DNA of 64,000 nt from Rhodobacteraceae bacterium M382 (GTDB taxonomy: Bacteria; Pseudomonadota; Alphaproteobacteria; Rhodobacterales; Rhodobacteraceae), in contig CP081098.1 of the NCBI GenBank assembly GCA_025141015.1, positions 124,001 through 188,000 of the forward strand. The letters are read 5' to 3'. A model generated the notes under the pieces. It was given only the letters and a program-made list of their open reading frames with translations. It was not told where the DNA came from and ran no database searches. The translations under genes were made by a program, and so were the position numbers. Of the stretch, positions 1 through 64,000 are shown in pieces (the first letter of the stretch is position 1; each line of letters begins with the position of its first letter).

Positions 1-2
1 CG

Positions 3-2420
3 CTTCTGGACGAGGCGACCGCCGCCGCCGAAGCAATGGCCATGGCACACCGCGGTTCGCGCTCCAAAGCGAACAACGCGGCCTTTTTTGTCGACAAAAA
101 CTGCCACCCGCAAACCGTGGCAGTGATCAAGACCCGCGCCGAACCTTTGGGGATCGAGGTTCTCGTGGGCGACCCGGATACGATGGATGCGGACGCTGTC
201 TTTGGCGGTATCTTCCAGTATCCGGGTACTTATGGGCATGTACGCGACTTTACCGATGAAATCGCCGCGCTGCATGCAAACAAGGGCATCGCGATTGTCG
301 CGGCCGACATCCTGTCGCTGGCGCTGCTGAAATCACCCGGTGAAATGGGTGCCGACATTGCCATCGGATCGACCCAGCGGTTCGGCGTGCCCATGGGCTA
401 TGGTGGCCCCCACGCTGCCTATATGGCGACCACCGACAAGCTGAAGCGTGCCATGCCCGGCCGCATCATCGGTGTGTCGATTGATGCGCGCGGCAACCAG
501 GCCTATCGCCTGTCGCTGCAAACCCGCGAACAGCACATCCGCCGTGAAAAAGCCAACTCGAACGTCTGTACTGCTCAGGCGCTGCTGGCCGTCATTGCGT
601 CGATGTATGCAGTTTACCATGGTCCCGACGGGATCAAGGCGATTGCCCAGTCGGTGCACCGCAAGACCTCGCGGCTGGCCGATGGCCTGGAAGAAGCAGG
701 GTTCAAGGTTGAACCCGAAGTGTTCTTTGACACCATCACCGTCGAAGTCGGTCACCTTCAGAATGTCGTCATGGAGGCCGCCGTCGCCCGTGGCGTCAAC
801 CTGCGCAAAGTTGGCGAAACCAAAGTCGGCATCTCGCTGGATGAACAGACCCGCCCCGAAACCATCGAAGCGGTCTGGGGTGCCTTTGGCATCGACAAGA
901 AAGACGACAGCTCGAACAAGCATTATCGCCTGCCCGATTATGCGCTGCGCGAAAGCGAGTATCTGACTCACCCGATCTTCCACAAGAACCGGGCCGAAGC
1001 AGAAATCACCCGCTACATGCGTCGTCTGGCCGACCGTGACCTGGCACTGGACCGCGCGATGATCCCGCTCGGCTCCTGCACCATGAAGCTGAACGCGACC
1101 ATCGAAATGATCCCGGTTACCTGGCCGGAATTTGGCAATCTGCACCCCTTCTGCCCCGAAGATCAGGCGCAGGGCTATCACGAGATGATCGCCGATCTGA
1201 ACGACAAACTGTGCCAGATCACCGGTTATGACGCGATCAGCCAACAGCCGAACTCGGGTGCGCAGGGTGAATATGCGGGCCTGCTGACCATCCGTAACTA
1301 CCACGCCTCGCGTGGCGAGGCAGGCCGGAATGTCTGTCTGATCCCAACCTCGGCGCATGGCACCAACCCGGCGTCGGCGCAGATGGTGGGCTACAAGGTG
1401 GTTCCGGTCAAAGCGGATGACAGCGGCAACATCGACGTCGCTGACTTCCGGGAAAAGGCAGAAAAGCATTCGGACCAGCTGGCCGCTTGCATGATCACCT
1501 ACCCATCGACCCACGGCGTGTTCGAAGAGACCGTACAGGAAGTCTGCCAGATCACCCATGATCACGGCGGTCAGGTCTATATCGACGGCGCCAACATGAA
1601 CGCCATGGTGGGTCTGGCCCAGCCGGGCAAGATTGGCGGCGACGTCAGCCACCTGAACCTGCACAAAACCTTTTGCATTCCGCATGGCGGTGGCGGCCCC
1701 GGCATGGGTCCGATTGGCGTCAAGGCACACCTCGAAGAGCACCTGCCGGGTCACCCGGAGTACGGCACCGCTGTTGGTCCAGTGTCGGCCGCTCCGTTTG
1801 GTTCGCCGTCGATCCTGCCGGTGTCCTGGGCCTATGTGCTGCTGATGGGTGGTGCGGGTCTGACCCAGGCCACCAAGGTTGCGATCCTGAACGCCAACTA
1901 CATCGCGGCCCGTCTGAAGGATGCCTATCCGATCCTCTACACCTCGGAAACCGGTCGTGTGGCGCATGAATGTATCCTGGACACCCGTCCGCTGGACGAA
2001 CAGGGCCACGTTACCGTGGACGACATCGCCAAGCGTCTGGTCGACTCGGGCTTCCACGCACCGACCATGTCCTGGCCGGTGGCTGGCACGTTGATGGTGG
2101 AGCCCACGGAATCCGAACCCAAGGACGAACTGGACCGCTTCTGCGAAGCGATGCTGTCAATCCGAGGCGAGGCCCAGGACATCATCGACGGCAAGATCGA
2201 CCCCGAGAATAACCCACTGAAACATGCACCACACACGGTGCGTGACCTGGTGGGCGATTGGGACCGTCCTTATACCCGCGAACAGGCCTGTTTCCCTCCC
2301 GGTTCGCTGGGCGTGGACAAATATTGGTCGGTGGTGAACCGGGTGGACAACGCCTATGGCGACCGCAACCTGATCTGCACCTGCCCGCCGATGTCTGATT
2401 ACGAAGACGACGCATCCTGA
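3..2420 (+). CDS. gcvP: Glycine dehydrogenase (decarboxylating), P protein, 5' truncated by window edge
   Basis: P protein of the glycine cleavage system: PLP-dependent decarboxylation of glycine and transfer of the aminomethyl group to lipoyl-GcvH. The open frame is already running at base 3 ([18 protein letters not shown]), matching an internal stretch of GcvP, so roughly the first 150 residues of the usual ~950 lie outside the window. The PLP lysine is in [18 protein letters not shown], about residue 555 of the visible part. The C-terminus ([18 protein letters not shown]) is complete and typical. A strong hairpin follows the stop, so this is probably the last gene of a gcv operon. Identity is very secure. 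Confidence 0.97.
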
Positions 2421-2433
2421 TCCGACGCTACTC

Positions 2434-2460
2434 AGTCCCGCCCGCATGTCGGGCGGGACT
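2434..2460 (+). terminator. Hairpin downstream of gcvP
   Basis: Perfect 11-bp inverted repeat (AGTCCCGCCCG / CGGGCGGGACT) with a 5-nt CATGT loop, starting 14 bases after the gcvP stop. The following bases (GTCTATTCT) are only mildly T-rich, so it may act as an intrinsic terminator or a 3' stabilising hairpin. Confidence 0.75.
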
Positions 2461-2544
2461 GTCTATTCTGGCCCCATCGCCAGAGTATTTCTCACGTGAC
2501 TTTCAGGTGACTCCCAACGACTTCACTCATGCGAAGGGACACAT

Positions 2545-3531
2545 ATGGCTTATCTGGAACCCATCCAAAGCTGCGCCTTGGCACCAGTTGAAAGCAGGGC
2601 GAACAAATCCGATTTGCGCGTGGACATCTTTGTGCCTGATGTGACAGCTAACGCTTCGGCACAAATGTTCCTGGACCTGTTCCAAGCAGCCAACGATCTG
2701 CTGACCGGAACACGCTATCGCGTGACCCTGCGCACCTTGTCGACACCAGTGAACGAGGACCCCCGTCAATGGCAACGCCGGACGGTCATTTTCTTGGGCA
2801 ACCTGCAATCACGATGGGTTTCGCGCCCCGACCAACGCAACCGGTTGGCCTCGATCCTCAGATTGTCACCTCGCAGCATGATGATTGGGGGCGCTGTATT
2901 TCTGATGCGGGATGCCGGGATGAACCATGACGTCAATCTGGCCATCCATCCAAATTTTACCGCCGCAGCCCAGGAAGAAGGGTTGCTTGCCGATGCGTCC
3001 ACCACCGTTCGGGAAGGCCGCATTAACAGCGCTTCTTCCGGCTTTGCCGCTCTGCCATTGATAGTGGATCTTATCGGTGAAGATCATGGCCCCTATATCG
3101 GCAAAACCTTGTCGGCGTATCTGGGCCTTTCGGACGGTCGCCAATCACCACAAAGCCGGGAAATCGTGTCGCTGCGCCACCGCAGCCGCGGGGACCGGTT
3201 GATCGACGTGGCCCTGAAAATGATGCAGGAGCATATCGAAGAACCGCTACAGATCCGCGAATTGGCCAGCACATTGGGTGTTTCAACCCGCAAGCTGGAA
3301 CGCCGCTTTCAAGAGAAAACCGGTAGTACGCCATTGACCGTCTATCGCCAATTGCGCATCGAACGAGCGCACCAGCTGATCAGCCAGACCGACCTAACCA
3401 ATTCCGAAATCGCCGTGGCAACCGGCTTTGGGTCACGCGCCAATCTGGCCCATTGGTTTCGCAAACAATATGGCACCGGACCAACCGAAGCGCGCACCCG
3501 GATGTTTCAACGACCGGCCCTGACGGGTTGA
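2545..3531 (+). CDS. GlxA-family AraC-type transcriptional regulator
   Basis: A 328-residue regulator. The N-terminal ~200 residues look like the DJ-1/PfpI-like sensor of the GlxA family (DLRVDIFVPDVTANASAQMF, then GGAVFLMRDAG), and residues ~215-315 form the two-helix-turn-helix AraC DNA-binding domain (IRELASTLGVSTRKLERRF; NSEIAVATGFGSRANLAHWF). The ATG is preceded by GAAGGGA. Relatives include GbdR, CdhR and ArgR, which control catabolism of glycine betaine, carnitine or arginine. It converges on an aldehyde dehydrogenase gene and stands apart from gcvP, so the target is not shown by position. Family secure, ligand unknown. Confidence 0.88.
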   Translation: MAYLEPIQSCALAPVESRANKSDLRVDIFVPDVTANASAQMFLDLFQAANDLLTGTRYRVTLRTLSTPVNEDPRQWQRRTVIFLGNLQSRWVSRPDQRNRLASILRLSPRSMMIGGAVFLMRDAGMNHDVNLAIHPNFTAAAQEEGLLADASTTVREGRINSASSGFAALPLIVDLIGEDHGPYIGKTLSAYLGLSDGRQSPQSREIVSLRHRSRGDRLIDVALKMMQEHIEEPLQIRELASTLGVSTRKLERRFQEKTGSTPLTVYRQLRIERAHQLISQTDLTNSEIAVATGFGSRANLAHWFRKQYGTGPTEARTRMFQRPALTG

Positions 3532-3551
3532 CCCAGGCGCCGGGTCAACCC
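3525..3551. terminator. Hairpin between convergent genes
   Basis: Perfect 10-bp inverted repeat GGGTTGACCC / GGGTCAACCC with a 7-nt loop. It includes the stop codon of the GlxA-type regulator and lies 12 bases from the end of the convergent aldehyde dehydrogenase gene. No T-tract on either side; it may serve both genes as a 3' end structure. Confidence 0.5.
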
Positions 3552-3562
3552 ATTCGCAAGAT

Positions 3563-4993
3563 CTACCCGGCAAAGCTGTAGGCCGTTTTGACCGTGGTAT
3601 AAAACTCCGCAGCATACCGCCCCTGTTCGCGCGACCCATGCGACGATCCTTTGCACCCACCAAAAGGCACATGATAGTCAACGCCGGCCGTCGGCAGGTT
3701 AACCATCACCATGCCTGCCTCGCTTTGACGCTTGAACTCGCGCGCGTATTTCAGGCTGGAGGTACAGATCCCCGACGACAGGCCAAATTCTGTGTCATTG
3801 GCCACGCTCAGCGCATGATCAAAGCCTGAAACCTTGATGATGCTGGCGCAGGGACCAAAGATCTCCTCGCGGCTGGATCGCATGTCGTTGGTCGCATTCA
3901 GGAACAACGCCGGGATTTGATAATATCCGGTTGTGTCCCGGTCTACGTGTTCTCCGCCAATAACTTCGGCCCCTTCGGCCCGTGCCAGGTCCACATATTC
4001 AAGGTTCCCGACCAACTGCTTTTTCGACACCACCGGCCCGATCTGCACCGACGGATCCAGCGGATTGCCGACATTCAGAGCCTGCGCCTGAGTCACCAAT
4101 CGGTCGACAAAAGCATCGTGAATACCCGCATCGACGATGATCCGGCTCGAGGCCGTGCATCGTTGGCCGGTAGAAAAGAAGGCACCGTTCAACACAACAG
4201 GTACCGCAATATCCAAATCGGCGTCATCCATGACGACCATCGGGTTCTTGCCGCCCATTTCCAGCTGAATCTTTTTCATGCTGCGGGCCGCGTCTATGGC
4301 CAGGTTCTGCCCCACAGGAACGGACCCAGTAAACGAAATCGCGTTGATCCCACTGTGCGCGGACATTGCATTGCCCACAACGGATCCTTGTCCCATCACC
4401 AGATTGAACACGCCTGCGGGACACCCTGCCTCATGAAGAACCTCGGTCAACAAGTGGGCACTGGCCGGCGTCAAATCGGCGGGTTTGAACACAACAGTAT
4501 TGCCATAGGCCAGCGCAGGCGCAATTTTCCAGGCGGGAATGGCGATGGGAAAATTCCATGGCGTGATCAGGCCAACGACACCCACAGGTTCGCGCACCAC
4601 ATCGACATCCACATCCGTGCGCAATGATGCGATGGCATCACCTGCCACGCGGACCGCTTCGCCCGCAAAGAAACGGAACACCTGAGCAGCTCGGACAGTT
4701 TCACCAATGGCTTCTGCCAGGGTCTTACCCTCTTCCCGGGCCAGGACAGTGCCGATTTCGGTCTTGCGCGCAAACAACTTCTGCGCCACCGCCTCCAACA
4801 AGTCAGACCGCACCTGAGGCGACGCCGAAGCCCACCCTCTCAGAGCGCCGTTGGCGGCCTGGACCGCCTGATCAACCTGTTCGACCGAAGCGCGGGCATA
4901 GACACCGATCACCTCGGAAATATCTGCTGGATTGCGGTTCTCTACCGCGTCATGCCCGTCCACCCAGGCACCTGCAATTAAGTTCTGTTTCAT
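3563..4993 (-). CDS. NAD(P)-dependent aldehyde dehydrogenase, alpha-ketoglutarate semialdehyde dehydrogenase type
   Basis: A complete 476-residue ALDH-superfamily enzyme that oxidises an aldehyde to the acid. Visible signatures are the PWNFP motif (~145-149), catalytic Glu245 in LEMGGKNP and nucleophile Cys279 in FFSTGQRCTASSR. The C-terminal pattern PFGGCKGSSHGSREQGRYAAEFYT resembles the 2,5-dioxopentanoate (KGSA) dehydrogenase subgroup of pentose and hydroxyproline pathways, in part. It lies downstream of gabT but is separated from it by a strong terminator, so its link is proximity only. Succinate semialdehyde is an alternative substrate given the GabT neighbour. Confidence 0.85.
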   Translation of the reverse strand: MKQNLIAGAWVDGHDAVENRNPADISEVIGVYARASVEQVDQAVQAANGALRGWASASPQVRSDLLEAVAQKLFARKTEIGTVLAREEGKTLAEAIGETVRAAQVFRFFAGEAVRVAGDAIASLRTDVDVDVVREPVGVVGLITPWNFPIAIPAWKIAPALAYGNTVVFKPADLTPASAHLLTEVLHEAGCPAGVFNLVMGQGSVVGNAMSAHSGINAISFTGSVPVGQNLAIDAARSMKKIQLEMGGKNPMVVMDDADLDIAVPVVLNGAFFSTGQRCTASSRIIVDAGIHDAFVDRLVTQAQALNVGNPLDPSVQIGPVVSKKQLVGNLEYVDLARAEGAEVIGGEHVDRDTTGYYQIPALFLNATNDMRSSREEIFGPCASIIKVSGFDHALSVANDTEFGLSSGICTSSLKYAREFKRQSEAGMVMVNLPTAGVDYHVPFGGCKGSSHGSREQGRYAAEFYTTVKTAYSFAG

Positions 4994-5049
4994 GACTCAC
5001 TCGATGTTTGGGAAGACCACTGCGCAAACCCAGCGCCAGACCGACGGAT

Positions 5050-5100
5050 TTGACAAAAGAACCGGCTGAAGCAATCGGGGGAACATGTTGCTTCAGCCGG
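5050..5100 (-). terminator. Intrinsic terminator of gabT
   Basis: Perfect 13-bp stem CCGGCTGAAGCAA / TTGCTTCAGCCGG (5062-5074 with 5088-5100) and 13-nt loop. On the minus strand it is followed by TTCTTTTGTC. It lies 34 bases beyond the gabT stop and separates it from the downstream aldehyde dehydrogenase. Confidence 0.85.
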
Positions 5101-5134
5101 AGAGAGAGGCTGGACCCAGACGGGCCCAACTCTC

Positions 5135-6439
5135 CTATTCTGCTGCAACTGCCGTTGCGTTGATCGCAGCGTCGATTGCCGATTCGAGCACATCCAACGC
5201 CTCGTCGACCTGCTCCATCGGCGTCGTCAGCGGCGGCAAAAGACGTACAGCATTGGCACGGGTGCCGCAGGGCAGGATGATCAGCCCGCGGGCCTCAGCT
5301 TCGGCCACGATCGCCTGGGTCAGCGCCGGGTCGGGAGCGTTGCTGCCCCGGTCCGTGACCAGCTCGAACGCCACCATGGCACCTTGGCCGCGCACATCAC
5401 CAATTGCTTCGTAGCCCTGACGGGCCGCGATATCGGTCAGGCGTGCAATTATGCGGTCCCCGACCTCAGTGGCCCGCTCACACAGGTTTTCTTCGACGAT
5501 CACATCCAGAACTGCATGTGCCGCAGCCACCGCCAGCGGGTTGCCCGCATAGGTGCCGCCGATACCGCCCACAGGGGCGGCATCGACGACCTCGGCCCGA
5601 CCGGTTACGGCTGAGAGCGGAAAGCCACCGGCCAGTCCCTTTGCCATGGTCACCAGATCGGCAGCGACACCAGCATGTTCAAAGGCAAACAGTTTGCCGG
5701 TGCGTGCGATTCCCGATTGGACCTCATCCGCGATCAACAAGATCCCATGATCATCACAGATCTGGCGCAGCGCGCGCAGGAAATCTGGCGGGGCAATGTT
5801 GAAACCACCTTCACCCTGCACCGGTTCGATAATAATCGCGGCCACACGTTCGGGATCAATCGAGCTGCGCAACATGTTGTCCAGAACCGCCAGGGATTGT
5901 TCAACTGTCACCCCGTGGAACTCATTTGGGAAAGGCACGTGCAGGACCTCGGGCGGCATGGCACCGAAAGCTTTCTTATACGGGTTTACCTTGCCGCACA
6001 GCGCCATGCCCATCAGGGTTCGACCGTGGAACGCCCCGGAAAAGGCGATGACACCGGAGCGCCCAGTATAGGCGCGGGCCATTTTCACTGCGTTTTCGAC
6101 AGCCTCGGCACCGGTGGTGACCAGCATGGTTTTCTTGTCAAAGTCACCGGGGGTCGATGCATTCAGTCGCTCGGACAGGGCAATATAGCTCTCATACGGG
6201 GCGACGTGAAAACAGGTGTGGGTAAAGTTTTCGGCCTGTTTTGCCACCGCAGCCATGACTTTGGGGTGGCGATGGCCCGTGTTGTTCACCGCGATCCCGG
6301 CAGCAAAGTCGATGAAGCGATTACCATCCGCATCCCATAGTTCGGCGTTTTCCGCGCGAACCGCATAGATTCCACGGGTGGCGACACCCTTGGCCACGGC
6401 GGCCTCGCGGCGTGATTGGAGGTCAAGGCTGGCGCTCAT
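5135..6439 (-). CDS. gabT: 4-aminobutyrate-type aminotransferase (class III, PLP)
   Basis: A 434-residue class III aminotransferase that moves the terminal amine of GABA or a related omega-amino acid to 2-oxoglutarate. The order of motifs matches GabT: TTGAEAVENAVKMAR cofactor loop (~108-122), FHGRT (~138), EPVQGEGG, DEVQSG with Asp239, and PLP Lys267 in TMAKGLAGGFPLSAVTG. RBS AGAGGAG precedes the ATG. It is transcribed away from a PuuR-like XRE-cupin gene across a 113-bp spacer with a repeated TTGCGCA-type motif, so that regulator probably controls it. Exact amine substrate cannot be read from sequence. Confidence 0.9.
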   Translation of the reverse strand: MSASLDLQSRREAAVAKGVATRGIYAVRAENAELWDADGNRFIDFAAGIAVNNTGHRHPKVMAAVAKQAENFTHTCFHVAPYESYIALSERLNASTPGDFDKKTMLVTTGAEAVENAVKMARAYTGRSGVIAFSGAFHGRTLMGMALCGKVNPYKKAFGAMPPEVLHVPFPNEFHGVTVEQSLAVLDNMLRSSIDPERVAAIIIEPVQGEGGFNIAPPDFLRALRQICDDHGILLIADEVQSGIARTGKLFAFEHAGVAADLVTMAKGLAGGFPLSAVTGRAEVVDAAPVGGIGGTYAGNPLAVAAAHAVLDVIVEENLCERATEVGDRIIARLTDIAARQGYEAIGDVRGQGAMVAFELVTDRGSNAPDPALTQAIVAEAEARGLIILPCGTRANAVRLLPPLTTPMEQVDEALDVLESAIDAAINATAVAAE

Positions 6440-6552
6440 GCGATATGTCTCCTCTGCGTGCGCTTCGATTCTTCACATCATATTGCGCATTATTTTGAAC
6501 TTTACTACTTATAAATTGCGCAACATCCAGAGATTCGCCTATCCTAAGCAAA
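6440..6552. promoter_or_regulatory. Divergent gabT / XRE-cupin promoter region with two TTGCGCA-type sites
   Basis: AT-rich spacer between divergent genes. It contains TTGCGCAT at 6483-6490 and the palindrome TTGCGCAA at 6516-6523, the latter followed by CATCCA. Similar sites recur upstream of the TRAP operon and ATP-grasp gene (11434-11441 and 11485-11492). I infer candidate operators for the XRE-cupin protein. Confidence 0.5.
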
Positions 6553-7155
6553 ATGACACAGGGATATTCAGTCATGACAGATGATTTCGATGTTGGAGAC
6601 CGGTTAAAGACGCTGAGAACACAGTTTGGCATGTCCCAGCGACAACTTGCCGAGGCCGCCAATGTACCTCATGGGCAGATTTCCATGATCGAAACCAACC
6701 GGAGCAGCCCTTCGGTGGCTTCGCTGCGCAAGATTCTAGGCGGATTTGGCATCACCATGTCTGAATTTTTTGAGCCCGAATCTATTTCAGCTCAAAAAGC
6801 CTTCTTCACTCCGGCGGAAATGCGCGACCTGACGTCTCTCTTGTATCGGCGCGATGATCCGGCCCAACAAAAAATCACCATCATGCAGGTCGGCGACGCC
6901 AAGGCACATGGCCTGCAAATCCTGCACGAACGGTATGAAGCTGGTGCAGACACCGGCGATTCCATGATCGAACACGAGGCCAACGAAGGTGGCATCGTCG
7001 TCTCGGGCGAAGTCGAAGTGACCGTCGGTGACGAAGTCCGTGTGCTGAAAGCCGGGGACGCCTATCTGTTCAACAGCCGGGAACCGCATCGGTTCCGCAA
7101 TATCTCTGATCGCCCCGCCGAAGTCATCTCGGCCTGCACCCCACCTTATCTCTAA
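6553..7155 (+). CDS. XRE-cupin transcriptional regulator, PuuR-like
   Basis: A 200-residue regulator with an N-terminal XRE helix-turn-helix (about residues 14-68, LRTQFGMSQRQLAEAANVPH) and a C-terminal cupin (about 125-195, with LKAGDAYLFNSREPHRFRN). This is the architecture of PuuR, the E. coli putrescine-pathway repressor. The start is uncertain: ATG at 6553 or ATG at 6574 (AGGG lies about 11 bases before the latter). It is divergent from gabT and 29 bases upstream of a CoA-transferase gene, with which it is probably co-transcribed. Polyamine or amine sensing is inferred from family and neighbours. Confidence 0.9.
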   Translation: MTQGYSVMTDDFDVGDRLKTLRTQFGMSQRQLAEAANVPHGQISMIETNRSSPSVASLRKILGGFGITMSEFFEPESISAQKAFFTPAEMRDLTSLLYRRDDPAQQKITIMQVGDAKAHGLQILHERYEAGADTGDSMIEHEANEGGIVVSGEVEVTVGDEVRVLKAGDAYLFNSREPHRFRNISDRPAEVISACTPPYL

Positions 7156-7184
7156 CTTGACTTCCGTCATCAAAGGAAACGCTT

Positions 7185-8294
7185 ATGTCCCCTCTTGAAG
7201 GTCTCAAAGTGGTCGAACTGGCCCGCATCCTGGCCGGTCCCTGGATTGGCCAATCGCTGGCCGATCTGGGTGCGAACGTCACCAAAGTCGAGGCCGAAAG
7301 CGGCGATGACACCCGCGCCTGGGGGCCCCCATTTATCGAACGCGATGGGGACAAAACTGCTGCCTATTACTACGCTGCAAACAGGGGCAAGACCGCGGTC
7401 GTAGCAGACTTCCGATCCGCGGAAGGTCAAAAAATCGTGCGTGACCTGGTGGCCGACGCCGACATCCTGATCGAAAACTTCAAAGTCGGCGGATTGGCGA
7501 AATACGGGCTGGACTATGACAGTCTGCGGGAGCTGAACCCGCGGTTGATCTATTGTTCGATCACAGGGTTCGGACAGGACGGCCCTTATGCCAAACGCGC
7601 GGGCTATGATTTTTTGATCCAAGGCATGTCGGGGCTGATGTCGATCACGGGCGAACCCGATCGCCAACCACAAAAAGTAGGAGTGGCGGTAACGGATGTC
7701 GTGACCGGGCTTTATGGCACCATCGGGATTCTGGCGGCGGTGGAGCAACGTCACCGCACCGGGCTGGGTCAGCATATTGATATGTCGCTACTGGATTGCG
7801 CCACCGCACTGTTGGCCAATCAGGCGATGAATTACCTGGCCACCGGCAACAGCCCAATGCGCAAAGGCAATGACCACCCCAATATCTCACCCTATCAGGT
7901 ATTGCCCACGGCGGACGGGCATATCATTGTGGCCGTTGGCAATGACGGACAGTTCCAGCGGTTCTGCCGGGTGATCGAGCGCCTGGATCTGGCAGAGAAC
8001 CCCGATTATGCCAGCAACGGGTTGCGGGTGTCCAACCGCGACGCGTTGACAGCTGAGTTGGCGGACTCCCTGAGCAACTGGACCTCGGCCGAGCTGTTGT
8101 CTGCACTGGAAGCGGCCACTGTGCCTGCCGGGCCGATCAACTCTATCGGGCAAGCTTTTGAAGACCCTCAGGTGCAAGCCCGTGGACTGGTGATCGAACC
8201 CGAAGGCATCAAAGGCGTACGCGGCCCTTGGAAATTCTCGGACGCCGAACTGGCGCTGGACAAGACCGCACCGGTCCTGCCCAAGGCCCAGTAG
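7185..8294 (+). CDS. CaiB/BaiF family (class III) CoA-transferase
   Basis: A 369-residue member of the formyl-CoA transferase/CaiB family, which moves CoA between carboxylic acids. It opens with the family signature LEGLKVVELARILAGPW and DLGANVTKVE, and the expected catalytic aspartate is Asp142 in GYDFLIQGMSG. At 369 residues it is slightly short for the family (about 390-410) but shows no internal break. RBS AAAGGAA precedes the ATG. It follows the PuuR-like regulator and ends at a strong bidirectional terminator. The acid it activates is unknown; a product of the neighbouring amine pathway is a reasonable guess. Confidence 0.88.
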   Translation: MSPLEGLKVVELARILAGPWIGQSLADLGANVTKVEAESGDDTRAWGPPFIERDGDKTAAYYYAANRGKTAVVADFRSAEGQKIVRDLVADADILIENFKVGGLAKYGLDYDSLRELNPRLIYCSITGFGQDGPYAKRAGYDFLIQGMSGLMSITGEPDRQPQKVGVAVTDVVTGLYGTIGILAAVEQRHRTGLGQHIDMSLLDCATALLANQAMNYLATGNSPMRKGNDHPNISPYQVLPTADGHIIVAVGNDGQFQRFCRVIERLDLAENPDYASNGLRVSNRDALTAELADSLSNWTSAELLSALEAATVPAGPINSIGQAFEDPQVQARGLVIEPEGIKGVRGPWKFSDAELALDKTAPVLPKAQ

Positions 8295-8314
8295 GCCGCA
8301 TTCCGCAGATTCAG

Positions 8315-8348
8315 AAAACAGCCGCCTCGGGAACGAGGCGGCTGTTTT
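8315..8348. terminator. Bidirectional intrinsic terminator
   Basis: 15-bp perfect stem (8315-8329 with 8334-8348, core CAGCCGCCTCG) with a GGAA tetraloop and A/T runs on both sides. It lies between the convergent CoA-transferase and TRAP permease genes and can terminate both. Confidence 0.9.
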
Positions 8349-8410
8349 AGTTGGGGGTCACAGGTTTGGATCTATGCCCACAGACTCTAACGCAGACGCC
8401 AATCCCGCGA

Positions 8411-9730
8411 TCAGAACAGCAAACCCGGTAACCACAGCGCGATCTGCGGGAAGGCCACAACCAGCGCCAACCCGATAATCTGCAGCACCACAAACGGAAT
8501 CGCCGCCCAATATATGTCGCCAATGGTGATATCCGCCGGTGCAACCGATCGCATGTAAAACAGGTTGTAGCCGAACGGTGGTGTCAAATACGCGGACTGC
8601 ATAGACAGAATGAACAACACCGCAAACCATGTGGTGTCATAACCCAGATCCCGCACTATCGGGACGAACAACGGCACAGTGATGAACACGATGGCAAAAT
8701 CGTCCAGAAACATACCCAACACAAAGTAAGTGGCCAACATGGCGATGATCACCAGTATGGGTGACAATTCAAAATCTTCGATCAGCTCACCGACGATCAT
8801 CCCCGCACCCAGGCCCACATAGATTTTCGAGAAGAACACGGCCGCGATGGTGATCCACATCAACATTCCCATCAGCTTGGTCGTCGTCAGCATGACATAG
8901 CGCAGCATGTCCCAGTTGACCCGGCCGTGCAGCGCCGCAATCACCAACGCGCCAAATGCACCAATGGCAGACGCCTCAGACGGAGACGTCACTCCGCCAA
9001 TAATACACCCCAAGACCGTAGCAATCAGAACTCCTGGCGGGATCAAATGGCGCAGGGATTTCAGTTTTTCCAAACCGCTGAACCGCTCTTCATCCGGGGC
9101 GGGTGGGCCAAGGCTCGGGTTGAACCGGCAGCGCACCAATACATAAAGGATATATATCCCGGCCAGCATCAGCCCCGGCATCAGACCGGCGGCAAACAGT
9201 TTGCCCACGGAATCGCGACTGAGAAACGCATAGATGATCATCAACACCGAAGGCGGGATTAGGAAACCCAACGCGCCTCCGGCCATAATCGTGCCGGTCA
9301 CCAGTTTCTTGTCATAGCCGCGTTTCAGCATCGCAGGCAGCGCGATGATACCCAATGACACGGTGGCTGCGCCGGAAACACCGGCCATGGCGGCGATCAG
9401 GGCACAAATGATGACAGTACCGACCCCCAATCCACCGGGCACCCCCCCCATCAGCTTGTGGATCATCTCGAACAAGTCATCCGTGATGCCGCTCCGTTGC
9501 AGCACAAGCCCCATGAAGATAAATAGTGGCAACGCCACCAGCAGGAAATTGTCCATCGCGCTGTAGGTCGAGCTGACCAACAATTCGAGCCCACCGGGTC
9601 CCCACAACACAAAGGCGCTGCCAACGCCGGAAATCGTCAATGCCCAGGCCAGCGGCGATCCCATCGCCATCAAGGCCAGCATTGACAGGAACATGATCGC
9701 CGTCGTGGTCAGCGGATCGAGTTCAGCCAT
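8411..9730 (-). CDS. dctM: TRAP transporter large permease, DctM family
   Basis: A 439-residue inner-membrane protein, the ion-coupled translocation subunit of a TRAP uptake system. It is a near-continuous series of hydrophobic segments (about 12) with family landmarks MGLVLQRSGI, AAMAGVSGAATVSLG, GALGFLIPPSV and LTPPFGYNLFY. I chose the ATG at 9730 (MAELDPL) because GGAGGAGG lies just upstream; a longer frame adds eight residues that include this RBS. Last gene of the dctP-dctQ-dctM operon. Confidence 0.95.
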   Translation of the reverse strand: MAELDPLTTTAIMFLSMLALMAMGSPLAWALTISGVGSAFVLWGPGGLELLVSSTYSAMDNFLLVALPLFIFMGLVLQRSGITDDLFEMIHKLMGGVPGGLGVGTVIICALIAAMAGVSGAATVSLGIIALPAMLKRGYDKKLVTGTIMAGGALGFLIPPSVLMIIYAFLSRDSVGKLFAAGLMPGLMLAGIYILYVLVRCRFNPSLGPPAPDEERFSGLEKLKSLRHLIPPGVLIATVLGCIIGGVTSPSEASAIGAFGALVIAALHGRVNWDMLRYVMLTTTKLMGMLMWITIAAVFFSKIYVGLGAGMIVGELIEDFELSPILVIIAMLATYFVLGMFLDDFAIVFITVPLFVPIVRDLGYDTTWFAVLFILSMQSAYLTPPFGYNLFYMRSVAPADITIGDIYWAAIPFVVLQIIGLALVVAFPQIALWLPGLLF

Positions 9731-9776
9731 GTTTCCTCCTCCCCGGGCAACCATTGGCTACCCGCGTAAATGCGCC

Positions 9777-10352
9777 CTACTTGGTGGCGGCTTCCAATAA
9801 TTCGGGGTCAATGTCGCTCTCGTCTTCGCCCGCGCGAGGATCGACAAAATCAATTCCCAGCAGAACCAAAACCGAACGCAGCAATTCCGCGATGTTTTGC
9901 AGGATCACCAGGCCGACTGCGACAGGGATGACCGTCTTGATCGGGTAGATCGCCGGTTGCCAGATGCTTTTGTTCGAATACTCGCGTACTGCCCAACTGT
10001 CGGCGGCAAACTCAACGGCCATTTTAAAGAAGACACCCAGCACCACCAAGCCGATGGTAAAGATGATGGTGTCGCAGAACGCCTTGCCACGCGGCCCCAT
10101 CAGGCCATAGATCACTTCGGACCGGACATGTCCGCGATGGCGCAGGGTATAGGACCCAGCCAACATGCAGAACGCTCCGTACAACATTGTCGATGTCTCA
10201 TGCGCCCAAATGGTGGGCGAATTGAGGAAGTAGCGAGCCACGATTTCCAGCATCAGCACAGAGATCATGGCCAGGGTCAGCCATGAAATGGCCCGCCCGA
10301 CAAAATCGGACAGGCCATCCTGGGCGACCAGATATCTGGTCACCGCGCTCAT
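9777..10352 (-). CDS. dctQ: TRAP transporter small permease, DctQ family
   Basis: A 191-residue membrane protein with four predicted helices and the DctQ landmark ARYFLNSPTIWAHETS. It partners DctM. Its ATG overlaps the dctP stop by one base (TAATG), indicating translational coupling. The acidic C-terminal tail (~170-191, DPRAGEDESDIDPE) is longer than in many relatives and faces an unknown side. Confidence 0.93.
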   Translation of the reverse strand: MSAVTRYLVAQDGLSDFVGRAISWLTLAMISVLMLEIVARYFLNSPTIWAHETSTMLYGAFCMLAGSYTLRHRGHVRSEVIYGLMGPRGKAFCDTIIFTIGLVVLGVFFKMAVEFAADSWAVREYSNKSIWQPAIYPIKTVIPVAVGLVILQNIAELLRSVLVLLGIDFVDPRAGEDESDIDPELLEAATK

Positions 10353-11365
10353 TACAGGCGGCCTTGGGCCTTGGCATTGGCGATCAATGCGTCAACAAAT
10401 GCCTTGTTGCGGTCCGACCGTGCCGCCTCTTCGGCCCACACGCCTTGTGCAGCCTGTGTCAGCGCCTTGGAATCCGCATCGGGTAAAGTCGCGTATGCAA
10501 AGGTGCCATCTGCGACGCCGGCGTTGCCGTCTGCCAACCACTGGTGAATGTCATCTGCAAACTGCTGAATTGCGACGTTCAGGATCTGCTTGTGCTCATC
10601 GCTCAACTTGTCCCAAGCTGCGGGATTGGCCAAAAAGGTTTCAGTCCAGCCCGGCATCAGCATGTTCATAAAGGTATAGTTCTGGGCCGTTTCGTTCAGC
10701 TTGAGCTGTTCGTATTCAACCGGACCACCATAGATGGCACCATCGATCACGCCTGTCGACATGCCGATATACAGCTCCTGGGCCGGGAGATACACGGTTG
10801 GAATGTCAAAAGCGTTCAAAACCTTGGCGACATTGGATGTGGCGCGGATCTTGCGGGTTTTCAAATCTTCCAGAGAAGTGACCGGCTCTTTGGTCAGCAG
10901 GTCATAGTTATGACCATATCCCTTGCCCAGATACACGGTGCCGGCTTCGGAATACGCTTCGGTCAGAAGCGCTTCAACTTCGGGGCTGTCAAACAGCGCC
11001 TTCGCTTCATCCACGCTGGCCCAAGCCCCCGGAAGCCCGGCCTCGATGTTGCCGACATCCACCTGGCCAGACCAATACCCGCCGGTACCATGTACGATAT
11101 CTACAGTACCCTTCGAGACGGCATCAGCAAACTGATCCGACGCGACCAGTTCACCCCCACGAAAATACTGGATACGCAGCGAACCGTTTGAAGCTTCCTT
11201 GACAGCCTTTTTGAACTTCTTGGCGATCGGATCAATTTCAGTTCCATAAAAAGTGTGGAACCGCAGGCGCACGGTTTCGGCAGAAGCAGCCGATGCAACC
11301 GATGTCAGCGCAGCGGCACCTGCAATCATGCCCAGCGCGGCACGGCGGGAAAAAGAGAGTTTCAT
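10352..11365 (-). CDS. dctP: TRAP transporter solute-binding protein, DctP family
   Basis: A 337-residue periplasmic binding protein that captures the substrate for the DctQM permease. The N-terminus has a twin-arginine-like signal (MKLSFSRRAALGMIAGAAAL) with likely cleavage after ASA at about residue 29. The conserved ligand-carboxylate region is TRKIRATSNVAK (about 150-160). ATG at 11365 is preceded by AGGAGGAAC; a frame extending upstream lacks this support. First gene of its operon, divergent from the ATP-grasp gene across a region with TTGCGCAA sites. Substrate unknown, probably a carboxylated amine or amide used by the adjacent enzymes. Confidence 0.93.
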   Translation of the reverse strand: MKLSFSRRAALGMIAGAAALTSVASAASAETVRLRFHTFYGTEIDPIAKKFKKAVKEASNGSLRIQYFRGGELVASDQFADAVSKGTVDIVHGTGGYWSGQVDVGNIEAGLPGAWASVDEAKALFDSPEVEALLTEAYSEAGTVYLGKGYGHNYDLLTKEPVTSLEDLKTRKIRATSNVAKVLNAFDIPTVYLPAQELYIGMSTGVIDGAIYGGPVEYEQLKLNETAQNYTFMNMLMPGWTETFLANPAAWDKLSDEHKQILNVAIQQFADDIHQWLADGNAGVADGTFAYATLPDADSKALTQAAQGVWAEEAARSDRNKAFVDALIANAKAQGRL

Positions 11366-11758
11366 GGTTGTTCCTCCTGGTGGGGATTGATGCATCCCAA
11401 AATATTCCAGCAGACGGACATGCGATCAATTTTTTGCGCAAACATCCATCAGCATGGCGCACCACCTACAGGATTCAGTCATATTTGCGCAATAATTTAC
11501 GACTTCAATTCTTGCTTATTTGACGAATTCTCGGCAAAATCGATTGTGTCGCACGATGATTTCAAATTTTTATGGCATAGTTTCAAATATATGGCGAATA
11601 TGGGCTTCAAAAAATGGCAAAGTGACGCACTCAATATTATGAGCGAAATTGTATCGCTATTTAGAGCATCATTACTTTATAAGATTGTGCGCAAGACCGA
11701 ATCGAAGTTGCCCATGGGTCAACCTCCCGTCACCGCGCCCAGAAGGAGTAGCGCCCAT
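11366..11758. promoter_or_regulatory. Divergent TRAP operon / ATP-grasp promoter region
   Basis: A 393-bp AT-rich stretch without a credible gene. It carries the palindrome TTGCGCAA at 11434-11441 (followed by ACATCCA, as at 6516) and again at 11485-11492 (inside TATTTGCGCAATAATTT, close to the 6481 context). A related TTGTGCGCAA lies at 11685-11694. An open frame crosses the region into the ATP-grasp gene but looks non-coding. Confidence 0.5.
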
Positions 11759-13213
11759 ATGAGTTCCCAGAAACCGCCCCTTCGCGGGCTGACCGAGATT
11801 TTTCGTTTCTTGCGCCGCAATGAAACGCCAATCTATGTGATCATGCCGACACCCTTTAACCTGCTGGGATTGGACCAGTGGGTTGGTGGGCTGGAGTATG
11901 TAAATTACTTTGATATTTTTGACGGGCGTCACCCGCGTACATTCCTCCCCACTCAGACCGAGCCTCAGGATTTCAGGTCGATGGAGGACGTGGGCAACTA
12001 TCTGATCGATCACCCAGAGTTCCGAGCGCACGTTAAATCCCAGAGTCCTGGGATGGCGCTGTTCGTACAGTTCGATGACAAGACCGAAGAGCTGTGTGAA
12101 GAGGTCGGCCTGACCATCGGCTTGCCTTCAAACGACCTGCGCAACCGACTGGACAGCAAAATCGAAACCACCCGCCTGGGCAACGAGGCCGGAGTGCCCA
12201 GCGCGCCCAACATCATGGGCGAAGCCAATACCTATGGCGATCTGGTCAAACTGGCCGAACGCGCCGGATTGGGACGGGATCTGGTTGTTCAGACGCCTTA
12301 TGGAGACAGTGGCCGCACCACTTTTTTCATCAAATCCACAGACGATTGGGACAAATACGCCAACAAGATCATAGGCCAGTCGTTGAAAATCATGAAGCGG
12401 TTGAACCATCTGCCCGGCACCATCGAAGGCTGTGCCACACGACACGGATCGCTGGTTGGTCCTGTCATGACGGACATCACCGGGTTCGAAGAAATCACTC
12501 CGTACAAGGGCGGTTGGTGTGGAAATGACATTTCGCCCAGCATTCTGCCTGACGGCATCCCGGACAAGGTGCGCGACATGGCGCGCAAGTTCGGAGATCG
12601 CCTGTACCAGGAAGGATACAAGGGCGTGTTCTGCATCGACTTCTTGCTGGATACAGACACCAACGAGGTCTATCTGGGCGAGCTGAACCCGCGTATCAGC
12701 GGTGCCTCTCCGCCAACAAACCTGATCACCTCGACCTATGGCGGTTGCCCCCTGTTCCTGTTCCACCTGCTGGAGTTCATGGACGTCGAGTACGACGTTG
12801 ACATCCAAGAGATCCAGTCGCGCTGGAATCACTATGACCACTGGACCCAGCTGATCCTGAAACAAACCGACGATAAGGTCGAACTGATCACAAAAGCACC
12901 GCAATCAGGTATCTGGCAAATGGGCGACAATGGCGACATCGAATTTCTGCGCCCTGGTCACAATATCAACGCTCTGGGCAATGAGAACGAGGCGTTTTAT
13001 CTGCGCGTCTATGGGGTTGGCGAATACTGTTATCACGGTGCCGATCTGGGGTGCCTGCTGGCTCGTGGCCGGATGCAGTCGGACGATCGCGAACTGCTGG
13101 ATCGTGCCAAGAAGTGGAACAAGGCGATCAAGGGCGAATTCAAAAGTGTTCCGCTCTCTCCCCACACGCATGTTTCGCTGCCAACCGACATGACGGCAGG
13201 GAAATGGTTCTAG
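11759..13213 (+). CDS. ATP-grasp domain ligase (carboxylase-like), unknown substrate
   Basis: A 484-residue protein with a biotin-carboxylase/ATP-grasp-like fold: an N-terminal pre-ATP-grasp region, then the grasp core from about residue 130 (RLDSKIETTRLGNEAGVPSAP), a nucleotide lysine region DLVVQTPYGDSGRTTFFIKS (~190-210), and the metal-binding end of the site in FCIDFLLD and VYLGELNPRISG (~300-322). ATP-grasp enzymes join a carboxylate to an amine or other nucleophile via an acyl phosphate. The ATG at 11759 has a strong AGAAGGAG RBS. No biotinyl or carboxyltransferase partner lies nearby; the next two genes are amide hydrolases, overlapping or abutting it. I infer an amide ligase. Substrate cannot be assigned. 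Confidence 0.82.
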   Translation: MSSQKPPLRGLTEIFRFLRRNETPIYVIMPTPFNLLGLDQWVGGLEYVNYFDIFDGRHPRTFLPTQTEPQDFRSMEDVGNYLIDHPEFRAHVKSQSPGMALFVQFDDKTEELCEEVGLTIGLPSNDLRNRLDSKIETTRLGNEAGVPSAPNIMGEANTYGDLVKLAERAGLGRDLVVQTPYGDSGRTTFFIKSTDDWDKYANKIIGQSLKIMKRLNHLPGTIEGCATRHGSLVGPVMTDITGFEEITPYKGGWCGNDISPSILPDGIPDKVRDMARKFGDRLYQEGYKGVFCIDFLLDTDTNEVYLGELNPRISGASPPTNLITSTYGGCPLFLFHLLEFMDVEYDVDIQEIQSRWNHYDHWTQLILKQTDDKVELITKAPQSGIWQMGDNGDIEFLRPGHNINALGNENEAFYLRVYGVGEYCYHGADLGCLLARGRMQSDDRELLDRAKKWNKAIKGEFKSVPLSPHTHVSLPTDMTAGKWF

Positions 13214-14436
13214 AACCGAACACAAATGGGTTGGATGTGGACGCTGCCCATGCCCAATTGACGTTCCGGTGCTTATGCGAACAGGCACCGGACGATGCGT
13301 GGCGGCGTGTCGTTGCACACGGGTGGCCAGGTTGGCGCGAATGGTTTACGTCGCGCGGTGGAAATGACCTGCCCATCACAGAAGCACATCGTGCCCTGCG
13401 TCGGTTCATGCCCGAATTCGAACCCCTCGTGGAAGAGCTCAATCAGGCAACCAACCCAGACGAGTCCCTGCAAAGGTTTCTCACGTTCTGGTGCCCACCG
13501 CGCTATCTGGTGAACTGTTCGCAGGCGGTAATTGTGGATGACAAAGGTCCCTTTCTGATCCGCAATTATGATCTGGATCCTGCGCTGAATGAAGCGACAC
13601 TGCTGACTACTTCCTGGCGCAGCACGCGGGTCATGGGCATGGTCGAGGCCATGGCGGGGCTGGCTGACGGAATGAACGAACACGGGCTGACAGCGTCGCT
13701 GACCTTTGGTGGGCGGATCAACGTGGGCAAAGGGTTCGGTATTCCGTTGATCATGCGCTATTTGCTTCAGATGTGCCGTGATACCCAGGACGCAGTCGAC
13801 CTCTTGCGGGCTGTCCCCGCGCATATGTCTTATAACATCACGCTGATTGATGCCTCGGGGGATTGGTCAACCGTAATGGTCGCTCCAGACCGGCCAACAA
13901 TCGTTCGCCAACAACCTTGGGCAACCAACCACCAACTGGGCGTGGAATGGCCTCGGCATGGGCGGATCTCGAACACGTTGGGACGGGCGCAACATCTGGA
14001 ACGGCTGCTAGAAGATACAGCCACGAACGCCTGCACTCTGCACCAGACGTTCCGTCAAAAACCCGTGTTCAGCACAAACTACCGTCAGGGGTTCGGCACC
14101 GTCTACACCGCGGCCTACCGCCCCTTGCAGCGCGAGGTCCAACTGAGCTGGAGCGATGGAACAACGGTTGTTCGTACGATGGATCAGGTCGGCTCTCACA
14201 AACAGCCTATCGCCTATTTCGACAGCGGGTCCCGCGCACCCGCAACACCCACCTATACCCCACCAGCGTGGCACCCCGATTGGTACGACGTCTTTGTCAA
14301 AGCCACCCACCCGGCGCATAGCGGCCCGGAACAGGTCCGCCTGGCCGCGTTCTGGCGGCGCAACCATTTTGGGCAGGACCATGACTGGTGGAACCTGCTC
14401 CCCAACACCACCGACATTCTTCAGGAGGATAGCTAA
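13204..14436 (+). CDS. C45-type autoproteolytic Ntn amide hydrolase/acyltransferase
   Basis: A 410-residue protein resembling the C45 family (acyl-CoA:6-aminopenicillanate acyltransferase and relatives), Ntn hydrolases that cleave or form linear amides. The expected self-cleavage nucleophile is Cys105 in YLVNCSQAVIVDD, followed by the family pattern FLIRNYDLDP. Cleavage would release a ~104-residue propeptide. A second landmark is GLTASLTFGGRINVGKGFG. The ATG at 13204 overlaps the ATP-grasp stop by 10 bases and follows CAGGGAA; the stop overlaps the next gene's start by one base. Such tight packing suggests that ligase and hydrolase are made together. Confidence 0.78.
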   Translation: MVLEPNTNGLDVDAAHAQLTFRCLCEQAPDDAWRRVVAHGWPGWREWFTSRGGNDLPITEAHRALRRFMPEFEPLVEELNQATNPDESLQRFLTFWCPPRYLVNCSQAVIVDDKGPFLIRNYDLDPALNEATLLTTSWRSTRVMGMVEAMAGLADGMNEHGLTASLTFGGRINVGKGFGIPLIMRYLLQMCRDTQDAVDLLRAVPAHMSYNITLIDASGDWSTVMVAPDRPTIVRQQPWATNHQLGVEWPRHGRISNTLGRAQHLERLLEDTATNACTLHQTFRQKPVFSTNYRQGFGTVYTAAYRPLQREVQLSWSDGTTVVRTMDQVGSHKQPIAYFDSGSRAPATPTYTPPAWHPDWYDVFVKATHPAHSGPEQVRLAAFWRRNHFGQDHDWWNLLPNTTDILQEDS

Positions 14437-15347
14437 TGTCCCGTTTCGCCATCGCCGGCATCCAGATGCACATTACCACCCATCGCAATATCGAAGAGAT
14501 GCGCCAGCGGATGGAAATCCTGTTTCATTTGTACCCATGGGTCGAAATGGTCGTATTTTCTGAACTGGCCGCGCACGGTCCGGCACTGCATGCTTCCCAG
14601 CCGATAGGCGGAAGTTATGAACGTGAATTTGCCGAGATGGCCCGCCACTATGACACATGGCTGATCCCCGGGTCATATTTTGAAGAGCTGGACGGCGCGA
14701 TCTATAACACCACCCCGGTCTTCAACCCCGAAGGCGAGGTGGTCACCCGCTATCGCAAGATGTTCCCGTTCACACCCTATGAAAAAGGTGTCACCCCAGG
14801 TCGCGAATTCTGCGTCTTTGATGTCCCGAACGTGGGCCGTTTTGGTGTTTCAATCTGTTATGACCTGTGGTTCCCCGAAGTGACCCGGACCCTGACATCC
14901 ATGGGGGCCGAGGTCATTATCAACCCCGTATTGGCCAGCTTTGTCGATCGTCCGGCCGACCTTGCGATTGCCCAGGGTTCCGCGGCGATGTTCCAGTCCT
15001 ATATTTTCCACATCAACGGTTTGCTGGCAGGCGGAAACGGCTATTCCATGGTCATCGATCCGGCTGGCCAAATCCTGCATCGCGGCAACGTTCAAGAGGA
15101 AATGATCCCCATCGAAGTGGACTTCGAACTGGTTCGTCATCAACGCCGCAATGGTATCCTGAACATGGGTCAGCCGTTGAAAAGCTTTCGCGACAACACC
15201 GTCGAATTCCCGCCCTACCAGCCCGGGTTTGACCGCGGCTATCTAAATTCTCTCGGGCCGCTGCAAAAGCCCGCCCGGAGGGCAGGGAAAACGGCAATCG
15301 CTGCCCTGCCAGCCGCGATGCCCGCAACCGATCAGAAGACCGGTTGA
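14436..15347 (+). CDS. Carbon-nitrogen hydrolase (nitrilase superfamily amidase)
   Basis: A 303-residue amidase-type enzyme with the nitrilase catalytic set visible: Glu43 (VVFSELAAHG), Lys108 (TRYRKMFPF), Glu116 (PYEKGVTPG) and nucleophile Cys141 (GVSICYDLWFPE). It hydrolyses non-peptide C-N bonds. The start ATG overlaps the C45 gene's stop (TAATG) with RBS AGGAGG. The last ~40 residues are Ala/Pro/Lys-rich and outside the conserved fold. It is the second amide hydrolase in a row after an ATP-grasp ligase, which is unusual. Substrate unknown. Confidence 0.9.
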   Translation: MSRFAIAGIQMHITTHRNIEEMRQRMEILFHLYPWVEMVVFSELAAHGPALHASQPIGGSYEREFAEMARHYDTWLIPGSYFEELDGAIYNTTPVFNPEGEVVTRYRKMFPFTPYEKGVTPGREFCVFDVPNVGRFGVSICYDLWFPEVTRTLTSMGAEVIINPVLASFVDRPADLAIAQGSAAMFQSYIFHINGLLAGGNGYSMVIDPAGQILHRGNVQEEMIPIEVDFELVRHQRRNGILNMGQPLKSFRDNTVEFPPYQPGFDRGYLNSLGPLQKPARRAGKTAIAALPAAMPATDQKTG

Positions 15348-15386
15348 AAGAACCCCATTCCAAAACTTGATGTGAAAGGAAAGCAC

Positions 15387-15905
15387 ATGACTTCATCTCA
15401 CGCCAAAATCCCGACCAAACCCAAAGGGTTCAACGCCATCACCGCTTCGATTGCGGTTCCAAACATCTCGGATGCTGTTGCTTTTTATGCCGACACTCTG
15501 GGCGCTGACCTGATCGAATGCCTGACCATCCCCGGTTCTGAAACCGCCATCTATGCAACGATCAAAGTTTCCGGCACCACGGTTGTTCTGAACCTAGATG
15601 ACACGGCCCTGCCTTATGGCGAACCAGGCCACGTGACCCTGCACCATTATCTCAACGATATCGAAGAGGTGTTTGAAAAGGCAATCAACAACGGCGCGGT
15701 GGTTGTTTCGCCCATCACCCCGGCCTGGTGGGGGGATTTAACGGCCGTTCTGGTCGATCCCTTTGGTGTCCGTTGGAGCCTGGCGCAACGTGCCGAACAG
15801 TTAAACTCACAGGAACGCAGACAGCGACTCGAAGCGCTGTATAGCCCACCCAAAGTCGAAGAGGTGCCTGAGCAGGTTGGTCCGGGTTTCGAAGCGGGCA
15901 CCTAA
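15387..15905 (+). CDS. VOC superfamily (glyoxalase-like) protein
   Basis: A 172-residue protein with the vicinal-oxygen-chelate fold pattern: TASIAVPNISDAVAFYADTLGA, a middle strand VVLNLDD, then HVTLHHYLNDIEEVFEKAINNGA and VDPFGVRWSLAQR. Members are metal-dependent isomerases, lyases, dioxygenases or binding proteins. I chose ATG 15387 because AAAGGAA lies just upstream. It is 39 bases after the amidase gene, probably in the same operon. The actual reaction is unknown. Confidence 0.85.
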   Translation: MTSSHAKIPTKPKGFNAITASIAVPNISDAVAFYADTLGADLIECLTIPGSETAIYATIKVSGTTVVLNLDDTALPYGEPGHVTLHHYLNDIEEVFEKAINNGAVVVSPITPAWWGDLTAVLVDPFGVRWSLAQRAEQLNSQERRQRLEALYSPPKVEEVPEQVGPGFEAGT

Positions 15906-16000
15906 ATGCGGCAAAACTTATCAACCTATCGGTAAAACAACTTTGCCTGATCGCGGGCGGTCGCGGATAGTTTCCCTGAACTGCAAAAAAGGGAACCGAG

Positions 16001-17017
16001 ATGAAAATCGTCCGGACCGACCGCGAATTGCAAACGCCCCGATTGGACACAGCATTGACAGCGGCCGGGCATGAGCTTGTGTTGTTGCCAGACGGGGTAC
16101 CCGAAGATGATTTGATCGCGGCCTGCACCGATGCCGACCTGGTCCTGATGTGCTATACGCCGATTACACGGCGGGTGATCGAAAATGCGCCGCGGCTGAA
16201 AGGGATCGTGAAATACGGTGTCGGGATAGACGCCATCGACATCCCCGCCGCCATCGACAACGGCGTCTCTGTGGTCAACATCCCCGAATACGCCGAGGAA
16301 ACGGTGGCCGAAGGTGCATTTGCACTGATGATCGCGCTGGCCAAGAAGCTGACCCGTTTAAACACCCACATGACCACATCGGGCTGGGCCTGGCCCGAGC
16401 CGACTTGGCTAGGAACTGACATCGCTGGAAAGACGGTTGGAATTATCGGGTTGGGCAAAATCGGACGCAGCATGGCGCGCATGGCCGGAGCTGGGTTCCG
16501 GGCCCGGGTCATCGCCTACAGCCCGCATACCTCTGACGACGAGATGCGAAATCAGGGCGTTAAAAAGATAGAGAATTTGCACGATTTTCTGGAGCAATGC
16601 GATTTTGTCACCATCCATAGTGTCCTGAATGATGAAACCCACGGGCTGATCGGTGCGGCCGAACTGCGGACGATGAAGGAAACCGCATTTCTGATCAATG
16701 TGTCACGCGGTGCCATCGTGGACGAAACCGCGCTGGTTCAGGCGATCACACAGGGTTGGATTGCAGGCGCGGGATTGGATGTATTCAGCCAGGAACCTCT
16801 GACACGCCGTGGCCACCCGATGAGCGCACTGTTTGACCACCCCAATGTGATCCTATCCCCGCATCTGACGTTCTACACCGAACAGGCGATGCAACGGCTG
16901 GAAGACGAAACGCTGGAACGCTGTTTGGAGGTTCTGGAGGGGCGCGACGTTCAGATTACATCAACGGACCCAAGGTTGCGCGCCCAGACCTCGGGCGTCA
17001 CGTTCACAAGTCGGTAA
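16001..17017 (+). CDS. D-isomer-specific 2-hydroxyacid dehydrogenase
   Basis: A 338-residue NAD-dependent oxidoreductase interconverting a D-2-hydroxyacid and a 2-ketoacid. The nucleotide site is GIIGLGKIGRSMARM (~147-161), and the catalytic trio is Arg236 (NVSRGAIVDE), Glu265 (GLDVFSQEP) and His288 (SPHLTFYTEQ). RBS AAGGGAACCGAG precedes the ATG. It lies 95 bases after the VOC gene, likely the last member of the ATP-grasp operon, and converges on the EamA gene. Substrate unknown; phosphoglycerate, glyoxylate and hydroxypyruvate reductases belong to the same family. Confidence 0.9.
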   Translation: MKIVRTDRELQTPRLDTALTAAGHELVLLPDGVPEDDLIAACTDADLVLMCYTPITRRVIENAPRLKGIVKYGVGIDAIDIPAAIDNGVSVVNIPEYAEETVAEGAFALMIALAKKLTRLNTHMTTSGWAWPEPTWLGTDIAGKTVGIIGLGKIGRSMARMAGAGFRARVIAYSPHTSDDEMRNQGVKKIENLHDFLEQCDFVTIHSVLNDETHGLIGAAELRTMKETAFLINVSRGAIVDETALVQAITQGWIAGAGLDVFSQEPLTRRGHPMSALFDHPNVILSPHLTFYTEQAMQRLEDETLERCLEVLEGRDVQITSTDPRLRAQTSGVTFTSR

Positions 17018-17026
17018 ACCACCGTT

Positions 17027-17866
17027 TCATTTTCCCAAAGCAATCAGGATTATGCCGGCTCCAACGACCATCGCGGCAAACAATCGTGTGCTCCGGGGCC
17101 CCTCGCCAAACCACATCACTCCGATCAACGCAGCAAAAATCACTGACGTTTCCCGCAGCGCTGATACAAGCCCCAGAGGAGCCAGCGTCTTGGCATACAG
17201 AACCAGCGCATATGCGGTTCCCGACACAATGCCGCCCATGAATCCAAGAAACAGCGCCTTGGCCGGTTCGGCCCGCAGTCGGTCAATCCGGGTCGGGAAC
17301 AGGAACAAGACGATCAGGATCTTGGACAGAAACAACCATGTGATATAACTTAACGCATTGCCCGACAGCCGGACACCTACCCCGTCCACCAACGTATAGA
17401 TCACCACGGTTCCGCCAATCCCCAAGGCTGCAAAAACCGCATTCTTGGACAGGGTCGATTGAAACGCACCGCGCGCCAAAAGCATTATTCCCAGGGACAC
17501 GCACAGGATTCCGATCCACGCTTGGATCGGCAGTTTCTCTCCCACGATGCCCTGTGCCCCGAGCGCCACCATAACCGGCGCAAAACCGCGTGCGACCGGA
17601 TAGATCAGGCTCAGATCCCCCATCCGGTACCCGATGTTCAACATAAAGAAATAGACCCAGTGGATCAGAATGGACGCCACCATATACGGGATAGCGGCCA
17701 TATTCGGTGCGGGGACAAAGCCAATGAAAACCAGGCTCCAAACCACATGCCCCAAGGCAATCATGCCCAGGGTGATCACCCGATCTCCCGCACCTTTGAC
17801 AATGGCATTCCACAAGGCATGGAGAAAGGCGGCCGACAGAACGACCACCCCAACCCAAACTGTCAT
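17027..17866 (-). CDS. EamA/DMT-family transporter
   Basis: A 279-residue inner-membrane protein with about ten hydrophobic helices arranged as two EamA repeats (for example GDLSLIYPVARGFAPVMVALG in the first and LGLVSALRETSVIFAALIGVMWFGE in the second). The family moves small metabolites. Its ATG overlaps the stop of the PbfA-like gene by four bases (ATGA), so the two are translationally coupled and the transporter probably serves the phosphonate pathway. Direction and substrate are unknown. Confidence 0.88.
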   Translation of the reverse strand: MTVWVGVVVLSAAFLHALWNAIVKGAGDRVITLGMIALGHVVWSLVFIGFVPAPNMAAIPYMVASILIHWVYFFMLNIGYRMGDLSLIYPVARGFAPVMVALGAQGIVGEKLPIQAWIGILCVSLGIMLLARGAFQSTLSKNAVFAALGIGGTVVIYTLVDGVGVRLSGNALSYITWLFLSKILIVLFLFPTRIDRLRAEPAKALFLGFMGGIVSGTAYALVLYAKTLAPLGLVSALRETSVIFAALIGVMWFGEGPRSTRLFAAMVVGAGIILIALGK

Positions 17867-19218
17867 GCAGCAGCTTTTATTGCAGTCACCACAATATCCA
17901 GTGCCCGATCCAAATCAGCACGCGAGATGGTTAATGGCGGAGACAACGTCAATACACACCCTTGGCTGATCTTGAAACTCAAACCAGCGTCGAGACAGGC
18001 ATAATATATCTGTTCTGCCCGCGCATTCCCGGGGGTCTTGTCGGCCCGATCTTCAACAATTTCGACACCGAACATCAGACCACGACCGCGAATGTCACCA
18101 ACGATCTCGACATCACCCAGCCGGTTCTGAAGCTGATCCATCGCATATAGGCCCAATTCGGCCGAACGTTCGACCAAACCTTCTTCTTCGATGATCTGGA
18201 TCGTGGTCAATGCCGCCCGCGATGTCACCGGATTCTTTTCGTGGGTGTAATGCCCAATGGCGAAATCACCGCACACATCCAGGTCAGCCCGCGCCACACA
18301 GGCAGCGATCGGCAAGATGCCCCCGCCCAATGCCTTGCCCAGCGTCACGATGTCCGGAATAATTTCATCATGCTCAAATGCGAACATCCGACCCGTCTTG
18401 CCCAACCCGGTCGGGATCTCGTCCATGATCAGCAAAGCACCGCGCCGATTACAGGCTTCGCGCACGGCCTTCCAGAACCCCGGAGGCGGCACATAGGGAA
18501 CCGCGCGCATTGGCTCTGCGATAACGGCTGCCACGTCGCCCTCGCGCTCCAGCACAAAATCCACCATCTTGGCGCAGGCCAATCCACACGTATCCGGACC
18601 GGCGTGATTATAGGGGCACCGATAGCAGGCAAAAGGCGCAACATGCTCGGTTCCCGGCAACAATGGTCCGGCAATATGGCTGCGGAACGTTGCTTCGCCG
18701 CCGACGCTGGCCGCGCCCATGCCAGCACCGTGAAAGGAATCCCAGAAGGAAATCGTCTTGAACCGGCCCGTCGCAGCACGGGCTATTTTCAGAGCGACCT
18801 CATTGGCGTCCGACCCGCCGGTGGTAAACAAGACCTTGCCCAAATCCCCCGGCGCAATCTGTGCAAGCTTTTCTGCCAGTTCGACCGCTGGGTCATTGGT
18901 AAACCGGCGCGGAGCAAATGGCAGATCATCCAATTGCGCTTTGATGGCTGCCACCAGTTTCGGATGCCCATAGCCGATGTGATGCACAGAGTTCCCATGG
19001 AAATCCATGAACCGGCGCCCATCCATGTCCTCAATCCAGATGCCGTCTGCCTTGGCAATGGTACTGACACAGGGGCTGGACAGGCTTTGATGCAAAAATG
19101 CCGATGAATCCCGTTTCAACAGCGGCTCAGACCGGGGCCCGATGGATTTCTTTAGCCAGGTCCTCCGCGCATCGGACGTGTTGGACTCTCCTTCGGTGTG
19201 AACGATCTTGCTGGACAT
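17863..19218 (-). CDS. pbfA: PLP-dependent (R)-1-hydroxy-2-aminoethylphosphonate ammonia-lyase-like enzyme
   Basis: A 451-residue class III aminotransferase-fold protein. PLP Lys295 is in DIVTLGKALGGGILPIAA and the cofactor Asp266 in LLIMDEIPTG. A cysteine-rich stretch (CYRCPYNHAGPDTCGLAC, ~198-215) is unlike ordinary GabT. Proteins of this type beside phnW/phnY/phnA are known as PbfA, converting hydroxylated AEP to phosphonoacetaldehyde by ammonia elimination. Position after phnWAY supports this. A terminator separates it from phnY, so it may be partly independently expressed. An ordinary phosphonate aminotransferase is the alternative. Confidence 0.8.
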   Translation of the reverse strand: MSSKIVHTEGESNTSDARRTWLKKSIGPRSEPLLKRDSSAFLHQSLSSPCVSTIAKADGIWIEDMDGRRFMDFHGNSVHHIGYGHPKLVAAIKAQLDDLPFAPRRFTNDPAVELAEKLAQIAPGDLGKVLFTTGGSDANEVALKIARAATGRFKTISFWDSFHGAGMGAASVGGEATFRSHIAGPLLPGTEHVAPFACYRCPYNHAGPDTCGLACAKMVDFVLEREGDVAAVIAEPMRAVPYVPPPGFWKAVREACNRRGALLIMDEIPTGLGKTGRMFAFEHDEIIPDIVTLGKALGGGILPIAACVARADLDVCGDFAIGHYTHEKNPVTSRAALTTIQIIEEEGLVERSAELGLYAMDQLQNRLGDVEIVGDIRGRGLMFGVEIVEDRADKTPGNARAEQIYYACLDAGLSFKISQGCVLTLSPPLTISRADLDRALDIVVTAIKAAA

Positions 19219-19230
19219 GGGGCCTCGCTG

Positions 19231-19257
19231 AAAAAAGGGCGGCCCAAATGGGCCGCC
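19231..19257 (-). terminator. Intrinsic terminator between phnY and pbfA-like gene
   Basis: 8-bp stem GGCGGCCC / GGGCCGCC (19238-19245 with 19250-19257) with a 4-nt loop and six T's on the minus strand. It sits in the 58-bp gap between the phnY stop and the pbfA-like start and should reduce or stop transcription after phnY. Confidence 0.8.
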
Positions 19258-19276
19258 AGGGAGAACTTGGAAATGA

Positions 19277-20740
19277 TTAGTTAGGCCAGGGAAGCGAGTA
19301 AGTTTTGACGTTTGTGAAGAACTTCATGGCTTCTGTTACGCCTTCTTTCACTGCGTTTCCGCTGTCCTTGATACCTCCAAAGGGAGAGGTTTCGATGCGG
19401 TATCCGGGTTGTTCCCAGATGTTGCAGGTGCCCACATCCAAACCATTGATATAGGAAATCGCCCGGTTCAGATCATTGGTGCAGACACCGGATGACAGAC
19501 CGAATGCAGTTGAGTTCGAGATCTCCATGACCGCGGCGTCATCGTCGGGCACCCGCACGATTGGAATAATCGGGCCAAAGGTTTCTTCCATAACCAATTC
19601 GCTGCCGTGGGGCACCTTGTCGACCACAATCGGTGGCAGCAATGCGCCCTGGCGGCCAGGGTGGTACAAGATCTCGGCACCTTCTTCCTCGGCCATATAG
19701 ACCCGCTTTTCGAACAGCTCTGCTGCCTGGGCATGGATCACACAGCCCAGTTCGGTTTCCGGGTCCTGCGGGTCGCCAAATTTGATCTTCTTGGCCTTTT
19801 CCAGCACCAGGGGCACGAATTTGTCGGCCACGCTTTCCTGCACCAAAATCCGTTTGATCGCGGTACACCGCTGACCCGAATTTCCGGTCGCCCCGGCCAC
19901 GGCAATGGTCGCCGCCTTGTCCAGATCGGCGTCACTCAGGTCGTTGCAGATGATCAGCGGGTCATTTCCGCCCAGCTCCAGCGCCTGTCGGGTATAAGAC
20001 GCCTTTTCGGCGATCAGCTTGCCCACCGGCACACCACCGGTAAAGGTGATGATATCAATATTTTCATTGACGATCATCTCTTCGCCAATGTCCTGGGGCC
20101 AACCGGTGACAACCTGGAACATCTCGGGCGGCAGGCCTGCTTCGTAGAGGATATCGGCCAGCGCCAGCGCCGTCAGCGGCGTCAACTCGGTCGGCTTGCA
20201 GACCATGCAATTGTTGGTGGCAATCGACGGGGCGATCTTGTGGCTGACCATGTTCAGCGGATGGTTGAACGGGGTGATCGCTGAGATCGCCTTGACCGGT
20301 TCGCGCTTGGTAAAGATTTTGCGCTCTTTGCCGTTGTGGGTCAGGTCGCAGGAAAAAATCTCGCCATCGTCGTTCAACGCCTGGGCGGCGGCGAACTGGT
20401 AAACATCCTGAGCGCGCTTGGTTTCATAAATCGCGTGCTGGTGGCAAATGCCCAGTTCCAGCGTCAGCCATTTGGCCAGGTATTCGCGTTTTTCGCCGAT
20501 CAGCTCACCTGCACGCTGCAGGATCTGTGATCGCTCATAGCGCGACAGTTTGGATTTGTAATTGGCCGCGATTTCAAACGCCTTACGCGCGTGTTCGGCC
20601 GTACCCGCAGGTACGGTGCCGATCACCTCGTCGGTATAGGGGTATTTCACCGGGACGACAGCGTCCGTAAAGACGATCTCGCCGCCGATGCGCATACCTT
20701 CGTTGCGGATTTCGTTTTGTGTCATGGGCTGGTCTTTCAT
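19277..20740 (-). CDS. phnY: Phosphonoacetaldehyde dehydrogenase
   Basis: A 487-residue aldehyde dehydrogenase converting phosphonoacetaldehyde to phosphonoacetate with NAD. Catalytic Glu255 (ALELGGND) and Cys292 ([12 protein letters not shown]) are visible, with [12 protein letters not shown] in place of the usual PWNFP. It lies between phnA and the pbfA-like gene in the phnW-phnA-phnY order known from AEP degraders. The ATG overlaps the phnA stop (TGATG); a second in-frame ATG lies 15 bases downstream. The dedicated context makes this assignment strong. Confidence 0.93.
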
Positions 20741-21984
20741 CAGAGGGCCGCCGCCTGGGTGGCGTAAAAGAACGCATCAAAGTTGCGCAGAACCGGTTGC
20801 TCTGGCAAGGGCAGAACCCGATTGCAGATAAACGGAACTTCCTGTTCGGTGAGCCCGCCATGGCTGCGCAGCGGTTCCTTGAGCGCCGCCAGATCGTGAC
20901 GATGTTCGGATGTGCCGATGCAGATGTTTTCGCCTGACACCATCACGATGTCTCCAATCCGGTCGCTGGGCAGTTCAAACCGGGCCACGGCCTGGGCGTT
21001 GGTCAACACATGAGTGATCCCGTCAATCGCCAGCAAACGGTCCATGATGTCTGCCTGATCAGCCCCTTCGGGCAGATAGCAGGTGGCAAAGGAGCCCAGC
21101 GCGCCATGGTGCACCACATAAGGGTCAGTAATCGGCAGGATCACCCGCGCCGCGCCTTCGCCCAGCCAGTCATCCATCAAGTCCTGCGCATAGATCACCG
21201 CGGGGCTGCCATCGGCCAGATGCTTGGGCTTCATACCGTGGTCTGCCGTCACCACAATGGCCGCACCCAATTCATCCAGTTCACCCAGATAGCGGTCGAA
21301 CATTTCGTAGAAGTCCAACGCGCCTTGCTGTTCGGGGGCGAATTTGTGCTGGATGTAATCAGTAGTCGACAGGTACATCACGTCCGGTTTGAAATCTCGC
21401 AGCAGCTTGACGCCCGCTGCAAAGACAAACTCGCTCAACTCCGCGGAATAGACTTCGGGAACCTCCATACCCAGCCACTCACTGGCATTGTCGATGCCGT
21501 GTTCTGCCTTGGTGGTTTCGCCCGAACGCTCTGATGAAAACGCCACGGCGCGGTCTTCGTCAAACTTCAGACCTGCGCCCAACAACGCGCGCAGCTTGTC
21601 CTTGGCCGTGACCATCGCCACCCGGGCACCTGCTTCGTAGAATTTGGAGAACAGCGTCGGGGCCCGCAAGAACCGCACATCGTTCATCATGACTTCTTCG
21701 CCAGTGTCCGGGTCAATCAGATAATTGCCGCAAATCCCGTGTACGACTGGTGGACGTCCGGTTGCGATCGACAGGTTGTTGGGGTTGGTAAACGACGGGA
21801 TCACCGAATGCGCCAAACGATCGGTGCCGTCGGCCCGCATCCGTTTAAGGTTCGGCATCAGGCCTTTTGCAATCGCCACTTCGAGGTATTCGGGTTCGCA
21901 GCCGTCCAGGCAGATCGCAATCGCGCAAACCTTGGGCACATCATAGGCCCGACCATTTGCTACAACAGGGGATGATATAGTCAT
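20740..21984 (-). CDS. phnA: Phosphonoacetate hydrolase
   Basis: A 414-residue zinc enzyme of the alkaline phosphatase superfamily that cleaves the C-P bond of phosphonoacetate to acetate and phosphate. Visible site elements: metal Asp in [11 protein letters not shown], nucleophile Thr in [17 protein letters not shown], the DYIQHKF stretch, [11 protein letters not shown], and [11 protein letters not shown] chose the ATG at 21984 ([11 protein letters not shown]) with AGAGGAAC upstream; the longer frame starts inside the phnW gene's end. Together with phnW and phnY it completes the oxidative AEP route. Confidence 0.94.
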
Positions 21985-22006
21985 GAAAGTAGTTCCTCTT
22001 ATGATC

Positions 22007-23194
22007 TCAGACGGCCAGCTTGGCGCGTTCTTGAAGTGCAATGGCCGGGGGAGCGGCGCTGGTCACACCCATCTCGTCCAACGTTTCCTTGGCGGCGGCT
22101 ACGACCTGCCGCATAACGTGTTCGTCCATCTGACCGATACACCCAACGCGGAAACTGTCCACAACCGTCAGCTTGCCGGGGTAGATGATGAAACCCTTGT
22201 CCTTCATCAACTCATAGAACCGGTCAAAGACGAATTTGGCATCGTCCGGGCAAAAGAATGTAACAATGATCGGAGACAACCAGCGATCCTTGAGCAGGGT
22301 TTCAAATCCCAATTCGCGCATACCATCGACCATGACATCGCGATTACGGGTATAGCGCGCCCCACGTCCGGCCACGCCGCCTTCGTCTTTGTGGGCCCGT
22401 AGCGCGACCAGAAAGGCCGCAACCACATGAGTCGGTGGCGTGAACCGCCACTGGCCGGTCTTGTTCATATGCGCCCACTGCGCATGAACATCCAGGCTCA
22501 GCGAATGACTGTTGCCCTTGGCCGCCTCCAGTTCGCTCTTGCGGGCGATGATGAAGCCAAACCCCGGAACACCTTCGATGCATTTGTTGGCCGACGACAC
22601 CATGGCCTCATAGCGAATATCCGCGACTTTCAACTCGATCGCGCCAAAGGCCGACATCGAGTCGATCAGAAGTTTGCGCCCTGCAGCATAGGTGGCCTCG
22701 GAAATCTCCTCGACCGGATTCAGAATACCTGAACTGGTTTCGCAGTGAATCGCGACCACATGGGTGATGTCCGGATCATCGGCCAGGATCTGCGCAACCT
22801 CGTCGCCGCGGGGGGGAAGGTAATCCCCCTTGTCCAACACCACATGCGCCCGCCCGAGATATTCCAGCGTCTGGGCCGACCGCATCCCATAGGCACCATT
22901 GGCCAAAACCAAAGCCTTGCCATCACGCGGAATAAAGGATGCCAGCATCGCTTCGACAGAGAATGACCCGCTGCCCTGCATCGGCACACAGTCAAAGTCG
23001 GCAGACCCATCGCCCAACAATGACAGCAGGCTGGTTCGCAGTTCGCGCGTCATGGCGCGAAAGTCTTCGTCCCAGCTGCCCCAATCACGCAGCATGGCTT
23101 CTTTGACCGCATAGGATGTTGTCAAAGGGCCAGGCGTCAGCAGATAGGGTTCCCCCAGTTTTGGCCGTTCAAGTCCGGTTTCAGGAGCGGTCAT
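22007..23194 (-). CDS. phnW: 2-aminoethylphosphonate--pyruvate transaminase
   Basis: A 395-residue class V aminotransferase that transfers the amine of AEP to pyruvate, giving phosphonoacetaldehyde and alanine. It begins with YLLTPGPLTTSYAVKEAML, has Asp178 (LLIDSMSAFG) and PLP Lys204 (SSANKCIEGVPGFGF). It is the first gene of phnW-phnA-phnY and is divergent from a LysR regulator. The C-terminal ~25 residues (TSAAPPAIALQERAKLAV) extend beyond the compact fold. Identity secure. Confidence 0.95.
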   Translation of the reverse strand: MTAPETGLERPKLGEPYLLTPGPLTTSYAVKEAMLRDWGSWDEDFRAMTRELRTSLLSLLGDGSADFDCVPMQGSGSFSVEAMLASFIPRDGKALVLANGAYGMRSAQTLEYLGRAHVVLDKGDYLPPRGDEVAQILADDPDITHVVAIHCETSSGILNPVEEISEATYAAGRKLLIDSMSAFGAIELKVADIRYEAMVSSANKCIEGVPGFGFIIARKSELEAAKGNSHSLSLDVHAQWAHMNKTGQWRFTPPTHVVAAFLVALRAHKDEGGVAGRGARYTRNRDVMVDGMRELGFETLLKDRWLSPIIVTFFCPDDAKFVFDRFYELMKDKGFIIYPGKLTVVDSFRVGCIGQMDEHVMRQVVAAAKETLDEMGVTSAAPPAIALQERAKLAV

Positions 23195-23310
23195 TTTTCA
23201 TCTCCGATATGATCTTTCAAGAACACCATTGCAGCAACATCTTCTATATGTGAAATTGCAATTAACAATCGTTGCATAGGTTCAGCCTATACAAAAATCA
23301 GGAGCGATTC
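23195..23310. promoter_or_regulatory. phnW / lysR divergent promoter with palindromic ATAGG-N5-CCTAT
   Basis: 116-bp divergent spacer. It contains ATAGGTTCAGCCTAT at 23276-23290, a perfect interrupted palindrome that fits the T-N11-A form of LysR-type sites. The segment AGCCTATACAAAA (23284-23296) is nearly repeated upstream of the AEP-binding protein gene at 28657-28669. Confidence 0.5.
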
Positions 23311-24201
23311 ATGCGCCACAGCCAATTGGTTGCATTCCACTATGTTGCCTTGTTGGGCGGGTTTTCACGAGCAGCGGAAAAGCTGTACCTGACCCAACCT
23401 GCGATATCGGAGCAGGTCAAAAAATTGGAACAGGACCACGACACCCTGTTGTTCTTTCGTGAACGCAAAAGGGTTCGGCTGACCAACGAGGGAGAAGCGC
23501 TTTTCCGTCTGACCAAACAGTATTTCGAAATCGAACAGCAGATGGGCGAATACCTGTCATCTACCAGCGCAGCCGTCGCAGGAGAGTTGCGGATCATCGC
23601 AGATTCTGCCTACCACATTACCTTTTTCCTGGGAAAGTTCCGAAAACGATATCCGAACATCACTGTTATTCTACGAACCGGAAACACAGAAGAAGTCCTC
23701 GAAGCGTTGCGCACCTACAATGCCGAAATCGGGATCATCGGCAGCCCGTCCCCGGGCAAGGACATGGATACTTTGAAATTGGGAACTTCGGAAATCATTG
23801 CATTTGCCGCCCGCGGGTTTCTATTGCCATCAAAGCAATCCCTTTCGCTGGCCGAATTGGCAAAGCAGCCGCTCATTTTTCGCGAAACAGGCTCTAAAAC
23901 GCGTCAAAAGCTGGAAGACGAGGCACGAAACCAGGGCATCACGCTTTTGCCTGCCATCGTTGCAGAAGGACGCGAAACTGTGCGCGAGGTGGTGGCATCC
24001 GGTGCGGGGATCGGGTTTGTGTCACAGGCTGAATACGTCAAGGACGACCGGCTGACCCAAATCAAACTGTGCGATACCAATATCCAGATGAGCGAAACCA
24101 TCGTTCACCTTGGGCAACGACGCGATGTCCGGGTTATTAGAGCATTCATGGAATTTGCTCGAACCGCGCAGGCCGAAAAGGAAAAACACGCCGACGGATA
24201 G
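23311..24201 (+). CDS. LysR-family regulator of the AEP locus
   Basis: A 296-residue LysR-type protein: N-terminal winged helix-turn-helix (residues 1-60, HYVALLGGFSRAAEKLYLTQPAISEQVKKLEQ) and a C-terminal periplasmic-binding-protein-like effector domain. The ATG at 23311 follows TCAGGAG; an in-frame upstream ATG lies in the operator region and is unlikely. It is divergent from phnW, a known arrangement for LysR activators of AEP genes. The ligand may be AEP or a pathway intermediate. The 3' end contains a hairpin that probably terminates the opposing transporter operon. Confidence 0.9.
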   Translation: MRHSQLVAFHYVALLGGFSRAAEKLYLTQPAISEQVKKLEQDHDTLLFFRERKRVRLTNEGEALFRLTKQYFEIEQQMGEYLSSTSAAVAGELRIIADSAYHITFFLGKFRKRYPNITVILRTGNTEEVLEALRTYNAEIGIIGSPSPGKDMDTLKLGTSEIIAFAARGFLLPSKQSLSLAELAKQPLIFRETGSKTRQKLEDEARNQGITLLPAIVAEGRETVREVVASGAGIGFVSQAEYVKDDRLTQIKLCDTNIQMSETIVHLGQRRDVRVIRAFMEFARTAQAEKEKHADG

Positions 24202-24210
24202 GTCGGCGTG
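24182..24210 (-). terminator. Intrinsic terminator of the AEP transporter operon
   Basis: 9-bp stem CACGCCGAC / GTCGGCGTG (24187-24195 with 24202-24210), followed on the minus strand by TTTTTCCTTTTC. It lies 26 bases beyond the permease stop. The stem includes the last codons and stop of the convergent lysR gene. Confidence 0.8.
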
Positions 24211-24235
24211 CCTGTTGTCTCTCCCAGAACGCGCG

Positions 24236-26257
24236 TCAGCGGGTGCGCCAGGCCTGGGTTCGGGTCAAAACACCCTTGGACACCAGAAGGTGTATGATCC
24301 GCGCCGCCGCGTTGGTGTAAAAGATCATCATCCCCATCGCTGCCGCAGGTGCGATGTCCCCGGCGTCATCCATGTTCAGAACCGCAATCGACGCCAATGA
24401 TGTCTTGGGGGAATACAGGAATACAACCGCAGACACCGTCGTCATCGCATTGACGAACAGATAGATCGAAATATCCAGAACCGAGGGCAAACACACCGGT
24501 ACCGTCACCCGAGTGAAAAGCTTCATTGTGGGTTGCTTCAGCGACGCCGACACCGATTCAAATTCCCGATCCATCTGTTTGAGCGCAGTCACTGCCGTCA
24601 GGTGGGAAACCGTATAAAAATGCGTCACCGAACAGATCACCAGGATTGCCATGGTGCCATAGATCCCGTTCAGCGGATTCGATGGGTTGTTGAAGAAAAA
24701 GATGTAGGCGAGCCCAAGAACCATTCCAGGGATAGCCATCGGCAGCATTGCAAACATCTGAAACAACGCCCGGCCCAGCTTGAACCCGTTCGATTTTTCG
24801 ACCAGGTAGGCCCCAAAGAACACAATTGCGGTGCCAGCCACGGCCGTCAAAAGACCCAGCTTGATCGAATTGTAATACGATCCCCAGCCACCGCCATCCA
24901 TCTTGTCGAACTGATAATTGTTCAGGCTCAAACTCAGGTCATAAGGCCAGAATTTGATCAGCGCCGCGAATTGGCAGACCGCCAGGATTCCGACAATGAA
25001 CACCGCGACCAATGTGCAATAGGCCAGAGACAAGCGGTCGACACGTTCATTGGGCTGCGGCTGATACGGAACCGAACGCGCCGACAACAATGCCACCTGC
25101 TTGGACTGGACCAGACGGTCGATGCCAAAGGCCAGGATCGCCGGAACCACCAAGACCACAGACACCACAGCCCCCATTTCAAAATTCTGCTGACCGATGA
25201 CCTGTTTGTAGATATCCACCGCGAGCACGTTGAATTGGCCTCCGATCACTTTGGGCAGGCCAAAATCGGTGATCACCAGATTGAACACCACAAACGCCGC
25301 AGAAATCAGACCATAGCGCGCCCCGGGAATGGTCACAGTCCAGAAGGTCCGCCAAGGTGACGCGCGTAGGCTGGTGGCCGCTTCGTACAGCCGGGCATCC
25401 GAAATCGCCAAGGCCGTTGAAATGATCATGAAGGCATGGGGAAAGGTAAAGAACACCGATCCAATCACGATCCCGATCGGGCCATAGATACTGGCCCCAA
25501 ACAACAGCTCCTTGATCATGCCCTGATTGCCGAAAAGATACACCAATGCGATTCCGGGCAACAATGACGGCACCAGAATCGGGGCCATGGCAATCAATCG
25601 AAACACGCCTTTGTAACGCATACAGCTTCGGTTCAACGAATAGGCAAACCAGAATGCCAACGTCACGGTCACAATCGTGCTGATGACCGCGATCCACAGC
25701 GAATTCTTGATCGAGTTGAACAGCGCAGGTGTCGAGAAGTAATTGACAAAGTTGTCGACGCCCGTCGCCTTGACCGGGCGCAATTGAACCCTGCGGAAAG
25801 TATTGGAATCCAGTGTCACCCATTCCAGGTCATTGTGCAGCTTGGATCCAACCAGAAAGCGCCCGCCAGCAGCTGTGTTGCGCACCATATACATAACTGG
25901 GCTGCGAAAGCTGAAATCCGGGAAGAATTTTGTTACCGGCAGCCGCCCGTCCGATCCGGTACTAAGCTCCAGGTCCTCGTAAGCGCCCGTTTCGCGGTTC
26001 AGCTGTGCGCCAGTCAGGATCGTACCATCGAACACGCCATCTTCATCGCTGACCTGAAATTCATACTGTGACAGTTCCATCCGATAGGTCGAAAACGATT
26101 TTGACAGCATCGCATACAATGGAAAGGCAAGGGTGATGACCAGATAAAGGGCGATCACCATCATGCCCCCGCGCATCATGATGTCATCGCGGCTCAGCTT
26201 GCCCTTGACCACCGGTCCTTCGGGGAGCTTGTTTGACGTGCTAGACAGTACAGACAT
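24236..26257 (-). CDS. AEP-type ABC transporter permease, two-domain fusion
   Basis: A 673-residue inner-membrane protein with two BPD-type permease domains. The first EAA-like loop is YEAATSLRASPWRTFWTVTIPGARYG (~295-320), the second FESVSASLKQPTMKLFTRVTVPVC (~565-590). Between the first helix (~30-52) and the rest is a ~110-residue soluble, probably periplasmic insertion (about 55-165). Fused permeases of the putative AEP importer group (PhnSTU-like) are of this type, usually shorter. It overlaps the ATPase gene by one base. Membership in an AEP importer rests on the neighbourhood. Confidence 0.85.
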   Translation of the reverse strand: MSVLSSTSNKLPEGPVVKGKLSRDDIMMRGGMMVIALYLVITLAFPLYAMLSKSFSTYRMELSQYEFQVSDEDGVFDGTILTGAQLNRETGAYEDLELSTGSDGRLPVTKFFPDFSFRSPVMYMVRNTAAGGRFLVGSKLHNDLEWVTLDSNTFRRVQLRPVKATGVDNFVNYFSTPALFNSIKNSLWIAVISTIVTVTLAFWFAYSLNRSCMRYKGVFRLIAMAPILVPSLLPGIALVYLFGNQGMIKELLFGASIYGPIGIVIGSVFFTFPHAFMIISTALAISDARLYEAATSLRASPWRTFWTVTIPGARYGLISAAFVVFNLVITDFGLPKVIGGQFNVLAVDIYKQVIGQQNFEMGAVVSVVLVVPAILAFGIDRLVQSKQVALLSARSVPYQPQPNERVDRLSLAYCTLVAVFIVGILAVCQFAALIKFWPYDLSLSLNNYQFDKMDGGGWGSYYNSIKLGLLTAVAGTAIVFFGAYLVEKSNGFKLGRALFQMFAMLPMAIPGMVLGLAYIFFFNNPSNPLNGIYGTMAILVICSVTHFYTVSHLTAVTALKQMDREFESVSASLKQPTMKLFTRVTVPVCLPSVLDISIYLFVNAMTTVSAVVFLYSPKTSLASIAVLNMDDAGDIAPAAAMGMMIFYTNAAARIIHLLVSKGVLTRTQAWRTR

Positions 26258-27369
26258 CAGCTTGCCTCCGGTCGCTCGAACGCCATCAGGCGGTCGATTG
26301 GCAGTTCAATGGACATCTGTTTGCCTTCTTCCAATCCCAGACGTCGAATTGCATTGATCGAAAAATCCGCGATCAGTTCAGATCGACCAAACCGTTCATT
26401 CTGCAATCGACAGCGCCAGAACGAGCCCAGGAATTCCATTTCGTGCAGCAAAACATCGATGCAGTTCCGGTTCGGATCATCCGAGACATACCCCTCTTGG
26501 TGCGGGATGACGTCTTCGGGACGGATGGCCGCCACAACCGGCGTCCCGTCCCCGAATGCATGTTCGTGACACGCAAAGGTTTTTTCCCCGACACTGAGGC
26601 GCCCGCCTTTGGTCACCATGGATTCAATCTGATTCATTTCACCGATGAAATCTGCAACGAACAGATTGGCGGGTTCGCGGTATATTTCCGTGGGAGAGCC
26701 GACCTGTTCGATCACCCCATGGTTCATCACCACGATCCGATCCGCCATTGCCAACGCTTCTTCCTGATCGTGGGTCACCATGACTGTGGTTACACCCAAT
26801 TTGCGTTGCAACTCTTTGATTTCATGCCGCAGATGCACGCGCACCTTGGCGTCCAGTGCAGACAAAGGTTCATCCAACAGCAGAAGACCGGGATTGGTGG
26901 CAATCGCACGGGCCAGAGCGATCCGCTGTTGTTGCCCACCCGATAGCTGTGCAGGGTATTTGCGGCCCTGATCCGGCAGGCCTACCAATTCCAACAGCTC
27001 GCTGACGCGTACCGCGATCTCCGATTTTCCGCGGCCGGTATTTTCCAATCCGAACGCAATGTTCTTTTCAATAGTCAGGTTTGGGAACAGGGCATAAGAC
27101 TGGAACACAATGCCAAAATCCCGTTCCGAAGGGGGCAGGTTCGACACGTCCTTGCCATCTTGCATCACCGTGCCTTTGGTCTGCAGATCCAGACCGGCAA
27201 TGGCCCGCAACAATGTGGTCTTGCCACAACCCGACGGGCCAAGAAAGCAGACAAACTCGCCTTCGTTGATGTCCAGGGAAATGTCCTTGAGAGCCAGGAA
27301 ATCACCGAATGCTTTCCATAGGTTCTCGATACTTAGGTAAAGGTCGCCAGAAGCGTTTGCTTGTTTCAC
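26257..27369 (-). CDS. AEP-type ABC transporter ATP-binding protein
   Basis: A 370-residue ABC ATPase energising the fused permease. Walker A GPSGCGKTT (~45-53), signature LSGGQQQRIALARA (~143-156), Walker B LLLLDEPLSALDA, H-loop VMVTHDQEEAL, and a C-terminal TOBE-like regulatory domain (~245-365). It is CUT1/polyamine-like in length. The operon order is binding protein, ATPase, permease on the minus strand. Confidence 0.92.
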   Translation of the reverse strand: MKQANASGDLYLSIENLWKAFGDFLALKDISLDINEGEFVCFLGPSGCGKTTLLRAIAGLDLQTKGTVMQDGKDVSNLPPSERDFGIVFQSYALFPNLTIEKNIAFGLENTGRGKSEIAVRVSELLELVGLPDQGRKYPAQLSGGQQQRIALARAIATNPGLLLLDEPLSALDAKVRVHLRHEIKELQRKLGVTTVMVTHDQEEALAMADRIVVMNHGVIEQVGSPTEIYREPANLFVADFIGEMNQIESMVTKGGRLSVGEKTFACHEHAFGDGTPVVAAIRPEDVIPHQEGYVSDDPNRNCIDVLLHEMEFLGSFWRCRLQNERFGRSELIADFSINAIRRLGLEEGKQMSIELPIDRLMAFERPEAS

Positions 27370-27470
27370 AGGGTCGGGTCCTTACGTCTTCGCGGTGCGC
27401 GCGTCGAAACGGGCCGGCAGGGCCGGGTTCGTTTGATTCAATCTGTTGGAGAGCATGGGCAAGCTGTAAG

Positions 27471-27496
27471 CGAAGGACGCAGATGCGCCCTTCGCC
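27471..27496 (-). terminator. Intercistronic hairpin after the AEP-binding protein gene
   Basis: Minus-strand stem of 11 bp (GCGAAGGGCGC / GCGTCCTTCGC, one G-U pair) with an ATCT loop, 8 bases beyond the stop of the binding protein gene. The following bases are not a clear T-tract. Such hairpins commonly stabilise the binding-protein message or partly terminate, giving excess binding protein over ATPase and permease. Confidence 0.65.
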
Positions 27497-27504
27497 TCCA
27501 AGAC

Positions 27505-28527
27505 TTAGTTCTTGGGGTCGGATTTACCGTCGTACCGGCTCTGCCATTCCTTGAGGATAGCTGCGCGGTTGTTGGCGGCGAATTCAAAGTCATTGTCGAT
27601 CATTGCATCCAACAGACCTTCTGGGAAGTGTTCAACCGGCTTGGCGACGCCAGGGTAAGCAACAACAGCGTATCCGGTGTTGTACATCTCATTGGCTTCC
27701 TTGGTCACGGTGAAATCTACCAGAGTCTGGGCGGCTTCGAGGTTGGCAGTCCCTGCAACGATTGCAGTGGCTTCCATGTCCCAACCAACACCTTCGGACG
27801 GCACGATGATCTCCAGCGGTGCACCAGCTGCCTTGGACTTGGCACCCCTGAAGGCAAAGGAAATGCCGATCGGAATTTCACCAGCTGCGGCCAATTTGCA
27901 CGGTTTAGAGCCTGAATGGGTATAGCGCGCGATGTTTTCATGCAGCCCGTCCATATAGGCCCAGCCACCTTCTTCACCAAACATTTGCAGCCAGCTGGAC
28001 ACATCCAGGAAACCGGTGCCGGAAGAGTTCGGGTTCGGCATGATCAAATGACCCGCGTACATCGGGTCGGTCAAATCTTTCCACGATGTTGGTGGGGTCA
28101 AACCATTCTTTTCTGCTTCGACGGTGTTATAGCAAACCGAGGCCACCCAGGCATCCATGCCAACCCAGGCCGGAGGGTTGTCGTTATCGACGAACTTTGG
28201 GTCCAGCTTGTCCACACCAGTGGGCGCATAGCCTTCCAGCATCCCTTCGGATTTCAACAACAGCAACGATGTCGCCGCCAGACCCCAAACAACATCCGCC
28301 TGTGGGTTGTCGCGTTCGGCCAGCAGCTTGGCGGTAATGATGCCCGTAGAATCGCGCACCCAATTGATCTTTATGTCTGGATGGCTGGCATTAAAGGTTT
28401 CAGCATAGCGGGCCAGGTCTTCGGCCTCGACCGCAGTATAAACGGTCAACTCGGTTTCTGCCGCTGCCGCAGTTGCAAACAATGCACCTGCCAGGAAAGT
28501 CGTAAAATTCTTTGCAGTCAGTTTCAT
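27505..28527 (-). CDS. AEP-type ABC transporter periplasmic binding protein
   Basis: A 340-residue extracellular solute-binding protein with a Sec signal (MKLTAKNFTTFLAGALFATAAAA, cleavage near AAA-ET). The mature start LTVYTAVEAEDLARYAETF and WVRDSTGIITAKLLAERDNP resemble iron/phosphonate-type binding proteins annotated as AEP-binding (PhnS-like). First gene of the importer operon; a motif shared with the phnW operator lies upstream. A ferric-iron binding role is the main alternative, made unlikely by the phn genes. Confidence 0.85.
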   Translation of the reverse strand: MKLTAKNFTTFLAGALFATAAAAETELTVYTAVEAEDLARYAETFNASHPDIKINWVRDSTGIITAKLLAERDNPQADVVWGLAATSLLLLKSEGMLEGYAPTGVDKLDPKFVDNDNPPAWVGMDAWVASVCYNTVEAEKNGLTPPTSWKDLTDPMYAGHLIMPNPNSSGTGFLDVSSWLQMFGEEGGWAYMDGLHENIARYTHSGSKPCKLAAAGEIPIGISFAFRGAKSKAAGAPLEIIVPSEGVGWDMEATAIVAGTANLEAAQTLVDFTVTKEANEMYNTGYAVVAYPGVAKPVEHFPEGLLDAMIDNDFEFAANNRAAILKEWQSRYDGKSDPKN

Positions 28528-28933
28528 TTATTTCTCCTCCGTTGGTCTTGATTTTTGTCGACTGCAAACGACCAGAGCTGCAGTCGGATTTTTGAAAACA
28601 GTTTGGCAGTTTCCTGCCACAAGAAAAATCGATTAATCCTACTAGTTGATCAGCTAAGCCTATACTAAAGCAACGCGTACAAACCAGAGATCGATTCCCT
28701 TGATCGCTCCCCAAACGTTATTGCCGCATGTTCGATCGCGTCCGACCAGAGATTTTTTCCCTGCTTCCATACGATTGGGATCGGTTTTTCGCCCTTGGCC
28801 GCAACGTTACGAAGCGGGGCAGGTTTGCCCTCAACAGACAGGAAAACACGGGTGTGCCTGTGGGTTGATGGGGTTCGAAGCGATCCGTTTTCCGCTGTTG
28901 TTGCCACATGCAACAGCACTTTCGACCGATCTG
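28528..28933. other. Intergenic region upstream of AEP importer
   Basis: No convincing gene in 406 bp; short open frames on both strands lack RBS and family resemblance. It holds the importer promoter, including AGCCTATACTAAA (28657-28669) shared with the phnW/lysR region, next to a near-palindrome TAGTTGATCAGCTA (28643-28656). A 7-bp inverted repeat GCTGTTG / CAACAGC (28894-28917) near the end of the flavoprotein gene is a weak terminator candidate. Confidence 0.5.
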
Positions 28934-31396
28934 CTACCCATCCACCTTTGGGCGCTCGCTTGATGGATCATATGGTGGACGCAAAGATGCATGCGCTGTC
29001 AGTTTGACCCCGGCCAGATCCACTTCGAACCTGTGAGACGAAAGAAAAGCGGCCGTCACACGCTCAGGTGCGTGCAGCATGCACAAAGCGACAGCGGACC
29101 CCACAGTGTGTCCGTATGCAGCCGAGCGAATCTCGCCTATCTCAACTCCGTTGCACAACACGGACTCACCGCCCCACAACTGGGCGTCCCTGTCTTCCAG
29201 CACCAATTGGACAATCCGTGTATTCAGATGATCCGGATCCAATTTGGCCCGTTTTAGAGCCTTTTTTCCGATAAAGCCGCCCGGTTTTTCATAATCCACC
29301 GCGAAATTCAAACCTGCCTGAAGCGGTGTAATGTCGGGCGTCAACTCGCGGCTCCAGGCGCGAAACCCCTTTTCGATCCGCAACCCTTCGAGCGCATAAT
29401 ACCCGGCATCGCAAAGGTCGAATTCGACACCCGCATCCATCAGGTCTTCATACACCCCCACGGTGAACTCGACCGGAACGATCAGTTCCCACCCTAATTC
29501 GCCAACATATGTCATGCGATTGGCAAGCACAGTCGCATATCCCAAATCAATCTCTTGGACGGTGCCAAAGGGGAAGGCCGTGTTTGAAAAATCTGCCTTG
29601 GACAATTTTCGCAACACATCACGCGATTTGGGTCCCATAACCGCGAGCACCGACCAGGCAGCGGTCACATCAGTCAGGAACACATGGGCGTCTGTGTCAA
29701 AATTCTTGCTTATCCAATCCGCGTCATGCACCGCTTGTGCCGAACCGGTGATCAACAGAAACTCCTGATCTTTGAGTCGCAGAACCGTCAGATCGCTTTC
29801 ATACCCGCCGCGCTCATTCAACAATCCCGTGTAGACAGTTCCACCGACAGCCACATCCACATTTGCCGCACAGATCCGGTTCAGCTGAACACAGGCATCG
29901 CGTCCCTGGACCAAAAGTTTTGCGAATGAGCTTTGATCGAACACCGAAACACCTTCGCGTGTGCTCCGATGCTCTGCTGCGACAGTATCATGCCAATTTT
30001 GGCGGCCAAAACTGTATTCCACGTTTGGATTTTCACCATCTCGCGCAAACCAATTGACCCGCTCCCATCCCATCTTTGAGCCAAACACGGCCTTTTTTGA
30101 GGACAGATGCCCATACAACGCAGATCTGCGGAACGGCCGGGCGGTATCCAGCTCCCGGTTAGGCCAAGGCATGGCATAGTGCAGCCCCAGGGTTTCCTTG
30201 ATCCGGTCATGTAACCAGGTCGGATTGTTATTGAAGTTCGCAAACCGGCGGATGTCGACAGAAAACAGATCGGACGTGGGTGCCCCATTGACGATCCATT
30301 CTGCCAGGGCCCGCCCCGCACCTCCCGCGCTGGCTATTCCCATGGAATTAAAGCCGGCACCGACAAAGAAGTTCTTTACCTCCGGCGCTTCTCCCAACAG
30401 ATAATTATTGTCCGGGGTAAAGCTTTCGGGGCCATTGTAGAATTTGCGAACCCCGGCGTCGGCCATTTGAGGCACACGGATCAAACCGTTCTCCAACAGG
30501 ATTTCGAATTGGTCCCAGTCATCGGGCAACAGCTGGAAAAAGAACTTGTCCGGGATGCCGTCCATTGCCCAGGGTTTGGCCTCGGGTTCGAACCCACCCA
30601 GCACCAGACCTCCGGTTTCTTCCTTGAAATAAATGTACCCATCGGGATCGCGCAACACCGGCAAATCCGGGCTGACCCCGTCGATCTGTTCCGTCACAAT
30701 GTACATGTGTTCGGCCGAATGCAGCGGAACATTCACGCCACACATCTGGCCCAGCCTGCGGGCCCATTGCCCACCACAGTTCACGACCACTTCTGCCCGA
30801 ATGGTGCCTTGATCGGTCACAACGCCGGACACCGCGCCGCCGTCCGTCTGGATGTCCGTGACAGTCACGTCCTCTATGATGCGCGCGCCATTCATCCGCG
30901 CGCCCCTAGCCAACGATTGGGTCAAATCCGTCGGGTTGGCCTTGCCGTCCCCGGGCATCCACAGCCCGCCCTTCAGATCGTCCACCTCCATCACCGGCCA
31001 TTTTTCCTGCGCCTGCGACGGAGAAATAACCTCCACATCCACGCCCTGAGCCCGTGCCGCCGCCGCAGTGCGCAACAGCATAGTCATACGATCATCGCTG
31101 CGTGCGACTGTGACCGATCCACATTCGTTCCATCCCGTTGCCAATCCGGTTTCGGCCTCGAGCTGCGCGTACAATTCAGTGGAGTATCGGATCAGGTTGG
31201 TCATGGCAGGCTGACTGCGCAGCTGTCCTACCAACCCAGCCGCGTGCCAGGTTGTTCCACAGCTCAGCTGACCCTGCTCCAGCAGGACCACGTCACGATG
31301 CCCCATCTTGGCCAGGTGATAAGCGACCGAACATCCGACGATGCCCCCGCCAATGATGACGTATTGTGCCTGTTCCGGGATATTGCCGTCGACCAT
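28934..31396 (-). CDS. FAD-dependent dehydrogenase with GcvT domains (dimethylglycine/sarcosine dehydrogenase family)
   Basis: An 820-residue flavoprotein. An N-terminal DAO domain carries the FAD motif VIIGGGIVGCSVAYHLAKMG (~13-32) and the family FAD-attachment region SCGTTWHAAGLVGQLRS. A central FAO-type linker follows, then C-terminal GCV_T and GCV_T_C domains (~425-815, e.g. LLITGSAQAVHDADW, YVGELGWELIVP). Relatives oxidatively demethylate N-methylated glycines and pass the one-carbon unit to tetrahydrofolate. I chose the ATG at 31396 (MVDGNIPE) with CGGAG upstream. It follows a DeoR gene. Exact methylated amine unknown. Confidence 0.88.
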   Translation of the reverse strand: MVDGNIPEQAQYVIIGGGIVGCSVAYHLAKMGHRDVVLLEQGQLSCGTTWHAAGLVGQLRSQPAMTNLIRYSTELYAQLEAETGLATGWNECGSVTVARSDDRMTMLLRTAAAARAQGVDVEVISPSQAQEKWPVMEVDDLKGGLWMPGDGKANPTDLTQSLARGARMNGARIIEDVTVTDIQTDGGAVSGVVTDQGTIRAEVVVNCGGQWARRLGQMCGVNVPLHSAEHMYIVTEQIDGVSPDLPVLRDPDGYIYFKEETGGLVLGGFEPEAKPWAMDGIPDKFFFQLLPDDWDQFEILLENGLIRVPQMADAGVRKFYNGPESFTPDNNYLLGEAPEVKNFFVGAGFNSMGIASAGGAGRALAEWIVNGAPTSDLFSVDIRRFANFNNNPTWLHDRIKETLGLHYAMPWPNRELDTARPFRRSALYGHLSSKKAVFGSKMGWERVNWFARDGENPNVEYSFGRQNWHDTVAAEHRSTREGVSVFDQSSFAKLLVQGRDACVQLNRICAANVDVAVGGTVYTGLLNERGGYESDLTVLRLKDQEFLLITGSAQAVHDADWISKNFDTDAHVFLTDVTAAWSVLAVMGPKSRDVLRKLSKADFSNTAFPFGTVQEIDLGYATVLANRMTYVGELGWELIVPVEFTVGVYEDLMDAGVEFDLCDAGYYALEGLRIEKGFRAWSRELTPDITPLQAGLNFAVDYEKPGGFIGKKALKRAKLDPDHLNTRIVQLVLEDRDAQLWGGESVLCNGVEIGEIRSAAYGHTVGSAVALCMLHAPERVTAAFLSSHRFEVDLAGVKLTAHASLRPPYDPSSERPKVDG

Positions 31397-31482
31397 AGTC
31401 AAACTCCGTAGGTGGGAAACAATCATTCCACGCACCCTAAAGTGACTTTGCATTAGTTTGCAATATCTTTCTTTTTTTGGCG

Positions 31483-32238
31483 TTACGCCAATTGATAGTC
31501 CATTCCGACCCGGCCCATCGCATCTATGGTTTCCGGGTCCGGCTTTTCGTCCACCACAACCAATGCTCCATCCGGCAAAGGCCGCATGACAACCTTGCCG
31601 ACAACACCGAATTTGGAATGGTCAGCCAGAATGAAACTCTGCTCGGCCTGCGCAATCATGCGATGCCGCAAATCAGCGGCCTCTCGCGAAAAATCCGTGA
31701 GCAAGGCTCGTGCGCTCACCCCCCCTGCTGCAATCAGGGAAAACTCGGCGCGATACCGGGACAGATGTTCGATGGTTTCGATGCCGAACGTTGCGTTCTC
31801 TGAAACATTCAATCGCCCACCCAAAACTGTTATTTCCTTGGAAACAGGGCCTAATAAGGACGAAATAGACAAATCGTTGGTATAAACTGTCAGGTTCTGC
31901 CTGTGATATCTTAGCAATCTGGCCACCGCCAAAGTTGTCGATCCATTGTCGATGATCAGGCTGGCACCATCCGGAATCTGGCTCAGGACAAACTGCGCAA
32001 TTCGGGACTTCCCTTCGGGGTTTGTCGCAGCTCGCGTTTCGATCTCTGGTTCTTGGTTGCGAATCCGCGTGGCACCACCGCGAACCTTGTGCAGCTTGTT
32101 TTCACTGGAAAGCTGATCAATGTCCTTGCGAACAGTTTCCCGGGTCACTCCCAATACTTCGGTCAACGATCTGATCGAAACCGCCGGTTGCTTTGAAATC
32201 TCCCGCAGAATGATCGCATGCCGTTCGGATGGAAGCAT
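31483..32238 (-). CDS. DeoR-family transcriptional regulator
   Basis: A 251-residue regulator: N-terminal helix-turn-helix (~6-57, SIRSLTEVLGVTRETVRKDIDQL) and a C-terminal DeoRC sensor domain (SLIIDNGSTTLAVARLL; FILADHSKFG). DeoRC domains usually sense phosphorylated sugars, so its place among amine genes is notable. AAGGGG precedes the ATG. It is 86 bases upstream of the flavoprotein gene on the same strand and downstream of the ABC importer terminator, so it probably heads a two-gene transcript. Confidence 0.92.
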   Translation of the reverse strand: MLPSERHAIILREISKQPAVSIRSLTEVLGVTRETVRKDIDQLSSENKLHKVRGGATRIRNQEPEIETRAATNPEGKSRIAQFVLSQIPDGASLIIDNGSTTLAVARLLRYHRQNLTVYTNDLSISSLLGPVSKEITVLGGRLNVSENATFGIETIEHLSRYRAEFSLIAAGGVSARALLTDFSREAADLRHRMIAQAEQSFILADHSKFGVVGKVVMRPLPDGALVVVDEKPDPETIDAMGRVGMDYQLA

Positions 32239-32341
32239 GACACTGCCCCTTTGAATTTGCCAAGTTTTGCCAAATTATCGCAGAATGCGTCGAATGGCAA
32301 TTTGTCCTGTCATACACCCAAAGGGCGATCAATGCCTGTCG

Positions 32342-32379
32342 AAAAAAAACCGCGCCCGACCCAATGGCCCGGACGCGGT
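32342..32379 (-). terminator. Intrinsic terminator of the polyamine-type importer operon
   Basis: Minus-strand stem ACCGCGTCCGG paired with TCGGGCGCGGT (32349-32359 with 32369-32379, one G-U) followed by eight T's. It lies 26 bases after the binding-protein stop. A textbook intrinsic terminator. Confidence 0.93.
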
Positions 32380-32404
32380 GAATTTCCAGTCAAACCTGAA
32401 GCGC

Positions 32405-33442
32405 TTATTTCTTCACATTTGTCCAAATCTTGTCGTACACGGCCTGTGTTTGTTGGTCACAAACTTTGATGAAGACGCCCGGTCCTGCGGTTTTGGGCGG
32501 GTTTGCTTCAGGCAGTGTTGCCAACGCCGGGTCGAGATGGTCGGCGACGCCTGAGACGCCCGCGCCATAACGGGCATAGTTCGACACTGCGGCAATGTTT
32601 TCGGGTTCTAGCAAAAAGTCCATGAACTTGAGCGCGTTGTCGCGGTTCGGGGCGTCCTTGAGCAGAACGACGTTGTCCATCCACACCACATACCCTTGGG
32701 TCGGGAAGGCGTATTCCACATTCGCACCCTCTTCGCGCGCCTTGGCACCGAACCCGTCATAGATCTGGCCCACCGCCGCATCACCCGAGACCAGCACTTC
32801 CTTGGCGGTGTCCGAGTTGAACGAGGCCCAGTGACCTTTGGCCTGGACCAACATGTCATTCAGCGCTTTGAGCTGGTCACGATCCGAGGAACATTGCGGA
32901 ATACCCAGATGCAGCGATGCCATGGCCATGACCTCGCCCTGGCTGTCCAGCATATTGATCTTGCCCGAGAGTTCGGCAGGCGGGTTAAACAAGATGTCGG
33001 TGGTGTTGATGTCGCCCTGATAGACGTCGCGGTTGACCGAAAAGGATGTGGAACCCCACTGATACGGGATCGAATGTGTCCGCCCCGGATCAAAGCTGGG
33101 ATCGGCCCACTCTGGCGCGATGTTGCCTTTGTTGGCCAACTCGCCGTCGCCGATGGTGTCCAGCAGGCCTTCGCCAGCCATGATTGACACCATGTAGTCG
33201 CCCGGCACCGCCACGTCGTAGGTACCGATGGCGCCGGCCTTGAGGCTGGCCAGCATGGCTTCGTTGCTGTCATAGGTGTCGATCACCACTTCGATGCCGG
33301 TTTCGGCAGTGAATTTGTCGGCCAGCTCCTGGGGCATATATTCGAACCAGTGATAGACGACGACCTTGCCTTCGGCAAAAGCGGCGCCTGCGGTCAAGGC
33401 CAAGGCCGAAGCGGCGACGGTTGTTTTCAGTAGATGTTTCAT
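32405..33442 (-). CDS. potF: Spermidine/putrescine-type ABC transporter binding protein
   Basis: A 345-residue periplasmic binding protein with a Sec signal (MKHLLKTTVAASALALTAGAAFA, cleavage before EGKV). Mature region VVVYHWFEYMPQELADKFTAETG and YDSNEAMLASLKAG matches the PotD/PotF family; YDVAVPGDYMV is the typical ligand-lobe loop. RBS ACAGGAG precedes the ATG. It is the last gene of the operon. Given flavin demethylase-type neighbours, a methylated amine is as likely a ligand as a polyamine. The symbol denotes family only. Confidence 0.87.
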   Translation of the reverse strand: MKHLLKTTVAASALALTAGAAFAEGKVVVYHWFEYMPQELADKFTAETGIEVVIDTYDSNEAMLASLKAGAIGTYDVAVPGDYMVSIMAGEGLLDTIGDGELANKGNIAPEWADPSFDPGRTHSIPYQWGSTSFSVNRDVYQGDINTTDILFNPPAELSGKINMLDSQGEVMAMASLHLGIPQCSSDRDQLKALNDMLVQAKGHWASFNSDTAKEVLVSGDAAVGQIYDGFGAKAREEGANVEYAFPTQGYVVWMDNVVLLKDAPNRDNALKFMDFLLEPENIAAVSNYARYGAGVSGVADHLDPALATLPEANPPKTAGPGVFIKVCDQQTQAVYDKIWTNVKK

Positions 33443-33488
33443 GTGGCTCTCCTGTCTGTTGGTTTTGGGCTTTTGGTTTCTTCTCGTA

Positions 33489-34298
33489 TTACTTGGTGTT
33501 GTCGGATTTGCTGACGAAGTAAGAGATCGTGACCATCACCACCGAGACGCTCAGCAGCATGGTCGAAATCGCCATGATATTGGGTTTCAACCCCTGTTTG
33601 ACCGACCCAAAGATCGCCGTGGGCAAGGTTTCAACCCCGGCACCTTTGACAAAGTTGGTGATGATGAAATCATCAAGGGACACGATAAAAGCCAGCAGAA
33701 AGCCCGAGATGATCCCGGGCATCATCAAAGGCAAAAGGATCCGGGTAAACGCCTGGCGTTTGGTGGCATAGAGATCCATCGCCGCCTGTTCAAAACTGTC
33801 TTCGATCCCCTGCATCCGGGCCGAGATCGGCAGATAGGCAAACGGGATACAGAACGCGATATGGGCCAGCAGGATGGTCAACAACCCGCGATCAAACCCG
33901 ATGGCGTTGAAAAAGATCAGCGTCGCCACCGCGGTCACGATTTCCGGTACCATCAATGGCAGGCTTATCAGCCCGAAAGACAGGGTGCGCAGCCGGAACC
34001 TGCCGCCACGCACCATGGCGGTGGCCGCCAAGGTGGCAATCGATGTGGACACGGTCGCCGCAATGATCGCAATGACAAAGCTGTTGCGCGCCGCCAGCTT
34101 GAACTTTTCGCTTTCGGGGCCGACGAACACATCGGCGTACCAGCGCAGGCTCAGGCCCTCCCAAACAGTGATCGATTTTGACGCATTAAAACTGTAGATC
34201 GTCACGACGACCAGCGGCGCATAGAGGATCACAAGGCACAACAGGGTGATGGGTTTGAACCCGGCATAGGATTTGATGTCGAATTTTGCGGTTGCCAT
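33489..34298 (-). CDS. potI: Spermidine/putrescine-type ABC permease (PotI/PotC-like)
   Basis: A 269-residue inner-membrane protein with about six helices and the permease EAA loop [21 protein letters not shown]. The ATG at 34298 follows GGAGGGGTAAGACC; a longer frame begins at TTG inside this RBS and is rejected. It sits 14 bases after the other permease gene. One of two membrane subunits of the importer. Confidence 0.9.
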
Positions 34299-34312
34299 GG
34301 TCTTACCCCTCC

Positions 34313-35242
34313 TCAACCTTCTGACGCCTGGGTCTTGGCCTGTTGACGAGAAAAGAGCATCAGCAGGATCAGAACCATGCTCAGCAGGATCATTGACGCC
34401 GCGGCGCCAAACGGCCAGTTCCCGGCGTTGCCCTTGAATTGCTCCTCAATCAACGAGCCGATCATGAAGTTCTTGGCACCCCCGAGCAGATCCGGCGCCA
34501 GGAACGACCCCAAAGAAGGGACAAACACCAGGATACAGCCCGCAATCACCCCCGGTTTGACCGCAGGCAGCAGGATGCGCCGCAGGGTCACCCATTTGGT
34601 GGCGTACAAATCGGCGGCTGCCTCGGACAGCGTGAAGTTATAGCGTTCCACAGCCGCATAGATCGGCAGCACCATGAACGGCAGATAGGAATAAAACAGG
34701 CCCAGCTGCACTGCAAAATTGGTGTTCACGATGTGGATCGGGCTGTCGATCAGCCCGGTGCCGATCAGGAAATCATTCAGCGGCCCCTGATCACGCAGCA
34801 GGAATTTCATGCTGACTGTGCGGATCAGCAGGTTCACCCAATAGGGGATGGTGATCAGGAACACCCACATCGGGCGTACTTTTTCCGGTCGGGTGGCGAT
34901 GAAATAGGCGGTCGGGAATCCGATCACCAGGCTTAGGATCGTTGCCGCACCCGCCTGCCAGATCGAACGCCAGAAGATCTGGATATAGGTCCATTCGATC
35001 ACCGGTGGCTCGTCCCCGAACAACCCGCGGTCAAAAAAGAACTGATCATAGGCCGCCAGGGAAAACTCCCAGATCACCCCGCCGCGGAATTCCTTGGTCA
35101 AAAAGGAATAGATCAACATCATGGCAACCGGGGCCAAGGACAGGATCAACAGAACCACCCAGGCCGGCATCAACAGCCAGTTGCGGGACTCTGCATAGGT
35201 ATCGGTGAGTGCGCTGCCGCCGCTTGCCGCTCCGCCCGCCAT
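34313..35242 (-). CDS. potH: Spermidine/putrescine-type ABC permease (PotH/PotB-like)
   Basis: A 309-residue inner-membrane protein with about six helices, [21 protein letters not shown] typical of PotB/PotH, and the EAA loop [21 protein letters not shown]. Its ATG overlaps the ATPase stop by one base (TGATG). The N-terminal ~15 residues are Gly/Ala-rich and cytoplasmic. Confidence 0.9.
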
Positions 35243-36333
35243 CAGTCCACCAGGAGGCGTGCCGCCCCCAGCTCCATATTGACGAACATGTCGGCACCTG
35301 GCTCAAAAATCCGCTTGTTGCCGCGATCAGAATTCGACGTGCGCACGATAAAATCCGGGCCCTCGTCGAGCGCGACGATGGTCGAGATATCGGTGCCGAC
35401 AAAGATGTTTTCCTTGACCCGACCGTGCAGGCTGCCGTCTTTTTCCGGCTCGCCCGACATGTACAGCCGCTCCGGGCGGATCGACATATGCACGCGGGAT
35501 CCGGCACCGACGCCCTCCACTGCATTGCAGGTCAATTCATGCCCGCCGCCCAGGTGACAGATGGCGCGGCCATCGGTGATCTGATCCACCGAAACCTCCA
35601 GCAGGTTGGTTTCACCGATAAAATCGGCCACGAACATATTGCGGGGTCGTTCGTAGATGTCCGTTGGAGCGCCCAACTGCTGGAGCTCGCCGGCCGACAT
35701 CACCGCAATGCGGTCCGACATGGTCAGCGCCTCTTCCTGGTCGTGGGTCACAAAGATGAAGGTGATCCCTGTCTCTCGCTGCAGATGCTTCAGCTCCAAC
35801 TGCATTGCCTTGCGCAGCTTGAGATCCAGCGCCGACAGCGGTTCATCCAGCAACAGAACCTTGGGTTGTGGCGCCAGCGCACGCGCCAGCGCCACACGTT
35901 GCTGCTGTCCACCTGAGAGCTGTGAAGGCTTGCGAGCAGCAAATTGGCTAAGTTGCACCAGCTCAAGCATTTCGCCCGCCCGCTGGCGCGCTTCGGATTT
36001 GGACTTGCCCCGCATTTCCAGGCCAAAACCCACGTTGTCCAAAATCGTCATATGCGGGAACAGCGCGTAATTCTGGAACACCGTATTCACTGGCCGCTGA
36101 TGTGGAGGCAAGGTTTCAATTTCGTCGCCATAAAGGAAAATCTCCCCTTCGGTGACGTCCTCAAATCCCGCAATCATTCGCAACAACGTCGTCTTCCCGC
36201 ACCCCGACGGGCCCAACAACGTGAAAAACTCATTGTCATAAATCGACAACGATATCGTCTTCAAGGCGGTAAAATCCCCGTAACGCTTAACCGCATTACA
36301 AACATCAATCGCAATGGTTCGGTCTGCTTTCAC
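35242..36333 (-). CDS. potG: Spermidine/putrescine-type ABC ATP-binding protein (PotG/PotA-like)
   Basis: A 363-residue ABC ATPase. Walker A GPSGCGKTT, signature LSGGQQQRVALARAL, Walker B VLLLDEPLSALDL, H-loop FVTHDQEEAL, and a C-terminal TOBE region. I favour a GTG start at 36333 (MKADRTIAID) because AAGGGAGAG lies 5 bases upstream; ATG at 36363 is in frame but lacks an RBS. It lies about 95 bases after the TMADH-like gene, probably in one operon. Confidence 0.9.
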   Translation of the reverse strand: MKADRTIAIDVCNAVKRYGDFTALKTISLSIYDNEFFTLLGPSGCGKTTLLRMIAGFEDVTEGEIFLYGDEIETLPPHQRPVNTVFQNYALFPHMTILDNVGFGLEMRGKSKSEARQRAGEMLELVQLSQFAARKPSQLSGGQQQRVALARALAPQPKVLLLDEPLSALDLKLRKAMQLELKHLQRETGITFIFVTHDQEEALTMSDRIAVMSAGELQQLGAPTDIYERPRNMFVADFIGETNLLEVSVDQITDGRAICHLGGGHELTCNAVEGVGAGSRVHMSIRPERLYMSGEPEKDGSLHGRVKENIFVGTDISTIVALDEGPDFIVRTSNSDRGNKRIFEPGADMFVNMELGAARLLVD

Positions 36334-36428
36334 TGGTCTCTCCCTTGTTGCAAGGACGTTCATTTTGATCGTGATCCAGCCAGCTATCCGGCCTGTCCCT
36401 GGGCCAGTTGGCTGGGTGTTTGGTCGGA

Positions 36429-38498
36429 TCATCCAACTGCCAGTTCGGTAATCTCACGGCGGAAGGGCAGCGCATCGCCAATGTCCTGGCCATCCAGCTC
36501 ACGCGCATAGCGGTGCCCGGCATAGGTGGCCCAGGCAATCGGTCCCGGCGCATTGGCGTCGCCAATGATCTTGACGGATTTGATCCCGGCATCAGCCCAA
36601 TCGGTTTCGCGAGATTTGAGATCCAGATAAACGTGGTTGTTCTCCAAACGAGACGACACCATGACCACAGCGTCACAACCATACTCGCGCGACGCATCTG
36701 TATAGATGCAATTGGACATCACGCGGCCGCTGCCGATTTCAGTCACGCCACGGTTCAGCACGATATGGACACCCATTTCCGCCAACTTTTTGTGGATTGC
36801 GTGTTGTTCCAAAGTGTTGTTGGTCCAATCCGACAAATAGGCCGAGGGCGTGATGATGGTGACGTCGCACCCTGCCTTGCGCAGCAATTCGGCCAGGACA
36901 CCGCCCATGTAGTAATGGTCATCGTCATAGATCACGACCTGGCCGGAGGGCAGCGTGCCTTCCATGATGTCATCGGGGGTAAAGATCGGCATCGCAGGAT
37001 CAGTGGCAAAGGGCACAACATGCTGGCGGCTGACCCCATCACGACGCCATTTTGACCCAGTTGCCAGACACACGTTTTCAAACCCGAATTCCAAAATGCT
37101 GTCTGCGTCCAACGCGCTGTCAAAATAGGTTTCGACATTGGGTTTCTGGCTGATCTGATAGTCGCGGTAATCCACCACGCGGCCCCAGGCCGACAAGCCG
37201 GGCAGGTGGCGTTCGCGGGCCACACGCCCGCCCAAAGTGGTTGTCGCCTCGGCAATCGCCACGTCATATCCGCGCTCAGAAAGCGCACGGGCTGCTTCCA
37301 ACCCCGCAGGACCGGACCCAACAACCAACACGTTGTCGCTGGTGCCCTTGGGGTTCATACGTTCCGGATGCCAGCCTTTGCGCCATTCTTCCATAAAGGT
37401 GGGATTCTGGGTGCAGCGACTGATTGACATGGTCATGTCGCCGGTGATGCAAATATTGCAGCCAATGCATTCACGGATATCTTCGATCCGGCCTTCGTCA
37501 ATCTTGAGCGGGATAAACGGATCGGCAATCGACGGTCGCGCACAGCCAATCATATCCAACGTGCCGGATTTGATCATCTTGGCCATCACATCAGGAGAGG
37601 TAAACCGACCAACCCCGACAATCGGCTTGTCGGTCAGGTCGTGAATGCCCCGCACCAGTGCTTCTTGCGCGGCCTCTTCCTTGAACCGGGAAGGACCTGA
37701 ACAATCTTCCCAAGTTCCCTGTGCCAGATCCCAGATATCGGGCAGATTTCGGTTCATTTCGACAAAATCACGGACTTCGGCATTGGAAAAGCCAAGATCC
37801 CCGATCGTTTCGTCCAGCGACACCCGCAGGGCGATCCCCATCGTATCGCCCACGGCGTCCTTGATGTCGCCAATCACCTCATTGGCAAACCGCGACCGGT
37901 TTTCCAGCGACCCGCCATATTCATCTGTTCGATGGTTAGTGGCGCGGCTCAGGAAATGCTGAAAGATACCAAAGCCATGCGCACCATACAGATTGATCAG
38001 GTCAAACCCGGCTTCTTTCGACCGCTTGCCTGCATTCACGAACCAGCGACGCAGATCACGGATGTCGGATTTATCCAGCGCGCGCGCCTGAATCGGATCA
38101 TTGGTAAAGGTGCGAATGGGTTGGGCCGAAACCGCCAGCGGAACTTCCTTGGAGTAAAGATTAGGACCGTTGACCCCGGAATACGCCAATTGAATTCCGG
38201 CCAACGCGCCATGGGTCTTCATCTTTTCCGACATCTTGCGCAGCTGGGGAATGTCCTTGTCTTCCCACAGGCGCAATTCAATGAACGGAGTGATTTCCGA
38301 AGTATGATGCATCTCGCATTGTTCGGTAAAGATCACGCCCCAGCCGCCTTCGGCCTTGATACCACGCATGGCAGCCGCAGCAGACGGATCACGATAACCT
38401 CCACCGTTGCAGTGGGGCACCTGATAGAACCGGTTTTTGGCTGTGACAGGGCCGATCTGCATCGGTTCGAACAGAATATCGTAACGTGGGTCGCGCAT
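36429..38498 (-). CDS. Trimethylamine dehydrogenase/DgcA-like FMN, Fe-S, NADH:flavin oxidoreductase
   Basis: A 689-residue flavoprotein in three parts: an N-terminal FMN TIM barrel of the old-yellow-enzyme type (~1-340, with NLYGAHGFGIFQHFLSRATN), an Fe-S segment (ECIGCNICITGD followed by SRCTQNP), and a C-terminal nucleotide-binding half starting VLVVGSGPAGLEAARALSER (~390). Relatives are trimethylamine and dimethylamine dehydrogenases and DgcA of dimethylglycine catabolism. RBS AAAGGGAGG. It heads the importer operon and is divergent from a LuxR gene, so the importer probably supplies its substrate. Which methylated amine is not shown. Confidence 0.86.
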   Translation of the reverse strand: MRDPRYDILFEPMQIGPVTAKNRFYQVPHCNGGGYRDPSAAAAMRGIKAEGGWGVIFTEQCEMHHTSEITPFIELRLWEDKDIPQLRKMSEKMKTHGALAGIQLAYSGVNGPNLYSKEVPLAVSAQPIRTFTNDPIQARALDKSDIRDLRRWFVNAGKRSKEAGFDLINLYGAHGFGIFQHFLSRATNHRTDEYGGSLENRSRFANEVIGDIKDAVGDTMGIALRVSLDETIGDLGFSNAEVRDFVEMNRNLPDIWDLAQGTWEDCSGPSRFKEEAAQEALVRGIHDLTDKPIVGVGRFTSPDVMAKMIKSGTLDMIGCARPSIADPFIPLKIDEGRIEDIRECIGCNICITGDMTMSISRCTQNPTFMEEWRKGWHPERMNPKGTSDNVLVVGSGPAGLEAARALSERGYDVAIAEATTTLGGRVARERHLPGLSAWGRVVDYRDYQISQKPNVETYFDSALDADSILEFGFENVCLATGSKWRRDGVSRQHVVPFATDPAMPIFTPDDIMEGTLPSGQVVIYDDDHYYMGGVLAELLRKAGCDVTIITPSAYLSDWTNNTLEQHAIHKKLAEMGVHIVLNRGVTEIGSGRVMSNCIYTDASREYGCDAVVMVSSRLENNHVYLDLKSRETDWADAGIKSVKIIGDANAPGPIAWATYAGHRYARELDGQDIGDALPFRREITELAVG

Positions 38499-38664
38499 TG
38501 CGTGCCCTCCCTTTAGCGTCTGGCTGGGGTTGCGCAGCGAGGTGCATAAGTCCTGCGAGAGATTTTCTGGTCCCGGTATCGAGCCTTTGATATACCTCTC
38601 AATTCAAGGACTATTAATATCTGGAGCTACCTAGAGGGGTATATACCCCCAAGGAGGTATGAAC
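38499..38664. promoter_or_regulatory. Divergent TMADH-like / LuxR promoter region with 14-bp palindrome
   Basis: 166-bp divergent spacer. The perfect palindrome GGGGTATATACCCC at 38636-38649 ends one base before the Shine-Dalgarno of the LuxR gene; TATACCTC at 38591-38598 is the inverse of its GAGG(GG)TATA arm. These are candidate operator sites. Confidence 0.5.
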
Positions 38665-39453
38665 GTGTCTGCATCTGGTCCGGAACTGGCTTTGGCCCAT
38701 GCAATTTCGGCCATTGGAAAAGCTGATTTCCAGACTTTGCTTTATCGGTGGATTTGCCTGATTGGTGAAATCGACAACGGTGCCATGATCGCCTTTTTCA
38801 AAGACCGAGGCCCCGAAGCCTATTTCTCTGAAGCACAAGACCGACGTGTGTTTGCAAATCTTGACAGCCACTATTTGCGTGGTGCCTACCTGCTTGACCC
38901 AGTCTATTCGCTCCATGTCAAACACGCCGACGAGGGCCTGTACCGTCTGATCGACATTTCGCCGGATCACTTCAGACGTAACGAATATTTTGCGTCCTAT
39001 TTCCGACGCACGACCTTGATCGACGAATTGATTTTTCTGGCCCACCCCGCACCGGGGGTGACCGTCACAATCTGCGTCGGAAGGGATGCCACATCCGGTC
39101 GGAAATTTTCAGCACGCACCATAACGCGGCTCAGAGAAACAGCCCCCATCGTTGCGGCTCTGGCGAACGCACATTGGGGCAATCTGCGGTCAGAAACAGA
39201 AACAGATGACCTGCAGGTGGTTGAAGCGCTCAGGAACAGGTTGTCGAACGAGCTGAAAATCTCGCTCAGCCCACGTCAGTCTGAAATCGCCTTTCTTGTG
39301 CTGCAAGGTCATTCCTCGGTTTCCATCGGGTTGACCCTTGGAATCAGTCCGCTCACCGTAAAAACGATCCGCAAGCAGCTGTACAGAAAATGCAACATAT
39401 CTTCTCAGGCAGAGCTCTTTTCCCTGCTGACGCCATATCTGTTGCGAACATGA
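38665..39453 (+). CDS. LuxR-family transcriptional regulator
   Basis: A 262-residue protein with a C-terminal LuxR/GerE helix-turn-helix (~200-255, SPRQSEIAFLVLQGHSSVSIGLTLGISPLTVKTIRKQLY). The N-terminal ~190 residues are an unassigned sensor without an obvious acyl-homoserine-lactone signature. A perfect AAGGAGGT at 38651-38658 decides the start: the GTG at 38665 is six bases after it, whereas the in-frame ATG at 38659 touches it. It is divergent from the TMADH-like gene and probably controls that operon. Confidence 0.87.
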   Translation: MSASGPELALAHAISAIGKADFQTLLYRWICLIGEIDNGAMIAFFKDRGPEAYFSEAQDRRVFANLDSHYLRGAYLLDPVYSLHVKHADEGLYRLIDISPDHFRRNEYFASYFRRTTLIDELIFLAHPAPGVTVTICVGRDATSGRKFSARTITRLRETAPIVAALANAHWGNLRSETETDDLQVVEALRNRLSNELKISLSPRQSEIAFLVLQGHSSVSIGLTLGISPLTVKTIRKQLYRKCNISSQAELFSLLTPYLLRT

Positions 39454-39546
39454 TGGCAAGGAAACTGACCCTGCAAGGTCGGAACAACTTTGGTAGTTCA
39501 GCGGCCATCGGCGATGCCTGAGCGTTCGCCAATGGGGCGTTTTGGA

Positions 39547-41043
39547 TCAGGCTTTATACTTGATCCAGGTGGTCTTGAGCGCAGTGTATTTCTCAAGGCT
39601 GTGCAGCGACAAATCCCGCCCGAACCCGGATTGCTTCATTCCACCGAACGGCGTCTGTGCCGACAGAGCGTCCACCGTGTTCACCGACACGGTCCCGACG
39701 TGCAATCGGTCTGCCACCCGACAGGCGCGGCTCAGATTGTCGGTCCAGACCGAGGCCGCCAGCCCATAAATTGAATCATTGGCCATGGTCACGGCCTCTT
39801 CTTCGGAATCGAACGGAATGACCGACAGCACCGGTCCAAATATCTCATCCCGCGCCAGAGGATTGTTGTGGCTCACGTCATCAAAGATGGTTGGTTGTAC
39901 AAAACATCCCTTGCCACCCACTGTGATCCGTTCACCCCCCGCCACCAGGTTGGCAGACGTCTTGCCGGCCTCGATAAATCGCATAATGCCCTGGGTCTGC
40001 TTTTCATCAACGATGGCCCCCATTTTCGCGGCAGGATCCAATGGGTCTCCCGGCTGCATGGCCCTGGCGCGTGCGATCAACTTTGCGACAAATGCATCCT
40101 TGATCGACCTTTCGACATAAAGCCGCGAATTGGCTGAACAGACCTCTCCCTGATTAAAAAAGATGCCAAAGGCCGCCATATCTGCCGCCGTATCCAGATC
40201 CTCGCAATCAGCAAAGACCAGATTCGGGCTTTTGCCGCCGGTTTCAGGCCAAACCTGTTTCAAATTGGATTGACCAGAGTATTGCATGAACATTTTGCCA
40301 ATACCGGTCGACCCGGTAAAGGCCAGGCTGTCCACATCCATATGCAGACCCAACGCCCGACCTGCGGTGGCGCCAAAGCCGGGAACCACGTTCAACACGC
40401 CGTCCGGCAACCCGGCCTCGACCGCCAACTCCGCCAGTCGCAAAGCAGAAAGAGGCGATTGCTCGGCAGGTTTCAGGACAACCGAATTCCCGGCCGCAAG
40501 AGCCGCGGCTGCCTTCCATGTTGCCATGTCCAAGGGAAAATTCCAGGGCGTCACCGCCCCGACCACCCCCAACGGAACCCGTGCCACCAAAGCCAAGTCG
40601 CCCGGACCTGTGGGGGCCACTTCGTCATAGATCTTGTCGATGGCTTCGGCGTACCACTGAAAGAAATGCGCTGACCCCGGGGCATCGACAGTGGCCGCAT
40701 CGGTAACCAGTTTGCCCATGTCCAGGCTGTCGAGCAGCGCCATCTCTTCCAGGTTGGCCCGGATCAAATCCGCAAGCTTCAGCAAAACCGCCTTGCGATC
40801 GCCAGGTGCCATGCGCGACCAACGACCATCGTTAAACGCGCGCCGTCCGGCTACCACGGCCAGATCCACGTCCGCCGTGTCACATTCCGCAACCGCAGTC
40901 AGAACCGCGCCTGTCGCCGGGTTGATGCTGTCAAAGGTATTACCCGAAACCGCATCAACAAATTTGCCGTCAATAAAGGCCTGCCCCCGCAGGGTCAGAG
41001 CCTCAGCGCGGGTTTTCCAGTCTTGGTAAGTATAGTCCAGCAT
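39547..41043 (-). CDS. PuuC-like aldehyde dehydrogenase
   Basis: A 498-residue aldehyde dehydrogenase. Catalytic Glu267 in VWPETGGKSPNLVFADC and Cys302 in FFNQGEVCSANSRLYV, with PWNFPLDMATWK. The opening (MLDYTYQDWKTRAEAL) and these motifs are closest to gamma-glutamyl-gamma-aminobutyraldehyde dehydrogenase PuuC. RBS CAGGAGAATGCC. It is 15 bases after DUF1028 and last in an operon with RidA-like and HpaB-like genes. No PuuA, PuuB or PuuD lies adjacent, so its real aldehyde may differ. Confidence 0.87.
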   Translation of the reverse strand: MLDYTYQDWKTRAEALTLRGQAFIDGKFVDAVSGNTFDSINPATGAVLTAVAECDTADVDLAVVAGRRAFNDGRWSRMAPGDRKAVLLKLADLIRANLEEMALLDSLDMGKLVTDAATVDAPGSAHFFQWYAEAIDKIYDEVAPTGPGDLALVARVPLGVVGAVTPWNFPLDMATWKAAAALAAGNSVVLKPAEQSPLSALRLAELAVEAGLPDGVLNVVPGFGATAGRALGLHMDVDSLAFTGSTGIGKMFMQYSGQSNLKQVWPETGGKSPNLVFADCEDLDTAADMAAFGIFFNQGEVCSANSRLYVERSIKDAFVAKLIARARAMQPGDPLDPAAKMGAIVDEKQTQGIMRFIEAGKTSANLVAGGERITVGGKGCFVQPTIFDDVSHNNPLARDEIFGPVLSVIPFDSEEEAVTMANDSIYGLAASVWTDNLSRACRVADRLHVGTVSVNTVDALSAQTPFGGMKQSGFGRDLSLHSLEKYTALKTTWIKYKA

Positions 41044-41058
41044 GGCATTCTCCTGCTG

Positions 41059-41736
41059 TTATTCATCGCCCGGCACGCCGTATGATGGTGCCTCTCGGGG
41101 ATCCAGGGCGCGCTGGATATAGGCGTCCAGTTGCGGTTTGTAGACGTCCCAGGCGGCGGCGATATTTTCGATCGGACAGGCGTCCTGGGACCAATCACAG
41201 CGCAATTCGGCCACCGGCCAGCTGACGGTGTCGACGATCAGCATGCCCGCCGAATGCACCGGGCCGGCCTCACCACCCGCCGCCATCCCGGCGCGCATCG
41301 CGGCGATCAGCCGGTCCCCGATATGGCCAGTCGCGGCTTCGAACCCGTCGACAATGGCCTGGCAGACCCCGTCATTGGCCAGCAGATTACCGCCCGACGC
41401 CACATCACGCCCCTGCGCCTGGGTCCAGATGCCCAGACTGTTGGGCCCGGAATGGATCGCCGTGTCGCCTTGCGCATCCACAGCCAGAACCTGGCGATAG
41501 TCGATATGCGCACCGCGCCGCTGCACCTGGGCAATCGCCTCGGTCGCACTCAGCCCCTGCTCCATCAGATCGAGCGTCAAAGGCCCCAGCGAGGGATCAG
41601 TCACATTCTGGCTCGCCACCGCGCCCACGCCCGCCCGGGCAAAGGCACATCGCGCCGCGACTGCTGGCGAAGATGACGAAATCGCCATTCCGAACATGCC
41701 CGTTTCAGCGCAGCGCGCCACCAGCGAAAAGGTCAT
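41059..41736 (-). CDS. DUF1028 family protein (Ntn-hydrolase-like)
   Basis: A 225-residue protein matching DUF1028: MTFSLVARCAETGMFGMAISSSSPAVAARC, then VGAVASQNVTDPSLG. The family has an Ntn-hydrolase-like fold, so Thr2 exposed after Met removal could be a nucleophile (inference). It often sits near RidA and amidohydrolase genes. Here it lies between RidA-like and aldehyde dehydrogenase genes in one operon. Function unknown. Confidence 0.85.
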   Translation of the reverse strand: MTFSLVARCAETGMFGMAISSSSPAVAARCAFARAGVGAVASQNVTDPSLGPLTLDLMEQGLSATEAIAQVQRRGAHIDYRQVLAVDAQGDTAIHSGPNSLGIWTQAQGRDVASGGNLLANDGVCQAIVDGFEAATGHIGDRLIAAMRAGMAAGGEAGPVHSAGMLIVDTVSWPVAELRCDWSQDACPIENIAAAWDVYKPQLDAYIQRALDPREAPSYGVPGDE

Positions 41737-41801
41737 CTCTCACTCATCTCCCTATAGCCCCTGAACGGGCTTCTTTCTGGTCCCAAATACCTTCGGGGGG
41801 A

Positions 41802-41849
41802 GCGTTGCAATCCAAAAAGGATTGCAACGCGGGGGGGCAGACAGCCCCC
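41802..41849. repeat. Double-hairpin intergenic element
   Basis: Two adjacent hairpins between RidA-like and DUF1028 genes: a perfect 12-bp stem GCGTTGCAATCC / GGATTGCAACGC with an AAAAA loop (41802-41830), and GGGGGC / GCCCCC with a 5-nt loop (41833-41849). The flanking CTCCCCCCGAAGGTATTTG (minus strand) resembles GC-rich elements seen between genes in roseobacters. It may process or attenuate the message. Confidence 0.6.
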
Positions 41850-41859
41850 AATTCACGGA

Positions 41860-42276
41860 TCAATCGGGAATGACTGCTGTACCATCAATTTCGACCAGCC
41901 AATCGGGACGGGCCAGCGCCTGAACGACCAGACCAGTCGACACCGGATGCACGCCTTTGATATATTCGCCCATGGTGCGATAGACGTCCTCGCGGTAGCG
42001 CACATCGGTGATATAAACGACAACCTTGACCAGATGCTCCATCCTACCACCCGCCTCTTCGATCAGTTGACGGATGTTCTGCATCACCTTGTGGGTCTGT
42101 TCGACAGGGTCGTGACTGTCAATATTCACGGCGTCATCCAGATTCTGCGGGCACTGGCCACGCAGATAAACAGTTTTGCCACCTTGGGTCACAACAGCCT
42201 GACACAGATCATTGTCCAGGTTCTGTTCCGGGTAGGTGTCCGAGGTATTGAACTTACGAATACGGGTATGGGCCAT
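41860..42276 (-). CDS. RidA (YjgF/YER057c/UK114) family protein, non-canonical
   Basis: A 138-residue Rid-superfamily protein with the family pattern VYLRGQCPQNLDD, QTHKVMQNIRQLIEEAGG and VVVYITDVRYREDVYRTMGEY. True RidA imine deaminases need an arginine in the R-S/x-V-E-V-A motif near the C-terminus; here the equivalent is STGLVVQALARPDWLVEI, without that arginine. It therefore probably belongs to a Rid subgroup of unknown activity. RBS GGAGACC. Second gene of the HpaB-type operon. Confidence 0.88.
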   Translation of the reverse strand: MAHTRIRKFNTSDTYPEQNLDNDLCQAVVTQGGKTVYLRGQCPQNLDDAVNIDSHDPVEQTHKVMQNIRQLIEEAGGRMEHLVKVVVYITDVRYREDVYRTMGEYIKGVHPVSTGLVVQALARPDWLVEIDGTAVIPD

Positions 42277-42317
42277 TTGGGTCTCCGTTTGTTTGGGTAT
42301 TGGAATGGTGAAACAGG

Positions 42318-43847
42318 CTAATGGGCGGTGATGCTATCGCTCTGCGTTGCATCCATCGCGAACCACCGGCTGACAGCGCTATCTGCCTTTGACGTTGTCC
42401 TTAGTCCCATGACGGTGTCGGACAGGTCTGCGGCGTGTTTGACGAATGCCATCGGCCCGTCCCAGTCAAAGTTCTGGTAGACAGCCGCGAGGTGGGTGTG
42501 GGGCGGGGATTGGGCGAACAGCTGGAACGACAGGCGGTGACCGGCGTAATCCGAATTCAGCAGGTCGCGGGCAAAGGCCAGCAGCCTGCGCCGGTCCTCG
42601 GCCGCCCATTCGTCGTTGAGGGTATAGTATTTCTCGAGCCACGGACCCGTGTCATCGCTGGCGAAACTCGCCGCATCCGGGGTCACGCAGACCTGGCCAC
42701 CGCACAGGTCGCGGGTCAGCTGCACCATGGCGGGCAGTTGCGAACAGGCCTGCACCCGGCCCGCATACAGCAGCGATTGGTTCGGCATCATCAGCCCGGC
42801 GGGCGATTTTTCCGCCAACGCCACCGACGCCGTCAGATGTGCGTTGATCCCTTCGCGGTAGCACGCCAGGGTCGACAGCTTCTCCTGCACGCCCTGTTCG
42901 CGGTCCAGCCCGGTCTGGCGGACATTGTACAGCGCCGCACCGATCATCATGTCGGTCTGTTTCAGGATGCGCTGCAGGAACGGAAACGCCGAATACCGGT
43001 GCAACGTGGCGCGCATGAACATCGCCGCGCGGGTGTGGCGGTAAAACAGCACGTTCTCCCAGGGGATCAGCACATCGTCAAACACCACCAGCGTGTCGAT
43101 CTCGTCAAACCGGTTGGCCAGCGGGTAATCTGCGGCAGGCGCGCGACCGGCAAACCCGGTGCGACAGATGAATTTCAACCCCGGCGCGTTCAGATCACAG
43201 ATGAACCCGACCGCATAGGGCGACATCTCTTCCTCGCCCCAATTGGCGATCGTCGGCTTGGTAAAGGCCTGGTTGGCATAGGCGGCTGCGGTTTCGAATT
43301 TGGCCCCGCGCACGATGATCCCGGCATCGGTTTCGCGCACCACATGCAACAGCATGTCCGGGTCCTGATCCCGGGGCGGACGCGACCGGTCGCCCTTGGG
43401 GTCGGTATTGGCCGAGACCTGGAACAGGTCCTGACGCAGCACCGCGTCGATATGGGTCCGGATGTTGCCGGCAAACTGCGGGTCGAGTTCGGCCAGCACA
43501 TCAGCCCCATCCAGTAGCGACCACATCTCGCCCACGGTTTCATCGCCCACCCGGGTCACGACCCCGCCGATTTCATTCATCATGTGATCGGTGGCGCGGC
43601 GTTTGGCCCACCAATCGGCCTGGCTGTAGGGCAGCTTGTAGCCCATGGCCGAAACCTCGCCAGCTTCGGTATAGGTCATCAGATCCGCATGCGGCGCCTG
43701 ATGCTGCATGTCATAAATCCGCGCCCGAATATCCACCAACGGCTTGAACTGAGGATGCCCCGAAACATCACGCACCCGTTCGCCATTCACATAAACCTCA
43801 CGGCCTGCGCTCAACGAGGCGAGATACTCAGATCCTGTGCGTATCAT
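42318..43847 (-). CDS. 4-hydroxyphenylacetate 3-hydroxylase (HpaB)-family flavin monooxygenase
   Basis: A 509-residue member of the HpaB/PvcC family, which uses reduced FAD from a separate reductase to hydroxylate phenols or related rings. Landmarks: MIRTGSEYLASLSAGREVYVNGERV at the N-terminus, FDDVLIPWENVLFYRHTRAA (~255-275), and an acyl-CoA-dehydrogenase-like C-terminal half. RBS GGAGACACACC. It heads the operon with RidA-like, DUF1028 and aldehyde dehydrogenase genes. No HpaC-type flavin reductase gene is nearby. Substrate unknown. Confidence 0.87.
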   Translation of the reverse strand: MIRTGSEYLASLSAGREVYVNGERVRDVSGHPQFKPLVDIRARIYDMQHQAPHADLMTYTEAGEVSAMGYKLPYSQADWWAKRRATDHMMNEIGGVVTRVGDETVGEMWSLLDGADVLAELDPQFAGNIRTHIDAVLRQDLFQVSANTDPKGDRSRPPRDQDPDMLLHVVRETDAGIIVRGAKFETAAAYANQAFTKPTIANWGEEEMSPYAVGFICDLNAPGLKFICRTGFAGRAPAADYPLANRFDEIDTLVVFDDVLIPWENVLFYRHTRAAMFMRATLHRYSAFPFLQRILKQTDMMIGAALYNVRQTGLDREQGVQEKLSTLACYREGINAHLTASVALAEKSPAGLMMPNQSLLYAGRVQACSQLPAMVQLTRDLCGGQVCVTPDAASFASDDTGPWLEKYYTLNDEWAAEDRRRLLAFARDLLNSDYAGHRLSFQLFAQSPPHTHLAAVYQNFDWDGPMAFVKHAADLSDTVMGLRTTSKADSAVSRWFAMDATQSDSITAH

Positions 43848-44056
43848 GGTGTGTCTCCTGCACCTGCTGGGCCCCCTTTCGGGAGGGTCTGGCGCGTTTC
43901 ACCCTAATGGTTTTCATATGGTCAGCAGGAATTGAAGCATTGTCTGTCTCATCCCTGATAAGGGTGTGCCTAAGCTTTTTCACCCCAAGGGACGACGGGT
44001 CGCCACACCTTTTGGTGCGGCGATCCTGATCATCACGATTGCGACCATTACAGCAG

Positions 44057-45316
44057 TCAGCTTTCGGTTGGGCCGCGATACTCCAGATACTTGCGCTGGG
44101 TGGCAATCTGATCGGCCACATGTTTGGCGTCATGCCAGACCCCCCAGATAAAGGTCGATCCGCGACGCGACTGCCAGGGCAGCCCCAGAAAATAGATGCC
44201 CGGTTCGGATGATACCCCGCGCTGGTGCTGCGGTTTGCCAGTGTCGTCAAAAGCATCAACCTTCATCCAGCTGAAGTCCTGACGGAATCCGGTGGCCCAG
44301 ATGATCGACGTCACGCCTGCCTCTGCAAGGTTCAGCTCACTGATCGGATTGGTCAGGCAATCGGGGTCGGCAAAGGCAATACGGGCCTCGGGCTCTTCGG
44401 GCAGGTCGATGCCGGTACGTGCGACATAGGCATCTGCGGCGTCCAGCATTTCCTTATAGTTGATGTCGCCACCGTTGACATTATCCTGCAGATCACCAGC
44501 AAAGGTCAGCATACCGTCGGTGTAAGATTGTGTCAGCCCGACAAGGGTGACGCCTTCGTTACCGAGGCGACGGAAATCCATGGTCTGCCCACCATAGGCA
44601 CCGCTGACCGAGATCGTCACATGTTCGGTTCCGGGTTTCAGCGCAGCAACGTCCCACAGACCCAGAACTCCCAGCCACCAGACAAAGTCACGACCCCGAT
44701 AGGCCCGCGGCGGGCGATCATGCGGGCCGACCGACAGGTAAACCTCGCGCCCAGCGCGGTTCAGTTCATCAGCAATCTGAGCACCCGAAGACCCGGCACC
44801 CACAACCATCACTGCACCTTCGGGCAGCTGATCGGGGTTGCGATAGTAAAACGAATGGATTTGTTCAACGCCAGCATCAGCTGGAACAACCGGCGGGATA
44901 ACCGGATGTTGGAAGGCACCAGTTGCCGCCACGACGTTCCTGGCTTCAATCACACCATCAGAGGTTTCGACGCGGAACCGGCCCTGACCGTCCAGACGTT
45001 CGGCGCTTTTGACTTCAACACCGGTTCGGATCGGTGCTTTGATCATCTCGGCGTAGTCGTTCAGATAATCAGCGACGCGTTCTTTGGTCGGAAAGGCATC
45101 CGGATCGACATCAGCGAATTCCAGGTTTGGGAAACGGTCATGCCAAGCCGGACCATTGGCCACCAGATTGTCCCAGCGGCCCGTCCGCCAGGCTTCGGCG
45201 ACACGGTTCTTTTCCAATACGAGGTGAGGCACACCATTGTTGCTCAGATGTTCGCTCATGGCGATGCCGGCCTGGCCACCTCCAACAACAAGCGTATCTA
45301 TGTGTTCAACTGACAT
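44057..45316 (-). CDS. FAD-dependent oxidoreductase, flavin monooxygenase/CzcO-like
   Basis: A 419-residue flavoprotein with two Rossmann motifs, TLVVGGGQAGIAMSEHLSNNG (~9-29) for FAD and VMVVGAGSSGAQIADELNRAG (~168-188) for NAD(P), and the ATGAFQHPVIPP and WATGFRQDFSWM segments of the CzcO/FMO-like group. It has no clear Baeyer-Villiger signature. RBS AAGAGGACC. It is 210 bases upstream of nothing on the same strand but the HpaB gene, with a spacer holding no gene. Substrate unknown. Confidence 0.83.
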   Translation of the reverse strand: MSVEHIDTLVVGGGQAGIAMSEHLSNNGVPHLVLEKNRVAEAWRTGRWDNLVANGPAWHDRFPNLEFADVDPDAFPTKERVADYLNDYAEMIKAPIRTGVEVKSAERLDGQGRFRVETSDGVIEARNVVAATGAFQHPVIPPVVPADAGVEQIHSFYYRNPDQLPEGAVMVVGAGSSGAQIADELNRAGREVYLSVGPHDRPPRAYRGRDFVWWLGVLGLWDVAALKPGTEHVTISVSGAYGGQTMDFRRLGNEGVTLVGLTQSYTDGMLTFAGDLQDNVNGGDINYKEMLDAADAYVARTGIDLPEEPEARIAFADPDCLTNPISELNLAEAGVTSIIWATGFRQDFSWMKVDAFDDTGKPQHQRGVSSEPGIYFLGLPWQSRRGSTFIWGVWHDAKHVADQIATQRKYLEYRGPTES

Positions 45317-45657
45317 TTGCGGGTCCTCTTGAATGATATCTGGATGATCATGGCGCGTTTGAGATCACCTTAAGGAAGCCGTCAGCGAGCGAAAAACATG
45401 ATTTGTTTAAGCACTGGTTGCGTTGCGCCTAAGTGGGTGGGACACGAGGGAGAAGGGTCTGATGGAGCCTGGTATCATGGGCCAACCGTGTATTGTCCGG
45501 CGAGTTTTCTGGCTTCGGGCCGACGGCCAGATCCAACACAGGCAGCAGGAGTCTCGTGGCGTTCTGGCCTGATAATCCCCCATCTAAAACGGAAAAGCCT
45601 ACAAATCCTGGATGCCGTCCGGAGTTCTGCTTAAAATGGGGGTGTTGCACGCGCGGT
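45317..45657. other. Gene-poor spacer, possible remnant
   Basis: 341 bp with promoter space for the flavoprotein gene but no convincing gene. Two near-identical 13-mers, GTGGGACACGAGG (45437-45449) and GTGGGACGCGAGG (45667-45679), flank it, the second inside the 3' end of the decarboxylase gene. Short open frames on both strands lack RBS. I cannot name an element. Confidence 0.35.
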
Positions 45658-47142
45658 TTATGATCGGTGGGACGCGAGGCTGTTGTGCCTGGCACGTTCC
45701 AGGTCCTGCCCCAGCCTGGTGACTTCCCGCACCAGCAGGTCCAGATCCTGTTTCTTGGTACGATGATTGTTGATGGCGACCCTCAGGCAATGGCGATCAC
45801 CAACGGTGGTATCGGATGGCACAGCCACCCCGGTCTCTTGGAGACGCAGCATGATTTCCGTGTTCAGCTCTTTCAGCTCAGTTTCAGCCAAGCTGGAGCC
45901 GCAGTAACGAAAACAAACGATATTGATTGATGTCGGTGCCACCAGCTCCAACAGCGCATTCTCCTGAATCAGCTGGGTCAGATATGAACCTTGGGCAATA
46001 TTCTGGTCAATCAGACGACCAAATTTGGCAACGCCCTGCTCCTTGATCGACATCCAGATCTTGAGCGCCTTGAAACCACGCGACAATTCAAATCCGTAGT
46101 CACCCAAAAACTCGGCAGCTGCGACGCCACGTGGTTTTTCCTCCAGGTATTCGCCATGCAGCTCAAACGTGTGGAAGTGGAGCGCGGCATCCCGAACCAA
46201 CGCACATCCAGCCTCAAAAGGCGTATGCAACCATTTGTGAGGGTCCAGGGCCATCGAATCCGCCCGTTCTATTCCATCGACCAGGGATCTGTTCTCTGGC
46301 GCAATCTTGATCAATGCCCCGATACAGCCGTCGACGTGAAACCACATGTTTTCCCGTTCGCACAGATCAGCAATTGTCGGCATGTCGTCAATTGCACCGG
46401 TATTTGTTGTACCCGCGGTCGCAATCACGCAAGTGGGCAGGTATCCGGCCGCCCGATCATCTTCGATAGCTTTTTTCAAAGCCGCGATATCCAACTTCAG
46501 GTTAGCATCAGACGGAACAATATGCAGCGCCCGCCGACCCAAACCCAGGGTTTCAAGAGCCTTCTGACTCGCGCTATGAACCTGATCTGACGTGTAAAAC
46601 CGCAATGGTTTGGGCAGCGCCGTAATCCCCTCCTCGCGCACATCGACCCCAGCCATCTTATTGCGGGCCACGGTCAGACAAACCATGTTGGCAACAGACC
46701 CGCCGCTGGTCAGCGTGCCACTGGCCGAAGCCGGAAACTCGACCATCTGTTTGAGCCAGTTGACCACCTGTCGGTCAACCTGTGCAGCCGCCGTGTTCCC
46801 ACCTCCCAGGTTTGATCCATCTATGGCGGCCAAGAAATCAGCCATGGCCCCTGTCATATTCCCGGACCCCATGTACCACCCCCAGAACCGTGGATGAGTA
46901 TTCCCCATAGCATATGGCAGAACATGAGATTGAAATTCTTCATACACCGCCCCGACCGGCATTGGGTCCAGTGGTACATTTGTCTCGAAGTGATCCCGAA
47001 CCGATTGTGGCATCTGTTGCCAGACAGGCCGATCACGCAGGGTTCCAATATGCGCAAATGCATCCTCTACCATCCGCCTTGCGGTTTCCTGGGTCTCGGT
47101 CCAATCCGCTGGGTCAAGACTCTCTTCGGGACAATCAGTCAT
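45658..47142 (-). CDS. Group II PLP-dependent amino-acid decarboxylase
   Basis: A 494-residue decarboxylase of the aromatic-amino-acid/diaminobutyrate type. Key elements: TSGGSVANMVCL substrate-side loop (~145-156), stacking His189 (QVHSA), Asp271 (WFHVDGCIGA) and PLP Lys303 (MALDPHKWLHTPFE). It releases CO2 from an amino acid to give an amine. It stands alone with a gene-poor spacer on both sides. Which amino acid cannot be decided; tyrosine or tryptophan decarboxylation would fit the HpaB-type neighbour, but this is speculative. Confidence 0.88.
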   Translation of the reverse strand: MTDCPEESLDPADWTETQETARRMVEDAFAHIGTLRDRPVWQQMPQSVRDHFETNVPLDPMPVGAVYEEFQSHVLPYAMGNTHPRFWGWYMGSGNMTGAMADFLAAIDGSNLGGGNTAAAQVDRQVVNWLKQMVEFPASASGTLTSGGSVANMVCLTVARNKMAGVDVREEGITALPKPLRFYTSDQVHSASQKALETLGLGRRALHIVPSDANLKLDIAALKKAIEDDRAAGYLPTCVIATAGTTNTGAIDDMPTIADLCERENMWFHVDGCIGALIKIAPENRSLVDGIERADSMALDPHKWLHTPFEAGCALVRDAALHFHTFELHGEYLEEKPRGVAAAEFLGDYGFELSRGFKALKIWMSIKEQGVAKFGRLIDQNIAQGSYLTQLIQENALLELVAPTSINIVCFRYCGSSLAETELKELNTEIMLRLQETGVAVPSDTTVGDRHCLRVAINNHRTKKQDLDLLVREVTRLGQDLERARHNSLASHRS

Positions 47143-47871
47143 GGGGAAACTCGCTTTGCTCTGAGGGAAAAGGAAAATTTGTAAATTTGGGTCAGTCGCC
47201 TTTGCATTGAGAAATCAAGCGTGGGAACACGTTTGAACTATACACGTCAGATGTCACCTGTCATCGGTCCAAACCATGCCTCTCGCACCGTGCCGCGTTC
47301 GGATGTGACTACCAATACGGTCTGTATACCGGGATATTGCACGACAAAAATACGCTGACGTCCGTCACTGACTGGATGCAACGGAGCAGTAAAAGCCTTG
47401 AACGATTGGGTCGCTCGGAAATACAAGGTCACGAATTGATCCTCCAGCTGCGGCAGTCCTAAATGGGGGAAATCGTTGTCAGAATTTGTAGATTCTGAAA
47501 TGGTCTTGCCGTCGTGGCCAAGAAAAAAGCCGTGTCAAAACCAAACTGCTGTACCGAGCCGCCGCTCCGCTCTTGGTCAACACGTTATTGATGCAATCGG
47601 CCATGTATCCCCGGGGAATCCCCAGAAATGCCCGACCAGAATTTTCCTAACTGGCGTCTACCCGAATGGCAAAGACGCCGTTGCTGACGACGACATGGTT
47701 GGCGGAAAAACCATTGAACGCAAGAAACAGAAAACAGACAAGGAGTTCAAAAGCGCGGATATTTGGAGCCCAAACGTCTTACACCGACCCAACTAAGGGG
47801 GATATTCAGAGGGAGAATCAAGAAATTCCCAATAACCTCTTCGACAATATCAGGTGATTACCCCAAAACTA
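47143..47871. other. 729-bp gene-poor region upstream of the decarboxylase and next to tRNA-Thr
   Basis: No recognised gene. It includes the decarboxylase promoter. A 61-codon minus-strand frame (47247-47432, MTLYFRATQSFKAF...) and a 106-codon plus-strand frame (47476-47796) are open but match nothing I know and have no strong RBS. Low coding signal beside a tRNA suggests decayed sequence; this is inference. Confidence 0.4.
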
Positions 47872-47947
47872 TGGTGCCTCAAGAGGGACTCGAACCCCCG
47901 ACCTTGTCCTTACGAAGGACCTGCTCTACCAGCTGAGCTATTGAGGC
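47872..47947 (-). tRNA. tRNA-Thr (anticodon CGT)
   Basis: A 76-nt tRNA including encoded CCA. Acceptor GCCTCAA pairs with TTGAGGC, D-arm GCTC/GAGC, anticodon loop TTCGTAA giving CGT (reads ACG), T-arm GGGGG/CCCTC around TTCGAGT, discriminator A. Position 27-43 of the anticodon stem is a G-A mismatch; the other four pairs are standard. Confidence 0.96.
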
Positions 47948-48254
47948 ATGCGCCAGACCGTTTAAACGGTCACAATAGTTCGCGCAAGTCTGGAAAAATC
48001 CACGCAATAGACGCAATTCCTGTTTTGCAATGTCCGACCACAACCCGCCCGAATGCTGGATTTTTCCCAATTTCCAAGCCGCCCACAGCCAATTTTCCAG
48101 AACAGTTTATAATATGAGCTTGGTAGCATTGAACGTTGAGCCTGTTTGTCGCCGCAGGTCTGCTTGACTGTTCTTTCGGCGCGCAGGCGATGCAGAGCTG
48201 GCTGCAATGCCACAACCGCCCTGTGCACACCCCGGGAACCGCGTCAGGAGCTGA
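47948..48254. other. Spacer upstream of tRNA-Thr with a 16-bp palindrome
   Basis: 307 bp without a recognisable gene. GACCGTTTAAACGGTC at 47956-47971 is a perfect 16-bp palindrome 8 bases 5' of the tRNA. The rest is moderately AT-rich and includes the tRNA promoter region. Confidence 0.5.
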
Positions 48255-48824
48255 TCATTTGACGTTGGGAACAAGGTTCAGCGACCCTTGTCCCATTTTC
48301 CGCAATAGACCGGTTGCCTGAGCAAAGGTCATGTCGAGTTGCTGAATACGATCCAGTGAAACAATCACCGAACTCCCAGACCAGGCCGATGGTGATCCAG
48401 GCAAGAACAGGATCGCCCGATCTTCAAACCGTTCAACTTCAAATGCGATTTGGTCAAAATCATCGAACCGAACCAAAACCGGGATCAGTGCCGCACTTTT
48501 GTCTTCTGCCCTGGTTGCGCTGGTTACGACGCCTTTGACCACTGCATACCCTGGGATGACATCAAAGAAGATATTGTCCAGACGCTTCAAGCCGCCACCA
48601 AAGACAGCTTTTCTTGCGCCCAAACCGATCAGATAACATGCAAACAGAATGAACAGGATCGCGATCACATCAGCAACAAATACGCCAACCGCCCTATCCA
48701 ATGGAAAAAACCGTTCCATTGGCTTGGCTGCAAGCCGAGCGAACGTAAAAACTTTTTCCAAGATGATGATCATAACGGCCAGAGGTGCCAGCAACAACAA
48801 GCCATTTAAAATAGTGGATTTCAC
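48255..48824 (-). CDS. DUF502 family membrane protein
   Basis: A 189-residue protein with two N-terminal transmembrane helices (~5-25 and ~45-70) and a soluble C-terminal part, matching DUF502: LLLLAPLAVMIIIL, then IPGYAVVKGVV and LFLPGSPSAWSGSSVIV. The start is a GTG with AAGGAGACTGG upstream. Function unknown; relatives are widespread inner-membrane proteins. Confidence 0.85.
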   Translation of the reverse strand: MKSTILNGLLLLAPLAVMIIILEKVFTFARLAAKPMERFFPLDRAVGVFVADVIAILFILFACYLIGLGARKAVFGGGLKRLDNIFFDVIPGYAVVKGVVTSATRAEDKSAALIPVLVRFDDFDQIAFEVERFEDRAILFLPGSPSAWSGSSVIVSLDRIQQLDMTFAQATGLLRKMGQGSLNLVPNVK

Positions 48825-49142
48825 AACCAGTCTCCTTAGGGGTTCTTCCCGTCCCGATGATATTGGTACCGCATCGTATTGCTCCCGTAACCAGAATTCT
48901 GATCATCGCGGCTTTGCCCGTTTGGTCGGGTCGACAAACGCGGCTGCGCGGCATTCTGATCAAAGCCGCTTGGCATTGGACATGGCGCGACCCCTGCCAA
49001 CGGGCATTCCAGAGACACCAGAGAATTTACTCAGGCGTCAACCGCAGACGTCGACATTCGCTCCAAAAAAGGCCCCCGCTTGCGCGAGGGCCTTTGATCA
49101 GGTCAGTGCAATACTGGTCAAGTTCGCGGGTCCATAGTCACC
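48825..49142. other. Spacer between DUF502 and HemY genes
   Basis: 318 bp with no credible gene. It holds the DUF502 promoter (minus strand) and the hemY terminator listed separately. Open frames on both strands look like chance. Confidence 0.5.
49065..49095 (-). terminator. Intrinsic terminator of the hemD-hemY operon
   Basis: Minus-strand stem AAAGGCCC / GGGCCTTT (49068-49075 with 49088-49095) with an inner CGC/GCG pairing, followed by a run of six T's. It lies about 50 bases beyond the hemY stop. Confidence 0.85.
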
Positions 49143-50642
49143 CTACGCCTGCTTGGCTTTGGCGTCGGTCATGTCCTCGGTGGTTACGTCGATTGCGGAA
49201 TCGTCAGGGGTTTCGTTGATATCTATCACGACTTCGGTATCCGCAGGAGCTTCGCTTTTGTCCTCCAGCGATCGAACAATCAGGGGCAGCATATGCGCAC
49301 CCGTTGCGCTGGTGACTTCGGCAGCTTCTGGAGCCTTCCAGCTGAGCGTATCAAAGCTGGCACAGGTGTCACAGACAGGAGCCCATTCCGCATGTGTATG
49401 ATGACAATTGTCACAGACCCACTGTGGGCCGCGTGGTGCCTGCAACGCCCGAGCCAACCAACCCTGTACCACAGCATCGGACGCCCCTTCGCCGCGTTCG
49501 ATGGCTGCCATTAGCGTAAATGCACGGGCATCCGGTGCCTTGTCGATCAGATCGCCCAAAGACCGGCGGGCTTCGGGGAAATCTTCGGCCACAATATTCA
49601 GCTCGGCAGCCAACAGTCGGGTTTCAGTGTGGTCTGGATGGATCTTGGTCAGAGCTGTAAACCGTTTCACCCGCTGTTCGGCGGTCTCATCCGGTTCGAT
49701 TTCGGCAAAAGCATGAGCCAGATCGGGATGCGGCTGGGTCTCCCAAGCCTTGCGAAGCACTTTGATTGCCGCGCGTTTCTTGCCCTTGGCAATATCCGCC
49801 CGGGCAGCCATCGCAGCTGCAGGAACCAGATCCGGCGACAGCCGGTTGGCTTCAATCGCACGCTCCTGATGTTCAGTCGTAGCACCATCAGCCAGCAAAT
49901 CTTTTGCCGACGACAGCGCCAGAACCGCGTCGCGGCGTTTGTAAACATCGCGCGGCAAGGTTCCGGTCTTCAGCTTGGTCGACAAAGTTTGACGCGCGCC
50001 CGCCCAATCCTGTGCCTGCGCCTGCAATTTCAAAAGAGTATCTTGAACCTCTTCATGCTTGGGCCGCAACGCCAGCGCTTTTTCCGCCAAAAGTCGCGCG
50101 GTGTCTGTATCACCCTCGGACAGCTTTTGTTTCATGATCCCACGCACACCAACGAAACGGGTCTGGTGGTTTGTCACCAGCCGCTTGTACGTCTCGGCCG
50201 CCTTGCGTGTGTCGCCGGTCATCTCGGCGGCCTGTGCGGTCAATAGATCGGTCAACTCTGGTTTTTCTAAATAGCGTTCGGCACGCGCTGCCTTAGCCAT
50301 GGCCTGGCGTCCTTCACCAGAAGCCAGCGCCATCAAGGCATCCGCCAATGCCTGATACCCCTTGCGTTCACGCCCCTTGTCAAAAAACCGAGACAAGGCG
50401 GTTTCGTCACCGTTCAGGAACCGCAAAGTAGCCACCAGCAGTGACAACAGCTTTAGGAAGGCCCAGACCAGCACCACCAGCGCACCAAAGGCAATCACCG
50501 ACTGCAATGCGCCCAACGTGTATTCAGTTCCAGCAAAGGTGATCTGAACCCCGCCGGCGGTTTCCATCAGGATGCCCGCGCCCAGAGCCAAAAGCCCAAT
50601 GATCGCGACAAAAACGAGGATTTTCAACAATGACCAGAGCAT
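49143..50642 (-). CDS. hemY: HemY-family heme-biosynthesis-associated TPR membrane protein
   Basis: A 499-residue inner-membrane protein with two N-terminal helices (~5-27 and ~42-75) and a long helical TPR-like region, matching the proteobacterial HemY N-terminal family. Near the C-terminus is a four-cysteine zinc-ribbon-like CDNCHHTHAEWAPVCDTC (~425-442). The last ~50 residues are acidic and low complexity. This HemY is associated with, not equivalent to, protoporphyrinogen oxidase. It follows COG4223 and hemD in the same direction, 10 bases after the former. Confidence 0.87.
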   Translation of the reverse strand: MLWSLLKILVFVAIIGLLALGAGILMETAGGVQITFAGTEYTLGALQSVIAFGALVVLVWAFLKLLSLLVATLRFLNGDETALSRFFDKGRERKGYQALADALMALASGEGRQAMAKAARAERYLEKPELTDLLTAQAAEMTGDTRKAAETYKRLVTNHQTRFVGVRGIMKQKLSEGDTDTARLLAEKALALRPKHEEVQDTLLKLQAQAQDWAGARQTLSTKLKTGTLPRDVYKRRDAVLALSSAKDLLADGATTEHQERAIEANRLSPDLVPAAAMAARADIAKGKKRAAIKVLRKAWETQPHPDLAHAFAEIEPDETAEQRVKRFTALTKIHPDHTETRLLAAELNIVAEDFPEARRSLGDLIDKAPDARAFTLMAAIERGEGASDAVVQGWLARALQAPRGPQWVCDNCHHTHAEWAPVCDTCASFDTLSWKAPEAAEVTSATGAHMLPLIVRSLEDKSEAPADTEVVIDINETPDDSAIDVTTEDMTDAKAKQA

Positions 50643-50652
50643 AGCGGGTCCT

Positions 50653-52062
<1,410 letters not shown>

Positions 52063-52115
52063 TCCGGCCTCTCCCTCGATTCTCAAATCAAATGTGCGAA
52101 CCCGCGACGGTGACA

Positions 52116-52838
52116 CTACTGCGCGGGCCCATCTCCCTCAACCCGGTGCAGGGATTTGCACAGATTAATGATCTGGGTCTTCATCGCATCTGCATCTGGG
52201 GTTTCACATTCGGTCAAGCTTTTGAATTTCAATTCTTTTAATTGATCAGCCACGGCTGAACTCATCGCAATTAGGTGCGGATTTGCACCCGTGGGACAAG
52301 TGTCGGCAAATTGTCGCGCACTGCGGGGTGAGAAAAGCGGCACAATGATATCATTACGCGCCATCAACAGGTTACGGGCCTCTTCAGTCAGAGGTAGCAG
52401 TTGCTGTTCGTAAACCACAACCTCCGAACATGGTACACCTGCGCCACACAATGATTGGGCCACATCTCCCCGCCCGTGACAGCCGCGGATGTGCAGCAAG
52501 GGCGCTGTCACAGGAACGTCGGTCAAGGATCGGATCAGGGTTTCGGCGTTCTCTCCGCGCATTTCCGCCTGCCATCCCGCGTTCTTCGCGGCCCAAGTCG
52601 TGGCCGCACCAACGCAATAGGCCGGAACATCCGGCGACAACCGTCGTGCCCAGCGGACGCCATTGGACGAAGTGAAGATCACGCCGTTGATCCCAGCTAG
52701 GTCCACACCCACATGACTCTCGCGAATGTCCAGCAGTGGAGAGATCACAGCAGGTGCCAAAGCCAGTACCCAATCCGGCAGACCTGCAACAAATTTTCGG
52801 GACGCCGCAACAGGACGGGTCATCAACAAGCCAGCCAT
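52116..52838 (-). CDS. hemD: Uroporphyrinogen-III synthase
   Basis: A 240-residue HemD-type protein: MTRPVAASRKFVAGL at the start, DLAGINGVIFTSSNGVRWA (~46-64), LLHIRGCHGRGDVAQSL, VVYEQQLLP and IIVPLFSPRSARQFAD in the usual order. It closes hydroxymethylbilane to uroporphyrinogen III in heme synthesis. It is divergent from tsaD and precedes COG4223 and hemY. Sequence divergence is normal for this family. An alternative ATG lies five codons in. Confidence 0.92.
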   Translation of the reverse strand: MAGLLMTRPVAASRKFVAGLPDWVLALAPAVISPLLDIRESHVGVDLAGINGVIFTSSNGVRWARRLSPDVPAYCVGAATTWAAKNAGWQAEMRGENAETLIRSLTDVPVTAPLLHIRGCHGRGDVAQSLCGAGVPCSEVVVYEQQLLPLTEEARNLLMARNDIIVPLFSPRSARQFADTCPTGANPHLIAMSSAVADQLKELKFKSLTECETPDADAMKTQIINLCKSLHRVEGDGPAQ

Positions 52839-52913
52839 TCAGAGCCCCCGGGATTGTTTGCGCTCTGTTAGGGTGGTACCTGCGAGACAAAAGGGATGCA
52901 ACGGTCAGGACCT

Positions 52914-54011
52914 ATGACAGATACTCACACGATCCTGGGGCTGGAAAGCAGCTGTGACGACACTGCTGCCGCCGTGGTGCGCCAAACCAGCGACCAACGG
53001 GCACAAATTCTGTCGTCTGTCGTATTCGGTCAGACCGACCTGCATCGCGCCTTTGGCGGGGTGGTTCCCGAAATTGCTGCGCGGGCCCACGCGGAAAAGT
53101 TGGACGTCTGTGTCAGGGATGCCTTGCAGGCCGCCAATGTGACGCTGAAGGACCTGGATGCCATTGCTGTGACGGCTGGTCCGGGCCTGATCGGCGGTGT
53201 CATGTCGGGCGTCATGTGTGCCAAAGGGATGTCCGCCGCTACCGGCCTGCCACTGGTCGGGGTAAACCATCTGGCCGGGCACGCGCTGACCCCGCGCCTG
53301 ACAGATGGGGTGAATTTTCCTTATCTGATGCTGCTTGTCTCTGGAGGACATTGCCAATACCTGATCGCCCGCGGACCCGAAGATTTCACCCGACTGGGCG
53401 GCACAATTGACGATGCCCCGGGCGAAGCTTTTGATAAAACTGCACGTTTGCTGGGATTGCCCCAACCCGGCGGACCCTCGGTTCAGGCAGAAGCCGACGC
53501 CGGTGACCCCAAACGTTATCGCTTTCCTCGCCCCCTGCTGGATCGTCCCGATTGTGATCTCTCGTTCTCAGGGTTGAAAACTGCCCTGCTGCGGATGCGC
53601 GACCAGATCGTCGCCGAAAAGGGAGGGTTGACCCGGCAGGATCGCGCAGATCTGTGCGCGGGTTTCCAGGCGGCGATTGTCGACACATTAACCGAAAAAA
53701 CCCGCCGCGCCTTGCGTCTTTACATGGCCGCAAACCCGCCCTTTCCAACCGTGGCCGTTGCCGGAGGTGTAGCGGCAAACACTGCAATTCGGACTGGGTT
53801 AGAGACTGTTTGCGCAGAATTCGGCGCGACCTTTGTCGCGCCTCCACTGGCTCTATGCACCGACAACGCCGCAATGATTGCCTATGCCGGGCTGGAGCGG
53901 TTCAAAGCAGGCGCGCGGGATGGCATGGACCTGACCCCTCGGCCCCGTTGGCCATTGGACAATACCAGCCCATCAATGTTGGGCGGCGGTCGCAAGGGGG
54001 CCAAGGCATGA
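52914..54011 (+). CDS. tsaD: tRNA N6-adenosine threonylcarbamoyltransferase
   Basis: A 365-residue Tsa[18 protein letters not shown] at the start, metal-binding [18 protein letters not shown] and [10 protein letters not shown]. It adds the threonylcarbamoyl group to A37 of ANN-decoding tRNAs. I chose the ATG at 52914 (TCAGGA upstream); an earlier in-frame ATG abuts AAGGG with too little spacing. It overlaps gpsA by four bases. Confidence 0.96.
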
Positions 54012-54970
54012 TCGTTTCCGTTCTGGGATCCGGCGCGTTTGGTACTGCGTTAGCGATTTCGCTAGCGGGGAATGGCCCTGTGACGTTGTGGGGGCGAAAT
54101 TCGGACCAAATCCGCGCGATGCAAGACTCGCGCCAAAATGAAAGCCGCCTGCCCGGTGTGCCTCTGCCCGAGGGCCTCAAGGTCACAAGCGATCTTGCGG
54201 ATGCGACGCAAAGTCAGACGCTGTTGTTGGCAGTTCCAATGCAAAAACTGCGCGCGTTACTGTCCGAAAACCACGCCATGTTCAAAGGCAAGACACTGGT
54301 CGCCTGCTGCAAGGGGATAGAGTTGAACACTGGATTGGGTCCAATTGCCGTGATCCGGGAATGCCTTCCTGATGCACAGCCGGCCCTGCTGACCGGTCCC
54401 AGCTTTGCCGCTGATATTGCCCGTGGGTTGCCAACCGCGCTCACCCTGGCTTGCTGTGACGAAGCATTGGGACGGGACCTGCAACAGGCTCTAACAACGG
54501 CAAATATACGGCTTTATCGCACCCAGGACACGGTTGGGGCCGAATTGGGCGGTGCTTTGAAGAACGTAATGGCCATCGCCTGTGGTGCTGTAATTGGTGC
54601 CGGTATGGGCGACAGCGCCCGTGCTGCATTGATGACCCGTGGATACGCGGAAATGCAGCGCATGGCGTTGGCCTGTGGTGCCCGGCCTGAAACATTGGCT
54701 GGCCTATCAGGCTTTGGTGATTTAACGCTGACGTGCTCATCCGAGCTGTCGCGCAATTATCAACTGGGTCTGTCCATCGGGCACGGACGGGCATTTGATC
54801 CCTCCGTCACAGTCGAAGGGGCCGCCACTGCCCGCGCCGTAGACGCCAAGGCCCGCGCCATGCTTCTCGATATGCCAATCACGCATACGGTGGTGGGCTT
54901 ACTCGATCACAGCTTGACCATAGCACAGGCCACCGCTCAACTGTTGGCCAGACCACTGAAAGAGGAATGA
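54008..54970 (+). CDS. gpsA: Glycerol-3-phosphate dehydrogenase [NAD(P)+]
   Basis: A 320-residue enzyme reducing dihydroxyacetone phosphate to glycerol-3-phosphate for lipid synthesis. NAD motif [14 protein letters not shown] (~3-16), [23 protein letters not shown], catalytic-lysine region [15 protein letters not shown], and [17 protein letters not shown]. Start overlaps the tsaD stop (ATGA). Confidence 0.96.
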
Positions 54971-54971
54971 C

Positions 54972-55241
54972 ATGCTGATTGCCCTTATTGCCCGCGATAA
55001 AATCGGTGCCCTGCAAACCCGCGTCGATACCCGCGCGGCCCATCTTGACTATATCAAAGACACTGGCGTTGTGTCTCAAGCTGGCCCGCTATTGGACGAC
55101 GACGGCAATATGACCGGTTCGCTGATCATTCTGGATGTCGAAGACATGGCGGCGGCGCAAAACTGGGCAGATCATGACCCCTATGCCAAGGCAGGCCTGT
55201 TCGAGAAAGTAGAACTCATCGCCTGGAAGAAGGTGATCTGA
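54972..55241 (+). CDS. YciI-like protein
   Basis: An 89-residue YCII-domain protein: LIALIARDKIGALQTRVDTRAAHLDYI, GPLLDDDGNMTGSLIILDVED and a final DPYAKAGLFEKVELIAWKKV. Small dimeric ferredoxin-like fold, function poorly known. RBS AGAGGA; one base after gpsA, one-base overlap with the next gene, so an operon member. Confidence 0.9.
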   Translation: MLIALIARDKIGALQTRVDTRAAHLDYIKDTGVVSQAGPLLDDDGNMTGSLIILDVEDMAAAQNWADHDPYAKAGLFEKVELIAWKKVI

Positions 55242-55663
55242 TGGCCTATTGGCTGTTCAAATCCGAACCCTCGACCTGGAGCTGGGATGACCAGGTCGCC
55301 AAGGGGGACGCGGGAGAAGAGTGGGATGGCGTCCGGAATTATCAGGCGCGTAACTTTATGCGTGAGATGAAGATTGGCGACCGCGGGTTCTTTTACCATT
55401 CGCAAAAGGAAAAATCGGTGGTTGGCATTGTCGAGGTTTGCGCTGGCGCTCACCCAGACAGCACCACCGATGACGACCGGTGGGACTGCGTGGATATCAA
55501 GTCGGTCCGCTCCTTTGTCACTCCGGTGACGCTGGACCAGATCAAGATGGATCCACGGTTGGAAGCAATGGTACTGGTCAAGAATTCCCGCCTTTCTGTA
55601 CAACCTGTAACACGGGACGAATGGCTGACCGTTTGCGGAATGGGGCAGACAGACCCTGATTGA
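55241..55663 (+). CDS. EVE domain protein
   Basis: A 140-residue EVE-domain (PUA-like) protein: WLFKSEPSTWSWDD, WDGVRNYQARNFMREMKIGDRGFFYHS, and VGIVEV. EVE proteins bind modified bases. The ATG overlaps the YciI stop (TGATG). Confidence 0.92.
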   Translation: MAYWLFKSEPSTWSWDDQVAKGDAGEEWDGVRNYQARNFMREMKIGDRGFFYHSQKEKSVVGIVEVCAGAHPDSTTDDDRWDCVDIKSVRSFVTPVTLDQIKMDPRLEAMVLVKNSRLSVQPVTRDEWLTVCGMGQTDPD

Positions 55664-55710
55664 TCGACCACACTTGGCCCAACTGGATTGTAACTCAGAA
55701 GGGAGCAGCT

Positions 55711-56106
55711 ATGGAATTTGTCAGTGTCATCGCCGCAGCAGCGGCTGGGTTTGCTTTGGGCGCGGTCTGGTACGGCGTATTGGCCGACCAATGGATGCAA
55801 GCCGCAAACATTCCTCGCGGGGAAGACGGCAAACCCGAAGGCGGTCAAAGCCCGTCTCTCTTTGCCGCCACATTTGCATTGCAACTGATTGTAGCAGGCA
55901 TGATGCGCCATGTATTTGCATTGGCGGGAATTGACGAGCTTGCCAAGGGGCTGGTTGCCGGGCTGGGTGTTGGCCTGTTCTTCATCAGCCCGTGGATTGC
56001 GATCAACAACCTTTACGCAGGCCGCCCTGCTCGGCTCAGTTTGATTGACGGCGGCTATGCCACACTGGCCTGCGGGGCAATTGGCCTGGTTTTGTCTCTG
56101 TTATGA
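55711..56106 (+). CDS. DUF1761 family membrane protein
   Basis: A 131-residue protein with about four hydrophobic segments and the DUF1761 landmarks AAAGFALGAVWYGVLADQWM and WIAINNLYAGRP. I chose the ATG at 55711 (GAAGGGAGC upstream) over a longer frame that begins inside the EVE gene. Function unknown. Confidence 0.85.
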   Translation: MEFVSVIAAAAAGFALGAVWYGVLADQWMQAANIPRGEDGKPEGGQSPSLFAATFALQLIVAGMMRHVFALAGIDELAKGLVAGLGVGLFFISPWIAINNLYAGRPARLSLIDGGYATLACGAIGLVLSLL

Positions 56107-56558
56107 ACCCACCGGAGCAGACGGAACCCTTTCGGGCAGGAAGCTTGGAAGCACCCAGTTGCCCGGTGTTAGTGATTTCTCTGCTCATGGATCTGCCCAT
56201 GGAAATATCGAACCGTTTCTGGAGCATGCACAGAGGTTTCCAAGCAGGAAAACTGTCAGGCACCCTTCTGTTTTACCACCGGTGGAACATCAAAACGGTG
56301 CACGGACATCATCTGTCCGCACACCGTAGCATCTGGAAAAACCGGGGAAGAGGCCTGTAAACACCGGCTCCTTCCCCTTCACCCCGCGTGTATCCTACTC
56401 ACCACACGCGTATCGAAAACTCAGGTCCCGGCCATCCTGGCCATATAGTGACCCTAGGTGCTTTCCATCTTTTCAGCAAACTCAAAGCCCTGACAATACA
56501 GCTAAAATGCGAAACGCCCGCTCGAGCGGGCGTTCAATTGGTTCACAGAGCTGGTCAG
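56107..56558. other. 452-bp spacer after DUF1761
   Basis: No recognisable gene. Open frames near the start lack RBS and family features. The right end holds the DUF2853 terminator. Confidence 0.45.
56513..56534 (-). terminator. Terminator of the DUF2853 gene
   Basis: Perfect 9-bp stem (AACGCCCGC / GCGGGCGTT) with a TCGA loop, 24 bases after the DUF2853 stop. The minus-strand tail is TTCGCATTTTAG, moderately T-rich. Confidence 0.75.
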
Positions 56559-56900
56559 TTAGCTATACGCTGCTTCCTTGCCGAAATGCTTGGTCAGCAT
56601 GTAATAGACCACTGCGCGGTATTTGTTCCGGTTCGAGCGACCATACGTGTCCAGAACCGAATTGATGCCTTCCATCAACTCGGGGCTGTCTGCCAATCCC
56701 AGCTTCTTGATCAGAAAGTTGTTTTTTACGGTTTCCAACTCACTGTCTTGTGTTGCCGCAACGGTTGAAGCATCCGCATCATAAATGGATGGGCCGCACC
56801 CGATCGTGACCTTGGTCAGCAGATCCATATCGGGATCCATCCCGCATTTGTTTTTCAGATCATCTGCGTATTGAGCGATCAGGTCGTCGCGTTTTCCCAT
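56559..56900 (-). CDS. DUF2853 family protein
   Basis: A 113-residue soluble helical protein similar to DUF2853: QYADDLKNKCGMDPDMDLLTKVTIGCGPSIYDADA and RSNRNKYRAVVYYMLTKHFGK. ATG at 56900 with GGGAGA upstream; a GTG one codon before is possible. Function unknown. Confidence 0.85.
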   Translation of the reverse strand: MGKRDDLIAQYADDLKNKCGMDPDMDLLTKVTIGCGPSIYDADASTVAATQDSELETVKNNFLIKKLGLADSPELMEGINSVLDTYGRSNRNKYRAVVYYMLTKHFGKEAAYS

Positions 56901-57037
56901 CACATTTCTCCCGGGGCTGTTCAGGCCGGATTGACCTGAACAAAACGTTAGTTCGAAATGGGGCGGTTACAAACAGGAAAAATCAGGCTCTTTTCCCCGT
57001 AGTTGCACATTCACATCCATCCGACCGCTTAATCTGT

Positions 57038-57838
57038 CTATTTCGGAAAAAGAAATGTCAGGACAAGGCGAGCTCCCCAACCGTCAGGACCGTTTGTTGT
57101 ACTATCCGCCCAGTAACGGACACCGGCCCCTATGCTGACAGGTTGGTCACCGATATTAACCAGCTTGGTCACCACAAAATTTACTGGCAACGCTGTATCT
57201 TTGCGTATCCAATCGTAAGTCGTTTCGCTGTTCAGCGTAAATGTCCAGGCGTCCGGTGTGGTATAACTGAGAAACGGCTGCACAAATGTCGTGCTAATGT
57301 CAGTCGATCCAGAGCCTTTGCCAACGTCCCACAAATGATTGGCCAGACCGCCATAGGTCCACGGCCCGGATTGCTTCAGCACCACGCCCGTAATACCAGC
57401 AGCAAACTGATCGGCACCCAGCGTATTACCTCCCGTCGGCAGAAGGAAAGCCGGTCCGACCCCCCAGATTAGGCCGCCTTTTGTGGGTTGCTTTGGGGAA
57501 AGGAATATACTTTGAACAACGTCTCCGATCCCATTCTGCGACGTCCCAGGCACAAAATCCTGTTGATCAATCACGGGGATGATGGTGCGGCTGATCAAAT
57601 TCCAGTTATCACCCAACGAGATCGGGACCACCGGTTGCAGGTTCATAAAGGTCCGCTTGCCAGATCCTGATGGCCCATATCCGCTGTCATAATTGAATTG
57701 GAATGGCACACTGATCAAAGACGCCACCGGGTTTGACAGCTCCTTGGCCAAATCCGCATTCTCTTGCGCTTTTACCACATACGGCGTTATCGCTGCACAC
57801 CAAGCCAGCGCCAAAGACAACAGAATCCGAACTCTCAC
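57038..57838 (-). CDS. Outer-membrane beta-barrel-type protein (transporter-like)
   Basis: A 266-residue secreted protein with a Sec signal (GTG start, MRVRILLSLALAWCAAITPYVVKA, cleavage before QENADL). The body has alternating strands typical of a neuromedin-U/MetA-pathway-type barrel: SLISVPFQFNYDSGYGPSG, NLQPVVPISLGDNWNLISRTI, ending in GARLVLTFLFPK. Probably an outer-membrane channel; cargo unknown. Monocistronic. Confidence 0.72.
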   Translation of the reverse strand: MRVRILLSLALAWCAAITPYVVKAQENADLAKELSNPVASLISVPFQFNYDSGYGPSGSGKRTFMNLQPVVPISLGDNWNLISRTIIPVIDQQDFVPGTSQNGIGDVVQSIFLSPKQPTKGGLIWGVGPAFLLPTGGNTLGADQFAAGITGVVLKQSGPWTYGGLANHLWDVGKGSGSTDISTTFVQPFLSYTTPDAWTFTLNSETTYDWIRKDTALPVNFVVTKLVNIGDQPVSIGAGVRYWADSTTNGPDGWGARLVLTFLFPK

Positions 57839-57900
57839 AGGAACTACTCCCAGACTGAAACAAGTATTTTGAAATCGACTCTATCTAAAAGTGGAAAGCA

Positions 57901-57937
57901 AAAATAAACAAGCCGCCATGGAACCCATGACGGCTTG
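57901..57937 (-). terminator. Intrinsic terminator of ahcY
   Basis: Minus-strand 12-bp stem CAAGCCGTCATG / CATGGCGGCTTG (57909-57937, one G-U), then TTTATTTTTG. It lies about 27 bases beyond the ahcY stop. Confidence 0.93.
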
Positions 57938-57963
57938 CGACTTTACGTATTTTCCGAAAGCTA

Positions 57964-59352
57964 TCAGTAACGATAGTGTTCCGGCTTGAACGGGCCATCC
58001 GGGCTCACGCCGATATATGAGGCCTGATCGGCATCAAGTTTCGACAGCTTCACGCCAATCCGATCCAGATGCAGTCGGGCGACTTTTTCGTCCAAGTGCT
58101 TGGGCAGGATATAAACGTCGTTGTTGTATTCGTCACCTTTGGTGAACAGTTCGATCTGCGCCAGCACCTGGTTTGTGAACGATGCCGACATAACGAACGA
58201 CGGGTGGCCGGTGGCGTTACCCAGGTTCAGCAGGCGACCTTCGGACAGCAGGATCAGACGGTTGCCCGAAGGCATCTCGATCATGTCCACCTGTTCCTTG
58301 ATGTTGGTCCACTTGTGGTTCTTCAGAGCGGCAACCTGAATTTCGTTATCAAAGTGGCCGATGTTGCCAACGATGGCCATGTCCTTCATCTCGCGCATAT
58401 GCTCGATGCGGATCACGTCCTTGTTGCCCGTGGTGGTGATAAAGATATCGGCGGTTGCGACTTCATCTTCCAGAAGGGTGACTTCAAACCCGTCCATGGC
58501 AGCCTGCAGGGCACAGATCGGGTCAACTTCGGTGACTTTCACGCGGGCACCCGCACCACGCAGAGAAGCGGCCGAACCTTTGCCAACATCGCCGTAACCA
58601 CAGACAACTGCGACCTTACCGGCCATCATGGTGTCGGTGGCGCGGCGGATGCCGTCGACCAGCGATTCTTTGCAGCCGTATTTGTTGTCGAACTTCGATT
58701 TGGTGACCGAGTCGTTGACGTTGATCGCCGGGAACGGCAGGTGACCGTCCTTGACCAGTTGATACAAGCGATTCACGCCGGTGGTGGTCTCTTCGGAAAC
58801 GCCTTGGATCTGGTCGCGCATCTTGGTGAACCAGCCCGGCGAGGCCGCCATGCGTTTTGCGATCTGCACCTTGATCACTTCTTCTTCTTCCGAGGTCGGA
58901 ACCGCGATGATCTCTTCGCCGGCTTCGGCGCGCGCACCCAGCAGAATGTACAGCGTCGCGTCGCCGCCATCATCCAGGATCATGTTCGGGCCGTCAGCGA
59001 ACATAAAGGACTTGTCCAGATAGTCCCAATGCTCTTCCAGAGTTTGACCTTTGATGGCGAAAACCGGAATGTCTGCCGCTGCGATCGCAGCCGCGGCGTG
59101 GTCTTGTGTCGAGAAGATGTTGCACGATGCCCAGCGCACATCCGCACCCAGAGCAACCAACGTTTCAATCAGAACCGCAGTCTGGATGGTCATGTGCAGC
59201 GACCCGACGATCCGCGCGCCTTGCAGTGGCTTGCTTTCACCGTATTCCGAACGTAGGGACATCAGCCCCGGCATTTCGGTCTCTGCAATATCCAATTCCT
59301 TGCGGCCGAACTCGGCCAGCGAAATGTCCTTGACGATATAATCCCCGGCCAT
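57964..59352 (-). CDS. ahcY: Adenosylhomocysteinase
   Basis: A 462-residue enzyme hydrolysing S-adenosylhomocysteine to adenosine and homocysteine. [29 protein letters not shown] motif [21 protein letters not shown], and the C-terminal KPEHYRY are diagnostic. I chose the ATG at 59352 (MAGDYIVKD) with GGAACGGAG upstream. The 121-bp leader contains small hairpins; I could not match a known SAH riboswitch. AhcY near regA is familiar in Rhodobacteraceae. Confidence 0.97.
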
Positions 59353-59473
59353 GGTCAGCTCCGTTCCGGTTAAAGGGTCAGTTTCGCTGCCCCCTAGCAC
59401 TCCTAGGCAAAAGAGGCAACAAAGTAGACCCGCAGACCCGGTATGACCGGCAAGACCCTGCGTCAGCCATTTA

Positions 59474-59788
59474 TCAACTGGCGGTATCGTTGGTGATTTC
59501 GATGGGTGTGGCTTTGAAAAAATCGGTACCGGCCGCCATCACACAGCTGATCCCGTTTGCATTGGTCATCAGGACCGTGAACGTACCGGTTTCGTCCGAG
59601 GACCAGATTTCTAGAACAGAATGCGTATTGCCGCCGGTTTGCAAACCCCCGACGGTCAGTTGCTCGGCAAATTTGGATTGCAACCGCTCGACAACGGTGT
59701 CGCGCAGCGCGCAATTCGCGGCAAATGCAGGGGGGGCCAATGCGGCCATTCCAAAGGTAAGGGATAGTGCCAACAAACGCTTGAACAT
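59474..59788 (-). CDS. Small secreted hypothetical protein
   Basis: A 104-residue protein with a Sec signal ([23 protein letters not shown], cleavage before ANCALRD). The mature part (~80 residues) has two cysteines (NCALRD and ISCVMAAG) that could form a disulfide. RBS AAGGAGAACG decides the ATG at 59788. I do not recognise the family; a periplasmic role is inferred. Confidence 0.8.
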
Positions 59789-59995
59789 GACGTTCTCCTT
59801 CACATAGTGGTTGCTATCTGAGGAGGGCACGCCTGGGAGGAAGACACGCCCCCCTCGTTCTTGATATCATGATCGGTGGCCCGGATTTCAAACCACGGGT
59901 CCTCAAGAAAAGTTGGCAGCATGTGATCGGATACGGTTTTCAGACTGCGCCGAAATTGTGGCAAAACCAAGGCAACAAGCAAAAGGTGTACCAAA

Positions 59996-60592
59996 ATGGC
60001 AACAAAACCCAGAGCTTGGCAACGGATGTTGTCCGGTCGCAGATTGGACCTTCTTGACCCTACACCAGTCGATATCGAGATCGAAGATATCGCCCATGGG
60101 TTGGCGTTTGTTGCGCGTTGGAATGGTCAGACTCAGGGCGATTTCGCCTATTCCGTGGCTGAACATTCTTTGTTGGTTGAGACTCTATTTTGTCGGCTAA
60201 ACCCCAAAGCCCCGGCAAAGTGGCGACTGGCGGCCCTGCTGCACGATGCTCCGGAATATGTGATCGGAGACATGATCTCCCCGGTGAAAGCGTCCGTAGG
60301 CCCAGCCTACGAAGAGCTGGATACACGATTGACCGCAGCCATTCACATCCGGTTCGGCCTACCCGCTGCGTTGCCGGTTAGCATCAAGAAGCAGATCAAA
60401 AAGGCCGACCGCATCAGCGCCTGGATGGAAGCCGTGCAAATTGCCGGTTTCACCAAAACCGAAGCCAACAAATTTTTTGGTCGCCCAGATACTGACCTTA
60501 TCAACGATCTGAACATCACGTTGCGTCCTCCGGTCGAGGCACGCAACGCCTATACTGCACGTCATCAACAGCTTCTTGAAGCGTTGGATTGA
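59996..60592 (+). CDS. HD-domain phosphohydrolase (YfbR-like)
   Basis: A 198-residue HD-superfamily protein. Metal ligands fit YSVAEHSLLVE (His) and LAALLHDAPEYVIGDMISPVK (HD). YfbR-type members are 5'-deoxynucleotidases; others are unassigned. AAAGGTG precedes the ATG. Convergent with the glycosyltransferase gene. Confidence 0.87.
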   Translation: MATKPRAWQRMLSGRRLDLLDPTPVDIEIEDIAHGLAFVARWNGQTQGDFAYSVAEHSLLVETLFCRLNPKAPAKWRLAALLHDAPEYVIGDMISPVKASVGPAYEELDTRLTAAIHIRFGLPAALPVSIKKQIKKADRISAWMEAVQIAGFTKTEANKFFGRPDTDLINDLNITLRPPVEARNAYTARHQQLLEALD

Positions 60593-60599
60593 TTGGCCA

Positions 60600-61799
60600 T
60601 CAGGCTTTCTGGGAGTCGGATTGCGCCTGCTGCGCACGCCGTTGACGGCGCTCCTGTCGGATCTGGCGAATGCGCCGCTGGACAAACACTGGGGATTCGA
60701 CAAACCGATCGTTGCCACCCAACCCTTTGTCTTCGAGTGCCTGTTTGCGGTCCTCATCGGACAAAGCAGTCCAATGGGATCCATCCTGGATGAACCCGTA
60801 TTTCTGTAGCGCTGGACCGATAACAGAGTGGTCCAATTCACCAAAACTGAGCCGACTTGATTTACGTTTGTTTGTTGGTACCCATTCTGTCCGCAAGGCT
60901 CCGATGACCAGCGGTTTGCTACCGCAAAACTGACTGACGTTCCTTGCCAGCAAATTATCCACGCCTGATTGACGGCGCAGGATCATGGCCACAGGCTGAT
61001 CCGGCCGCCCCACCATTGCGAACAGGTGCAAGGCAGATCCATCAGCGGCGATGACTTTCCTGGCGGCTTTGTAATGCGCCAGTTGAACCGTCAGGCTGTG
61101 CTTTTCAGGGTAAAAGATTTCGTACCCTTCGGCCCGCAGATAATCCTCCATCCGCTCTTCACCCAGCATGCCACCTTTGGCCAACCCCAGCTTGGACCGT
61201 GAGATGTAGATCTTTTCCGGCCCATCGGGTTCGACGTCACGTGCGAAACGAGAATGGATGGCATCCCTATATTTCTGTGTACCCGCCGTTATCAATCCCA
61301 GACCAAATCCCTGACCTGGGACCACCAGCTCTTCGACCTGCATTGGCTGGGCCGTTACCCGAACTGGAAGATCGGGCTGCATCAGGGACATGTATTCGCG
61401 ATGAAAACCACGCACCTCTTCACCGACACGCGGGCGCTTCGGAATGAACAGGATACCATCAAAAGGCGTGTCCATTTCAGCCAATGGCCAGATCCGTGAC
61501 GCGCTTTCCACCAGAAAATGCCCGAAATGCGCCCACAGCACCCCGCCCCACAGCCATCGCCCCGGCAGAGTTTCCGCAATGGCATCAGGCATTGCCGGCT
61601 GGGTGGTGATAGGTCGGTATTTGCGCCACAGCGCACCCTCAGGACAATACGTTCCATCGGAATGCAGAATGCCGGCCTCTTGTACAAAGCTACTTTCGAT
61701 CGGAGGTACGACGATAGCGTTGCGCAACGTCGTCAGGCTCTCTGACCATCCGCCTTCTGGCAATGGCTGATGGTCAGGACCGAATTCGGGCTGGGTCAT
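60600..61799 (-). CDS. GT61/DUF563-type glycosyltransferase-like protein
   Basis: A 399-residue protein with GT61-like elements: GGVLWAHFGHFLVESASRIWPL (~85-106), KIYISRSKLGLAKGG, YEIFYPEKHSLTVQLAHYKAAR and VIAADGSALHLFAMVG. Family members transfer sugars on polysaccharides or glycoproteins. The C-terminal ~25 residues are Arg/Gln-rich. It lies just downstream of regA. Confidence 0.83.
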   Translation of the reverse strand: MTQPEFGPDHQPLPEGGWSESLTTLRNAIVVPPIESSFVQEAGILHSDGTYCPEGALWRKYRPITTQPAMPDAIAETLPGRWLWGGVLWAHFGHFLVESASRIWPLAEMDTPFDGILFIPKRPRVGEEVRGFHREYMSLMQPDLPVRVTAQPMQVEELVVPGQGFGLGLITAGTQKYRDAIHSRFARDVEPDGPEKIYISRSKLGLAKGGMLGEERMEDYLRAEGYEIFYPEKHSLTVQLAHYKAARKVIAADGSALHLFAMVGRPDQPVAMILRRQSGVDNLLARNVSQFCGSKPLVIGALRTEWVPTNKRKSSRLSFGELDHSVIGPALQKYGFIQDGSHWTALSDEDRKQALEDKGLGGNDRFVESPVFVQRRIRQIRQERRQRRAQQAQSDSQKA

Positions 61800-61809
61800 C
61801 TAGCGAACC

Positions 61810-62364
61810 TCAGCGTGGGCTACGCTTGGCAAGGATCCGTTGCAGCGTCCGCCGGTGCATATTCAACCGTCGGGCAGTTTCCGAAACATTCCGGTCGCAC
61901 AACTCATAAACGCGCTGAATATGTTCCCAGCGGACGCGATCTGCGCTCATCGGGTTTTCTGGCGGAGGCGGCAGCTCATCTTCGCGGGTCAGCAGTGCAT
62001 TGGTGATATCTGTCGCATCGGCGGGTTTGGACAAATAGTCTGTCGCGCCAATTTTGACCGCAGCCACCGCGGTTGCGATCGCACCATATCCGGTCAACAC
62101 AACAACCCGGCTATCGGGGCGTTTTTCCCGCAACACTTCGACAACATCGAGCCCGTTTCCGTCCTCGAGCCGCAGATCCACAACGGCATAGGCCGGTGGA
62201 CGCGCGGTGGCAATGGCGCGCCCGGCAGCGACAGATCCCGCTGTTTCCACTTCGAAACCGCGTTTTTCCATGGCCTTGGCAAGGCGTCTCAGGAAGGGTT
62301 CGTCATCATCGACCAACAACAATGACCTATCAGGTCCAATCTCCTGCTGGGCGCCTTCGACCAT
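61810..62364 (-). CDS. regA: Redox response regulator RegA (PrrA/ActR)
   Basis: A 184-residue global regulator. Receiver domain with LLLVDDDEPFLRR, phosphoacceptor Asp in AVVDLRLEDG, Thr in VVLTGYG and Lys in LSKPAD; linker PPPPENP; C-terminal Fis-type helix-turn-helix NVSETARRLNMHRRTLQRIL. The ATG at 62364 (GGAGGAC upstream) gives the usual family length. It controls photosynthesis, respiration and carbon/nitrogen genes under RegB. Confidence 0.96.
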   Translation of the reverse strand: MVEGAQQEIGPDRSLLLVDDDEPFLRRLAKAMEKRGFEVETAGSVAAGRAIATARPPAYAVVDLRLEDGNGLDVVEVLREKRPDSRVVVLTGYGAIATAVAAVKIGATDYLSKPADATDITNALLTREDELPPPPENPMSADRVRWEHIQRVYELCDRNVSETARRLNMHRRTLQRILAKRSPR

Positions 62365-62445
62365 GTTTGTGTCCTCCGCAGCGAATTTATTCATCTATTG
62401 TGACGAATATGACGGGCGCAGAGTCAAAGGTCAAACACTGCGCCA

Positions 62446-63069
62446 TCAGATGTTGTCGATAAAACAGCCGATCTTGTCCGCCATCTGTTCAGCCGTCTCA
62501 TCACGACGGAAAAACTCGACAAATCCCTGTTCCGGCAACACGAGATAAGAAAAGGTCGAATGATCCACCAGATAATATTCCGGATCGCCTTCCTGCTTCT
62601 TGAAGTAGGTTTTGTAGGTTTTGCTTGCTGCTTTGACCTGTTCCTGAGATCCGGTCAGACCGATCATCTTTTCATGCAGGTTTTCAGCAAAATCACCGAC
62701 AACTTCGGGCGTGTCCCGTTCCGGGTCGATCGAGATGAACACCGGCGTTATCGACTGTCCGCGCTCGGCCAGTACATCTACGGTATCGGCATTGCGCGCC
62801 GTGTCCATCGGGCACACATCGGGGCAGAACGTATATCCAAAATAGACCAGCGAAGGTTCGGTTATCACATCCACGTCCGTGACGGTTTCCCCACTGGCAT
62901 TGACCAATTCAAACGGGCCGCCAATGGTCGCAGTTCCACCGGCAATCTGGGACGACCGGCATTGGGCAAACTGATCCTTGCCCCCGCCCATCATCTGGGT
63001 CGCAACCCAGGTGCCCCCCACTGCGGAAACAACGGCGGCGGCGGCGATATAGGCATACATACGGGACAT
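62446..63069 (-). CDS. senC: SCO1/SenC family copper chaperone
   Basis: A 207-residue membrane-anchored protein. One N-terminal helix (~5-25), then a thioredoxin-like domain with copper ligands Cys82 and Cys86 (YTFCPDVCPMD) and a His in LVDHSTF. It assists cytochrome oxidase copper assembly. The start at 63069 is placed just before the helix. Gene order regA-senC-regB (divergent) is the Rhodobacter arrangement. Confidence 0.94.
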   Translation of the reverse strand: MSRMYAYIAAAAVVSAVGGTWVATQMMGGGKDQFAQCRSSQIAGGTATIGGPFELVNASGETVTDVDVITEPSLVYFGYTFCPDVCPMDTARNADTVDVLAERGQSITPVFISIDPERDTPEVVGDFAENLHEKMIGLTGSQEQVKAASKTYKTYFKKQEGDPEYYLVDHSTFSYLVLPEQGFVEFFRRDETAEQMADKIGCFIDNI

Positions 63070-63160
63070 GAGACTCTGCCTTGCTGTGCAAGATATGTTG
63101 AACGTTTCGGCGCAGACACCTATCAATTTGGTCAGCCGATGCAACCTAGATGGGATCACA

Positions 63161-64000
63161 ATGTCGGAATCCAATATCGGCCTGTTCAGCGGTCAACAAA
63201 ATAGCAACCGGATTCGCCTGCGCACGATGATCCTGTTGCGGTGGGTCGCCATTGTGGGCCAGATCGCTGCCATTTCAGTGGCGCAACAACTGTACAATCT
63301 GCAGCTGGAATTGGGCCTGTGTTACATGGCCATCGGCGTTTCGGTGATCGGCAACCTGATCGCGATCTTTGTGTTCCCAGAAAACAAACGCCTGACCGAA
63401 TTTGAAAACTTCATGATGGTGATGTTTGACCTGCTGCAACTGTCGATGCTGTTGTATCTGACTGGCGGCTTGAACAACCCATTTGCCCTGTTGGTTCTGG
63501 GACCAGTAACCGTGGCCGCCAATGTCATGGGAATGCGATCGACGCTGATCATCGGGGCCACGGCTATCATCATGGTGACCCTGCTGGCCCAGGTACATTT
63601 ACCATTGCGCACCGATCAGGGATTTATCCTGCGGGTGCCTGAGCTGTTTGTATTCGGCAATTGGATTGCCATCATTATTGCTGTGATTTTTATGAGCGCC
63701 TACTCCCAAAGGATCAACGCGGAAATACGCTCTATGTCGGATGCGTTGGCAGCAACGCATATGGCGCTGTCACGTGAACAGAAACTGACGGACCTGGGCG
63801 GAGTTGTGGCGGCCGCCGCACACGAGTTGGGCACCCCTTTGGCCACGATCAAATTAACCAGCGCCGAGTTGATTGAAGAACTGGATGACAGACCCGAACT
63901 GCGCGACGACGCTGCGCTGATCCGGGAACAGGCCGATCGCTGCCGAGATATTCTGCGCGATATGGGACGGGCCGGTAAAAATGATCTGCACCTGCGCAAG
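63161..64000 (+). CDS. regB: Redox sensor histidine kinase RegB (PrrB), 3' truncated by window edge
   Basis: The open frame starts at ATG 63161 and runs to the window end (280 codons), so the ATP-binding half is missing. About six transmembrane helices (residues ~25-175) include the quinone-binding GGLNNPF. The H-box is AAAHELGTPLATI with His221, and the redox-active Cys261 is in ADRCRDILRDMG. Divergent from senC with a 91-bp spacer. Confidence 0.95.
   Translation, partial: MSESNIGLFSGQQNSNRIRLRTMILLRWVAIVGQIAAISVAQQLYNLQLELGLCYMAIGVSVIGNLIAIFVFPENKRLTEFENFMMVMFDLLQLSMLLYLTGGLNNPFALLVLGPVTVAANVMGMRSTLIIGATAIIMVTLLAQVHLPLRTDQGFILRVPELFVFGNWIAIIIAVIFMSAYSQRINAEIRSMSDALAATHMALSREQKLTDLGGVVAAAAHELGTPLATIKLTSAELIEELDDRPELRDDAALIREQADRCRDILRDMGRAGKNDLHLRK

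What the first reader, a model, noticed from the sequence alone, without database searches (positions are those of the whole stretch)
6440..17017. PuuR-regulated ATP-grasp / tandem amidase / TRAP cluster: candidate undescribed catabolic pathway
Seen: a PuuR-like XRE-cupin gene, GabT, a CaiB CoA-transferase, a DctPQM importer, and an operon of ATP-grasp ligase, C45 Ntn hydrolase, nitrilase amidase, VOC and D-2-hydroxyacid dehydrogenase, all within 11 kb. Known: in the Puu pathway putrescine is glutamylated, oxidised, then freed by an amide hydrolase under PuuR. Inference: this cluster may be a parallel protect-process-deprotect route with an ATP-grasp ligase in place of the glutamine-synthetase-like PuuA and a C45 or nitrilase enzyme in place of PuuD. 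The final products would enter via GabT, an aldehyde dehydrogenase and a CoA ester.
Basis: partly seen in the sequence, partly recalled or inferred. Interest (0 to 1): 0.75.

Follow-up and report, generated by a model that had tools for sequence, protein, structure and literature searches.

The report
Undescribed ligase–hydrolase–amidase catabolic module
A marine bacterium carries three enzymes of unknown role, a ligase and two amide-cutting enzymes, that tend to be inherited together in its relatives and appear to be controlled together with genes that burn GABA-like amino acids, which points to a breakdown pathway that may not have been described yet.

Summary
All the observed genes are present. 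Ligase and C45 occur in the same 12 of 101 related genomes, the amidase in those 12 plus one. In 19 gammaproteobacterial loci an unrelated amidase-signature enzyme stands in for the nitrilase. Importers vary (DctPQM, TAXI-TRAP, Opp/Dpp, SDF). A second clade adds a decarboxylase of the Rv2531c family. Neighbours elsewhere include Puu-like genes, arginine/agmatine genes, an ectoine cluster, and GabT/SSADH/PuuR. The palindrome between GabT and PuuR recurs between DctP and the ligase in the window and in relatives with GabT/PuuR (one marginal), giving 'PuuR-regulated' sequence support. The D-2-hydroxyacid dehydrogenase is not part (0 of 115 loci). 'Ligase in place of PuuA' is unproven: two Sulfitobacter loci carry PuuA- and PuuB-like genes beside the module. 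Most likely it is a ligate–process–release route for carboxylate-bearing omega-amino or guanidino compounds, ending in GABA or 5-aminovalerate. Substrate, chemistry and the second hydrolase's step are unknown. My six literature searches found no description of it.

The parts
11759..13213 (+). ATP-grasp ligase, 484 aa, NCBIfam NF005096/PRK06524 ('biotin carboxylase' by name only)
   Evidence: 730.6 bits vs cut-off 684; AF2 pLDDT 90.0, best folds biotin carboxylases and PurK at 12-15% identity
13204..14436 (+). C45-family Ntn hydrolase/acyltransferase; nucleophile Cys (residue 105 from ATG 13204), RxYD and NxQ invariant in 33 aligned sequences
   Evidence: NF040521 151.3 bits vs cut-off 85; Pfam AAT; AF2 best fold 2x1c isopenicillin N acyltransferase; alignment; start
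14436..15347 (+). carbon-nitrogen hydrolase (nitrilase superfamily) amidase with Glu/Lys/Cys motifs; subfamily unnamed
   Evidence: Pfam CN_hydrolase 92.7 bits; best NCBIfam far below cut-off; co-inherited with ligase and C45; motifs
15387..15905 (+). VOC/glyoxalase-family protein, frequent companion
   Evidence: Pfam; 27 of 80, 0 of 9 and 2 of 26 ligase loci
10352..11395 (-). TRAP solute-binding protein DctP, divergent from the ligase; keeps an Arg aligned with that of keto-acid and lactate binders
9777..10352 (-). TRAP small permease DctQ
8411..9754 (-). TRAP large permease DctM
11422..11441 (.). candidate PuuR-like operator in the DctP|ligase promoter
   Evidence: best non-self match in 64 kb to the palindrome of the GabT|PuuR region
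11485..11504 (.). second candidate operator, DctP|ligase promoter
   Evidence: next-best non-self match in the window, by a thin margin (11.5 vs 10.9 for the next)
11627..11646 (.). third, weaker candidate operator
   Evidence: 7th-best site in the window, self counted
6483..6502 (.). candidate operator between GabT and PuuR-like gene
   Evidence: related palindromes in window, L001, L002, L003, L061
6553..7155 (+). PuuR-like XRE-cupin regulator
   Evidence: NF007408 118.2 bits vs cut-off 211; 33% identity to E. coli PuuR
5135..6439 (-). GabT/PuuE-type 4-aminobutyrate (or 5-aminovalerate) aminotransferase
   Evidence: TIGR00700 552.7 bits vs cut-off 506.65; 55% to E. coli PuuE
3563..4993 (-). 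aldehyde dehydrogenase, closest to alpha-ketoglutaric semialdehyde/2,5-dioxovalerate models, below cut-off
7185..8294 (+). CaiB-family CoA-transferase, closest to succinate-glutarate CoA-transferase, below cut-off; accessory
   Evidence: 4 of 80, 0 of 9 and 1 of 26 loci (the one is the repeat of L061)

Best explanation
The core is a three-enzyme catabolic module: an ATP-grasp ligase, a C45 Ntn hydrolase and a nitrilase-type amidase (an amidase-signature enzyme in some gammaproteobacteria). A substrate carrying a carboxylate enters through the TRAP importer. The ligase uses ATP to form an amide on an omega-amino or guanidino-type compound. Separate enzymes encoded elsewhere or beside the module (amine oxidase, transaminase, aldehyde dehydrogenase, ureohydrolase, decarboxylase) process the remaining end. 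C45 then cuts the amide, and the amidase cuts a second amide or a leaving piece. The product is GABA (or 5-aminovalerate in this clade), which GabT and the aldehyde dehydrogenase pass to succinate (or glutarate, then CaiB). A PuuR-like repressor controls both the GabT side and the TRAP/ligase side. Shown by sequence: gene content, gene overlap, co-inheritance, neighbours, shared palindrome. Inferred: all chemistry, the order of steps, the effector, and the C4/C5 end product.
For: Ligase and C45 in the same 12 of 101 genomes, amidase in those 12 plus G061 (Fisher about 8e-16 and 1e-14, not corrected for kinship). 74 of 115 ligase loci hold C45 plus an amidase, 0 of 20 controls. An amidase-signature enzyme in 19 of 80 loci, none of which holds the nitrilase as well. 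Neighbours: GabT in 20 of 115 and PuuR-like in 15 of 115; SSADH above cut-off in L037 and L053; DAO, agmatinase and ALDH in L021 and relatives of them in L033; racemase, ureohydrolase, RidA, AruI and ALDH in L013 and in Shinella; PuuA- and PuuB-like genes in L006 and L010; decarboxylase in 35 of 115; doe/eut ectoine genes around the module in L137 and L140. Shared palindrome GabT|PuuR and DctP|ligase: leave-one-out p 0.017 (window), 0/300 (L001), 0.010 (L002), 0.060 (L003), 0/300 (L061); 0.08 to 0.84 in nine loci without GabT/PuuR nearby. DctP keeps the aligned Arg of keto-acid and lactate binders (that this Arg binds carboxylate is recalled).
Against: No substrate, product or activity is known. 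A protect-deprotect scheme needs one hydrolase, and here there are two. In AruI-type loci no free amine seems to need protection. PuuA- and PuuB-like genes coexist with the module in L006 and L010 and the window's genome has other PuuA-like genes. 95 of 115 loci have no GabT and 100 of 115 no PuuR-like gene in the stretch; GabT against controls is only p = 0.043 and GabT appears in 3 of 16 ligase clusters at 75% identity. 16 of 115 loci have ligase and amidase but no C45 in the stretch: twelve among L040-L058, L062, L013, and two short contigs (L065, L073). L013, which ties the module to the AruI genes, is one of them. The shared operator separates poorly at the margin (L003 0.060 against L039 0.08 and L005 0.09) and was not found on both sides in 16 loci of other clades.
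Confidence: 0.42

Rival explanations
1. The module attacks the guanidino or urea end. The ligase, related to biotin carboxylase and carbamoyl-phosphate synthetase, carboxylates a guanidino or ureido nitrogen with ATP and bicarbonate, and the amidase and C45 then hydrolyse the activated group, as urea carboxylase and allophanate hydrolase do.
For: Best folds are biotin carboxylases and PurK. The amidase is a nitrilase-family enzyme nearest carbamoyl hydrolases (far below cut-off) or an amidase-signature enzyme, a superfamily with weak matches to allophanate hydrolase. Arginine, agmatine and guanidinobutyrate genes neighbour it.
Against: The bicarbonate-side residues of biotin carboxylase (Q294, V295, E296, numbering recalled) align by eye with S314, G315, A316, although carbamoyl-phosphate synthetase also lacks them (recalled). 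No biotin carrier among the 18 window genes scanned. Ectoine and GABA neighbourhoods have no guanidine.
Confidence: 0.15
2. A biosynthetic or salvage role: C45 acts as an acyltransferase, as isopenicillin N acyltransferase does, and the ligase and decarboxylase build a conjugate of an arginine- or ornithine-derived amine; importers recover it.
For: C45 fold match is isopenicillin N acyltransferase. In Rhizobium the set sits by nif genes and in Shinella near an adenylating enzyme, carrier protein and asnB on the other strand.
Against: Repeated coupling to importers, GabT, SSADH and catabolic clusters, and shared palindrome with GabT.
Confidence: 0.13
3. Two neighbouring but separate units: a 5-aminovalerate-to-glutaryl-CoA module (ALDH, GabT, PuuR, CaiB) and an unrelated TRAP/ligase/C45/amidase pathway.
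For: Roseobacter loci such as L004-L006 and L008-L011 carry TRAP, ligase and C45 without GabT or PuuR in the stretch; CaiB is confined to a few close relatives.
Against: Other GabT/PuuR neighbourhoods in different arrangements (for example L020, L029, L037, L082, L114, L121, L124) and the shared palindrome.
Confidence: 0.15
4. It is simply the Puu pathway with replaced enzymes: the ligase is a functional PuuA and C45 or nitrilase a functional PuuD for putrescine.
For: GabT is 55% identical to PuuE, the regulator 33% to PuuR; DAO and ALDH near the ligase in L021, L029 and L033.
Against: PuuA- and PuuB-like genes beside the module in L006 and L010; PuuA-like genes elsewhere in this genome; no DAO gene among the 18 window genes scanned; importer keeps a carboxylate-type Arg.
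Confidence: 0.12

Closest known systems
Puu (gamma-glutamylputrescine) pathway of E. coli
   Same: PuuR-like regulator, PuuE-like GabT, ligase plus amide hydrolase logic
   Different: ligase is ATP-grasp, not related to PuuA; C45 and nitrilase are not related to PuuD; two hydrolases; TRAP importer; no PuuB-like gene in the window cluster
AST (arginine succinyltransferase) pathway (recalled)
   Same: acylate, process, deacylate scheme with a class-III transaminase and aldehyde dehydrogenase
   Different: ATP-driven ligase instead of succinyl-CoA transfer; AST genes were not searched for
Ectoine degradation (doeABXCD/eut)
   Same: in L137 and L140 the module lies between a doeX-like Lrp gene and doeC/doeD-like genes
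   Different: in Halomonas elongata, from the passages I saw of PMC3187862, doeA, doeB, doeX, doeC and doeD have consecutive locus numbers with nothing between
Arginine transaminase/AruI route to 4-guanidinobutyrate and GABA
   Same: module adjoins such genes in Shinella and L013
   Different: the S. meliloti network rebuilt from 14 named enzymes (passages of PMC7268258) lists no ligase, C45 protein or nitrilase
Biotin carboxylase / NCBIfam PRK06524
   Same: full match to PRK06524; biotin-carboxylase-like ATP-grasp fold
   Different: no biotin carrier among the window genes scanned; bicarbonate-site residues appear changed
Rv2531c-type amino acid decarboxylase
   Same: decarboxylase of the second clade matches 9n0n/9n0o over about 900 residues
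   Different: no match in the window's genome at E 0.001; activity of the family not clarified (passages of PMC12910592)

Membership tests
Puu pathway | glutamine-synthetase-like PuuA | tested here: not met
   ligase vs PuuA E = 0.48 over 89 aa; ligase is NF005096
Puu pathway | PuuD-type hydrolase | tested here: not met
   C45 and nitrilase vs PuuD: no alignment beyond 6 residues
Puu pathway | PuuB flavin oxidase in the cluster | tested here: not met
   no DAO gene among 18 genes scanned in window 36-22041; DAO near the ligase in L021, L029, L033
Puu pathway | PuuR regulator and operator | tested here: inconclusive
   33% identity; NF007408 118 vs cut-off 211; shared palindrome
Puu pathway | gamma-glutamylation of putrescine | not testable with these tools
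   needs enzyme assay
NCBIfam NF005096 (PRK06524) | score above curated cut-off | tested here: met
   730.6 vs 684
C45 autoproteolytic acyltransferase/hydrolase (NF040521) | score above cut-off and catalytic Cys | tested here: met
   151.3 vs 85; Cys invariant in 33 aligned sequences; fold
Biotin carboxylase | bicarbonate-site residues and biotin carrier partner | tested here: inconclusive
   S314-G315-A316 at the aligned positions, by-eye alignment with recalled numbering; no carrier among 18 window genes scanned
N-carbamoylputrescine amidase | NCBIfam TIGR03381 cut-off | tested here: not met
   64.7 vs 410.25 bits
GABA transaminase | TIGR00700 cut-off | tested here: met
   552.7 vs 506.65
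Succinate-glutarate CoA-transferase | NF052585 cut-off | tested here: not met
   527.1 vs 750 bits
Ectoine catabolism cluster | DoeA and DoeB present | tested here: not met
   no such gene among the window genes scanned; present in L137 and L140; rest of the window's genome not searched

The most novel reading that the evidence does not exclude
A second, glutamine-synthetase-independent way of taking apart omega-amino and guanidino compounds: an ATP-grasp ligase, a C45 Ntn hydrolase and an amidase form a near-obligate trio that serves GABA, arginine/polyamine and ectoine-type breakdown across Proteobacteria, with its own decarboxylase of the orphan Rv2531c family in one branch.
Probability: 0.35. 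Interest if true: 0.75.

Novelty: new variant of a known kind. Interest (0 to 1): 0.6.

Why it matters
The ligase is annotated 'biotin carboxylase' and the hydrolase 'C45 family peptidase'; both names probably mislead. A trio with matching presence in 12 of 101 genomes, an exchangeable amidase and exchangeable importers is a well-defined target for pathway discovery. It sits by nif genes on Rhizobium plasmids and in marine roseobacters. It also gives an operon context to the Rv2531c-type decarboxylases, whose activity is described as not clarified.

Tried and rejected
Considered and dropped: homarine catabolism (one paper search, no support); other osmolytes (an idea only, not tested); the carboxylase reading as main case; D-2-hydroxyacid dehydrogenase as a member (0 of 115); DctP ligand from its nearest PDB chain 4uab (its ethanolamine ligand is recalled only, and that chain lacks the Arg that DctP keeps). 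An E. coli-like palindrome in 16 other loci gave single sites at GabT/PuuE-side promoters (L037 one mismatch, L113, L114, L123) and one weak site before C45 (L026), never on both sides; 2 chance sites in 20 control stretches. Paper searches for the module gave no description; the library holds CC-licensed PubMed Central papers only, so this is weak evidence of absence. Papers: passages only of PMC9870897, PMC10385936, PMC4960864, PMC12910592, PMC3187862, PMC7268258; search listings otherwise.

Limits: relatives were the best 80 of 548, so they lean to close relatives; ORF calling in my scripts was simple; identity thresholds for neighbours were my choice; controls were 20 stretches from six genomes picked by me. 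An earlier count (79 of 115, 13 of 17 clusters) used a looser amidase cut-off and a set with the window's own locus but without L019; I replaced it.


Full report
What is there. The ligase (484 aa) matches NCBIfam NF005096/PRK06524, called biotin carboxylase, at 730.6 bits against a cut-off of 684, and reaches only a sub-threshold Pfam hit. The C45 protein passes NF040521. The nitrilase-family protein fits no named subfamily (best 64.7 bits against 410.25). Ligase, C45 and nitrilase genes overlap end to start (ATG 13204 before the stop at 13211-13213; ATG 14436 on the last base of TAA), so they are probably translated together.

Structure. AlphaFold models have mean pLDDT 90.0 (ligase) and 84.4 (C45). 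The ligase is nearest biotin carboxylases and PurK (TM about 0.5-0.6 by query length, 12-15% identity in the 50 rows shown). C45 is nearest isopenicillin N acyltransferase 2x1c. Its nucleophile Cys and an RxYD motif are invariant in 33 aligned relatives. In the ligase, D294, E308, N310 and R312 are invariant in 38 sequences, while the residues that I align by eye with the bicarbonate site of biotin carboxylase read S314-G315-A316 (biotin carboxylase numbering recalled).

Conservation. A scan of genome contigs gave 548 relatives, of which the best 80 were kept. Counts, given as of 80, of 9, of 26: C45 55, 9, 25; nitrilase-type amidase 45, 4, 22; amidase-signature enzyme at 45% or more 19, 0, 0; decarboxylase 7, 7, 21; GabT 14, 1, 5; PuuR-like 8, 1, 6; VOC 27, 0, 2; small unnamed protein c5 43, 0, 1; DctP 15, 0, 1; TAXI-TRAP 0, 0, 7; CaiB 4, 0, 1; D-2-hydroxyacid dehydrogenase 0, 0, 0. 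None of these was found in 20 random stretches. C45 plus an amidase stood together in 74 of 115 loci and in 10 of 16 ligase clusters at 75% identity; C45 alone in 13 of 16; ligase and amidase without C45 in 16 of 115 loci. In 101 related genomes, ligase matches at E 1e-50 or better occur in G000, G001, G006, G008, G012, G015, G027, G030 (a partial match), G036, G038, G040 and G057 (14 further genomes had only weak matches, E 1e-7 or worse, which I set aside). C45 (E 1e-25 or better) occurs in exactly those 12 and the nitrilase (E 1e-60 or better) in those 12 and G061. Three of the C45 matches (G008, G027, G038) and the G061 amidase match have one stop inside the aligned stretch. In broader samples the ligase is rare: 10 of 387 genomes of the class and 12 of 397 of the phylum, the window's own included. 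This is an accessory, largely co-inherited trio. Fisher values ignore kinship.

Variants. In 19 gammaproteobacterial loci an amidase-signature protein (Pfam Amidase, 307 bits in L079) is present where the nitrilase is absent. In the second clade (ligase 40-51%) the order nitrilase, decarboxylase, ligase, C45 holds in 16 of 23 loci (L139 counted by its second C45 copy). The decarboxylase matches PDB 9n0n/9n0o over residues 13-912 at 828 bits; a 2026 review gives 9N0O for Rv2531c and says its activity was not clarified (passages of PMC12910592). Importers change: DctPQM, TAXI-TRAP with a Usp protein, Opp/Dpp ABC, SDF symporter, types that carry carboxylates or peptides (recalled). DctP keeps an Arg aligned with that of keto-acid and lactate binding proteins; its closest chain, 4uab, does not.

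Neighbours. GabT with SSADH or another ALDH and PuuR occurs in several arrangements, but in only 3 of 16 ligase clusters. L021 has a flavin amine oxidase, an agmatinase above cut-off and an ALDH upstream of the ligase; L033 has relatives of these. L013 and the Shinella plasmid have racemase, ureohydrolase, RidA, AruI and ALDH; L013 has no C45 in the stretch. L006 and L010 have PuuA- and PuuB-like genes, L010 and L017 a PuuC-like gene; the PuuA- and PuuC-like genes of L010 score below the NCBIfam cut-offs. L137 and L140 have the module inside a doe/eut ectoine cluster, with DoeA and DoeB above cut-off in both. The ectoine paper I saw in passages (PMC3187862) describes doeA, doeB, doeX, doeC and doeD without these genes between. 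Against the reading: 95 of 115 loci have no GabT in the stretch and 100 of 115 no PuuR-like gene, and GabT against controls gives only p = 0.043.

Regulation. The GabT|PuuR intergenic region of the window and of L001, L002, L003 and L061 holds palindromes like TTGCTCAATTTATTGAGCAT. With a matrix from these five sites, the best two other positions in the whole 64-kb window are 11422 (15.1) and 11485 (11.5), both between DctP and the ligase; the next site elsewhere scores 10.9, and 11627 ranks seventh. Leaving out the locus under test, the best DctP|ligase site beat 300 shuffles with p 0.017 (window), 0/300 (L001), 0.010 (L002), 0.060 (L003), 0/300 (L061). The nine loci without GabT/PuuR nearby gave 0.08 to 0.84, so the two groups touch at the margin. 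At up to 3 mismatches the palindrome occurs 22 times in the 5.17-Mb genome against 1 for the reversed pattern; two of these are 6483 and 11422, and one lies at C4:251070, close upstream of the best PuuB homologue. In the window alone two hits are reached in 3 of 100 shuffles. This is sequence evidence for joint control, not proof. I could not extend it to other clades.

Reading. The trio with GabT, PuuR and amine-processing enzymes works most like a ligate-process-release route. The window clade, with a glutarate-type CaiB and a non-SSADH ALDH, may end in 5-aminovalerate and glutarate; other clades with SSADH would end in GABA and succinate. The step of the second hydrolase is unexplained. The PuuA substitution idea is possible but weakened by coexisting PuuA-like genes. 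I give 0.42 to the best reading as written, and about 0.9 to the weaker claim that the trio is one functional unit. The recount lowered one figure (79 to 74 of 115) and did not change these odds.

Noticed in passing
17863-22041: Aminotransferase-III gene matches PbfA, (R)-1-hydroxy-2-aminoethylphosphonate ammonia-lyase (680 vs cut-off 525), next to an ALDH and a type I phosphodiesterase; probably an aminoethylphosphonate degradation cluster, separate from the finding.
   Followed up: partly
L023:12029-12409, L053:13572-14042, L079:6777-7169: A small protein (about 110-150 aa, here c5) with no Pfam match in three members and no NCBIfam match in one, carrying a motif like ARGxxREWxSLDRLxxWL, is encoded in 43 of the first 90 loci, usually near the ligase or C45; not found in the window, L001, L061 or the window's genome at the cut-offs used.
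   Followed up: partly
L082:9207-11960 and relatives: Decarboxylases of the Rv2531c family (PDB 9n0n/9n0o) are encoded with the module in most second-clade loci; the family's activity is described as not clarified.
   Followed up: partly
L137, L140: Ectoine degradation clusters with nitrilase, ligase, C45 and decarboxylase placed among the doe/eut genes.
   Followed up: partly
L083, L088: On two Rhizobium leguminosarum plasmids the decarboxylase-ligase-C45-ABC importer-amidase set lies directly beside nifHDKEN.
   Followed up: no
L053, L060, L068, L072, L074, L075: Gammaproteobacterial loci place the module next to an MttB-family methyltransferase and a DddP-like gene (DddP scored above cut-off in L068; the others by similarity), some also with a GbdR-like AraC regulator below cut-off.
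   Followed up: no
L019, L020: MAGs titled Exiguobacterium profundum and Blastopirellula carry Rhodobacterales-like copies; possibly mislabelled or contaminated bins.
   Followed up: no
36-2420: Glycine cleavage P-protein-like gene (794 aa), followed by an AraC regulator at 2545-3531.
   Followed up: no
L112:3498-4982: 494-aa open frame without Pfam or NCBIfam match between an agmatinase-like gene and the nitrilase.
   Followed up: no
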